Shown here piece after piece: positions 1 to 45,496 of a stretch of DNA of 45,496 nucleotides (position 1 is the stretch's first letter; every line of letters begins with the position of its first letter). The position numbers and the translations under genes are program-made. This DNA comes from a virus. The notes beneath the pieces were generated by a model. The model was not told the DNA's origin, searched no databases, and saw nothing but the letters and a program-made list of their open reading frames with translations. Location of the stretch: IMG/VR virus record IMGVR_UViG_3300031758_000140, positions 1 to 45,496 of that record. One strand, 5' to 3'.

Positions 1-512
1 AAGCAGTCATCATTGGCCAAGATCCGTATCACAATGGAGCTGCAACAGGTCTAGCCTTTGGGGTTAGAGAAGGGTTTAAGATTAACCCAAGTCTTAGAGT
101 TATTTATAAAGAGCTATGTTTGGAACATGGAGAAGAAGAACTCCCTAACTTTGACTTTAGCTTAGAGAGCTGGGCCAAACAAGGGGTGCTACTTCTCAAT
201 ACAACATTAACTGTAGTAAAGGGTCATCCTAACTCTCATGAAAGCCTGTGGAGAGGCTTTGTAGATAAGATGGTAGGTAAGATGATTCAAGAGAAAGACA
301 ATGTTGTATTCCTCTTATGGGGTAAATATGCACAAAACAGATTCCAAGATTTAATTAAGTCTACGAATATGAATCAAAGTAAATCCCATGTTGTAATTAC
401 TGCACCACATCCTGCAGCTGAAGTATATGGAAGTATGAAAGCTGGATTTGTTGGGAGTAATTGTTTTATGAAAGCTAATGATTATCTTTCACAACCAATT
501 AATTGGATATGA
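1..512 (+). CDS. ung: Uracil-DNA glycosylase, family 1 (5' end off window)
   Basis: Base-excision enzyme that removes uracil from DNA. The reading frame is open from position 3 with no start codon, so the gene begins left of the window; 169 codons are visible. Seen: the catalytic water-activating motif GQDPYHN near the visible start, followed by GLAFGV; SLESWAKQGVLLLNTTLTV (canonical LLLNTVLTV); VVFLLWG; and the DNA-intercalation region as APHPAAEVYG, then GFVGSNCFMKAN. The family His of HPSP is kept, but the usual HPSPLSA reads HPAAEVY, so the second Pro and the Ser are replaced. The C-terminus stops at INWI, shorter than the bacterial IDWMPVLPA ending. The stop TGA overlaps the next ATG. 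A TTG at 120 is internal and not a start. The role is probably keeping uracil out of phage DNA or attacking uracil-containing DNA; the choice between these is inference. Confidence 0.95.
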   Translation, partial: AVIIGQDPYHNGAATGLAFGVREGFKINPSLRVIYKELCLEHGEEELPNFDFSLESWAKQGVLLLNTTLTVVKGHPNSHESLWRGFVDKMVGKMIQEKDNVVFLLWGKYAQNRFQDLIKSTNMNQSKSHVVITAPHPAAEVYGSMKAGFVGSNCFMKANDYLSQPINWI

Positions 513-721
513 AAGAACCAAGTAACTTATTAGCATCAGTAATCATGGATCTAAAGATCCGTGAAGAAAGAGGATTAGCAACTTATGGTACAACTATGGA
601 TAGGAAGGACCTATCTAAACAAGAGTGGCTGCAACATGCCTATGAAGAAGCTCTTGACTTAGCTCTGTATCTTAAGAAGCTGATGGAAGAAAATGATAGG
701 CTCAAAATAAAAGAGCAATAA
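509..721 (+). CDS. Small MazG-like nucleotide pyrophosphohydrolase candidate
   Basis: Protein of 70 residues if started at ATG 509, which overlaps the ung stop (ATGA). A TTG at 503 is possible but less likely. It is all-helical in appearance, with the segment REERGLATYGTTMDRKDL, then EWLQHAYEEALDLALYLKKL. The EExxD pattern (EEALD) and the WLQH..EE..D arrangement are typical of short phage proteins annotated as MazG-like all-alpha NTP pyrophosphohydrolases, which bind metal through acidic residues and hydrolyse (d)NTPs. It is shorter than full MazG (about 100 residues or more per domain), so catalytic competence is uncertain. Overlap with ung implies translational coupling and a shared nucleotide-pool or DNA-quality role. 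It is the last gene before the convergent terminator. Confidence 0.6.
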   Translation: MKEPSNLLASVIMDLKIREERGLATYGTTMDRKDLSKQEWLQHAYEEALDLALYLKKLMEENDRLKIKEQ

Positions 722-722
722 G

Positions 723-744
723 AAAGGGGCGAAAGCCCCTTTTT
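723..744 (+). terminator. Rho-independent terminator between convergent gene blocks
   Basis: An 8-bp perfect stem (723-730 with 735-742) is closed by a GAAA tetraloop (731-734) and followed by a T run to 744. It begins 2 bp after the plus-strand stop codon and ends 8 bp before the minus-strand stop at 753. The plus-strand U-tract is stronger; on the minus strand the tract is TTTCTTATT, so it may work in both directions but less well for the late block. Confidence 0.88.
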
Positions 745-752
745 CAAGCCCA

Positions 753-3700
753 TTACGATACTCCTGGAGGAGCAATAAAGAATTTAAGAGCCTCTTGAGG
801 ATTAGATGATTTATCTAAACCTCTAAGTATTGGGGCAAGATCTTCTAACATCTTAGTTAGTTTGAGATCTCCCTTTTCATACTTACCAGCTTTTCTTTCA
901 TAGTAAATACCATCTTCGTCTCTCAATCCAATTCTGTATGGAATTTCTTTGAATAACAAATGGTCAGCTAGCTTTACACTATTAATGAAAGGCTTAGATA
1001 ATGCTGTTGGGGATGAAGCAAATCGATAGAATTCCATAGGGTTATAGAACTGAGTTAGTTCAGATGAAATCCTTTTAGCCTGATAGGCTACAAATGCTGC
1101 TGCATAATCATCATCGTCATCATCTTCTCCCATCATGCCTATAGCTAAAGCTGCTATTGTACTTGCTGCTACATAGAATCCAAGTTCCATGCTAGTACGT
1201 TTAACATTTGCTTTTTCCATCGGAGTTAAAATTTGATATACACTACCAAACTTTAATCCTTTAGTGAAAGACTCTTTTGCATATCTGGCAAAGCTTGTAT
1301 ACATACCTTCAGTAATTCCATTTACTTCAGTATCTAAATGGACTTGGTCTCCATATCCAAACCTTCTTCGTAAACCTGGTTGGAAATATCTACGGTACAT
1401 CAAAAGAGCTTTACCATACCATCTTCTATTTATGATAGGATCATCAATGCTGGTCTTAATCTGGTTAGTTTTCTTGTATACCCCAGATGCAAGGTTAATC
1501 ATTTGGATAGGCTTGAAGTTGGCTACTCTAGAGTCTATCTTCCACTTGCCGTTAGCATCTTGAGTAAACACATCATATAGATTAGCTTCTGACCCATCAT
1601 CATTCTTGATTACCTCCCCGTTCTTATCTTTTAGTTTACCTTTATATGTATCAGCCAAAGCTAATCCTCTTGTTACAGCAGTCTCATGTTCAGCCATGTG
1701 CTGTAGTATGAATAAGCTTTGAGTATCTACTGCTTTAAGGGCTCTGTTGCCTGTACGTTTATCAGCAAATGCTCCAAGCTCTCCACCTAGCAAGTCAAAC
1801 TCTTGGATAAATCTAGCAAGTTTTGTTTCTTTATTAAACTTTCCTGCATCTGATATAGTTTCTCCAGATAGCATAGACTTGGTGTATGTTGCCTTAGCCC
1901 AAGTAAGATTCTTAGTATTAAAGAACTGACCAGCTACTGCTTCTTCTGCTAGTTTTTCATTATCAATTAAGAACTGGTTAGTTGCTTGCAGAGCATTCAA
2001 TGCAAGTGTATTTAGTGCTGAGAATGTGGCAAGTTTATTTACCATCTTATTTGCACTAAGTACTTTTCCAAAGACATTAAACTGTTGTTTAATTTCTTTT
2101 TCCCCAAAGAATTCTTTATCTATAAATTCAGATAAGTGTTGGAAGTTATTCGATACTCCATCCTTTCTAGTAAATCTATTAACCCCAGCTTTTTTAGCAG
2201 CTGCAGATAGTACAGGATTACCATGTACATTTTTCTCAAGTATCTCTCTTCCCTCTACAAGATCTCTCATCATAATTACAGCTCCTGTAATCTGAGACTT
2301 TCTCTTGAACATGTTAGCCATACCAGCATACAGTACAACTGTAGACCCAACATCATGACTTACAAATCTAGCTTCAGTTGGATTGATGTAGTGCACTGGA
2401 ACAATCTTGTTACGTTGTTCTTTGTTAGCATTGATAACTGCACCGTATGAATCATCTGTTGAAAGGAATGCAAACTCTCTATTTGCAAAGTCTTTTGTGG
2501 ACTTGAATACATTGTAGTTATCTCCTTGCAACTTTTCTAAACCTTGAGCTTCTACTGAAGGGACTACATAAGATACTTTATCCCAATCATTTTTATGTGG
2601 GATCTGCTTACCACATACCTTTTGATGTTCATGATAAACTTTGAGAAGAGCTGTATAATACTTAGCTGCTGGAGAATTAGGGTCAGACATTAGAGCAGCA
2701 TACTTAGGATTAGCATAGTTAGAGTTTGGTCTAACTGCTACTCCCTTGTACTGTTCGTTCTTGGCATCGTACATTCTAGCCTTCTGTTGTAGAAGGTCCA
2801 TCTTATGAGCTTCGTATATAGCTGTAAGGTCAGGATTAGACTGTACTCCAACCATCTTTTTATTTAGATCTTTAATCCTAGCATCAAGATCTGCTACAGC
2901 TTTAACTCCTTCTTCTGTTACAATTGTATTCTTCTTATACCAATTAGCTACCTCTGTAAAGAATCTAGCACCTGCCTCACTTTTAGCCCAGTCTCTATAT
3001 TCTGGGGTACCATATTCAGGTTGAGCATACTTTGCCTTTAAACCTTTTCTCATCTCGTACTCATCCTCATGGAACTTAGTTACGTTATAAGGCTGGACAA
3101 AGCTTAGCATTTGCATAGGCTTCATTTTTCCTGTCTGCTCATCACGTATATAATAAGTCTGAGTTTCTAAGATATCAGAGTTAAAGCTAGTAGGGTTGAG
3201 ATCTGATCCTTTAAAAGCTGCATATTCTTTATAAGCAGGAGCAAGCTCATCTATAACATCTCTAGTATCGGCTGATGCTTGGTAAAGTTTATTCTTTACC
3301 ATAGAAGTAAATAACTGCAGTGATGCTTGTGATGAGTAGATCAGTGGATCCATGTACAAAGAGTAAGCAGACTTATCAAGCTGTGCTTCTCTAAGTTCAT
3401 TTATGAGAGTCTCACGTGTAATTCTTTTATTCTTAAGTTGCTTTATATTAAGCTCTATCATTGCTTTTTCGTAGTCCTCTTGAGTGATCTTCTTTTCCTT
3501 AAGATCTTCTTTTAGACTATAGTACTCTTCATCTTTTTTAATAGCAATGAGACGGTTGTTAGTCTTGATATTATCAATTAGAATATCTATCTGATCGTTT
3601 ATATCTGGGGTACTGTACTCTAGGATAAGGTCTGCTGTTAATACAGTTCCAATATTTCTGTAGTACTTCTGCTGTCTTCCTAGTTGTTTAAGTAGGTCGT

Positions 3701-5237
3701 CTACCTTTTCCTCCATAGAAGATAGGGCTATCTGCTGCTTGTTATTAAGCCTAGAAGTTTTTCTATCTTCAATAGCACTCTGCAGTTTGCTAGCAATACT
3801 ATTTTCACCACCCCCAAAGAAGTCTTGGATATTATTCCCTACATGATACATAGTATTCAATAGACTACATCTTTCTTCTTCAGACATGTTTTTAAATGAC
3901 TCATCCGAGAAGCTCATGATGTAGTCAATACTTTCTTGGTTAGTCTTTACGACTCTTGACATATAGTCTACAAATCCTATAAAGTCTTCTACCTGTTCTG
4001 CTTTAGCTACTGCACCCTTTACTTTCTTTTTTGCATCTTCGTTAGTCTCTTGAATCTTTTTAAATGTGCTTAACTGAGATTTTATTTGTACGATTACATC
4101 ATCATTCTTAATAGGTAGAGCTTCGAGTCTCATAAGCTGGGACTGTAGTGTCTCTGCTGTAAGCTGCATCAAGTCCTTAACATCTGAGATCTTTTTATTA
4201 AGAACTTTACTATTCTGTTCTTCTTCAGTCAATGTACCTTTAAACTCTGTAGCATTTAGTCTTTTACTGAATAGCTTATCTAGAAGAGTTTCTACTGCAT
4301 TATCTTCAATTCCAAATAGACTTTTAATAGCTCTAATGAATTTATTAATTGCAGTTTGGAATACAGATTTTCCTTTCTGTCTCTTAGCACCTAGTATACC
4401 CATAGATGTTATGAGTGTTTCTTTAGCTATAGCTTGCTCAGATAGTTCTGGATAAGCCTCAGCTACCTGGGTGTATAGGTCTGTTCCCTTTACAAGATTC
4501 AATGCTTCTTTAACTAAAGAATTATCTTCACCTAGTAAGTCAATTAATATATGGCTGAACTCATGGATATGAGTATCCTCAGTCATAAGTTCAGGGTTAA
4601 GAGTGATGTTTACTGTACCATCACTATTAGGCTTAACCTTTCCTTTAGTATCTATTGTATCATCAAAGTTTATTTTGACTACAATTCCTGCTGTAGAAAA
4701 AGTATCTATGAGATGCTTTATTTGATCGGCTAGATTTGGGACCGTCTTGAACGGTTCTTTGCTTTTTAAGAATGACGTATCTTCTGTAAACTCTTCTTCT
4801 GTACCAGCAATCTTAGGAGCTATTAGTTGCTTGAATGCATCCTCTAATTGCTCAGTAGTAGCCTTGGGAACATATACTTGTTTAGCAAGTGTTTCAATAG
4901 GCTGAAAGAAACTATCATTAATAGTAACTTGATATCTGTTGTTACCTATTTTCTTGGCAGTTAATAGTTTCTCTGTGTTACCATTAGGCTTAAAGTATCT
5001 AGCAATTGTAACATTCATTGAATTTACAATATGCTTAGGATCTTTCAGGTCACCTTTAACTATAAGATCTCCACTGTTGTTAACAGTAAAGTGCTCAGTA
5101 AACCCATCAAGTAAGCTGTACTTAATAGCTTTTTCTTTATTAGGTGCATTACCTTCTAAAGTATCAAATAGATTTTGATATCTCAGTGAGGGTACTGGTT
5201 CTCCTTCGGTGCCAATTTCAAATACTTTACAAGCCAT
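753..5237 (-). CDS. Giant virion/ejected protein with N-terminal zincin motif and C-terminal membrane segment
   Basis: Protein of 1494 residues, last gene of the late block. Seen: THIHEFSHIL with HEFSH at residues 225-229, an HExxH zinc-protease signature. A Glu near 273 (AIAKETL) could be the third zinc ligand, as in gluzincins. Residues about 340-640 are charged and helical, probably coiled coil. Near the C-terminus there is a hydrophobic segment (about 1352-1370) directly followed by six Asp, then a PPGVS end. ATG 5237 lies 11 bp after the polymerase stop, so it is probably co-translated with it. In crAss-like phages the equivalent position holds large proteins accompanying the virion RNA polymerase. 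Delivery with the polymerase, proteolysis and membrane insertion are inferences. I recognise no polymerase active-site motif here. Confidence 0.72.
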   Translation of the reverse strand: MACKVFEIGTEGEPVPSLRYQNLFDTLEGNAPNKEKAIKYSLLDGFTEHFTVNNSGDLIVKGDLKDPKHIVNSMNVTIARYFKPNGNTEKLLTAKKIGNNRYQVTINDSFFQPIETLAKQVYVPKATTEQLEDAFKQLIAPKIAGTEEEFTEDTSFLKSKEPFKTVPNLADQIKHLIDTFSTAGIVVKINFDDTIDTKGKVKPNSDGTVNITLNPELMTEDTHIHEFSHILIDLLGEDNSLVKEALNLVKGTDLYTQVAEAYPELSEQAIAKETLITSMGILGAKRQKGKSVFQTAINKFIRAIKSLFGIEDNAVETLLDKLFSKRLNATEFKGTLTEEEQNSKVLNKKISDVKDLMQLTAETLQSQLMRLEALPIKNDDVIVQIKSQLSTFKKIQETNEDAKKKVKGAVAKAEQVEDFIGFVDYMSRVVKTNQESIDYIMSFSDESFKNMSEEERCSLLNTMYHVGNNIQDFFGGGENSIASKLQSAIEDRKTSRLNNKQQIALSSMEEKVDDLLKQLGRQQKYYRNIGTVLTADLILEYSTPDINDQIDILIDNIKTNNRLIAIKKDEEYYSLKEDLKEKKITQEDYEKAMIELNIKQLKNKRITRETLINELREAQLDKSAYSLYMDPLIYSSQASLQLFTSMVKNKLYQASADTRDVIDELAPAYKEYAAFKGSDLNPTSFNSDILETQTYYIRDEQTGKMKPMQMLSFVQPYNVTKFHEDEYEMRKGLKAKYAQPEYGTPEYRDWAKSEAGARFFTEVANWYKKNTIVTEEGVKAVADLDARIKDLNKKMVGVQSNPDLTAIYEAHKMDLLQQKARMYDAKNEQYKGVAVRPNSNYANPKYAALMSDPNSPAAKYYTALLKVYHEHQKVCGKQIPHKNDWDKVSYVVPSVEAQGLEKLQGDNYNVFKSTKDFANREFAFLSTDDSYGAVINANKEQRNKIVPVHYINPTEARFVSHDVGSTVVLYAGMANMFKRKSQITGAVIMMRDLVEGREILEKNVHGNPVLSAAAKKAGVNRFTRKDGVSNNFQHLSEFIDKEFFGEKEIKQQFNVFGKVLSANKMVNKLATFSALNTLALNALQATNQFLIDNEKLAEEAVAGQFFNTKNLTWAKATYTKSMLSGETISDAGKFNKETKLARFIQEFDLLGGELGAFADKRTGNRALKAVDTQSLFILQHMAEHETAVTRGLALADTYKGKLKDKNGEVIKNDDGSEANLYDVFTQDANGKWKIDSRVANFKPIQMINLASGVYKKTNQIKTSIDDPIINRRWYGKALLMYRRYFQPGLRRRFGYGDQVHLDTEVNGITEGMYTSFARYAKESFTKGLKFGSVYQILTPMEKANVKRTSMELGFYVAASTIAALAIGMMGEDDDDDDYAAAFVAYQAKRISSELTQFYNPMEFYRFASSPTALSKPFINSVKLADHLLFKEIPYRIGLRDEDGIYYERKAGKYEKGDLKLTKMLEDLAPILRGLDKSSNPQEALKFFIAPPGVS

Positions 5238-5248
5238 TGATTTTTATT

Positions 5249-8200
5249 TTATAACATACAAATTTGAGTAACATCTGCAGGATCTACTTTTTTAGCACCA
5301 GCTATATACAATCCTTTGAAGAATGGAAGTATACTGTCTATACTAGTTTCCTTGCCTACAACTTTTATATTAAGGTATTCTCCCCCTACAATATGCTTCT
5401 TTTTATTAGCTGTCTTGTTGAGAGACAAATATACAGCTTTATCTGAGCCTTGCTTGTAGTTTGGGCTTAGTACATACACACCTGACTCTCCTTTTTGAGT
5501 TCGGAATACCATAACTGCTGGAGGGTATCCACCATATTTTTCAACATTGGTGTAGTGCTCTTTAGCAAGTTTAGGTACGGTATCCCCAAGAGTCTGCCTA
5601 TCTGTAAGATTAGATCCACCTGGACGTATCTCACCAAATATTCTAAAGAACTTAACTAAGTCTTCAGCAGTAAAGTAGTTACCTGTTTGCATGTTCATAG
5701 ATTGCTTATGCAGATACTCTGCAACACTTATATCAGGTAATCCTGCCATCTCTCTTTTAAGAGGTTGCAGCCAGAACTGTGGCGGGATCATAGTAGCATA
5801 GTTAAATGCTGACTTTCTAAACCCGTTAGAGATTAAGGTATGCATACATAGGTCAAAGCCTATCTTCTTAATTTCTTCTATAGATCCTTTATACTTTTGT
5901 ATTGCTTGTTCTGTAGCACCTTTACCAGGTTTTGTTAAATAAGCCTCTGGTCTGTACATCAGGTTGTACAAGTCTTCTTGAATTCTAGACTTCTCCTCAG
6001 GTGCATACTGTTGTGTAGCATCAAAGTTAAAAGTTGTAAATCCTTTTACAGACTTGTTGTTATCGTCCTCACTAAGCTTAGATAAGAACTCATTTCCAGA
6101 AAGGTTTGCATATTTCTGTAAAGCATTTTGAACTCTTGCCCATAGGGTAAACTTTCCTTTACCTGGTTTATATAAGTCTTCACTGTAAGGTACATTAAAG
6201 TACACACTAAGTGGGGAGTCTTGTCTTGTCAGAACTGTGAACATCATAGCAGCATTGATATCTCTATGCTGTTCTACACTCAACGAGTCTCTACCTGTAG
6301 CTGTTTTAATAGCTTCCTTAAATTTAATAGCTGATTCTGATGTAGTCATTGGGAATACAGTTCCAGCTACTCCTAGCATTTCCACTAACAGGTTATAATA
6401 TCCTCTTTCAAATCCGTAAATAGAATCTGCATCATAGAATTGTGTAAGGACATTCTGATCTTTAGCTCTACCATAGAATGCTATTGGTGAATTATCTATT
6501 AGTCCTCCTTTTGGATTATCAAACTTCTGCTTTCTTTCTACATATGATTGAACTGCTTCAATCCTATTAATACCAGACATAGTATCTGGGGTAAGAAGTT
6601 TAAATGCTTCCTTAAGTTGCTTACCTGCAGTGTACATCTTCATAAAGTTTTGAAGAGCTCTAGCAGATGGAACAGTCAGAGTCATGATAGCCTCTCTGGA
6701 CATTGTATATGTACTAGGGATCTTTTTATAATTATCAGGTAATCCTACACTGCCCAGTGTTATATTGTATTTCTCAGCAACCTTTTTATATGCTACGTTA
6801 ACTTTAGATAGATCATCATTATGCTCATTAGCCATGATGTCTACAAAGTCTCTGATAATAGGTTGGTTCAAGAAGTGGTGTAGTAATTCTGTATCTCCAT
6901 GATAATGCACCCATAATAACTCTACTGGGAAAGTGATTGGGTTGTCATTTACTATGTAGTGATACGGAGCTTTTGTTCCATCCACGGCTGCAGTTACATA
7001 TCGGCTACTAATTCTATCTGTAGTAAGACCTGAGTCATACTTATATCCTGCATCTTTTGGGATTGCTTTAAGGAATTTAGTATTCATCAACTCCCCTTGA
7101 ATCTTAATAGCAAACTCTGACATCAAGTTAAAGTTATCTGATGCAGCTGCTACGTTTCTACCAGCCATTGCATTAGCCCAAAGTCCTCTCATCTTGTTAC
7201 CTAGCAAGTTTCTTACAGCACTTTGGGTTTCATACATACCCCCTGTAAACACTTTATTAGGTTTCAAAGACTCGTTTAAACTTACAATGCTAGTTCTAAT
7301 ATCTTTTAAAACTTCATCATCAAGTGGTCGAAGTGTTTCAAGATAATGCTCAGGAGATGAGAATACAGCTTCTATTGTATCTAGAATAACATTCATCAGC
7401 TCCTTATCACTAACCTTAGATACGTCTTTAGTTCTCCAAAGCTCATTATAGTTAGGTTTTACCTTTTCACCATTCTCAATCTCTGGGAACATGAGAAACA
7501 TTTTATCAACGTCAAAGTCAGATCCCATAAGCTTAACTAACTGTGGTGGTACTACAACTGCCTTCTCATATCCAGCAGGAAGAATAGCTTTAATCTTAAA
7601 GATAATAGTAGATGCCTTATCCTGGTTGGGGATACGATAGCCAATGATTCTTCTTAGTTCTTCTGGGATATTGGCAGCATCTAAGTCTACACCTGGTTCG
7701 ATTCCAAACTTTCTAAGTACATCTTCTCTAACCATGATCTCAGCATGGGCTAGTCTTGTACCTCTAGTTTTGTTAGAAGCATGATTTACAATCTCCAGGA
7801 AGTTAAGAGAGTTGTTTGTCTCGAATCCACCAAGAGCTGCTGTCTGTACAGCCTCATACCCTGATACATATTGCTTGAATACATTGTTGTTGTATATGCT
7901 AAGCAATGCTGTTTGGAAAGCTGTTCCATATACAGGGAAGTCAAGTGGGATAGAGAACCTTGTAATACCAGTAACAGGATCAATAGTTATATCAAGAGCC
8001 TTAATAAAGTTATCACTTAACTCTCTTTCTATAGCTTGACTCTCAATTAAGGATCTGATATTCTTAATCAACTTCTTCTTAGCCTCTTTAAACTCCTGAG
8101 CATTTTGAATAGCATCTATATTTACTTTGCTATTAGTAGATGTTTCAAGCTTAAGTTTCTCAACAACCTTTCTAAATTGACCTAGTCCTATTTGATTGTT

Positions 8201-11200
8201 TACAGACTCAAGGTCTCTCTTAATTCTTTCTTCAATAGCAGCATGATAAAGTGCTGTCATATCTTCCCCGAATACAGCTGTCTCTTCTTTAAGACCTGCA
8301 TTGTAGAAGTATGTTGCAGATGATACTACATTAGCAATAGCATTCTTTTTTACCTGTCTACCAAAGATTGTTTCAGACTTTTCTTTTGCAGGAGGAATGC
8401 TTTGAGGGAAACGTAAAGCAGATGTACTATTTCTATTAGACTTCACATTAGCAAAGAATCCACCAGCTCTTGGTGACCAGTTTTTAATGTCAAGTATATT
8501 TAACTTAACTCCCTTCTTAGCAGATACAGCACTAGCTGTGTGTATCTTTTTCATTCCTGCATAAGGATTGTTTGCTTCGAGTGGGTTAGCCTCCATCCTC
8601 ATCCTCATGTCGTCCATGATTGGGAAGGCTTTAGTGTATGATTTAAGTATTGGGAAGTAAGCTGTCTTGGTGATATCTGAAGCTACAGTGTTACCTATAC
8701 GTTTAACTTCATTACCAAATGGCTTATATGGTCTGAACGGAATCTCTTGTCCAACCTTTGCTCCTTTAGGCAGTTTAACTCCTGCTGGATATAAAAATCT
8801 TCCTTCAGGATCTTGCTTATAATTTTTATAAGCTTGCTCATGATACTCCTTCCACTCTCCTTGACCTTCCATTATTTCTCTCAACCAGTCTATAGAGATA
8901 AGAGTCAAACCATCATGTTCTTCAAACTCACCTGCCATATATTGTGCAGTGAATGCAGCTTCCTCTGGAGTATATCCAGATTGTATAAGTTGTGTAGCAG
9001 TTCTAACTGCCCACTCATCCATCTTCTGTGAGATGACAGAAGTAATCTGTCCCATAGGATCATCAAATACTAGCTCTTCATATTGAGAGATAGCCCCATA
9101 CCCCATAGGGTCGTCAAGCCATGTTAGTTTTTGTGATTCTTTTTTACCAAGTGTACCTTTCTCTGCAAGCTTAGTTCCTGGAGTACCTAGTGTTCTTTGA
9201 CGTTTGGTAAAGTCTTCTATGCTTTTAAACATAGCTCTATTACCCCTAGTTATTTTAATAATCTCATTTCTACCTACGTCCTCATGGATAAGGAAGTCTA
9301 CAAGAAGTGGGGTAGCTAGTTGAACAAACTTAGAGTTATCAGATGAGTTTACAATCTTAGTACCCTCTGCCCATTTTGATAACTGTTTAGTACTTAAGTC
9401 TTTTTTTCTACCAGACTCTTCAATAAGTTTTGCAATTTGAATTGCAGCATCTTGATAGAATAAAGTAAGATCTGCGGTCATCCTAGTCAACTCATTTGCA
9501 AATTCTTTGAGTTGTGGGTTTAAAGGAATTCCCTTGTTAACAGCATTTATATAATCTTCAGCAAGATCAGACATAAACATTCCACCACCCTTCTCACTAA
9601 TGAATACATCAGTTACTATTCTTTCACCATCTTTGGTTATTCCATCAAACTGCATGAACTCACTGCTTAATCCAGTAGTCGGTCCAGTATGGTAGTCTGG
9701 TATCTTAGTAGCATTAGGGTCCCCAATTGTCTTCTTAGCTTCTTTTATTCTTAGAAGATCTTGAAGTATTCCTTTTATGAATGCTTGCTGATAAGTCATA
9801 TTGAGACTATCTTTTCCATGACCAGATAATCTAGGCATAATCATAAACAACATGATTGCCCTGTCCCCCATAGAAGGAACAGTTACTCCATAGGTGGTAG
9901 CGTCTTCATTGTTTACAAAAGCTTGTATTCTTGAAAGAATAGAATCAACACTATTAAAGTCTTCATACTCTAATGCATCTTCTGCATAGTCTCTAATAGC
10001 TGATAAAGGATCTACACTAAATTCCTCTGCAAACTTTTGATTGTTTTGCAGGTGATTGAATAAGTGACTAGGCTCCATGCCAGGAGGGAAGATGAAAGGA
10101 TCCTTCTTATATAACTCCAAGGCTCTTTCTTTATTCTTAGCTAAGTCTGCTTTAATTATTGTAGGTAACTCAGCAATAGGAGTAGCCATATTCAATGGGA
10201 ATGTAGCTGTGTTTACTGCAGTCACAAAGCTTTCAGCTGATCTGCTTGTAAAGAATGGGGCTAGGCTGGCAAGGAACTTCATACCCTTCTTAGCAAAGTC
10301 TGCATCATAATAAGGTATAGGTCTCTCATTCATCTCTCCTATACTTAGTCCACTACGAGAGAAAGTAGTAGTAGGGGAAAGAGATTTAAATGTTTCTACG
10401 AGTCTAGCTCTTTCAAAGATTAGATTAAAGGCAGCTTTTCCTTTAACTTCTATTTTCTTTCTCTTGTCTGTCTCAGATTTAATTACTGTAAATCCTTTAT
10501 CTACTAAGCTTTGTAAATTCTGGATAGTATCAAACTCTTGAATGTTACTTCCTAAACTCATGCCTAGATGCCATACTAGAGAACCCAATGCTTGTACTGG
10601 TGCACTTATTTGTCCTTCAGGACCACTCATGAATGCACTGTCAGCAACAGTATCATCTTTAAATTCTCTAGTAGAAGCTTCGTAGCTCTTTTGGAAATAC
10701 TTTGATATGAGCTTAAACTTCTCTGACTTTATTTTAAACGTAGCAGATGACTCATCATCCCCAAATGTTTTAATGTATACAGCACGTTTAGTTATGTCTG
10801 TATCTTCTTCCTGTCCACCTACTTCTACAATCTGATTTCTCCACTGCTTTGCTACTCTATTTTCAGTAGTAGAGCTATTGGCATTGATTATCTTACTATC
10901 CTCTCCAAATAGAATCAACTTAAATTGAGAGTTAGTATTAGCAAATGCATTATATAGAGTAGCCCTATCGTCTTCAGACATACTTGCAACACGTGCATTA
11001 ATACTCTTAATATCTGTTCTGTGTTTAGACTGTTCTATAAGCTTAGCTTCCATCTCCTCAAAAGTTAGAGTGTCGGCCCATAGTTCTGATAGTTGTTTGT
11101 ATATAAAAGGCAGAGTGTGGTACTCATTCATATTAGTGAATACCTCATTCTTTTTGTTCTTATATACTATCTTGTTTCCCTCTTTTACTGGATTTACAAT

Positions 11201-12670
11201 AGGGATACGTCTAAGAAGATTTTTTGCCCTTTGTGAGAGTTTACTCATCGGTGAGTCAGCAAAGTGGCTTCTTCCTTTAATATCTTTCTCGTCTGCACCT
11301 GCATCTTGTGCCTCAATCTTGTCATTCTCTGTATCTCCCTCTTTGTTATCAACTGTAATTATATCTTTAGTTACAGAGTATTGGTTAGCAGCTAGTCCAT
11401 TAAGTACCATTTGTCTCCATGATGGGACAAGTGTGTTACCAGTCTCTGGATCAGTTTTACCATACCAGTTTGTAATTACATTTATAACTTGCTTACGTCT
11501 AATTATCTGTCTCTGAGCTATTGCTTTATCTCTATCAGAGGAGTCAGGATTAATTACTTTCTTCTTTATAACTATTCCATTCTTCTTTGCATACTCTACT
11601 AGGTCTGCAAGGTATCCATCTACCTCAGGTTTAAATGCTTCAGCTGCTTTTGAATCTTGTCTTTTAAGAGTATTGTACTTTGTCTTGGCATTTGTGTGTC
11701 TTGTTTCTAATGCCAACATCTTGTACATCTTAGGGATGTCTGTCTTATCTATAGTAGTTTTCCCTTTGATATCATAAATCTGATATAGGAGTCCATTTAC
11801 AATTGAACCATTAGTTTTATTCTTTTTGCTCCCTAAGATTTTATTTACATCAGGTGTATCCCAACTTTCAATTTCATCAATAGCCATGTTAGTAAGTCCT
11901 TGTACCATCTTCTCTACAGTAGCCGATGGTATACCTTCTACAAGCATGCTAGGATTATAAGAGCTCTGCATAGCCTGTGGGTTTCTGAATACTCCTCTAC
12001 CTAGGAAAGTGTCATTGGCCTTGGTAGTTTCCATAAGTGAGTACACATCTCTGAGACTTAGCTTATCGGATGCTATTCCTTTTATCCAGCTGAACAAATC
12101 TCTGAACCACTTGGCTAATCTATCCAGCATGCCTTTGCTACTCTCTTCCTCAGTCTTCATGTGTTCCATGAATCCATCAGCCATCTTCTCCTCGAGTACA
12201 AGTTTTCTAGCTTCTTCTTCACCAATTACAATATCATATAGTCCCTGTACTTCCTGTTGAATCTTCTGAATCTCAGCAGTAGTAGGGGCTCCAAATTGTT
12301 TGGTTGCATCTTTATATAGATTGTCTCTTTGTTCTTCAGACAACATTGTTCTGAATAGCAAGTGGTAAGCTTCGTGATACTCAGTTCCAGATTGGGCAGA
12401 TGTCCACAGATTAATTGCTCCATTCTCAATATATCCATGCTGAGTCTTATTGCCTATCTCTTTAGCAAAGTCGTAGAATACTACTTCTTTACCAGGAAAC
12501 ATTTTAGACAAGTAAGCTACAGCTCTATCTCTCTTATCAGATTCTTTTGGGAAGTAGTACTTAGATGGTACCTCACCCTTGTACTTATTCCATAGGTAAT
12601 AAGCTTTGGTTGGTTGAGATTCTTCTAATGCCTTCCATTCAGGAAGAGATTTATTTGGGCAAAATGTCAT
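5249..12670 (-). CDS. Virion-packaged DNA-dependent RNA polymerase with N-terminal zincin-like domain
   Basis: Protein of 2473 residues. Seen: GSDFDVDKMFLMFPE, with D1718, D1720 and D1722 forming the DxDxD motif that binds the catalytic Mg2+ in double-psi beta-barrel RNA polymerases. Just upstream is GYRIPNQDKAST (from 1677), and downstream a conserved-looking NLLGNKMRGLWANAMAG segment near 1815-1835. The family is the single-chain virion RNA polymerase of crAss-like phages (Cellulophaga phage phi14:2 gp66, about 2180 residues, with DFDID), which is injected and transcribes early genes. The N-terminus has GTEYHEAYHLLFRTML: HEAYH at 99-103 with Glu at 160/161 (LEEKMADGF), a zincin-like signature that would account for part of the extra length. 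The gene follows the nuclease-bearing giant gene by a single base (TAA, one base, ATG). Polymerase identity is strong; activity of the zincin part is unproven. Confidence 0.9.
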   Translation of the reverse strand: MTFCPNKSLPEWKALEESQPTKAYYLWNKYKGEVPSKYYFPKESDKRDRAVAYLSKMFPGKEVVFYDFAKEIGNKTQHGYIENGAINLWTSAQSGTEYHEAYHLLFRTMLSEEQRDNLYKDATKQFGAPTTAEIQKIQQEVQGLYDIVIGEEEARKLVLEEKMADGFMEHMKTEEESSKGMLDRLAKWFRDLFSWIKGIASDKLSLRDVYSLMETTKANDTFLGRGVFRNPQAMQSSYNPSMLVEGIPSATVEKMVQGLTNMAIDEIESWDTPDVNKILGSKKNKTNGSIVNGLLYQIYDIKGKTTIDKTDIPKMYKMLALETRHTNAKTKYNTLKRQDSKAAEAFKPEVDGYLADLVEYAKKNGIVIKKKVINPDSSDRDKAIAQRQIIRRKQVINVITNWYGKTDPETGNTLVPSWRQMVLNGLAANQYSVTKDIITVDNKEGDTENDKIEAQDAGADEKDIKGRSHFADSPMSKLSQRAKNLLRRIPIVNPVKEGNKIVYKNKKNEVFTNMNEYHTLPFIYKQLSELWADTLTFEEMEAKLIEQSKHRTDIKSINARVASMSEDDRATLYNAFANTNSQFKLILFGEDSKIINANSSTTENRVAKQWRNQIVEVGGQEEDTDITKRAVYIKTFGDDESSATFKIKSEKFKLISKYFQKSYEASTREFKDDTVADSAFMSGPEGQISAPVQALGSLVWHLGMSLGSNIQEFDTIQNLQSLVDKGFTVIKSETDKRKKIEVKGKAAFNLIFERARLVETFKSLSPTTTFSRSGLSIGEMNERPIPYYDADFAKKGMKFLASLAPFFTSRSAESFVTAVNTATFPLNMATPIAELPTIIKADLAKNKERALELYKKDPFIFPPGMEPSHLFNHLQNNQKFAEEFSVDPLSAIRDYAEDALEYEDFNSVDSILSRIQAFVNNEDATTYGVTVPSMGDRAIMLFMIMPRLSGHGKDSLNMTYQQAFIKGILQDLLRIKEAKKTIGDPNATKIPDYHTGPTTGLSSEFMQFDGITKDGERIVTDVFISEKGGGMFMSDLAEDYINAVNKGIPLNPQLKEFANELTRMTADLTLFYQDAAIQIAKLIEESGRKKDLSTKQLSKWAEGTKIVNSSDNSKFVQLATPLLVDFLIHEDVGRNEIIKITRGNRAMFKSIEDFTKRQRTLGTPGTKLAEKGTLGKKESQKLTWLDDPMGYGAISQYEELVFDDPMGQITSVISQKMDEWAVRTATQLIQSGYTPEEAAFTAQYMAGEFEEHDGLTLISIDWLREIMEGQGEWKEYHEQAYKNYKQDPEGRFLYPAGVKLPKGAKVGQEIPFRPYKPFGNEVKRIGNTVASDITKTAYFPILKSYTKAFPIMDDMRMRMEANPLEANNPYAGMKKIHTASAVSAKKGVKLNILDIKNWSPRAGGFFANVKSNRNSTSALRFPQSIPPAKEKSETIFGRQVKKNAIANVVSSATYFYNAGLKEETAVFGEDMTALYHAAIEERIKRDLESVNNQIGLGQFRKVVEKLKLETSTNSKVNIDAIQNAQEFKEAKKKLIKNIRSLIESQAIERELSDNFIKALDITIDPVTGITRFSIPLDFPVYGTAFQTALLSIYNNNVFKQYVSGYEAVQTAALGGFETNNSLNFLEIVNHASNKTRGTRLAHAEIMVREDVLRKFGIEPGVDLDAANIPEELRRIIGYRIPNQDKASTIIFKIKAILPAGYEKAVVVPPQLVKLMGSDFDVDKMFLMFPEIENGEKVKPNYNELWRTKDVSKVSDKELMNVILDTIEAVFSSPEHYLETLRPLDDEVLKDIRTSIVSLNESLKPNKVFTGGMYETQSAVRNLLGNKMRGLWANAMAGRNVAAASDNFNLMSEFAIKIQGELMNTKFLKAIPKDAGYKYDSGLTTDRISSRYVTAAVDGTKAPYHYIVNDNPITFPVELLWVHYHGDTELLHHFLNQPIIRDFVDIMANEHNDDLSKVNVAYKKVAEKYNITLGSVGLPDNYKKIPSTYTMSREAIMTLTVPSARALQNFMKMYTAGKQLKEAFKLLTPDTMSGINRIEAVQSYVERKQKFDNPKGGLIDNSPIAFYGRAKDQNVLTQFYDADSIYGFERGYYNLLVEMLGVAGTVFPMTTSESAIKFKEAIKTATGRDSLSVEQHRDINAAMMFTVLTRQDSPLSVYFNVPYSEDLYKPGKGKFTLWARVQNALQKYANLSGNEFLSKLSEDDNNKSVKGFTTFNFDATQQYAPEEKSRIQEDLYNLMYRPEAYLTKPGKGATEQAIQKYKGSIEEIKKIGFDLCMHTLISNGFRKSAFNYATMIPPQFWLQPLKREMAGLPDISVAEYLHKQSMNMQTGNYFTAEDLVKFFRIFGEIRPGGSNLTDRQTLGDTVPKLAKEHYTNVEKYGGYPPAVMVFRTQKGESGVYVLSPNYKQGSDKAVYLSLNKTANKKKHIVGGEYLNIKVVGKETSIDSILPFFKGLYIAGAKKVDPADVTQICML

Positions 12671-12671
12671 C

Positions 12672-15600
12672 TTAACAGTTTTCTTTTATTACCTTATCCA
12701 TTAATTCTTGAGCTTCCTCTAGAGTTATAGTCTTTCCTTGGCCTTTGTATAGGTTTACAATTCCTTCAGCATCTATAGCATCATTTGCTATAGCCATTTT
12801 CAATCCTGCATCTAAGGTTTCTCCTTGCACAAATCCACTGTCTGTTGACTTCTTAATAGGTTCAGCTTTTGTTTCCTTACCTTTAGGAGTTTCATTTTTA
12901 GTAGTGGCTTTAGTACTAGCCTTTTTCTTACCTGCATTGTTGATGCCTGGGTCGGAGCTGGTCGTTGCTTTTTTCTGCTCGAAAGATACATCTCCCTTTA
13001 CCAACTTTTTAATGTCGTAGTTCAATGTAAACTTCTTTTCAGCCATGCTAGATACTCTATCTATGTGTCCAGTCTTATCGTATCTAACTGGTATATATAA
13101 AACACTAGCTCCTGTTATTTCAACTTTTACGTTCTTATCCATGCCTATTCCTCTTAAGGCATAAGCATACATGCTCAACTGAGTTCCGTGCTGATCTCTC
13201 TTGCTTTTAGAAACCTTTTTGGTTTGTGGGTCAGTGTATCCTTTTTCATAATTTGCAAGTCCAGCTTCCGAACCAGTTTTTACATCGTAAAGATAATACT
13301 TACCAGTCTTTTTATCTCTAGCTAAAATGTCAAACTTGCCAGCAAAATCAGTATAGCTCTCACTGTAGACAATCATCTCAGTAGAGATCACTTTCTGTTT
13401 TCTAGAATCTATCAATCGTCTGATATTTGATATCTGACTCTTAAGATCTAGGAATGCTACACGAGACATCTTATCCCCACGGGTATAAGTATTATCCCCC
13501 ATAAGCACTTTCTCTACAATATCATGTACAGTATTACCAGCTCTACTAGAAGATACCTTCTGTTCTTCTGTCCCATTAAATGGCTCAGAGGAGAAGCTAG
13601 TAATACGTTTAAACTTCTTAGGATTAGATGTTCCCTCAGGCTGTATCTTGTAGTGAGTCTCTTCTTTAGTAATAGGGTCTTCAAACATACCCTTATACTC
13701 TTTCTCTTTAATATCCAATAGTTTACCTACTAATGGATCTAAGAGATCTCTGTCCTCTTCTGGAATATCTGTCTCTTCTATATCCTCTACTATCTCATCT
13801 TCTTGTCCTAGCTTACCTTGAGACTTAAGCAAGTCTTCTAGATTTGTAGTGGAACCTTCAGTCTCAGCTTCTTCCTCCTCTGTCTGACCAATAGCTTCTG
13901 CTACTTCATTGTTATCTTCTATCTCTTGATCAAAGTCACTAATATCATTGTAGTCATCATCCTCATCTGAATATTCATCACTCTCTTCCTTCTCTTGAGA
14001 AGTAGTACTAGCTTTAGCAGATTTATTTGAAATGTCTTCTTCAGCAGAGTTAACAGGTTTACCATTTACAAGCATAGGTCCATAGGTAATACCAATGTCA
14101 AAGTAAGGACTTCCTTCTTCATTGAGATACATATCTGAACCTATGATTCCAGTCCAAGAGTTACTATCAGAATCCATATCAGGAATAGCTCTAGGATCTT
14201 TTAAGTACTCTAAATAGTTAGCATATTTTTTTCTTTCTCCATTCTCCTCATTCATAAATGGAGATTCAAATGGTTCATTAGCTATAAGTCTCTTTATGCT
14301 TACTTGATACTTCTTATCCATTAAAGCACCTTCAAATGCTTTAATTACTTTGCCTGCATACGTATTCCATTGACCATCCTTAGTTTCATTTTTAACAAAG
14401 GTTATTCCACCCTTCTCTCCTTTCTCAGCTTTTACAAAGCCATAGTCAAATTGTTTACCTTTTAATGCAAGAGAAAGATTTGATGCTGATATACGAATAT
14501 AGCTCTCAGCTTCAGGTAGGTAGAAGGCATATGTATTCTCTCTAGTTTCTGAGTTCTCTTGCCCTACTGGCAACCAGAACATCATGTCAGTTCTCTCTAG
14601 ACCAATTGCTAATTCTGCAATTAAATTGAAACCTACAAGATCTTGTAAAATATCTGACTGACCATTCATAAGAGCAAGCTTGGCAGAATTAACTCCAGCC
14701 TTAGTCATATTCTTAGTAGTAAGTCTCAAGTGTCTGAATCCTCCTAGAGGACTCTTAACAATCATTGCAACTCTACCTAGATCTTCAGGGTATGCTTTTA
14801 TGTCTGGGAAGGTATCTCCTGGTTGGATATTGTCTCCCTGTAGACCTATCTCCCACTTACCAGCACCACTATCACTTTCAATCTTAGCAATAGCTATAGT
14901 AGGAGTACCCTGTGCAAATGGGTTGTAAAAGAATCTATCTCCATTCTTATCTACTGCATTTGCAATATTCTGAGAGTTAAATCTCTTACCTGCTATAGTA
15001 CTAGTTGTCCTCTTACCTTGTAGGTAATTATTGTATATCTCCTCACGACTTATGTTAGATTCTGGTTTACCTGGAGCATATCCCTCAAGCATACCAACTC
15101 TTCTTATTCTACCATCAGGAGTTCTTATCTCAACAAAGATTGGAACTTTCTCCCAATGTTTATTAGCAGGTATGCTATCTTTTATACCTTGCCAGTATAC
15201 AGTATCTGGAATTACTTGGAATACTACCTCTGTTCCTATATTAGATTCAATATGAGAAGCTAGAAGTTTAGGACTTATTTTAATAAAGTTCCCACTAAGA
15301 TCTTTCTGTCTGGTTCCAGTATCAGTCTCAGGGTTGTAGTATTCTGTATTAGGGAGTGGAGTACCATCAGAGTCTACAATTATATGGTTGAAGTCATCTG
15401 TAGTTTTATGCTGTGTCTTTATAAGACGAGCATCTATTTCCCCACCATGCTCACTACCTGCTTCTACTTCTTCATCTATAGATTCTTTTACAGGTTCAAT
15501 CGTAAGACTATCTTCATCGATGATATCTTCAGTAGGTGCCTCCTCTTCAGTTTCGAAATCTACTTGAATAGTAACATCATCTACTTCGTCAATATCATCT

Positions 15601-18600
15601 ACCTCATCTGAGTAAAGGCTTTCTAGATCTGTTGGATCTACGTAGTCCTCATCTTCTTCATTGATGTCTAGTTCTTCTGACGCAGGTACTTCAACATCTC
15701 CCTCAGTCTCTGGTCTATTTCCTTGTTCCGTAGCAAATTCCTCAGTTCCTTCGGCATTTTGTAGGTTTTGGCCAGCTTCACTTGATTCTCTAGCTTCATT
15801 TTGTGCTGTTATTTGTTCTTGTAGTTTAGCAATTTGTGCATTAACTAGCTCTAATCTAGTTGATAATTCTTTAAGCTTGTTCTCCTCTTTATCTATTAGC
15901 CTTTCTACCTCTTCAGGTGAAGGAGCATTCATCACAAGTCTAGTAGGGTCTTGAAGTTTTTTATAAGCTTCAATCTGTCTCTCTGATTTAATTATACTAT
16001 ACTTTAAATCATCAGCTTCTTTTTCAAGTCTCCCAATTTCATTAGCAATCTCTACAGCATCTTGTGGATCTATATCAGTAGCCATAGCAGAAGGATCTCC
16101 TTCACTTGGCATACCTATCATTTCTCTACGTGTCCTATCGAGCTCTTCTCTTTTCTTGTTATAGGTTTCAATTAATGATACTATATCCTTATAGATTTCA
16201 TCATTTTGAACTGCAGTATAAGGTTGATTATTTCTTTTGTATGCTTCTTCTAAAAGTTGTTTAGCTTTAAATAAACCATCAAGGAATTTCTGTACCTCTT
16301 TTATTGCATACTCATATACTGCAGGAGTACCTGTAATTTCATCTATAGCTATCTTTTGATTAAGTCTTGGCTCTTCTACCTTTAATACTTTTAGTATATC
16401 TTTTACCTTAATCTCAGTTTGCTCTAAGGTCATATTTACAGTATCAGCTGTACCCTCAGAGATATAACCCATCATTATAACCTCAGCAAGTTCATTTACT
16501 AGAATAGGGTCTTTCTCTGGTGTAAATATAACTGTCTGCCCGTCTTTATTTATCAGGGTTACTGACATAACTGGAGCTTGACCTTGGTCATCAAGAGCTG
16601 CCATGTTAAGTTTAATAGCATCCATAATGCTTATGCTATTATTCCTGTAGGGAACTCCATTAATTATGATATTCCTGTTGTCACTGGTAGTAACTCTAAT
16701 AGCATTTACATACTGTTTAGCATTTGGAGTGTTACCGTCAGAAGTTTTAAATCCAGCAACGGCAGCAGCTGCATCTTGCTCAGCTTTCTTTTCTCTATCA
16801 GTCTTTGGGTTATTAGCTCTAGCTTCTTTCTGAGCTTTAGTTTCCCCAGTTCTATCTGCTACAACTCTAAGGATGGCTATAGCTTTTTGAGGATCTTGAT
16901 CTTTAAGTTCCTCAATGCCATCTAACATATCCTTAAGTACTGCATCGGGAAGGTCATTGTAATCTTCTACATACCTATCCTCTATCTCTTGTAGTTCTTT
17001 ATATCTCTTAAGAAGTCTCTCCCTAAGTTCAGGACTAAGAGTATCGTTATTGATAAGGCTATCTAAATCTGCAGTAGATCTAGCTTCATCTATAACTACA
17101 TTAGCTTCTTTATTATCATTAATAATTTTAGCTTGTGCTTTAGCTCCCTGTTTAGCTAGTATAGCCAAATCTCTTTTCTCTGGGGATAGCATAAGCTCAT
17201 CGAATGCAGCTATAGACTCCTCTCTCATTTGCAATCCAGTAAATAAGTTCTGCAACTCATTTATGAATTTCATTTTATCGATAGGATTAAGATTGTCAGC
17301 ATACTTCATTGATCTCTCAAGTTTGCTAAGAATCTTATTCTCCTCATCCTCATCCTTCTTCTTTCTCTGTCCTTCTGGAGATTGCTCTTCAGCTTTGGCT
17401 TTAGCCTTTGCCTCTTCTGAAGCAGTGTCACTAAGTGTTGTACTAACTACAGATTTAGGGAATTGTATTTCTCCTGTCTCTGAAACAGTAATCTTGTTCT
17501 TCTTTACAAGAGCAAGAATATCATCTTTATTTATAGTTGCAAAAGAGTCTGGACCTTCTGGGGAAAGTCTTCTGAGCTCATCAATGCTAGCATTAATCTC
17601 TTCGTCTCTAGTATCAATGCTAACCATATGCTGCATTAAAATAGCTTTCAACCTTTGGTTGTAAAGTCTCTGAGTAGCATCTGCTTGCTTTTGCTCTTTG
17701 CCTTGGAGCATACCAGGTAGGCCAGTCTTAATAGGATTAACCCTTTGAATAATATCATCTAAGTCTCTATTAAGTTTAGATGCTTTTTTATACTCCTCTT
17801 TTAGATCCTGTATAGCTTGTACATGACTTTTACCACCACTCTGTTCTGCAAATGTGGCCTTAAGTTTACCATCCTCTGTCTTAGTAGTGTCGTAACCAGT
17901 ACGTTTCATGAACTCTTCCTCGGACATTTTTTCGAGATCATCGAATTCCTCAAGTCCAAGTTCCTCTGCATCCAGGGCTTGAAGTTTTGCAGCTCTGGTA
18001 GCAATTAATTGTTTTCTAAGTTCGTTAGCAAGTTTGTAGTTACCTACTGCATTAGCTGCTGTTATAGCACTAATAGTTCTTAAGCTTTCATCATTCTGTT
18101 CAGCATTTGCTAGGATATCTGTAAATGCTGCACTGTTTTTAATATTTAAAAGTCTCTCTGTATTAGCAACAAGGTTTTTCCTTTTAGCAGCTTCAGCACC
18201 GAATGTAGTGCTAGCTGTGCCCATTACTCCACCAGTAAGAGCTCCAAGAAGCATGCTCTCCAAACCATCTGCACTTCCAAAGGTCTCACTTAATCCTTTA
18301 GTAAGTGCTTCAGCAAAGTCTCCACTTCCTGTATCAAATTTATTTTTAAAGTACTCACTAGCTCCTACACCAATTGCATACTGTGTTCCTTCTTGGAAAG
18401 CTTCATTAAGAGAGTTCTTATAAATAGGACTTGCAAACTTGTCTACTTTAGCAAGGGTTTTACCAAAAGCAGAGTTAGGAGTTTTAAGTACATACTTGCC
18501 TCCCTTCTCTATAATGTCCTCAGTCATCTTTTCTCCAATAGGTAGACCTGCTAATTTCTTAGACCCCCCTATCATACTTCCAAAAGTGAATAGATTGGTA

Positions 18601-19634
18601 GGCATAAGAACAGCCATATTTAATCCAAATGTGGTATTCTCCACAGCTCTTGCACTCTCTAAGATTGCCTGCTTTTCTTCAGCAGTCATATCCTGTTGAG
18701 CAGACTTACCTGGATTGGCTTCTTCCCAAGCAGCAAAACTTTCTCTAATAAACTCTTTAGATTTTTCTCTAGCTTCTACAGAAGACTCAGCAAGAGACAT
18801 CATAGCTCCTACCTCTAGGTGCTTAGCAGCATTCAAAGCTCTAGCAGTTTTAGCAGCTCCAGCTACATCGTCTGATAGTTTAGCCCCAGTTTTAATCATT
18901 TTGGAGGCTTCGTAAATCTTCTTAAGCTTTTCTCCAGTGCTTGCCACCTTACCAACAGCAGCTGCTTCACCAAGAGTAGCCATCCCTTTACCTACTAGTC
19001 CTACCCCTCTGCCAATTACACCTGTACCTCCAGTTAACCATACAGTTGCTAGGGAACCTAATGAGTACCCAAGTCCATTAGCAAACTTATCAGTCCAGAA
19101 GTTAGCAGTACCCAAAGCTTCAAATGCACTTCTATCTGGGTCTTGTTCTTTTTGAGAGTAGTAGTGTGGAAAGTTTTCAGCCATCCACTCATTCATCTCA
19201 TCTACCGATCTACCTACAGCATTATCTGCATATGTACCTCCTGTAGCCATAGAGGCCAGACCTGAGAATATTCCAATAGTGTTTTCTGCAATAGCCCCAC
19301 TCATAGTGGTTCCCATTTTAAGAACTCCTCTTCCTAGCTTTTCTCCAACACCTTGGTTGTTTGCACGGATCTCATTCCAGTCTTCACCAAATGGATTATA
19401 ACCTACATCATATTTAGCATAATTTGCAAGAGCATCACTATATCTATTAGTAACATTTATTGTACTAGAGGCTTGCTCCAATCCAGACATAAACTTGTCT
19501 GGGGCAGTTTTATATTCTAAAGGCTTACCAGCATTAATCTGTGCCTGCTTGATATAAGGATTTTCAGAATCTACTGCTTCTTTAGGAAGTCCTGAGTTTT
19601 CAGCAATCTGTGCTAAGTATGGGTTTTCCTCCAT
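12672..19634 (-). CDS. Giant ejected-type protein with hydrophobic N-terminal half and C-terminal PD-(D/E)XK nuclease
   Basis: Protein of 2320 residues. The N-terminal part has several hydrophobic or Gly-rich segments (about 112-135, 183-228, 333-354, 459-476), suggesting membrane contact during DNA entry. Then come long charged helices and two very acidic tracts (about 1315-1405 and 1880-1965). Near the C-terminus is a RecB/Cas4-type nuclease: NTVHDIVEKVL (H2037), GKFDIL (D2102), YDVKTG (D2117 and K2119) and QLSMYAYAL (Q2152), matching the H, D, DxK and QxxxY motifs in order. A Lys/Ala/Thr-rich linker leads to a short helical end. It lies immediately upstream of the polymerase gene (one-base gap). 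Likely packaged in the particle and delivered with DNA. The nuclease fold is well supported by motif order. Target (host DNA, rival phage DNA, own genome ends) is unknown. Confidence 0.78.
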   Translation of the reverse strand: MEENPYLAQIAENSGLPKEAVDSENPYIKQAQINAGKPLEYKTAPDKFMSGLEQASSTINVTNRYSDALANYAKYDVGYNPFGEDWNEIRANNQGVGEKLGRGVLKMGTTMSGAIAENTIGIFSGLASMATGGTYADNAVGRSVDEMNEWMAENFPHYYSQKEQDPDRSAFEALGTANFWTDKFANGLGYSLGSLATVWLTGGTGVIGRGVGLVGKGMATLGEAAAVGKVASTGEKLKKIYEASKMIKTGAKLSDDVAGAAKTARALNAAKHLEVGAMMSLAESSVEAREKSKEFIRESFAAWEEANPGKSAQQDMTAEEKQAILESARAVENTTFGLNMAVLMPTNLFTFGSMIGGSKKLAGLPIGEKMTEDIIEKGGKYVLKTPNSAFGKTLAKVDKFASPIYKNSLNEAFQEGTQYAIGVGASEYFKNKFDTGSGDFAEALTKGLSETFGSADGLESMLLGALTGGVMGTASTTFGAEAAKRKNLVANTERLLNIKNSAAFTDILANAEQNDESLRTISAITAANAVGNYKLANELRKQLIATRAAKLQALDAEELGLEEFDDLEKMSEEEFMKRTGYDTTKTEDGKLKATFAEQSGGKSHVQAIQDLKEEYKKASKLNRDLDDIIQRVNPIKTGLPGMLQGKEQKQADATQRLYNQRLKAILMQHMVSIDTRDEEINASIDELRRLSPEGPDSFATINKDDILALVKKNKITVSETGEIQFPKSVVSTTLSDTASEEAKAKAKAEEQSPEGQRKKKDEDEENKILSKLERSMKYADNLNPIDKMKFINELQNLFTGLQMREESIAAFDELMLSPEKRDLAILAKQGAKAQAKIINDNKEANVVIDEARSTADLDSLINNDTLSPELRERLLKRYKELQEIEDRYVEDYNDLPDAVLKDMLDGIEELKDQDPQKAIAILRVVADRTGETKAQKEARANNPKTDREKKAEQDAAAAVAGFKTSDGNTPNAKQYVNAIRVTTSDNRNIIINGVPYRNNSISIMDAIKLNMAALDDQGQAPVMSVTLINKDGQTVIFTPEKDPILVNELAEVIMMGYISEGTADTVNMTLEQTEIKVKDILKVLKVEEPRLNQKIAIDEITGTPAVYEYAIKEVQKFLDGLFKAKQLLEEAYKRNNQPYTAVQNDEIYKDIVSLIETYNKKREELDRTRREMIGMPSEGDPSAMATDIDPQDAVEIANEIGRLEKEADDLKYSIIKSERQIEAYKKLQDPTRLVMNAPSPEEVERLIDKEENKLKELSTRLELVNAQIAKLQEQITAQNEARESSEAGQNLQNAEGTEEFATEQGNRPETEGDVEVPASEELDINEEDEDYVDPTDLESLYSDEVDDIDEVDDVTIQVDFETEEEAPTEDIIDEDSLTIEPVKESIDEEVEAGSEHGGEIDARLIKTQHKTTDDFNHIIVDSDGTPLPNTEYYNPETDTGTRQKDLSGNFIKISPKLLASHIESNIGTEVVFQVIPDTVYWQGIKDSIPANKHWEKVPIFVEIRTPDGRIRRVGMLEGYAPGKPESNISREEIYNNYLQGKRTTSTIAGKRFNSQNIANAVDKNGDRFFYNPFAQGTPTIAIAKIESDSGAGKWEIGLQGDNIQPGDTFPDIKAYPEDLGRVAMIVKSPLGGFRHLRLTTKNMTKAGVNSAKLALMNGQSDILQDLVGFNLIAELAIGLERTDMMFWLPVGQENSETRENTYAFYLPEAESYIRISASNLSLALKGKQFDYGFVKAEKGEKGGITFVKNETKDGQWNTYAGKVIKAFEGALMDKKYQVSIKRLIANEPFESPFMNEENGERKKYANYLEYLKDPRAIPDMDSDSNSWTGIIGSDMYLNEEGSPYFDIGITYGPMLVNGKPVNSAEEDISNKSAKASTTSQEKEESDEYSDEDDDYNDISDFDQEIEDNNEVAEAIGQTEEEEAETEGSTTNLEDLLKSQGKLGQEDEIVEDIEETDIPEEDRDLLDPLVGKLLDIKEKEYKGMFEDPITKEETHYKIQPEGTSNPKKFKRITSFSSEPFNGTEEQKVSSSRAGNTVHDIVEKVLMGDNTYTRGDKMSRVAFLDLKSQISNIRRLIDSRKQKVISTEMIVYSESYTDFAGKFDILARDKKTGKYYLYDVKTGSEAGLANYEKGYTDPQTKKVSKSKRDQHGTQLSMYAYALRGIGMDKNVKVEITGASVLYIPVRYDKTGHIDRVSSMAEKKFTLNYDIKKLVKGDVSFEQKKATTSSDPGINNAGKKKASTKATTKNETPKGKETKAEPIKKSTDSGFVQGETLDAGLKMAIANDAIDAEGIVNLYKGQGKTITLEEAQELMDKVIKENC

Positions 19635-19654
19635 GTGTTGGTTCTATTCTAAAT

Positions 19655-21976
19655 TTAAAAGCCTGTTACAAGTCCACTACCAATAAGTCCTTTAATAGCA
19701 GGCTCATCTAAGTTATGTCTAGTAGCTGCACCTTTGTCCTTATCAGTTTTTAGATAAGGAGTGCCATCTGGATACGTGATCGAAATATACGGAGAAGCAT
19801 CACCTCTACTATAGATATTAATTAGAACCCTCTCATTATTAATTTTAATAGTCTCTAGAGTTCTAACTTTTCCAGGTTCCATTGATCTTTGTTGCATGAC
19901 TAGAGTACCAAATCTTACTTCAGGATTATTAATAGCTGCATTCAATCCTTCATTCTTAATTTGATTTCCATCGTATACAGCAGTCAGTACTGTTGCATCA
20001 TCCCCTTCACCTTTCATAAGGTTCAGTTTCCACGAGTTATTACCTGGATTCCATCCTGATTTTACAATCTTATATCCTGCTAGCTCTGGTGAATTTCCAT
20101 TAAGCTGTTTAACACTACCGTCTGGTAGCATAACTGTTATAATTTCTTCTGGGTTTAATGGTCTTCCTTTCTCTCCTTCGAAGAAACTATGAGCTGCTTT
20201 AGTAGTTGAAACATCTATACTCTTACCCATACCAGTCTCAATTAATCCCATGTTGTATGCAGTAGATTGTTTAATCTCTGCATATTTAGCATTAACTTTA
20301 GACTGTAACTTACCGTTAAATTTATTCAATACTTGTTCTGGAGTACTTGCATATCCATTATAATATAGCTCTCTTTGCTCAGGAGTCATATCACTTGTTG
20401 CATACAATGAACCTCCTGGTACTCTAGAGGATCCAGGTGCAGAATTTGAAGGCTTATAGTTTTCGGCCATATGTGCCTCAAAAGCACCTTGACCAAATTG
20501 CTTATCAAAAGCTGCCTGGAAATCCATATAATCTTGATCACCAGTGTTGTCAAATATCTTTTGTACCTCACTATAAATATCTCCAGAAGAGTAAGCTGGG
20601 AACATAGTTTTAACTACATCTGTTATTTTATTATCTACAGATTGCAAATCGGCCATGCTTACTGAAGAGTCAGCAGCTTCTTTCATCTGAGCCTGTACTC
20701 TAGACTTATTATTAATCAGAGTATTAAGAGTACTATTTAGACTAGCTTTAACTTCATCAGAGTAGGTATTTTGATTAGCAGCCAAGTCTTCAGTAATAGC
20801 TGCAATCTGTTGATCAGTTGTAGCAAGGTACTGCATCTTACTCTTATGGTCAACACCAGATATATCCATATCAGCTCTAACCATATCGTAGTTGTATAGT
20901 GGAACCATTGATGCAGCTCCACCTCCCCCACTACCACTTCCATCTCCTCCAGTAATTCCTGACTCTTCTTTATAAGTAAAGAGACCTGCTTTCTTCATTG
21001 CATATTCTTCTACTGGACGTAGTATCTCTGCTCTATAAGCTTCTCTCATTAACTCACTAGCAAGTGCTGGGTCTTTCATAGCAGCATCTATTTTAGCACT
21101 AGCATCTGTAAGAGCAGTTATAGCAGTTTGGTACTGAGCTTTCTTTGTTTCATCTGTCTCTAGTCCAACTTGAGTTTTTAACTCAGCTAGTTTATTTTCA
21201 TACTGCTGCTTTTGATTTTCAAGAATTACAGGAGTCTGACCACTTTTATCAGCTTCATGAGTTTTCATATCTGCCATCTGAGTAAGATAAGCAGCTACAT
21301 CTGGCTCTTGAATTACAGAACTGTATACTTGCATTACATCTGCTTCTGGTATTTCTTCTGTATAAGCTCCTACTTTACGTTTGTAGGTTCCATTCTCATC
21401 TGTAACTATACTCCCTTCTTGATATCCTCTTTTTTTCAGTTCTAGAATTTCAAGTCTCTTAGCCATTAGATCCATTAACTTAGGATCTTTAACAATAGTA
21501 GGAGCTGTAAACATTGTACCTGCTTTTACTCTCCCAGTAGTAGGGTCAGTTTCAAAGCCTTTATACCCTTTAGTAATGTAAGATGCTGCTTTGGCATATT
21601 GCTCAGAGTTAATATCCCCCTTCTCATATTGTTTATCAATATTTGCAAGAGCTCCTTGATATCTTTCGTAGTTTTCTTTAATAGGGGAATTACTAGTAGA
21701 AAATTCTTTAGATAATCTATGAATAGCAAATCCTAGATTTTCATAATTTCCTTTACCTGCCAAGCCCTCTAGACTCTCAGTAATTTGTTGTTGAAGTTCA
21801 TTCTTTCTTTTAACGTCATTCTCAAAAGGAAGTGCAGCCTTCATCTGATCAACAGCTAAAGCCAACTCATCGTTAGCTTTAAAATTTTCTATAAACCTAT
21901 TACGTAAGGTCTCAGATATTTTTACTGATTGAGGATCTACGTAAGTACTTACATATTGATTCCATTTATACGGCAT
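19655..21976 (-). CDS. crAss-like cargo/ejection protein candidate
   Basis: Protein of 773 residues. No catalytic motif recognised. The first 330 residues are rich in charged helical segments (KRKNELQQQITESLEGL; a long helix around the KLAELKTQVGLETDETKKAQ stretch). A Gly/Ser linker at about 338-352 (GGDGSGSGGGG) separates them from a second helical region and a beta-rich C-terminal part (about 600-773, with SVKQLNGNSPELAGYKIV and KTLETIKINNERVLINIYS-like alternation). Its position between the wall-hydrolase cargo protein and the giant proteins, with gaps of 5 and 20 bp, fits the cargo genes of crAss-like virions, which fill the capsid interior or tail and are expelled with the genome. Function is inferred from place and size only. 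Confidence 0.55.
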   Translation of the reverse strand: MPYKWNQYVSTYVDPQSVKISETLRNRFIENFKANDELALAVDQMKAALPFENDVKRKNELQQQITESLEGLAGKGNYENLGFAIHRLSKEFSTSNSPIKENYERYQGALANIDKQYEKGDINSEQYAKAASYITKGYKGFETDPTTGRVKAGTMFTAPTIVKDPKLMDLMAKRLEILELKKRGYQEGSIVTDENGTYKRKVGAYTEEIPEADVMQVYSSVIQEPDVAAYLTQMADMKTHEADKSGQTPVILENQKQQYENKLAELKTQVGLETDETKKAQYQTAITALTDASAKIDAAMKDPALASELMREAYRAEILRPVEEYAMKKAGLFTYKEESGITGGDGSGSGGGGAASMVPLYNYDMVRADMDISGVDHKSKMQYLATTDQQIAAITEDLAANQNTYSDEVKASLNSTLNTLINNKSRVQAQMKEAADSSVSMADLQSVDNKITDVVKTMFPAYSSGDIYSEVQKIFDNTGDQDYMDFQAAFDKQFGQGAFEAHMAENYKPSNSAPGSSRVPGGSLYATSDMTPEQRELYYNGYASTPEQVLNKFNGKLQSKVNAKYAEIKQSTAYNMGLIETGMGKSIDVSTTKAAHSFFEGEKGRPLNPEEIITVMLPDGSVKQLNGNSPELAGYKIVKSGWNPGNNSWKLNLMKGEGDDATVLTAVYDGNQIKNEGLNAAINNPEVRFGTLVMQQRSMEPGKVRTLETIKINNERVLINIYSRGDASPYISITYPDGTPYLKTDKDKGAATRHNLDEPAIKGLIGSGLVTGF

Positions 21977-21981
21977 ACCTA

Positions 21982-24900
21982 TTAGATATTAAATGTTTTT
22001 TTACCTTTTGACAATTCACCTAAACGAGAGGTATATCTTCTAGTTCCCCCAGTTTTAGCTTTACCTATATACTGATTATACTGATCAGCTGCATAATCTC
22101 TTAACTCTTTATCAGTCTTTCCGTAAAATTCAGATTGAGGATCTTTAGCTTGCTTTTTTAAATCCTCATAGTATTGGAATCTTTGGTATGAACCAGCATC
22201 ATCCATAGCATTAGCTAATCTTTCCTGAGCTTTGTATGATCTATCATCTTTATAGATTCCAGCTATACGAGTAGCAGCTTCGTCTAGAGCTCCAAAAAAC
22301 TCCTCTCTTTTATACTGTTTTTCATTTAGCTCTAGTTGCTTATTAAACATCTTAGCTTTTTGCAAACTTTCAGAAGCTCTTTGTCTATTCTCAGCAGTAG
22401 CAGCAGAAGCTTCCATAGCTTGTTGAGCATTAAACTCTGATGCTCTTTGACCAAGTTCAGCTTCTTTGTTTTGAATAGCAGTATTAATCTTACTTTCCTC
22501 TTCTTGAATCTGCAACATATTTTGTTGAAGTCTTGAAGAATTAGCTAGTTTGCCAACTATAGCTGCAGGGCCTGCATTAGTTCCTTCAATATACTTATTA
22601 ATAGCATTAGAGTTTGCTATTGCAGCAGCTCTTTCAGCACCCAATGAAACTCTTCCAAGTGTAGCCCCTCTAACTACAGAACCAGGAGCTACTGACTCTC
22701 CTTTAAATTCAGCACCACTTGTATCTATTCCAGCAGTCGTTTTATAAGGACTTGCCAACAAAGCTCCTACAGGTAATAGTTGTCCTAATCCAGCAAGTAA
22801 AGCTCCATTTATATTTGAGTCTCTAGGAGGTGTTACTTTCTTCTCAGTCTTCTTTAATCCAGTGTCTTTTTTAAGATCAGGCTTTGCTATTTTTGTAGGC
22901 AATAAACCAGGTTCTTTACTTTTAATTGGTTGAAGAGTTTCTCTATATGGGAAAGGTCCTTCTGTTCCTGGATCTACTGCAGCAGTACCTTCAGCTGCAG
23001 TAACATCAAATCCAGTTGGTGTAAATCCAGCAGCTTTTTGAGCAGTAGCATCTGGCATTCCTATATTAAACTGCTTGAACATTTGATTATCTATAGAAGA
23101 AGGTTTATTCAATCCAATAGTTCTTCCTTCTATATTGATGTAATTAGGATCAGTATAAAATGGAGGTTGTCTTACTAATCCAGTTTCTGTTGGAACAACT
23201 CTAAATGGAGTTGTTGGTTTTGCAGGACCTATGTTTCCAGTGAATCTTCCTACTGCCGTACTTGGTGTAGGTGCTTCTAACATTAATGGACCTCTTCCTG
23301 CCATGTTAGGTGCAGAGGCTGTTGGTCTTGCTGCTGATGCATTTGGTGCAGATGCTGTTCCTGCAAATCCTTCCCAAGCACCTGCTGCTCCTCCTGCTAA
23401 TCCACTAGCTCCACTAGCAAGAGCTCTACCTACACCCAATAATGCATAGTCAATTGGACCTAATACAGATTGTGCTGCCCCAGAAGGAAGAGGTTGTCTT
23501 CCCTGATTTAATGCAGCATATTGATCAGCACTCATAGTTTGGTTACTAGCCTGAGGTTTTGCTGACACTGCTGCAGGCTTACCATCATCTGGTCTTACTC
23601 CAGGTATTCCTAATTTACCAGCTTGGTAATAAGTCTGCAATCTAGATTGAGATGTATCAGCATGCTCATTCCATTTATTACTTTCCCAAAGTTGCTTTTC
23701 ATTTGTAGCAAGTTCTACTGCTCTCTGAGCTACTTGGGGATCTTTTGGTCTTAATACTACAAAGTATCCACTATCTGCCAGTACTCCGTCTTTTAGAGAC
23801 TTAGCTCTTTCAGCTACTGTATCAGGGGTATCTGGATTAACATCATCAGGATCTACATTACCTCCGATAGCATATACTTTATCTCCTTCTAGTTTAGTTA
23901 CTATATCACCATGTGAGAAACCAGAGTAAGAAGACTGTCCAAACTTCTGCTTATTCCCAGATCTATTATTTACAATGATATCCCCAGGTTGGAGTTTTGT
24001 TGTAGCAGGATCTAATTCTTGCCAATCATCTCTATTTTTTAAACCAGTTGCATATCCAGTATGTGTGGGGCTCTTAGGGAAGTTAGGGTCAGCATTGCTA
24101 TACACATAAGAAATAAATGCTGAGCTCCAAGGAGTACTGTCAATATAGTTTAAAGATTTTGGAGGTAATTGTTTTTTACCACCTTTTGCATACTTAGCTA
24201 TAGTATCAGGACTTCTATCCTTTTCTCCTTCTTTATTAGCAACAGCCTCTTGCATCTCAGCAAGTTTCTGAATATCTGCTTGTTTGCCTCCAGACTTTAG
24301 AATTTCTTTATGTCTTTGGGCAAATGACTTACCACCAAGTTTAAGATAAGCTGAGAAGAAGTAGTCATTCATTTTACCCTTACCTCCTGACTTAGCCATC
24401 ATTACCTGATCCATAGTCTCTCCACCTTCTACCTCCGTATCAGGAAAAGGTCTAATTCCCGATACACCATCTATCTTTTTCTCAGAGTGTTTGTTTCCTA
24501 CAAACTCTACTGCATCAGAACCTTCTATAGGGACAACTTTTCCCCCTGGAACTCTAACTCCTCCTGTCTCACCATAGAAACTAGGGGTAGTCATCATGCT
24601 AGGGTTATTTGATGTACTATACCCATACCCAGATTGAGCCCCAGCAAGTCTTGACTTAACGAATGCAGCATTGTAAGCTCCTGCAATCTTAGCATTTTCA
24701 GCTGCTATACGTGCTTCCTGTGCTTTTATTTCAGCAAGTCTTACGTTTTCTGCTTGTTGATATTCATCAGCAATTTTTTTAGCTTCCTTGTTTTCTTTTT
24801 TTGCTTTAATTAATCCTATTCCTCCCCCAACTAACCCCCCAATTGCTCCACCTATTACTGTTCCTCCTGGTCCTAGGAAACTTCCTATTGCTGCACCAGT

Positions 24901-25722
24901 ACCAACTCCAGTACCTGCACTTTTCATTGCAGATCCTGCTAAGTTTCTTTTTCTTTCTTTTTCAGTAAATGTAGTAGGGTCATAATCATCCCCACTTTTC
25001 TCAAGAAGAGTTCCTCCGATATTTAAACCTAGACCAATACCTGCAGTTGCTAATCCAGCTCCTAAACTAGCTCCTGTTCCAGCTGCATTAACAACACTAC
25101 CACCACTATTAGCTGCTGCTTGTCCTACTTGACTCCCAACTTCTACAGCCCCAGGAACAAGAGTTCCAGCTACAGTTGATGTAGTTGGTGCAGCGAAACT
25201 AGCTACTTGAGTTCCTCCAAGTCCTACAGAAGCAGCAGTATTAGCTGCAGTTCCTAATGTAGAACCATATACTCCTGCTTGTCCTGCTTGCATAGCAGTA
25301 TTAGCAATAGCATTAGTAGCAGCTTGTTGTGTTGCTTTTTCTACTAATTTTTGTTTAACATATTGCTTTCCTAAGTCCCCAGCAGTTGTTGCTGCATCCA
25401 TTCCAACAGCCTTTACTTCTTGCTCACTAGCAATTTTAGCTTGCTCTCTAGCAGATTTAAGTTCTGCTTGTCTAGTTTTTTCTTCTTCGTCTCTAACTTT
25501 TTTTTCTTCTGAGGCTCGTTGTTGTAGAATTTGACTAGCACTCATAGCAGATTTCATCTGCTGTTGAGCGGCCATAGCAGCTCCTGCATCATAGTAGAAG
25601 GGGTTAGTAGCATAGGGACTAGCAAAGTCAGACCCTGTATAGTTTGCTTGGTTATACCCCAATGCTCCTGCAGTTACATATTTTTTTCTTGCAGGTTGTT
25701 TAGATTTAGCTTTTTTAGACAT
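21982..25722 (-). CDS. Cargo/ejection protein with peptidoglycan-hydrolase-like domain and glycine zipper
   Basis: Protein of 1246 residues. It starts with a Lys-rich leader, then an Ala/Gln/Gly-rich helical region, then a glycine-zipper hydrophobic stretch at about 270-304 (GGTVIGGAIGGLVGGGIGL), typical of segments that insert in membranes. A compact domain from about 520 to 650 contains STPWSSAFISYVYS (W532, S533), a following HTGYATGL, LQPGDIIV and SHGDIV (H604). This pattern resembles DUF2272/CHAP-like cell-wall hydrolases (WSAAFISWV, PGDL). The catalytic residue is not obvious because there is no DCSG Cys. A Pro/Ala-rich linker follows, then a long coiled coil (about 1090-1180) and a basic end. 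Likely an internal virion protein that opens the wall and spans the envelope during entry. The hydrolase call is moderate. Confidence 0.62.
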   Translation of the reverse strand: MSKKAKSKQPARKKYVTAGALGYNQANYTGSDFASPYATNPFYYDAGAAMAAQQQMKSAMSASQILQQRASEEKKVRDEEEKTRQAELKSAREQAKIASEQEVKAVGMDAATTAGDLGKQYVKQKLVEKATQQAATNAIANTAMQAGQAGVYGSTLGTAANTAASVGLGGTQVASFAAPTTSTVAGTLVPGAVEVGSQVGQAAANSGGSVVNAAGTGASLGAGLATAGIGLGLNIGGTLLEKSGDDYDPTTFTEKERKRNLAGSAMKSAGTGVGTGAAIGSFLGPGGTVIGGAIGGLVGGGIGLIKAKKENKEAKKIADEYQQAENVRLAEIKAQEARIAAENAKIAGAYNAAFVKSRLAGAQSGYGYSTSNNPSMMTTPSFYGETGGVRVPGGKVVPIEGSDAVEFVGNKHSEKKIDGVSGIRPFPDTEVEGGETMDQVMMAKSGGKGKMNDYFFSAYLKLGGKSFAQRHKEILKSGGKQADIQKLAEMQEAVANKEGEKDRSPDTIAKYAKGGKKQLPPKSLNYIDSTPWSSAFISYVYSNADPNFPKSPTHTGYATGLKNRDDWQELDPATTKLQPGDIIVNNRSGNKQKFGQSSYSGFSHGDIVTKLEGDKVYAIGGNVDPDDVNPDTPDTVAERAKSLKDGVLADSGYFVVLRPKDPQVAQRAVELATNEKQLWESNKWNEHADTSQSRLQTYYQAGKLGIPGVRPDDGKPAAVSAKPQASNQTMSADQYAALNQGRQPLPSGAAQSVLGPIDYALLGVGRALASGASGLAGGAAGAWEGFAGTASAPNASAARPTASAPNMAGRGPLMLEAPTPSTAVGRFTGNIGPAKPTTPFRVVPTETGLVRQPPFYTDPNYINIEGRTIGLNKPSSIDNQMFKQFNIGMPDATAQKAAGFTPTGFDVTAAEGTAAVDPGTEGPFPYRETLQPIKSKEPGLLPTKIAKPDLKKDTGLKKTEKKVTPPRDSNINGALLAGLGQLLPVGALLASPYKTTAGIDTSGAEFKGESVAPGSVVRGATLGRVSLGAERAAAIANSNAINKYIEGTNAGPAAIVGKLANSSRLQQNMLQIQEEESKINTAIQNKEAELGQRASEFNAQQAMEASAATAENRQRASESLQKAKMFNKQLELNEKQYKREEFFGALDEAATRIAGIYKDDRSYKAQERLANAMDDAGSYQRFQYYEDLKKQAKDPQSEFYGKTDKELRDYAADQYNQYIGKAKTGGTRRYTSRLGELSKGKKTFNI

Positions 25723-25734
25723 GGGCTTTTAGTT

Positions 25735-28700
25735 TTATCGAGCTGAGACTCTAGAGGCTGCTGTCACCCCGTACAAATTTATTAAATTTCTTGTTGAGTT
25801 GTTATAAATTAAACGAATTCCTATGAATTTATCTACAAACTTCTTTTTGTCATACCATAGTTTATTATAGTCTATGTAGTTAGAGTTTATAATACCTTCA
25901 TCTGAAAACATTTTTTGAGTAACATCATGAGTATATGTTCCAGAATAAATATCTCCATTAACTGATACTTGCCCTGAAGACAGTGAAGAGTTATAGTCTA
26001 ACTTAGCTATATCTCTAAAACTATTTAAAGTCCACTCTGAATCTACTTTTCGTATGTTAGATAGGTATTCTATAGTCTCTTCTCCAGAGATTTGAGTTGT
26101 ATTGTAAACATAGTAGCTTGTAAATCCTGGAGCAAACTGTTGTCTAGGAATAGCAGAAATATCATCTTTAGTATACACATCTGCAGTGTAGGCAAATGAG
26201 AAATATAACTTTGACATGCCTTTAGTAGACATTGTACCTTGCTGAGTTCTTCTAATCTCTCCAGTAAAGATACAATCAATCTCAAAGTTATATGTTGTTC
26301 CATAGAAATTACCTGGATTAAATAGGTCACTATGTTCGTATATAGAGTTATTATTAAAACTGTATATAAAATCAAAGTTATACCCGTACATTTTAGGGAT
26401 ATAACTATGCCTACTTGCCCATACAGATAGAGTATGTGAAAACGAAATTGTCCATCCTTTTTCTATAAACCATCTTGCATCTTCTTCTTTAAGTGCATTA
26501 TCATATAGATCTTTAAACCAATTGATGCTAGGAGAATATATTATATTCCCAGCTGCATATTCTGCTATAAATGTGTCAGTAGGAACTATTTCTCTTTTAG
26601 TTATCAAAGTTCTTTTGAATAGAGGATCATAGCTGATTATAAATCCAAAGTAGTTAGTAATAGAATCTGAGTAAGCATTAGTAGCATCTGCATCCCATCC
26701 ATATGATTCTAATACAAATGGTATATTCTCTCTAGCCCAACTATTTAATCCTAGCTCTGTAAGATCTGATATTTTTTCTCCTACCATGAATATCTTACGA
26801 GCTCTTCTAGCTACGAATATATATCCATCTTTAGTAACTAAAGATCCAAACTTATTCTGTAATCCTAGATACCCTTCTATACTTTGTAAGAATTCATCTG
26901 GCTCTTGAGCAAATAAGTCTCCAGACCCAATATAAGCTTGAGTAGCATCAGAAAGTTCAAGGTTTTGCTTACCTTTAGTTCTAAATAGACTATTTTCAGT
27001 ATGGATGTAAAGAAGAGCATTAAGGTTAAATATGTTTGTAATTTCTCCTTTGTTTACTGCAAAGTCTTTATAGTCAAATGCTAAGAAATATCTATACTGA
27101 TCTGCAAATGTTCCATCTTGAGTTCCAGATCTTATTACTCTATTGGGGAATAGATAAGTAGATACATCTTTTTTAGGGAATGGTACTGTAACTCTTAAGT
27201 CTTGAACAGCTGAATAATGCTCACCGTAAAGTATATTATCCATCTTAGTCAAGTCAAATAGTGGAGACCTCCACAAAACTTCAGATGCCACGTATTTATC
27301 AAAGTACATGCTTGAAGATTCTGCTACTCCTTTTATAGGATCTCCAGCATGTCTGTAGTTTATATTATCATCTGACTCTACCATAAACTGATATATGGTA
27401 GTAAATGGATCGACACTCCCTAAAGACCAATTATTTGTTCCTACTCCTCCAGTAGCTTCAGTTGCAGATATTTCTATTGTGTTAGTTATGTTAGCTGTTG
27501 ATCCAAAATTTAATACATTGAATACTGTTGATGGAGCTATACCAGTTGTTCCTGCGACAGCATCAAATGGAATATCCCCATATATAAAATCATTATTTGT
27601 ACCAGTTATACTTGTAACATTCTTACCTTTAGCAAAGTGAGCCAATCCAAAATTAGCAGAAGTTGTTCTGTAACTATATCTACAGATATACGTATCTCCT
27701 CCGTAGATTTCATTGGAGTATGTTCCAGTATAGTAACTCTCACCAGTTGGATTTCCTATCCCAGTATCTAAATCTTGGCAGTTTATCTCTTGGTAGTATC
27801 CAGTCCATACAAGTTGTTGCTCATCGAATGGTGCAAATACATCTGTCTTTTTAGCACATAGATTAACTAAATATACATTAGGTCTTCCTGTAGTTTCAGT
27901 AGTAGGAGTTACGGCAGTAGGAGTATACCCACTAGGTATTGATAGTACTTGAGGTTGTTGTGTTAAAGAGTTTGGGATTAAATAAGATAGAATATTTTTA
28001 AATCCTTCTATGTTTGCTAAAGCAGGATCGGTAGAAATATACTCGTAGTGTTGTAGTTCTAAATAAAAATCCTTAAGTTCAAGTGATCCACTATATCCAG
28101 AGTTCCTAATTTGATATGCATAGTCTAAAATTCCCCAGTAACTCCATCTGTTTCCCTTATATCCACCTAAAGCTGGTAAACCTGAATATAACCCAAGAAC
28201 GATTCCACTTTCTCCATAAGCATTAAATATGTAGCTAGCACCTTTATAACTAGCTCCAGGAGTAGTTTTTAGAATCTTCAACCCGTCTATATATGTAGCA
28301 GAGTCTGCATCTAGCATAAAAATTGTTTGATACAGATTTAATAGAAGTTCTTGCTTAGGTACAATATTATAACTAGCATTTGAGTATATAATACCTTGCT
28401 CAATTCCCCAGTCAGCAGTACCGTCTTCTGTACTTCTAGCTCTAACTCCTACATCTATTCCAGCTCTTCCTGGAGTATTGTACATAGATCCTACATATAC
28501 ATTTCCCCAAATCACCTGAGGTCCTAATATATCGTAGAATGGACTAGTTGGTGTAGCATTAAAATTTATTGTATTTCCTAAGTCTGGATGAACCCATGCA
28601 TATTCATCATCTCCACTTCCAGATCTTAGTGATGTATAAAAAGTAAGACGAGTGTTATTAGGTAGTCCAGGAACACCACCACTTCCATTTACTGTTCCAG

Positions 28701-31200
28701 GAGGCTCTGCTCTTCTTATTCCTTTATATCCACCTAACCAACTTTGCATTGTTACAATATATTGTACATCAATGTGTGTTGCAGGAGATAGAGTACTCTT
28801 AGTTCTTAATAAGTTAAAGTCATGAAACTTTATTACAGGTTGTGCAAGATACTGTCCAGGTCTAACACTAGACTGGCCTGTACTTCCTATGAATGGTACC
28901 CATAAAGCATCAGTTGTATGAACACCACCAATCTTATGATGTCCTTCTAATAACCATATATTATAGAAAGGTCCAGCAGATGCTTTAGCTCTGGTATTAT
29001 TTAAATTAGCAGCTAAGTAAGGAGTAGCTGGATGAGCCCCACTTTGTCCTAGAATAGTTTTATTCCCCTGAGTTCTTTTAGCATAGTATACTTTATATCC
29101 TTGTACTTGTTGTAGTATAAACTTAGGTATTCGTATGTCACTTAACCTTATTCCTAAAATACGTACTTTTTCTTTTATATCAACAGATTGTCTGCTTACT
29201 TGCAATCCATCAATTGGGTTTCCTGTAGGACTACTAAAGTCAGAATTAGGTTGAATATATCCTCTTGAAGAGTTATGATTAGATGGCATTTTATGATGCC
29301 TAACACTATTATTTTTCTCACTACTAATTTGGTATCCATTACCAGTACTATCTACACTCCACACATCAAAATCTGAAGAGTCTGGATATGTCTCATTAAG
29401 ATTCATCCAGTATCCAGTAGTTTTTTGTAAACCTGCAATATTTATTTCAGATGGAAATGGTAAACTTGTATCTATATATTGAAAAGCATATGGATTTGGA
29501 TCTCTAGCATATATTTCTTGAGGTTTAAATACATAAGAATCATCTTGATCTCCAATACCTACATTTAGATTAGTAGTTAGTATGCTTATTTCCTCCACTC
29601 CTATATGCCGTCTTCCAGGAATATGATATGCGTAAGTTTCACTTCCATCTTTTAGAACAAATGATATGTAGAATGCATAAACTTCTCCTCTTCTGTATCC
29701 TTTTAAGAAAGTATTAAAATATGTATTTCTATACCCATTTGTAGATACATTTTGGGTTACTCCAGCATTTTGGTTTTGTAAGGGTCTAATTACATCATTA
29801 ATATAGGAGTCAGTTAAACCCTCTCTTGTAGATAGCCATGCAAACTTAGGCCAAGTTCCAGTGAGTCTATTATTATCAGAAAAAGCTGGTTGATCTGGGA
29901 ACACCATTTTAGCATATCCATCATTTAAGTTGAAGATATCAAAGTGTCTTGGATCAAATAGTGTAACTTCTCTTATTATAGTTTCTAGTTTAATATTATT
30001 GGCAAATCGTTGATAGCCTATATCTTTTCTACCAACTATGTTAGCCATATACAGTTTGTTATCTAACTGTGTAATTGACTTTGCTGCTAAGTATTTTACT
30101 TTATCAAGAACTACTTCACTTGGAGAGGATCCTTGTGCTTTTTCTAATCCAGTGTAAATTATCTTACACTGACTACCAGTTCTAATTTCATTTAGCTTAT
30201 AGGCTAGTAAAGAAGTACCACTGAATTTTATGATGTACGGAACTACATACTCATATTGTGTATATTTTACACTATTCCCTAAATCCCATACTATTAGTTT
30301 ATTAGTTTGAGTTCCTATTGGTCCCCCAGATATCATTTCATAAGGAACTGTTTGCTCTGGATTTGGTACAATATATACTGGATTGAATACAGTTACTATA
30401 TTAGTTTCAGTAAGATCTACGTCAGCATAAGCTAATCCTAAGTAATAAGCACCTACCTCTAAAGCTCCTCCAGGTAAAATTTGAACATTACCTAGTTCAG
30501 GAATTTTAGGGGTCTCCATAAATACATTTAAAATTATACAGGTTTTAATAATATCCCCATATAAAATCAATGGATCTGGATTTAAAGCTAAAGCTGCTTC
30601 TTGCCTAGTAATATTAAATACTCTAGGTGGATTGTAACTTTCTACATATTCTATTCCTGTAGAAGGATCAGTAATAATACTATATCTATTATCTGTAAAA
30701 TATATAAGAATGTCTCCACTAGGTGAAAGTCTATACTCTCCACTTATTGGATATTTTACGTCAAAATTTAAGTGATCTCTAGAAAAGGGTCTAGTAATAA
30801 CACCAGAAGGATTTGCCAATCCTATTGTAATATATAATAAAGTTACTGATTTAGAAGTAGGATTTACTTTAAATATTGCAGAAAATATAGAGTAAGGGTT
30901 TGTTATAGATCCTACTGATCCACCAGTATATACTTTTATATTAGTAGCAAATACAATAAGACTATTATCATCTAATTTAATAACTCCTATTGGATTTAAG
31001 TCTATATCTACTCTATTATTAGTATTATCATAGTAGGTATATATAAGATCACCTATATAATCAGTGCCATACTCATTAGCTATTAAATTCTTTTTATCAT
31101 CAATAATAAGATTGATAGCGTCTCTATAAGTATTATCTGGTTGGTCTATCCTCCCAGAATCTTTATACATACCTTTTAAAAACTTTAAACTCTCTGCCAT
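25735..31200 (-). CDS. Tail muzzle / stabilisation protein (P22 gp10-like in crAss phages)
   Basis: Protein of 1821 residues, rich in Tyr, Asn, Ser and beta-strand alternation throughout, with few helices. The N-terminus, LKFLKGMYKDSGRIDQPDNT followed by YRDAIN and NEYGT, is the recognisable opening of crAss-like tail stabilisation proteins, which form the distal muzzle of the short tail and contact ring proteins and fibres. It is longer than several relatives, so extra surface domains are likely in the middle. No signal peptide or membrane segment is seen. It lies 9 bp after ring candidate 2 and 12 bp before cargo protein 1, the expected order of tail tip followed by ejected proteins. Role assigned from N-terminal similarity and order. 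Confidence 0.8.
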   Translation of the reverse strand: MAESLKFLKGMYKDSGRIDQPDNTYRDAINLIIDDKKNLIANEYGTDYIGDLIYTYYDNTNNRVDIDLNPIGVIKLDDNSLIVFATNIKVYTGGSVGSITNPYSIFSAIFKVNPTSKSVTLLYITIGLANPSGVITRPFSRDHLNFDVKYPISGEYRLSPSGDILIYFTDNRYSIITDPSTGIEYVESYNPPRVFNITRQEAALALNPDPLILYGDIIKTCIILNVFMETPKIPELGNVQILPGGALEVGAYYLGLAYADVDLTETNIVTVFNPVYIVPNPEQTVPYEMISGGPIGTQTNKLIVWDLGNSVKYTQYEYVVPYIIKFSGTSLLAYKLNEIRTGSQCKIIYTGLEKAQGSSPSEVVLDKVKYLAAKSITQLDNKLYMANIVGRKDIGYQRFANNIKLETIIREVTLFDPRHFDIFNLNDGYAKMVFPDQPAFSDNNRLTGTWPKFAWLSTREGLTDSYINDVIRPLQNQNAGVTQNVSTNGYRNTYFNTFLKGYRRGEVYAFYISFVLKDGSETYAYHIPGRRHIGVEEISILTTNLNVGIGDQDDSYVFKPQEIYARDPNPYAFQYIDTSLPFPSEINIAGLQKTTGYWMNLNETYPDSSDFDVWSVDSTGNGYQISSEKNNSVRHHKMPSNHNSSRGYIQPNSDFSSPTGNPIDGLQVSRQSVDIKEKVRILGIRLSDIRIPKFILQQVQGYKVYYAKRTQGNKTILGQSGAHPATPYLAANLNNTRAKASAGPFYNIWLLEGHHKIGGVHTTDALWVPFIGSTGQSSVRPGQYLAQPVIKFHDFNLLRTKSTLSPATHIDVQYIVTMQSWLGGYKGIRRAEPPGTVNGSGGVPGLPNNTRLTFYTSLRSGSGDDEYAWVHPDLGNTINFNATPTSPFYDILGPQVIWGNVYVGSMYNTPGRAGIDVGVRARSTEDGTADWGIEQGIIYSNASYNIVPKQELLLNLYQTIFMLDADSATYIDGLKILKTTPGASYKGASYIFNAYGESGIVLGLYSGLPALGGYKGNRWSYWGILDYAYQIRNSGYSGSLELKDFYLELQHYEYISTDPALANIEGFKNILSYLIPNSLTQQPQVLSIPSGYTPTAVTPTTETTGRPNVYLVNLCAKKTDVFAPFDEQQLVWTGYYQEINCQDLDTGIGNPTGESYYTGTYSNEIYGGDTYICRYSYRTTSANFGLAHFAKGKNVTSITGTNNDFIYGDIPFDAVAGTTGIAPSTVFNVLNFGSTANITNTIEISATEATGGVGTNNWSLGSVDPFTTIYQFMVESDDNINYRHAGDPIKGVAESSSMYFDKYVASEVLWRSPLFDLTKMDNILYGEHYSAVQDLRVTVPFPKKDVSTYLFPNRVIRSGTQDGTFADQYRYFLAFDYKDFAVNKGEITNIFNLNALLYIHTENSLFRTKGKQNLELSDATQAYIGSGDLFAQEPDEFLQSIEGYLGLQNKFGSLVTKDGYIFVARRARKIFMVGEKISDLTELGLNSWARENIPFVLESYGWDADATNAYSDSITNYFGFIISYDPLFKRTLITKREIVPTDTFIAEYAAGNIIYSPSINWFKDLYDNALKEEDARWFIEKGWTISFSHTLSVWASRHSYIPKMYGYNFDFIYSFNNNSIYEHSDLFNPGNFYGTTYNFEIDCIFTGEIRRTQQGTMSTKGMSKLYFSFAYTADVYTKDDISAIPRQQFAPGFTSYYVYNTTQISGEETIEYLSNIRKVDSEWTLNSFRDIAKLDYNSSLSSGQVSVNGDIYSGTYTHDVTQKMFSDEGIINSNYIDYNKLWYDKKKFVDKFIGIRLIYNNSTRNLINLYGVTAASRVSAR

Positions 31201-31209
31201 AGTTTAATC

Positions 31210-32106
31210 TTAAAGAATTCCGTAATTAGTATATCTTCCTCTATCTAAAGTCTCACGAGTGCCAAGGTTCTCAAAGAAGTTAGCATGTCTGTTCAAGTTA
31301 GGGACAAGACGAACCCACTGATTCATGAATGATTCGTACTTATCAATGCTTGGGAAGTTAGATTGGTTTCTAGCTTGTGAACAGTAGAACTTCCACTTAG
31401 CATCAGCAAAGTCATAGTCAATACCATTCATAGAAGGTGTGTATCCCCCCATAAGCATCTGCTTATATATGTACCAGAACATAGCTTCTTTAAAGCTGAT
31501 ATCATCTGGAACCATTGGGAAGCAATCTTCATCCACTGGAAATGCTGTGTAACTCAAGCATACAGCACCATCTTGGAATGAAGTTTTAATGTAATCCCCA
31601 TCAACTGTATAACTAGGCTTAGTTATTCCATACATATTCTGACAATCCTCACAGTCCATACCAGCAGGGAATGTCCCTGTACCATATTGAAGAGGAGTTA
31701 GTGGTTGCCCTGAATTCATATACAAGTTCTCAAGAACTACTATTCTAGCATTTAAGTCCCTAAGTTGGTAGTTAAATGAAATGCTATCATTTGGGTCAGC
31801 TAGTATCTGAGCATTAAGAGTGTCTACTTTTTCTAGTAATTCGGTAAGCTCTACAGCTACTGATGGATTAACTGCATTGTTAACTGCCACTTGATTGATG
31901 TAATACAAATCCGTAGGCATCAATGCTTTAAAGTTACTTACAGTAAGTACACATCCTTTTTGACTAAGTTGGGGAGCAGAACCAATATGCTCGAGTGCCT
32001 CCCCCATCCATTCTACTGCATCATCAATCCAGTTATCTCCAGGAGGTTTTAAGTCCCTCATAACTTTTCTAATGATAGTCTTGCTAGATGCCAGTTTATA
32101 CACCAT
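31210..32106 (-). CDS. Ring protein candidate 2 (tail/neck structural protein)
   Basis: Protein of 298 residues. Seen: an N-terminal region SKTIIRKVMRDLKPPGDNWIDDAVEWMGEALEHIG, a helical segment around ELTELLEKVDTLNAQI and RDLNARIVVLENLYMN, a CEDCQNM motif, and an aromatic C-terminal half ending in RGRYTNYGIL. It overlaps the upstream 171-residue gene by 11 bp and precedes the muzzle gene by 9 bp. In crAss-like phages the gene directly before the muzzle protein encodes a ring of the tail barrel, and the architecture here is consistent. No enzymatic motif is visible. Confidence in 'virion structural' is good; the exact ring is inferred from synteny. Confidence 0.6.
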   Translation of the reverse strand: MVYKLASSKTIIRKVMRDLKPPGDNWIDDAVEWMGEALEHIGSAPQLSQKGCVLTVSNFKALMPTDLYYINQVAVNNAVNPSVAVELTELLEKVDTLNAQILADPNDSISFNYQLRDLNARIVVLENLYMNSGQPLTPLQYGTGTFPAGMDCEDCQNMYGITKPSYTVDGDYIKTSFQDGAVCLSYTAFPVDEDCFPMVPDDISFKEAMFWYIYKQMLMGGYTPSMNGIDYDFADAKWKFYCSQARNQSNFPSIDKYESFMNQWVRLVPNLNRHANFFENLGTRETLDRGRYTNYGIL

Positions 32107-32611
32107 TGTTTTTATATTTAAAAGGAATGTACTTTTTAAACCTTAGATAAGCCATATCATCACTTTGTAAAAGGGCTATAAGCTTTTCCTTATTTCCCTT
32201 TACTCCACGAGTGGCATCAAACCTATAGGCCGTTTTATTTTTAATCTTAGCTCTATGCTTCGTCCAATGGTATTTACAGTAATACTTATCAGTATAGTAA
32301 ATGTGCCATTTCTCTCCCTCTCCTGTCTTGCTATCGTAAAGTTCTACTCCTTTGTCAATCAGTTCTTGTTTATACTTAGTAGTTTCTCCCCAGTCAATTT
32401 GTAGTTTTCTTGGATCTCTGTCTACTCTTCTAACTGATATAGTCCCTAGGTTACTCTGCATGTTAAACTCATATCCTAGCAGCAACTCATCGAATAACAA
32501 GATGTTAAACTCTGAGCATATATCAGCAAAAGCTCTGTATTCTATTTCACTGTCAACATCATTTGAGTAGGTCTTGTATATAGCTCTAATTGTATGTGAT
32601 TTGGTTTGCAT
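32096..32611 (-). CDS. Conserved phage hypothetical protein in tail gene cluster
   Basis: Protein of 171 residues, mixed alpha/beta, basic at its C-terminus. The segment NKTAYRFDATRGVKGNKEKL, followed by DDMAYLRFKKYI, resembles a recurring C-terminal module of small phage proteins of unknown role. The middle has many aromatics and Lys (WHIYYTDKYYCKYHWTKHRAKIK). It overlaps the downstream ring candidate by 11 bp, so translation is probably coupled. The 5-bp gap to the upstream gene also supports co-expression. I do not recognise a function; a tail-assembly or minor structural part is a guess from context. Confidence 0.55.
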   Translation of the reverse strand: MQTKSHTIRAIYKTYSNDVDSEIEYRAFADICSEFNILLFDELLLGYEFNMQSNLGTISVRRVDRDPRKLQIDWGETTKYKQELIDKGVELYDSKTGEGEKWHIYYTDKYYCKYHWTKHRAKIKNKTAYRFDATRGVKGNKEKLIALLQSDDMAYLRFKKYIPFKYKNNGV

Positions 32612-32616
32612 TCAAA

Positions 32617-33291
32617 TTAACATTTCTTTTTACCACCCATCTTCTGTTTAGATGGCTTAGAAGCTTTTAGATACTGAGATTTTTCCATAAGTTTCTCTGC
32701 TCTTTTCTCTTGACGTTCAGCTCTGTTATACAACTGGTTAGCTTTTCTAGCTGCATTCATTCCGAATTCATCTTGAGCAAAGTTCTTTGCTTCCTTAGTC
32801 TTATCAAATGACTTAGTAGCTTCAGCTTTAGTCCATGAAGCTTTTGCTTTACCCATTACTTTTTCAGCACGGGCTTGAACTCTGCTAGCTCTATCTGTCT
32901 CTTCTTCAGGACCTCCAGTTTGTTTCTTAGACTTTCCAGCAGCAGCCATAGCTTGGAACTTAGACTTACCGTACTTCTTTCTTCCGATAGAAGCAGCAAT
33001 AGCCTTAGCAGAATCTTCTGATTTACCTTGGCCTTTAAGTTTACCAACCATAGCAGCAAATCTTCCACCACCACCTGGCTTCATAGACTTACCACCAGAC
33101 TTCTTCATTTGAACTCCTCTGCCTTTCAGAACATCAGCAAAAGTAGTTTTACCATCTTTGTTAAGGTCAGGGAATCCAGCAGTTTTCATCTTCTTAGGCT
33201 TATTGCCAAAGTGAACTTCTTTGGATTCTTCCATCCAAGACTCTCTCATTTTCTTGGGAGATTTACCTCCCTTCTTATACATTGGTTTCAT
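32617..33291 (-). CDS. Very basic small protein with EF-hand-like loop
   Basis: Protein of 224 residues from ATG 33291, chosen because it begins 4 bp after the upstream stop; the longer frame to 33384 would run 89 bp into the previous gene. Seen: WMEESKEVHFG at 19-29; a calcium-binding-type loop DLNKDGKTTFAD at 42-53 (acidic or Asn at loop positions 1, 3, 5 and 12); GRFAAMVGKLKGQGKSEDSA, then GRKKYGKSKFQAMAAAG (76-119), a helical Lys-rich module common in phage proteins; and a Lys/Glu helical tail. High Lys content suggests nucleic-acid or capsid-interior contact. It shares the WMxxSKExxFG motif with the upstream gene product, so the two are probably related. Function unknown. Confidence 0.6.
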   Translation of the reverse strand: MKPMYKKGGKSPKKMRESWMEESKEVHFGNKPKKMKTAGFPDLNKDGKTTFADVLKGRGVQMKKSGGKSMKPGGGGRFAAMVGKLKGQGKSEDSAKAIAASIGRKKYGKSKFQAMAAAGKSKKQTGGPEEETDRASRVQARAEKVMGKAKASWTKAEATKSFDKTKEAKNFAQDEFGMNAARKANQLYNRAERQEKRAEKLMEKSQYLKASKPSKQKMGGKKKC

Positions 33292-33295
33292 AGTA

Positions 33296-34027
33296 TTATT
33301 TCTTATTATATTTTCTTTTACCACCAGTTTTCTGTTTAGCATTAGGATCTGCTGGATCCATTGCATAGATTCGTTTAAAGTCATACTTTACTTCAGCAGG
33401 AGCAGCTGCTGCAGCTCTAGCTTCTCTTTCAGCTTTTTTCTGTGCCATCCTAGCTTCTCCTTCTGCTGCATACTTAGCTCGATTTTCTAATCCAGCTAAT
33501 TTTTCTTCTTCAGTTTGATTAGATTTTCTACTTCTAGCAACTGTAGGTCTCATACTCAAACCTGGTGCTCCTTTACCTTGGTAGCCTGCATCATTAGAAC
33601 CTGCAGCTATTACTTTATCACAACCTTTTCCTACACATATATCTTTTTGCCCAAAGTTTGAACCAGATCCAGCTATTCTACCACCTCTAGATTCTCCTGA
33701 TAGTTTTACTTTTTCTTTCTTCTCAGGTTCTGTTGGAGTAACAGTAAACTTAGTATAAGTAGGAGTTGGAGTGGTAGCAACCTCTTCTTGAAAAGTACCA
33801 GTTTGGTATTTAGTAGGTCCACCAAACTTAAGCTCTTTAGAACCTTGCATCCAGTCACCTCCCATCTTCATCTCAGCTTTAATCTTAGCTTCTTGCTCAA
33901 GCATATCTTTACTAGGAGCTTTACCTTTCTTCCCAGCTTTTTTATTAGCTGCGGCTTTAGCTCTGATGTTATCCCAGAGACCTCTTTGACTTTTAGAGCC
34001 ATCAGCTCTTTTAAGCATTTTCTTCAT
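33296..34027 (-). CDS. Basic low-complexity protein related to its downstream neighbour
   Basis: Protein of 243 residues, rich in Lys, Ala and Gly. Seen: a basic N-terminus (LWDNIRAKAAANKKAGKKGK); WMQGSKELKFG at 59-69, matching the WMEESKEVHFG of the next gene; a Thr/Pro-rich linker (TTPTPTYTKFTVTPTEP); a pair of Cys (CVGKGC); and an Ala/Arg/Glu helix near 190-210. Its ATG overlaps the holin-like gene by 17 bp. No enzyme motif is present. A disordered, nucleic-acid-binding or assembly-assisting role is plausible but not shown. Confidence 0.5.
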   Translation of the reverse strand: MKKMLKRADGSKSQRGLWDNIRAKAAANKKAGKKGKAPSKDMLEQEAKIKAEMKMGGDWMQGSKELKFGGPTKYQTGTFQEEVATTPTPTYTKFTVTPTEPEKKEKVKLSGESRGGRIAGSGSNFGQKDICVGKGCDKVIAAGSNDAGYQGKGAPGLSMRPTVARSRKSNQTEEEKLAGLENRAKYAAEGEARMAQKKAEREARAAAAAPAEVKYDFKRIYAMDPADPNAKQKTGGKRKYNKK

Positions 34028-34238
34028 TGTCGTGTAATTTTTTATCGAACATGGCTCTTTGTTTTCTAGCAGTCAAAGCACGTTCTATGTTAAACCAAAT
34101 AAGGGTAATTGCTCCTATAAATCCTAATATCCAAGTTATAGAGTTAGTTAGCATTGCCCAAGTCCACCCTGCCCATATAGCATTTAAGCCAATCCATTCT
34201 AATTGATTTGTCATCTCGTCTATATCAAAGTTTTTCAT
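34011..34238 (-). CDS. Small membrane protein, holin-like
   Basis: Protein of 75 residues. An acidic N-terminus is followed by an aromatic, partly hydrophobic stretch (about 13-31) and a clear membrane helix (about 32-50, SITWILGFIGAITLIWF), then a positively charged tail (ARKQRAMFDKK). One or two membrane passes with a charged C-terminus fit class II/III phage holins, which time release of the endolysin by permeabilising the inner membrane. No endolysin gene is next to it. The lytic enzyme may lie elsewhere, or this may instead be a virion or envelope-contact protein. It overlaps the next gene by 17 bp. Confidence 0.5.
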   Translation of the reverse strand: MKNFDIDEMTNQLEWIGLNAIWAGWTWAMLTNSITWILGFIGAITLIWFNIERALTARKQRAMFDKKLHDNEENA

Positions 34239-34241
34239 AGT

Positions 34242-34511
34242 TTACCAGTTTGAACAACTCCCACATCTCCAAACTCTGAGGGATTTGTTAATTCGTGAAT
34301 TAGGATCATTAGCAGTAGCTGCACTAGTCAGTCTACGTTTCATTCCACACATTCTATTGCAGAATGAATCTCGTCTTTTTCCTCCTCCAGGTTGTGGGGC
34401 ACTTAGTTTAGAACCAGGATTAGCTGCTCTATAAGAAGCTCTTCCTTTGGCATTCAATCCTCCTTTAGGATTTTTGCCAGCTTTACGTTGCCAAGCAGGT
34501 GATTTAGCCAT
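34242..34511 (-). CDS. Small basic phage protein with four-Cys cluster
   Basis: Protein of 89 residues. The opening SPAWQRKAGKNPKGGLNAKG, then RASYRAANPG, and the later TANDPNSRINKSLRVW form a pattern I know from many phage genomes as a conserved protein of unknown function. Cys at 51, 55, 83 and 86 (CxxxC and CxxC, 27 residues apart) could bind zinc. It is strongly basic. It sits 2 bp after ring candidate 1 and 3 bp before the holin-like gene, so it belongs to the late operon. Function unknown; a small nucleic-acid-binding or structural protein is possible. Confidence 0.6.
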   Translation of the reverse strand: MAKSPAWQRKAGKNPKGGLNAKGRASYRAANPGSKLSAPQPGGGKRRDSFCNRMCGMKRRLTSAATANDPNSRINKSLRVWRCGSCSNW

Positions 34512-34513
34512 TG

Positions 34514-35227
34514 TTATATCTGTTGTGGATGTTGAGGTGCTTGAGTATTTGGTATGTTTGGGCTTGCATCTTGCATTCTATCTGTAGTTATATCTGGTAA
34601 AGTACCAGCCAAAAGTCTAAGTTCTCCAGACATCATTCCCTGAGTAATAGCCTGTACCATATCCATAGGCATAGGAAACTGGGAAGCATCTGTATAACAA
34701 GGAACACCAGAACAATCACTAAAAGTAGAAGCCTCTTCAGGAGATTCGAACACACCTCTAATGTTGACATAGTCAGCTCCTTTGTTATTGAGGATATAAA
34801 GATAATCCTCAATCATATAAGCTTTAGGATTATTTTTAGTAAACTTATCTGATGCAATGAAAGGCACCTCGTAAGGTCTAATCATTTGGTATCTATTAGT
34901 ACCAGTGATATCTCCCACATAGGTGATAGCTTCTTCAAAGTTAAATCGTACAGTTCTTGGAATTTTCTTAACTGTTCTATAAGCAGGACAGTCAAGAGTG
35001 ATGTTACAGCACTTAGACATGTCAACTTTCTCTAGTTGTACACATCTTAAGTCTTGCTCTAGGTGTCTAGTAATTAATCCATTACGAGCATAGTCTCTAC
35101 GAATGAATACAGCACGATAGTGCCTAATGTTAAACTTAATTTGGTCTAAAGAGATATTCTCATCCTGCGATGATCTACCTCCTCTAAAGGCATTCAGCAG
35201 GTTATATGCAATCTCATCTAATGTCAT
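34514..35227 (-). CDS. Ring protein candidate 1 (head-tail connector)
   Basis: Protein of 237 residues. The N-terminus, TLDEIAYNLLNAFRGGRSSQ, then LDQIKFNIRHYRAVFIRRDY, is a helical start typical of the connector/ring proteins that follow the portal in crAss-like and P22-like podoviruses. It is followed by a beta-rich middle with paired Cys (MSKCCNITLDC) and IPRTVRFNFEEAITYVGDI. The C-terminus ends in a Pro/Gln-rich tail (NIPNTQAPQHPQQI). No enzyme motif. The order of this gene, several small proteins, ring candidate 2 and muzzle supports placement in the tail barrel close to the portal. Confidence 0.62.
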   Translation of the reverse strand: MTLDEIAYNLLNAFRGGRSSQDENISLDQIKFNIRHYRAVFIRRDYARNGLITRHLEQDLRCVQLEKVDMSKCCNITLDCPAYRTVKKIPRTVRFNFEEAITYVGDITGTNRYQMIRPYEVPFIASDKFTKNNPKAYMIEDYLYILNNKGADYVNIRGVFESPEEASTFSDCSGVPCYTDASQFPMPMDMVQAITQGMMSGELRLLAGTLPDITTDRMQDASPNIPNTQAPQHPQQI

Positions 35228-35238
35228 TACTTACAGTA

Positions 35239-35547
35239 TTAGTTACTATTACTATTTTCTATCTCTTTTTTTACTTTTACTAAGTCTGCACACTTTTCAT
35301 ATTCCTCCGTACTTGCAAAGTAGTTAATCATTAGATCAGCTACTTTCAAGAATGATTCTCTTTGTCTTGGATTAAAGGGGAATATTACTACAAGTTTCTC
35401 TTCAGTTAACTCTGCTAGAGTTCTTTTGTTAGTAATAAGCTTATATCCATTATTATAGCAAGAGTCTATAGATGCAACCTTCTCTAGGAATTCATCCATA
35501 GATCTTTCAAAATCATCATCGTCAGTATCGTTATTGTAGTTAATCAT
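35239..35547 (-). CDS. Small acidic hypothetical protein
   Basis: Protein of 102 residues. Acidic N-terminus (NDTDDDDFERSMDEFLEKV), then a helical C-terminal half with FLKVADLMINYFASTEEYEKCADL, the EDYEKCAEL-type motif that recurs in small phage proteins of unknown function. ATG 35547 overlaps the metallophosphoesterase TGA stop (ATGA), indicating coupled translation. No signal peptide or membrane segment. Function not recognised; it may be an accessory or chaperone for the adjacent phosphoesterase or ring protein. Confidence 0.5.
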   Translation of the reverse strand: MINYNNDTDDDDFERSMDEFLEKVASIDSCYNNGYKLITNKRTLAELTEEKLVVIFPFNPRQRESFLKVADLMINYFASTEEYEKCADLVKVKKEIENSNSN

Positions 35548-36692
35548 TTCACGTTACTTTGCAGATATCCCTCTAAGCCATTCTCGTAACTCCAAATGTA
35601 TCCTTGAGCTACTCTTAATGACTCGTATCCCATAGTTTTGTGCCAGTCATCATTAGCACAAATGGAGGGGATAAATCTTACTTTAACTCCCCTATACTCG
35701 TTTACCATTTCTTTATGCAAATGGCCACAATGTACTTCTCTAACTGGGCATCTGGCAAACATCTCTGGTTTCTCAGTTGCCATAATTAAAGGCATTTCAG
35801 AAGCTTTTTCTTTATCTCCATGAGTATACATTATCATGTTTACCCCAAATTCTATATACTTCCTACTTGCACTGCTGTTATTAACTGTGACATTTTTGTC
35901 ATTTCTATACCAGCCTTTTATAAAGTCCCCTGCATAAAACATTCTTTCAAAGTCGTGATTCCCTGATACTACAATAACATCTACGGGTGCAAACTTTTTA
36001 AGATAGTCAATACCTCTAATAACTAATTCACAGTATCCTCTGAAGGTTTCTCTCCACCCTATAGCATCATGCTGTGGAGTTCCTTTGGTTGTGGTCATTC
36101 TTAAACCTTCTGAATTCAATCCATCATTCCCTATAGGAAGAATAATTTTCTGGATGTTTAAACCTTTGGCTTTATTCATTAGACTCTGTATGGTGTCTAA
36201 GAATTGAACCTCCATTCCTTCAATAGAAAGATCTGTAAGTTTTCCGTAATGTATGTCAGGTAGGGATATTTCGTAAGCTACTGCATCTTTTGAGTTTGGT
36301 GGAGGAGTCTGCTTAAATACTTTTGGGCTATAGTTTGCTGCAAACTCTTCTATCTCCTTTTTAACCTCTTCAATAGATAATCCAGATTTAGTTACGACGG
36401 AGAACCGTTGCTCTCCTCCCATTGTCTGCCAGAACTTAACTGAGGATACATCCTCCTTTGAGATCTGATTCTTAATTAAATACTGTTCAAATTCTGTAAT
36501 TACATTGTAATTACTATTTGAATTAGCTAAATCAGGGAGACTGTCAACTGTTTTTCCTAGTTGCTTAGCCTCCCTGATAGCTCTTATAGCAACATCAACA
36601 GATACTTTAAATCTAGATGCTACTCTGGTTGGGCTACTTTTTAAGTAACCTGGTCTAACTTTTAGTTCTTCAACAAGCTTCTTTATTGTCAT
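35544..36692 (-). CDS. Calcineurin-like metallophosphoesterase with N-terminal helix-turn-helix
   Basis: Protein of 382 residues. All core motifs of the family are intact and in order: DIH (D146, H148), GND (N189, D190), GNHD (N245, H246), THGD (H291) and GHLH (H324, H326), which bind two metal ions. The first 45 residues contain a likely helix-turn-helix (SPTRVASRFKVSVDVAIRAIREAK). A domain of about 90 residues links the two. The family hydrolyses phosphomono- or diesters (proteins, nucleotides, nucleic acids); the substrate cannot be read here. It overlaps both neighbours by ATGA and lies among structural genes, so it is expressed late. It could act on nucleic acid during packaging or entry, or modify a virion protein. 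Confidence 0.85.
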   Translation of the reverse strand: MTIKKLVEELKVRPGYLKSSPTRVASRFKVSVDVAIRAIREAKQLGKTVDSLPDLANSNSNYNVITEFEQYLIKNQISKEDVSSVKFWQTMGGEQRFSVVTKSGLSIEEVKKEIEEFAANYSPKVFKQTPPPNSKDAVAYEISLPDIHYGKLTDLSIEGMEVQFLDTIQSLMNKAKGLNIQKIILPIGNDGLNSEGLRMTTTKGTPQHDAIGWRETFRGYCELVIRGIDYLKKFAPVDVIVVSGNHDFERMFYAGDFIKGWYRNDKNVTVNNSSASRKYIEFGVNMIMYTHGDKEKASEMPLIMATEKPEMFARCPVREVHCGHLHKEMVNEYRGVKVRFIPSICANDDWHKTMGYESLRVAQGYIWSYENGLEGYLQSNVK

Positions 36693-37117
36693 TGGATGAT
36701 CTTCATCAGAGCTTCAATTTGCTCAGCTGAGATATCCTCTGGTAAAACTTTTTCATCAATCAATACAAGCTCTACCGTGGCTATCTCATCAAGCTTTGCA
36801 TTGACTTCATCCATTTGCTTCTTTCTTTTCTCAATCAGTTCTTGGTTTTCCCCTTCAAACTTTTGGAGACCTTCAGAGTCTTCTTTATTAATAAACTCTT
36901 GGGCTTTTACAGAAAGTTCAATGAACTCCTCAGATGGCAAAGCCATTTCTTCAATAGGCTGCAAGTGCTCTTTAATAACTTGCAGATTCTTGATAACTGC
37001 CTTAGCATAGTTAACTCCCTTTACTGATCTTGTATCACTAAGGGTTTTAAAAATGTTTAAAAATTCTCTGTTAGTAGCGGTGACAAATGCACCATACTTT
37101 TCTTTTGAATTGATCAT
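36689..37117 (-). CDS. Helical hypothetical protein of the tail region
   Basis: Protein of 142 residues, almost entirely helical and rich in Glu and Lys, with a central heptad-like run (QKFEGENQELIEKRKKQMDE) and a C-terminus DISAEQIEALMKII. The outline (an N-terminal helix, an E-rich middle, and an S-x-E-x-I/E end) is like small phage proteins of the DUF1617 type found near tail genes, but I would not assign the family. Its TGA stop overlaps the phosphoesterase ATG (ATGA), so the two are translationally coupled. Function unknown; tail assembly chaperone is one possibility. Confidence 0.5.
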   Translation of the reverse strand: MINSKEKYGAFVTATNREFLNIFKTLSDTRSVKGVNYAKAVIKNLQVIKEHLQPIEEMALPSEEFIELSVKAQEFINKEDSEGLQKFEGENQELIEKRKKQMDEVNAKLDEIATVELVLIDEKVLPEDISAEQIEALMKIIQ

Positions 37118-37141
37118 GATTATTTGGTTTATTTATAAAAA

Positions 37142-38422
37142 TTATTCTGCTGAGTCATAAAGTCTAATCCATCTAGCAACTCCGTTAACTTTAATTTGGA
37201 TTGCCCCAACTTTGTTACCAAGAATTGCTGTTGAACTAGAAACTGAATTAGCACTAGCTGCACCACTAGTACCGACAAAGTTAATAAAAGATTCTCCAGT
37301 ATCAAGTTGTTCAAGCTCTAAAACTGGAATATTTGCTGCGGAATCATCTTGCTTAATATCAAGTGGAGCCGATGGAGATGCATTAGTAATACCTACATAT
37401 CTACTAGTTCCTTTAAGAGTAAGTATTCTCTGAGATACTGCCGAGGCATTATTTCCAAAGAATTCAAAGTCACCAGAAGAACCAGTACCATCATGGTTAC
37501 CAGCATTAAATATTACAGATCCACCTTGGTTAATACCTACTGAATTGCCACCTCTTAGATATAAAGTACCACCTGCATTAGCAGCTGTAGCTGATGCAGC
37601 AATAAGGCTAAGACTTGATGGGGCAATTACATTTGATCCTTGTATTACTTGTGGAGTAGTTCCATTAAGGTAAATATCCTGATTAATGTTAAGATCTCCT
37701 GTATGGAATGTAGTTCCAGGAGTAGTGGCCCCTATAAATACTCTACCACTAGAATTAATGTTGATACCTTCGTTAGAACCATCCCCACTAATCCATGTAG
37801 CTCCGTAAATGTTATATCCATTTACATTAAAGTTAGCACTAGCTGTAGATACGGTAGCTGCAATAGTAATTGTTCCTACTCCATTAGTAACAGTAATATT
37901 TGAACCTGCTGTAAGTGTTCCTAAAATAGGACCAAGACCAGTTCTTCCAATTGGAATTTGTCCATTAGTTGCGGCCCCTAAAGCACTAAGAGCTGCAGAT
38001 CCATTACCTACAATTAATGAGTTAATAGCTAATGTAGTTGCACCTGTACCACCATTAGCTACTGGCAATGTTCCAGTTACATTAGTAGTTAAGCTTACTG
38101 AACTTAAAAATGCAGATGTAGTGTTATTACAAGTAGATAAATCAATGTTTGCTGGATTAACTTGTAAAGTAATATTATTACTAGAAGTTGCAACTGTTAG
38201 CAAGTTGCTAAGAGATTTGATTCCCTTAAAGTTAATAGTATTTTTATCAGTTATGTTTATTACAAGACTTTCACTAGACGTACCTACTGTATTCACACTA
38301 GGAAATAAATCTTGAAGTACAAACTTATTATTACCTGTTGGACTAGTTCTAGCTACTAGTAAGTAGTCTGTACTTACTACACTTGATTTAACTAACGTAT
38401 TTAACGACGAAATAGTAGACAT
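37142..38422 (-). CDS. Fibre protein (head or tail fibre)
   Basis: Protein of 426 residues, rich in Ser, Thr, Asn, Gly and Ala with few charges, as in trimeric beta-structured fibres. Seen: TGTLPVANGGTGATT at 117-130, a motif shared by many phage fibres; repeated short strands such as GSNITVTNGVGTITIAATV and LYLRGGNSVGINQGGSVIF; and a conserved-looking tip, GAIQIKVNGVARWIRLYDSAE. The N-terminal 40 residues (SSLNTLVKSSVVSTDYLLVA) probably attach it to the particle. Likely recognises the host surface (capsule or outer-membrane glycan), though whether it sits on head or tail cannot be told. No chaperone or cleavage domain is seen at its C-terminus. Confidence 0.75.
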   Translation of the reverse strand: MSTISSLNTLVKSSVVSTDYLLVARTSPTGNNKFVLQDLFPSVNTVGTSSESLVINITDKNTINFKGIKSLSNLLTVATSSNNITLQVNPANIDLSTCNNTTSAFLSSVSLTTNVTGTLPVANGGTGATTLAINSLIVGNGSAALSALGAATNGQIPIGRTGLGPILGTLTAGSNITVTNGVGTITIAATVSTASANFNVNGYNIYGATWISGDGSNEGININSSGRVFIGATTPGTTFHTGDLNINQDIYLNGTTPQVIQGSNVIAPSSLSLIAASATAANAGGTLYLRGGNSVGINQGGSVIFNAGNHDGTGSSGDFEFFGNNASAVSQRILTLKGTSRYVGITNASPSAPLDIKQDDSAANIPVLELEQLDTGESFINFVGTSGAASANSVSSSTAILGNKVGAIQIKVNGVARWIRLYDSAE

Positions 38423-38426
38423 GTCT

Positions 38427-39530
38427 TTATATTAAATTTATTGGAAATTCACTCTCTAAAAGTAGTGTTACATTAGATGTAGCAGTTCCTTCTTTAGTAA
38501 GATATATAGTACTAGGATTAACTGTTACTGTTGATGGGGCTACACCTCTAGTAACTGTAGATGTTGCTGTTAAACTTACTATACAGTCTGCACAGTATTT
38601 ATTTGCAAAGTTTAAGAATGTTTCTAAGTAGGTTGTAGGAGTATAAGTAGGAGTTACAAATGTAGCAGCATTTGATGAGTATGCAGTTCCTGTTACACTA
38701 GGATATATTGTAAATCTAGTAGTAGCACTTCCTATTAAATACTCTCCATCCGTTATAGTATGAGTTAATTGTTCTGTTCCTCTAGTTACTATTATTTGGT
38801 AACCTATGTAGTTTAAGAAGTTACCAAGTACGTCTATTTTGCTCGGTTGCAAAAGAACATTACTTACTGTAGGCAAAGTTTCTATATCATCAAATGACAC
38901 TCCTGGAGTGGATGTTCTATTATAAATACAGTTAAGAGCTCTAGAGTCACAATTCTTTTTTTGTAATAGACTTAGAATTAATTCCATTTTAGTTAATTCT
39001 AAGTCACTACATGGTACACCACCAGTAATTTTGTTATAGTATGCAGTAACTTTAGTATTAAAACAGCTCTTAAGATTTTCTAGTACTGTACTATAATCTA
39101 GTTTATTTGCTACAATTGGTACATCTACTGATGTATTACAATCTAATATAGGATTTCCAGAATCTATAGGGATAAGTCTATTTTCTATCCCAGTTACAGA
39201 CATCTTTAAAGCCCCCGTTGAAACCCAACCTGTTTCTGGGGCACATACTGCTACTCCAACTCCTGGGGCAGTAGATCCTACAACTTGATTACTATCTTGA
39301 ATAAATTGCCAATTTGCACCTGAGTCTCTAGAAAATATTGAAAAATAAAAAGTTCCTTCGTAACTAGTATATGAGAAGTAATATATATAAGTAGATCCAT
39401 CCTCTGATAGCCTTATATTTGGTATTACTTCAAAAGTTTGTCTTACAGAGCCATCATATACACTTATCACTGCTCCATCACATGGAGTAGTTGTTCCTTC
39501 AGTTCCACAAACTCTACAAATTTCAGCCAT
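38427..39530 (-). CDS. Fibre-associated protein with an Asp-box motif
   Basis: Protein of 367 residues. Starts with Cys-rich CRVCGTEGTTTPC (CxxC plus a third Cys). Residues 67-74 read SRDSGANW, a match to the Asp-box (BNR) consensus SxDxGxxW found in sialidases and beta-propeller glycan-binding proteins. A Cys-spaced helical segment follows (CSDLELTKMELILSLLQKKN, then CDSRALNC), similar in style to the C-terminal part of the next gene, and a beta/Thr-rich C-terminal third. It lies 4 bp upstream of the fibre gene and 11 bp downstream of the Cys-rich Ig-like gene. Likely part of the fibre or its base. One Asp-box alone does not prove glycan binding. Confidence 0.55.
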   Translation of the reverse strand: MAEICRVCGTEGTTTPCDGAVISVYDGSVRQTFEVIPNIRLSEDGSTYIYYFSYTSYEGTFYFSIFSRDSGANWQFIQDSNQVVGSTAPGVGVAVCAPETGWVSTGALKMSVTGIENRLIPIDSGNPILDCNTSVDVPIVANKLDYSTVLENLKSCFNTKVTAYYNKITGGVPCSDLELTKMELILSLLQKKNCDSRALNCIYNRTSTPGVSFDDIETLPTVSNVLLQPSKIDVLGNFLNYIGYQIIVTRGTEQLTHTITDGEYLIGSATTRFTIYPSVTGTAYSSNAATFVTPTYTPTTYLETFLNFANKYCADCIVSLTATSTVTRGVAPSTVTVNPSTIYLTKEGTATSNVTLLLESEFPINLI

Positions 39531-39541
39531 TAGTTATTGTA

Positions 39542-40021
39542 TTAACAGCCACATGCACATGTTTCAGTGCAAAAGCTTTTAGCTTTATTATATTTATTAA
39601 TAGAATCTTTAATATTAGCAGAACTAAATGCTGCATGTTTAGAACCTTGTATAAGTAGGTTTATCTTTTGTGCAGTTCTTAAATCTTCATCACATCTATC
39701 ACATTGACATGTGCAGGCAATTGCTCTTTCTACCAATCCTGCTATACAACAATCTATTTCTGCAGTTCCTACTGCATATCCAGTTTCTCCAGTACTTAAA
39801 GTTATGCTTATAACCCCATTAAAATCTTCACCTACTGCTACGGATGATAAGCTCCAAGTTAATACATCACTTGCATCAGAAGCAATAGTGCCACTTGGTT
39901 CAGTAGTTCCAGTAGTATAATTATAATAAGTAAGAGAATCACTTGTAGGAATTCCACTTACTATGGCTGTTAGATTCTTAGAATCTGGAGAAATAGTTAC
40001 TGATTCAATTACAGCTGGCAT
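39542..40021 (-). CDS. Ig-like domain protein with Cys-rich C-terminus
   Basis: Protein of 159 residues. Residues 1-88 are beta-rich and look like an immunoglobulin-like or fibronectin-like domain (ESVTISPDSKNLTAIVSGIP; NGVISITLSTGETGYAVG). The C-terminal 70 residues hold ten Cys: a pair at 91-92, a cluster at 103, 105, 107 and 110, and a terminal cluster at 151, 155, 157 and 159. A helical stretch lies between (RTAQKINLLIQGSKHAAFSS). This could bind metal or form disulphides in the mature particle. It is the first gene after a terminator hairpin and starts the fibre sub-cluster. Probably a head-fibre or decoration protein; function inferred from context. Confidence 0.5.
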   Translation of the reverse strand: MPAVIESVTISPDSKNLTAIVSGIPTSDSLTYYNYTTGTTEPSGTIASDASDVLTWSLSSVAVGEDFNGVISITLSTGETGYAVGTAEIDCCIAGLVERAIACTCQCDRCDEDLRTAQKINLLIQGSKHAAFSSANIKDSINKYNKAKSFCTETCACGC

Positions 40022-40048
40022 TAGCTTATAGTTTTTGTAAAGATAAGA

Positions 40049-40076
40049 AAAAGTAGGGGATTGCTCCCCTACTTTT
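40049..40076 (-). terminator. Terminator after the decoration-type gene
   Basis: A 12-bp perfect stem (40049-40060 with 40065-40076) with a 4-nt loop, followed on the minus strand by a T run (complement of 40048-40052). It lies in the 68-bp gap between the 336-residue structural gene and the Cys-rich gene, so it would end or attenuate transcripts of the capsid sub-cluster before the fibre genes. Confidence 0.85.
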
Positions 40077-40089
40077 CAATTTAATTAGA

Positions 40090-41100
40090 TTAGAATATCT
40101 GCTCTGAATCAGTACCACCAGTAAATCCAAATACTGTAGCTACTTCAGTACCAGTAGCAGCTGCAGCGTAAGCAAGAGCAGTGCTACTAGCTCCAAAGTA
40201 AATTTTAACAGTATTCAATTCTCCTGCACGAGCAATTCCTGTAGAACTTGGCCAATCGTGTTCATACTGAATTTCAAGTACATCATACTTGTAACCAGCT
40301 TGAGCAAAAGTTGGGAAGTTGAATGGGAAGTACATACGGTTGAAGTTACCGTAGCGAGCACGTTGAGCTTTTTCAGCAGACAAAGCTTGTACATAGTTGC
40401 TAGAAGCATTAGTGCGAGAAGCGGTTACTGTACCAAAAGCACCTGTACCATCTGAGTAATTAGATGTAACATCGAATTCAACTCCATAGTGACGAGCAGT
40501 AATTGCACATCCTGAAGCTCCATTGTCTGTAGCACTAAAAATTGCATTCAATGTTTTGTTGTTAGCAATTGCAGAAGTAAGGGCAGTAGTAAGAGCAGTT
40601 TCACTACCAGCAGCAAGTTCAACATTGAAAATCATACGACCTGCGGAAAAGTTTCCAACTAATGGGAAAGCATAACCACCACCACTTAAATCCAAAGTAC
40701 CATCGGTAGGATCTACATAGTGCTCATAAGCAGTAGGAGCAGTACGAAGTGCAATACGAATCATAACACTTTTAGTAGAAGTAGCTCCAAAATCTACAGT
40801 TTGAGTAGCAGTTGTTGGAACTACAGAAGTCCATTCACGATAGTTGATTCTTTTGATAAGGTCAGTATCAATGATTGGAGTAGCAATAGGATTACCACTA
40901 GGCATAGTTTGGAGAATTTGAATTCTTTTTGCATTCCAAACTCCAGCGGTACGAAGTGCTGTAACAAAGTTTGTAGAAGAATCTACATTCCATACTGAAA
41001 ACTGCGATACGTTTGCTGCAGCATTGTTAGCAAAAGTAGTCGTAGAAATCATATCAGGATTATTTACTACAAATACCTGATTTAAATTTTGAGGTGCCAT
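40090..41100 (-). CDS. Structural protein, auxiliary capsid/decoration candidate
   Basis: Protein of 336 residues, Ala/Thr/Ser-rich and beta-dominated, with no enzyme motif. Seen: an N-terminal arm MAPQNLNQVFVVNNPDMIST; a strand-rich middle (VMIRIALRTAPTAYEHYVDP); a helix TALTSAIANNKTL; and FNRMYFPFNFPTF near 265. Codon choice is richer in G/C-ending codons than in the fibre and muzzle genes, like the major capsid gene, which suggests high expression. It has its own terminator directly downstream. Abundance signs plus its place in the capsid cluster suggest an auxiliary capsid or collar protein. Its exact counterpart in characterised crAss-like virions is not established here. Confidence 0.55.
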   Translation of the reverse strand: MAPQNLNQVFVVNNPDMISTTTFANNAAANVSQFSVWNVDSSTNFVTALRTAGVWNAKRIQILQTMPSGNPIATPIIDTDLIKRINYREWTSVVPTTATQTVDFGATSTKSVMIRIALRTAPTAYEHYVDPTDGTLDLSGGGYAFPLVGNFSAGRMIFNVELAAGSETALTTALTSAIANNKTLNAIFSATDNGASGCAITARHYGVEFDVTSNYSDGTGAFGTVTASRTNASSNYVQALSAEKAQRARYGNFNRMYFPFNFPTFAQAGYKYDVLEIQYEHDWPSSTGIARAGELNTVKIYFGASSTALAYAAAATGTEVATVFGFTGGTDSEQIF

Positions 41101-41135
41101 TTTTAATTAATTTAGGCGTTAAACATTGATTTTAG

Positions 41136-42305
41136 TTATTCACTTTCAAATGTTTCCATTGATTGTGACTGATACCTTTGGGACTCAATGCCCTCAAGTA
41201 TGCTCTTTACAGCCATTTCAACAATCTCATCATGGGTATGGATAGGGAGTTCACATCCTGTTCCTGTGGTTAATGATATGTCTTTTGGCTTTCTAATATA
41301 GTTAATAAATACTGTGGGGATAACAAAAGTGTCATCCGTATGCAGATCTATATAATTTTCTCTTATTGTATAGATAGGAGCTCTGTAATCTGTGATATTA
41401 AATGGATCTTCCATCATAATAATAATATCATCATGTTGTGCATATTTACAAAAACTCAATCTTTTAGATGCAGTTGGAGCTGTCCTTTGCAACATATCTT
41501 GGCTGTTAACCAATGTATTAATACTCTGATAAATAGGATTAGACATTCCCTCATTTGCATTTATCCATGTTAATCTTAGATAGTATCCTGTAGCAGGATC
41601 TGTATCAAATGGAGTTATCTTTTGTAGATATATTGTATTGCTATCTACAGTAGCACTTTCTTGTGCAGTATCATCTAAATTACCAGTTCTAAAATCATTT
41701 ATTGCTACTTTTAATCCTGGGATATTGAAGTATGTATTTTGATTAATTAGAAGATCTCTGGTTATTTCCTCTCCTAATGGAGTGTTAGTTACTTGAATAA
41801 ACATATTAGACGGGGTATCCCATCTTTCTATTTGAGTTAGAAAAAATCCTCTTTCTGGAGGAGTAAGATCTAATTTAACTATGTTTATACTTTGATTCTG
41901 AGGAATATAGTTAGTAAATATTGAAGTGTTGCAGTTGTAGTATACTTCTGCAGTAATATTTACTAGGAACATATAATCTAGAGGAAGAGTATACCTATCT
42001 ACATATATGTTGCTATAGTTACCAGTATATATGTATCTCCCTAAACCATCAGATAAATAGCCATAACTAATTGTACTACCATCTTGTCTAGTAACAAGAT
42101 GCTTTAAATCATCTATCCTTTTCTGAGACTGTTCAAAGCCTTTACCCTGTCTATTAGAACTAGGATTATATCTTTGCTTTATGAATCTCATAGTAGCAAG
42201 ATTTAGCTCATAGTCAATTTCTTCAGGTAGAAGGTTGTCAGCCTGAAAGGATGCAAGTTTTTGCACCCCCAGGTTGACAGCTATATGCATCTCGTTTACA
42301 GTCAT
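41136..42305 (-). CDS. Conserved structural protein, head-tail adaptor-like
   Basis: Protein of 389 residues. The N-terminal segment (VNLGVQKLASFQADNLLPEE, then IDYELNLATMRFIKQRY) followed by GFEQSQKRIDDLKHLV is a helical pattern I associate with a conserved crAss-like virion protein and, more loosely, with connector proteins. The rest is beta-rich with many Tyr/Asn and a C-terminal helix EIVEMAVKSILEGIESQRYQ. ATG 42305 directly follows the upstream stop (TAAATG), so translation is coupled. Role assigned from position between capsid and decoration genes; no catalytic motif. Confidence 0.55.
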   Translation of the reverse strand: MTVNEMHIAVNLGVQKLASFQADNLLPEEIDYELNLATMRFIKQRYNPSSNRQGKGFEQSQKRIDDLKHLVTRQDGSTISYGYLSDGLGRYIYTGNYSNIYVDRYTLPLDYMFLVNITAEVYYNCNTSIFTNYIPQNQSINIVKLDLTPPERGFFLTQIERWDTPSNMFIQVTNTPLGEEITRDLLINQNTYFNIPGLKVAINDFRTGNLDDTAQESATVDSNTIYLQKITPFDTDPATGYYLRLTWINANEGMSNPIYQSINTLVNSQDMLQRTAPTASKRLSFCKYAQHDDIIIMMEDPFNITDYRAPIYTIRENYIDLHTDDTFVIPTVFINYIRKPKDISLTTGTGCELPIHTHDEIVEMAVKSILEGIESQRYQSQSMETFESE

Positions 42306-43112
42306 TTATATCACTTCTTGGAGTCTAGCTCTCATGATATTTACTTGACCTGAGTTTTTCTTATTTTTGAAATATACGATTGCATCTTTGATATCCTCTC
42401 CGATAGTCTCATCTTCATAGATTAGTTGGTTTCCAATCTTACGAAGAACTGACTTTTCAACCATAGTTTCAATTTCAGCTCTCAATTCAAGGTTATCATC
42501 TAGACTATATTTTAAAAACCTTTCTGGATTCTTTTCTTTATAGTCATACAAGTTATTCTCAAGTTCAATAGCTGAAAGTCTTTCTGGGTCTGTTCCCATA
42601 AGAACTCTAGTCAGCATTTTAACCTTATCCATGTTGCCACTGAGTTTGATAAACTCCTTGTCAGCATCTTTCTTAACTTGTACCTTTTCGTTCTTCTTCA
42701 ACAAGTCCTTTTGTGGGTCATAAATATAGAACTTTTTAGCTGGATCTGTATTCATTTCTTCTTCAGAAATAGCTACTTGTCTATGTTTCATGCACCATTT
42801 CCAGTAAATGTAGTCCATTGGACTTACTGGGGTACCATCATCATGGGTACCAATGTTCAATTCAACTCCCTCAAAAGGCACTTTTAAGCTAAGGCTAGCC
42901 CAAAAGTCTTTAGTTTTTGCTGGCCAATCTTGGTGAGTTGCTGGAACATCTACAATTCCTTTCAATAATTTAGCTTCTTCTTCTCCATCTACTCCTTTGA
43001 GTGGGAGACGATCTACGAAAATAGATCCGATTTTAACTTTAGCTCCAGCTCTAATCTCCTTTGGAAGGTGGTTTAGAACCTCTTTTCTTCTAATAAAAAT
43101 TTTTTTATCCAT
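42306..43112 (-). CDS. Conserved hypothetical protein downstream of the major capsid gene
   Basis: Protein of 268 residues. Mixed fold: a beta-rich first half (GAKVKIGSIFVDRLPLKGVD; ASLSLKVPFEGVELNIGTHD) and a helical, charged second half (DDNLELRAEIETMVEKSVLR, then AIVYFKNKKNSGQVNIMRARL). No enzyme motif, signal or membrane segment. It is separated from the major capsid gene by a terminator hairpin, so its expression is probably set lower than capsid. Genes at this place in crAss-like phages are conserved virion or assembly genes; I cannot name a function. Confidence 0.5.
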   Translation of the reverse strand: MDKKIFIRRKEVLNHLPKEIRAGAKVKIGSIFVDRLPLKGVDGEEEAKLLKGIVDVPATHQDWPAKTKDFWASLSLKVPFEGVELNIGTHDDGTPVSPMDYIYWKWCMKHRQVAISEEEMNTDPAKKFYIYDPQKDLLKKNEKVQVKKDADKEFIKLSGNMDKVKMLTRVLMGTDPERLSAIELENNLYDYKEKNPERFLKYSLDDNLELRAEIETMVEKSVLRKIGNQLIYEDETIGEDIKDAIVYFKNKKNSGQVNIMRARLQEVI

Positions 43113-43139
43113 AATAGTGTTCTTTTTGTTTTAGTTAAG

Positions 43140-43162
43140 CCTAGGAGAAAGAATAACCTAGG
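43140..43162. other. Twin CCTAGG inverted repeat in the capsid 3' gap
   Basis: Two copies of the self-complementary hexamer CCTAGG (43140-43145 and 43157-43162) flank an 11-nt purine-rich spacer in the 109-bp gap downstream of the capsid terminator. They can form a 6-bp hairpin in RNA, or could be two protein-binding half-sites. It lies 28 bp upstream of the next start codon. Function not known; possibly an RNA processing or leader structure. Confidence 0.35.
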
Positions 43163-43173
43163 GTTTTATGTTT

Positions 43174-43202
43174 AAAAGGGGGGAATGGTTACCCCCCTTT
43201 TT
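43174..43202 (-). terminator. Terminator/attenuator after the major capsid gene
   Basis: A 10-bp perfect stem (43174-43183 with 43192-43201) with six consecutive G:C pairs and an 8-nt loop, beginning 20 bp after the capsid stop codon. The minus-strand T tract is short (four T, then A), so read-through into the next structural gene is expected. It could protect the capsid mRNA 3' end and reduce downstream expression. Confidence 0.8.
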
Positions 43203-43221
43203 AATGCAAACCAAATAAAAA

Positions 43222-44646
43222 TTACGATGCATTACATTGAAGGTCCAAACTAGTATCGAAGCGACGAAGCAAGATACCAGCGGTCTTCAACATATGAACA
43301 GAAGCACCGTCTATATCACTAGCTCTAGTGTCAGTTTCAGTAAATCCTTTTGGAACTACTGAACCTGCTACACACCAACGGAGCATTTCACGACCTTTTT
43401 TGTTTACCATCTGAAGGTTATTCTCACCATCATAAGTAGACTGGTCAACAAACACCATACGATAAGACTCGAGTGGAAGACCAGATACTGGGTGCTTCTT
43501 AGAAGCTTGAGCCACAGGACCGTGATCAAACAAAGGAGACTTAACTACATTTACTTTATGACCATCTACGTGCTCATAAGTAGTGAAGTAACCAGTAATA
43601 CCCAAATTACGACCAGAACCAGTGATAAAGGTTGGCTGAGTAGTTTGAAGGTAAGAATTAGCAGAGTAGTAAGACTTAAGTGCACGGTCAAATTCACGAG
43701 CACCACCGATACCAGTGTACAAAGTCACTTGCTTATCAGTTGCATCAGTCATACCATAGAACAAATCACCGATAGTCTCCTCAAGTTTAGCTTGAGTAAG
43801 AGTAGAGTAAGTGTCCTTATTAATGATTTGCTCAAGCAAACCAGGACCTGAGATTACAGGTTGGCCGTTTTCATCGAGCATAGTAGAAGTACCAGATGCA
43901 TCGTGAGTTTTCTGACCATACCAGTAGTACATTTCACACTCTTCTTTAAACTTAAGCATGTGACGGTACTCTTCGTAATCCATCCACAACTTAGTCTTAG
44001 AACCTTCTTTCAAAGGCAATTCGAACTGAGCTACATAATCTTTAGCGTTACCAGAGAAGTGGTAAGACTTACGTACAGTACCAATCTTAGAACGAACAAG
44101 ACCTGGAGCAGTCCAGTTAGATGCATTACCACGTGAGAAGTCAATACCCACGTTAGCATACAACATACCCCAAAGGGCACCTGGAGAACAATCAGCAACA
44201 GTTACATTAGGAGTATCAGGAGATACAATCTTCAAAGTGTATTTCCAACCTGCACCATCAGCTACTGGTTCGTTCATAATACGAACAAGAGCACCAGACT
44301 GAGATACCAAAGTGTAAGGGAAAATGAACCACTTATCAGGGAAAGTAAGAGTGAAAGGTGCTCCTCCTGCACCTACAACTGCTGCAGGAGCTGCTGAGAT
44401 AACAGGACGAACATTAATTTCGTGTGTTTTCACACGGTATTCGTACTCATAACGGTCAATTGAGCGAGTATTACCAACACCTTCTGTCAAGAAAGACAAC
44501 GGGAATTTTTTCTCCTCACGACCAGCCAAATGAGTAATAATCGGAGAGAGCTCCGCTGGACGTTCCATAAGTGCATTAACCAACGAGTTAGTGTCAGTCA
44601 TTTGAGCATCATTATAGTAGGTCTTAAGTACTTGCATTAGTGCCAT
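43222..44646 (-). CDS. Major capsid protein, HK97-fold, crAss-like
   Basis: Protein of 474 residues, within the usual size of crAss-like major capsid proteins (about 490). Seen: an N-terminal arm MALMQVLKTYYNDAQMTDTN, then LMERPAELSPIITHLAGREEKKFPLS; EYEYRVKTHEINVRP; WMDYEEYRHMLKFKEECEMY in the long-helix region; GPGLLEQIINKD; VTLYTGIGGAREFD; and a C-terminal RFDTSLDLQCNAS. The protein has no cleavage site that I can identify. It is preceded by the scaffold-like gene (37-bp gap) and followed by a strong hairpin. Codon choice, with many G/C-ending codons compared with neighbours, fits the most abundant virion protein. It forms the icosahedral shell. Confidence 0.88.
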   Translation of the reverse strand: MALMQVLKTYYNDAQMTDTNSLVNALMERPAELSPIITHLAGREEKKFPLSFLTEGVGNTRSIDRYEYEYRVKTHEINVRPVISAAPAAVVGAGGAPFTLTFPDKWFIFPYTLVSQSGALVRIMNEPVADGAGWKYTLKIVSPDTPNVTVADCSPGALWGMLYANVGIDFSRGNASNWTAPGLVRSKIGTVRKSYHFSGNAKDYVAQFELPLKEGSKTKLWMDYEEYRHMLKFKEECEMYYWYGQKTHDASGTSTMLDENGQPVISGPGLLEQIINKDTYSTLTQAKLEETIGDLFYGMTDATDKQVTLYTGIGGAREFDRALKSYYSANSYLQTTQPTFITGSGRNLGITGYFTTYEHVDGHKVNVVKSPLFDHGPVAQASKKHPVSGLPLESYRMVFVDQSTYDGENNLQMVNKKGREMLRWCVAGSVVPKGFTETDTRASDIDGASVHMLKTAGILLRRFDTSLDLQCNAS

Positions 44647-44683
44647 GATCTATATAATTTTAAAAGTTAATTGTTGTTTGAGT

Positions 44684-45496
44684 TTATTCAAACAGCCTCT
44701 TCATATCCAGTTTGTCTGGATCAAATTTCGTTAATTTCTTTTCAACCTTTCCGTAGTTCTTAACCCTCTCTTGCTGGTTAATCAACTTCTCTTTAAGGTT
44801 TTTAGCACTTTCAGTTTTAGCCTTAGTGCTAATAATATCGTTAAGCTTAAAGCCCTTGAACATCAAATAGTCAACTGCTAGTTTAACTTCAAGTTCGGCA
44901 TTAGCATAATCTTCATCTCTTTTAGTAGCTCCACTCTTATTGATAGGGGCCGATATGTAATCGAAAAACTTTGCTTTTTCTTTCTCAGGGATACGGATTC
45001 CAGCAAATTCTTTACCCTCATCAATAACATTAGCTACATTCTCCCAAAACTCTTGTTGCTGCCTAGCAGTTTGAGCTTGAATTTGCTTCTGCTCTTCTAC
45101 AAGTCTTTCTCTTTCTTCTCTTTGAATATTAGCTAGTTGCTTTTGAGCAATTGTAGCTTTATCATAGAGCTTACCTGAATCTTCGTAATCTTCGAGCATG
45201 TCTTTGATAAACTCTTCGTCATGCCCTTTAGTCTTAAAGTATTCAGATACAAAAGCCTTTTGGGTTCTAATATCTCCTTTGTCAATCTCATACTGGCTAT
45301 AATCCAGGTTAGGATTGTAAGCTTGGAAGAATTTCTCTGAATCTCCACCAGCCATTACAAAGTCAAGATGTTTCTGAACTAGAGGGAATTGTTGAAACAA
45401 TTCATTGATTTGATCTTCTGCAATGTTCTGAGCAATATCTTTAGTAAACTCTACCAGACCTTCTTCAGTATCCTCGTAGTTGTTTTCGATATCGTA
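44684..45496 (-). CDS. Scaffold-like capsid assembly protein (5' end off window)
   Basis: The frame is open from the right edge, so the N-terminus is missing; 270 codons remain. A TTG at 45400 is internal. The protein is highly charged and helical, with a strong coiled-coil run (IAQKQLANIQREERERLVEE, then QKQIQAQTARQQQEFWENV) and a Lys-rich C-terminus. Position directly upstream of the major capsid gene and the charged coiled-coil make-up are typical of phage scaffolding proteins, which guide capsid assembly and leave before DNA packaging. No protease motif is visible in the part present. Its stop lies 37 bp before the capsid ATG; the leader there has no Shine-Dalgarno sequence. Confidence 0.65.
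   Translation of the reverse strand, partial: YDIENNYEDTEEGLVEFTKDIAQNIAEDQINELFQQFPLVQKHLDFVMAGGDSEKFFQAYNPNLDYSQYEIDKGDIRTQKAFVSEYFKTKGHDEEFIKDMLEDYEDSGKLYDKATIAQKQLANIQREERERLVEEQKQIQAQTARQQQEFWENVANVIDEGKEFAGIRIPEKEKAKFFDYISAPINKSGATKRDEDYANAELEVKLAVDYLMFKGFKLNDIISTKAKTESAKNLKEKLINQQERVKNYGKVEKKLTKFDPDKLDMKRLFE

Follow-up and report, generated by a model that had tools for sequence, protein, structure and literature searches.

A PD-(D/E)XK nuclease domain in the gp47-type cargo protein of a crAss-like phage and its possible role at phage entry

Gene neighbourhood of the giant cargo protein

The window, the whole stretch of DNA analysed, is a 45,496-base virus record (IMGVR_UViG_3300031758_000140, positions 1 to 45,496) whose genes match crAss-like phages. 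The major capsid protein matches crassviruses, the ring proteins CrAss_Ring_1 and CrAss_Ring_2 were found, and a 1821-residue protein at the position of the phiCrAss001 muzzle gene matches the virion structural family phrog_15100. The features considered here are as follows.

753..5237 (-): 1494-residue protein, C-terminal half related to gp49 (blastp 2.5e-30)
5249..12670 (-): 2473-residue protein, zincin-like domain and virion RNA polymerase (DFDVD, blastp)
7475..8314 (-): RNA polymerase region with DFDVD at residue 1718 of the 2473-residue protein
12080..12457 (-): zincin-like domain, HEAYH at residue 99 of the 2473-residue protein
12672..19634 (-): 2320-residue protein, counterpart of phiCrAss001 gp47 (ORF, blastp to gp47, gene order)
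12987..13634 (-): PD-(D/E)XK nuclease domain, residues about 2001-2216 of the 2320-residue protein (Pfam, PHROGs, AlphaFold2 model, Foldseek, VIA-align)
17769..19466 (-): conserved N-terminal region of gp47-type proteins, residues about 57-622 (iterated profile match)
19655..21976 (-): 773-residue protein at the cargo protein 2 (gp46) position (gene order only)
21982..25722 (-): 1246-residue protein at the cargo protein 1 (gp45) position (gene order, DUF2272)

The 2320-residue protein was identified as the counterpart of phiCrAss001 gp47, a virion cargo protein annotated 'putative RNA-polymerase subunit', because gene order and sequence agree. The order in the window (muzzle position, gp45 position, gp46 position, gp47-like gene) is similar in phiCrAss001, and blastp aligns both the N-termini (96-476 with 98-519 of gp47) and the nuclease domains (2000-2233 with 1684-1915). 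With its homologous N-terminal region and gene position, the protein is assigned by homology to the crassvirus gp47-type cargo proteins; the N-terminal region was also matched in phi17:2, csAssE-Sib and phi14:2 gp67. The initial annotation had called the protein membrane-active, a description that finds little footing, as only one 19-residue stretch (residue 1662, 1.31) reaches a Kyte-Doolittle mean of 1.3. The protein at the gp46 position had no blastp match among the compared phiCrAss001 and phi17:2 proteins; that at the gp45 position carries a DUF2272 domain (PF10030, E 3.3e-10) and matches gp45 only weakly in blastp (0.36).

A virion polymerase does adjoin the gene, as had been proposed: the 2473-residue neighbour contains DFDVD and matches gp50 in blastp (5.6e-20). 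It lies on the same strand (-) as the gp47 counterpart, whereas in phiCrAss001 the RNAP genes are on the other strand from gp47. The N-terminus of the neighbour matches the C-terminus of gp47 (2.9e-7). The zincin-like domain is near the end of gp47 in phiCrAss001 and at the start of the next (RNAP) gene in the window, and its homology to the gp47 C-terminal end implies that domain order was conserved while the boundary between the genes shifted. A single-sequence fold of the zincin-like domain was discarded as unusable (pLDDT 37.4). The domain could process the giant cargo proteins. The 1494-residue protein, related to the virion RNAP-associated gp49 of phiCrAss001, likewise has an HExxH motif (HEFSH, residue 225), and its residues 400-466 match Pfam PhageMetallopep below the threshold (1.3e-3).

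Fold and conserved residues of the nuclease domain

The initial annotation had placed a PD-(D/E)XK nuclease at the C-terminus of the 2320-residue protein, in agreement with Pfam, PHROGs, the structure model and the fold matches. Its location holds, although the proposed span (13170-13560) was too narrow; the domain extends over about 12987-13634, with about 100 residues of the protein C-terminal to it, and is the only enzyme domain of the protein recognised in Pfam and PHROGs scans. A Pfam scan of the full-length protein missed it, returning only DUF1601 (E 0.29), and a full-length PHROGs search returned phrog_466 (exonuclease, 1.1e-5). When residues 1975-2225 were searched alone, PF12705 (PDDEXK_1) was matched at 5e-6 (27.1 bits, cut-off 22), as were the exonuclease families phrog_298 (2.7e-11) and phrog_466 (2.6e-9). 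PDDEXK_1 matches 23 of the 25 aligned sequences at E <= 0.01. Against PDB chains, a profile of these 25 domains gave weak matches to an Rhs protein (0.0044), Exonuclease V (0.027) and a UvrD/Rep-type helicase (0.03). A PDB sequence search with the full protein produced two matches to fluorescent proteins, dismissed as chance.

The AlphaFold2 model of the domain, built from ten sequences (pLDDT 77.8, pTM 0.76), shows an alpha/beta nuclease fold. Human MGME1 was the top Foldseek match in the PDB (E 6.9e-6, TM about 0.41), and VIA-align gave Z-scores of 11.2 for AdnAB chain A, 11.1 for MGME1, 10.5 for an AddAB chain, 9.4 for RecE, 9.2 for a Cas4 complex and 9.0 for Dna2. In predicted viral structures, a structural protein of a crAss-like phage was among the best matches, as were cr4_1 and cr116_1 proteins that already bear the name exonuclease or PD-(D/E)XK. 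The fold class is clear from the model; the closest subfamily is not, since the TM-scores are modest and the best 20 VIA-align rows have rmsd values of 3.5 to 5.6. MGME1, AdnAB, AddAB and RecE, which are cellular repair or mitochondrial enzymes, have the same fold class as the window domain but differ from it in sequence (10-19% identity over the same 20 rows). Cas4 proper has four cysteines for an Fe-S cluster, and there is no cysteine in residues 1961-2240. Residues 2001-2216 are, well beyond chance, a RecB/Cas4/MGME1-type PD-(D/E)XK nuclease domain.

The five residues to which catalysis had been ascribed (H2037, D2102, D2117, K2119 and Q2152) are present where the initial annotation placed them. 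Their conservation is listed below for 34 sequences, among them the window itself, its relative L005 at 93% identity and a number of near copies.

13524..13526 (-): motif I position, H2037; H in 8, D in 25, R in 1
13329..13331 (-): D2102; invariant (34/34), in part through the search patterns
13278..13286 (-): D2117-V-K2119; D and K invariant (34/34), in part through the search patterns
13179..13181 (-): Q2152 of QxxxY; Q in 34/34, Y2156 in 33/34

Owing to the near copies, the sequences were also clustered at 80%, and the D, D, K and Q are kept in all 24 representatives. The IMG/VR relatives had been fetched with patterns holding the AG-x-x-D and D-x-K motifs, so that in these sequences D2102, D2117 and K2119 are invariant partly through selection; none of the patterns contained Q2152. 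The conservation in homologues that the initial annotation calls for stands for four of the five residues and fails for H2037. QxxxY and the motif I histidine are labels of RecB/MGME1-type nucleases, and the histidine was rejected as a defining feature, since most relatives have Asp at its position and one has Arg. One branch (97/94) of a nuclease tree of 23 rows separates six rows with H from 16 with D. The nuclease domain of phiCrAss001 gp47 (22-25% identity to the window domain) likewise has the D, DVK and Q, and differs in having D at motif I where the window has H. The variation at motif I (H, D, R) would fit a catalytically dead remnant with a structural or DNA-binding function; the D, D, K and Q kept in every representative, partly built in by the search patterns as they are, make such a remnant highly improbable. 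Judged by its residues the nuclease module is intact, and DNase activity is predicted.

Distribution and exchange of the domain

Yutin et al. (2021) reported a PDDEXK domain in large crAss-like phage proteins associated with transcription, so the window protein is not a one-off fusion, and the nuclease-on-cargo arrangement is already known in outline. Those proteins have the same kind of architecture, given in one sentence citing Figs 2 and 3; the difference is that the passages of its text compared here are without residue analysis, module exchange or a delivery proposal for the domain. Among the papers listed by literature searches, none announces that the residues of this domain are conserved or that it is exchanged or delivered, a result that falls short of establishing absence from print.

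Arrangements were surveyed with profiles iterated on the loci of this analysis, which may drift, leaving out copies of the window and L005 (L004, L006, L007, L012, L013, L014, L034, L035 and L036). The N-terminal, nuclease, zincin-like and RNAP regions keep neighbouring places across loci while gene boundaries shift. The nuclease ends one gene and the zincin-RNAP regions lie in the next in the window, L005, L015, L016, L019 and L037-L044. The same two genes follow one another in L020 and L045 (which ends at the contig edge), with the N-terminal region undetected. All four regions are on one chain in L017 (4080 residues) and L018 (3876 residues), single polypeptides at 5534-17773 and 5270-16897 of their loci, and L022 (3384 residues) has zincin, RNAP and nuclease on one chain. 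Nuclease and polymerase on one polypeptide in three IMG/VR contigs is an addition of this work to the known outline. In phiCrAss001, cr128_1, cr85_1 and Dulem virus 41 the order is N-terminal region, nuclease and zincin; bajarodcaudo virus 1, DAC15, cr106_1 and 'frurule' have N-terminal region and nuclease without a zincin match, cr124_1 has nuclease and zincin (TAG read as Q), and in cr116_1 the nuclease alone was recognised. The nuclease gene is downstream of the RNAP gene in cr4_1, cr55_1, MT835645 and ProJPt-Bp1, and L021 and L023 have short nuclease ORFs only.

Of 14 records searched with Pfam PDDEXK_1, four were without a match, including the 87.7-kb contig G001, which encodes the last 359 residues of the window protein at 100% identity, and G005 and G006 were matched in small ORFs only. 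The profiles made here find the large-protein nuclease domain in all six of these records, so Pfam counts understate it. Four of the 14 records had PDDEXK_1 matches in ORFs of 264-367 residues, and two of these did not reach the family's cut-off.

With the 25-sequence profile, four of 12 records matched in ORFs of 2009-2343 residues and three only in frames of 334-358 residues, one of which may truly be longer because of a TAG inside it; there was no match in the remaining five, including phi14:2, phi17:2 and csAssE-Sib. The nuclease was thus undetected by profile in three proteins keeping the gp47-type N-terminus, an observation that we add here and for which it looks like an accessory module. 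The phi14:2 protein gp67 resembles the window protein in adjoining the virion RNAP gene, in its related N-terminus and in being, according to its record, a structural protein detected by mass spectrometry, but differs in having neither a nuclease-profile match nor HExxH. The rest of the phi14:2 genome gave no nuclease-profile match either, which makes this phage a natural comparison. Its g046 is a separate gene annotated as an exonuclease.

Trees were built on subsets of the 34 sequences (23 rows for the first nuclease tree, 17 for the N-terminal region, 15 for RNAP, and 20 for the nuclease in the AU test). The N-terminal and RNAP trees unite the window, L005, L037, L015 and L016 at 100/100; the nuclease tree instead puts L015/L016 with L017/L018. 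Forcing the five-row group on the nuclease data was 18.4 log units worse (AU p 0.0155), a group tested after the first nuclease tree was known and with long branches present. Identities in the four regions follow the same division:

Window versus L015: N-terminus 41.7%, zincin 47.9%, RNAP 47.6%, nuclease 28.2%
L015 versus L017: N-terminus 17.8%, zincin 29.8%, RNAP 20.6%, nuclease 49.1%
Window versus L037: N-terminus 56.3%, zincin 48.6%, RNAP 61.8%, nuclease 46.2%

By these values, descent looks vertical for the window and L037 throughout the four regions, and no exchange is indicated. In a sliding comparison L018 and L017 are 59-71% identical in windows spanning residues 1551-1800 and 12-40% identical in the other 100-residue windows, an island that could be due in part to the nuclease being more strongly conserved than its flanks. 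No sharp swap breakpoint appeared when the window was compared with L015 in the same sliding way, since conservation is poor in the middle and end of the protein, on either side of the domain; similarity in the nuclease (about 28-35%) does not fall below that of the protein middle (20-33%). The conflict of the nuclease tree with the flank trees, together with the L017/L018 identity island, suggests that the nuclease is a cassette exchanged between lineages, a further addition of this work.

The conserved neighbourhood with zincin and RNAP, and the fusion to RNAP in three contigs, would be expected if the nuclease were an integral part of the RNAP complex that aids virion transcription or genome entry, for example by providing nicks or single-stranded stretches for early initiation. 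We regard this as unlikely, given that the module was apparently exchanged independently of RNAP and that phi14:2, whose virion RNAP is reported in print to be active, is without a nuclease-profile match. Its absence from phi14:2 gp67 and the apparent exchange suggest rather an accessory, effector-like enzyme.

Virion presence and a proposed entry-stage role

The initial annotation had also put the protein in the particle. This is established for the homologue, phiCrAss001 gp47, which was among the virion proteins by gel and MALDI (PMC6235969) and again by mass spectrometry (PMC10172136); for the window protein it follows by homology. The detection concerns gp47, the available text leaving unstated which parts were covered, and the nuclease part could be cleaved off. 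Cargo ejection ahead of the DNA is modelled in PMC10172136. Transcription of gp47 is late, its role being left open, and gp49 and gp50 belong to the middle stage (PMC8375218).

Late transcription and a gene adjoining structural genes would also suit a nuclease that trims DNA in the producing cell, in packaging or maturation, and is only incidentally packed. The presence of gp47 in virions and the RNAP fusion in three contigs speak against this, as does the description of the structural-block nuclease PDDEXK_a as a separate variety in the text of Yutin et al. (2021), and we find it improbable.

The domain is probably best explained as the intact DNase module of a gp47-type cargo protein, which would reach the cell together with the polymerase and act during entry; that the nuclease part gets there, its activity and its substrate are what we infer. 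The 2320-residue protein would be made late and packed with the virion RNA polymerase. It would then be threaded through the tail, before the DNA or along with it, and refolded in the cytoplasm, where the nuclease may act on DNA ends or single-stranded DNA in the first minutes of infection.

Degradation of the host chromosome, which the initial annotation had offered as one outcome, draws no support from these results. A DNase fold, four intact residues and a homologue in virions would allow the nuclease to destroy the chromosome at the start of infection. MGME1, AddAB, AdnAB, RecE and Exo5 need DNA ends or single strands, however, and with several structural neighbours so restricted, an unbroken circular chromosome would be ill suited as the first target. 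The phiCrAss001 abstract, in which the phage replicates without disrupting host proliferation, also leans weakly against it. Massive host DNA destruction is very unlikely, and the least supported of the delivered options.

For a nuclease delivered as cargo, a tentative guess at the substrate is branched intermediates of entry or the ends of the incoming linear genome itself; phiCrAss001 has a predicted 576-bp direct terminal repeat, by which linear ends should be present at entry. Some other substrate is given the same weight, and host or competing phage or plasmid DNA is rated only slightly lower. It is possible, though we hold it with little confidence, that crassviruses inject an interchangeable nuclease cassette, a passenger of the virion RNAP cargo swapped among lineages, whose target in the new host, before phage gene expression, would be DNA: that of competing phages or plasmids, defence intermediates, or the entering ends of the phage itself.

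The polyvalent proteins of Iyer et al. (2017) are comparable: they are large phage and plasmid proteins of several domains, often zincins among them, for which injection is inferred, and N4-like virion RNAPs belong to them. They differ in that the text consulted names ParB-like DNases and no PD-(D/E)XK domain; the word 'crass' is absent from it. Nuclease, zincin-like and RNAP regions lie on one chain in L017, L018 and L022, and a single enzyme domain was recognised in the window protein.

Crassviruses have been described as the most abundant human gut viruses (PMC10172136), and an intact, apparently swappable predicted DNase on a cargo protein presents an entry-stage function open to test in the culturable phages phiCrAss001 and DAC15.

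A metallophosphoesterase-like gene (35544-36692, minus strand) is located close to the ring-protein genes, in the structural block of the window. Its product matches phrog_704 (DNA repair exonuclease, 8.8e-56), with Pfam Metallophos_2 below the cut-off, and g075 in the structural block of phi14:2 is annotated as a similar enzyme.
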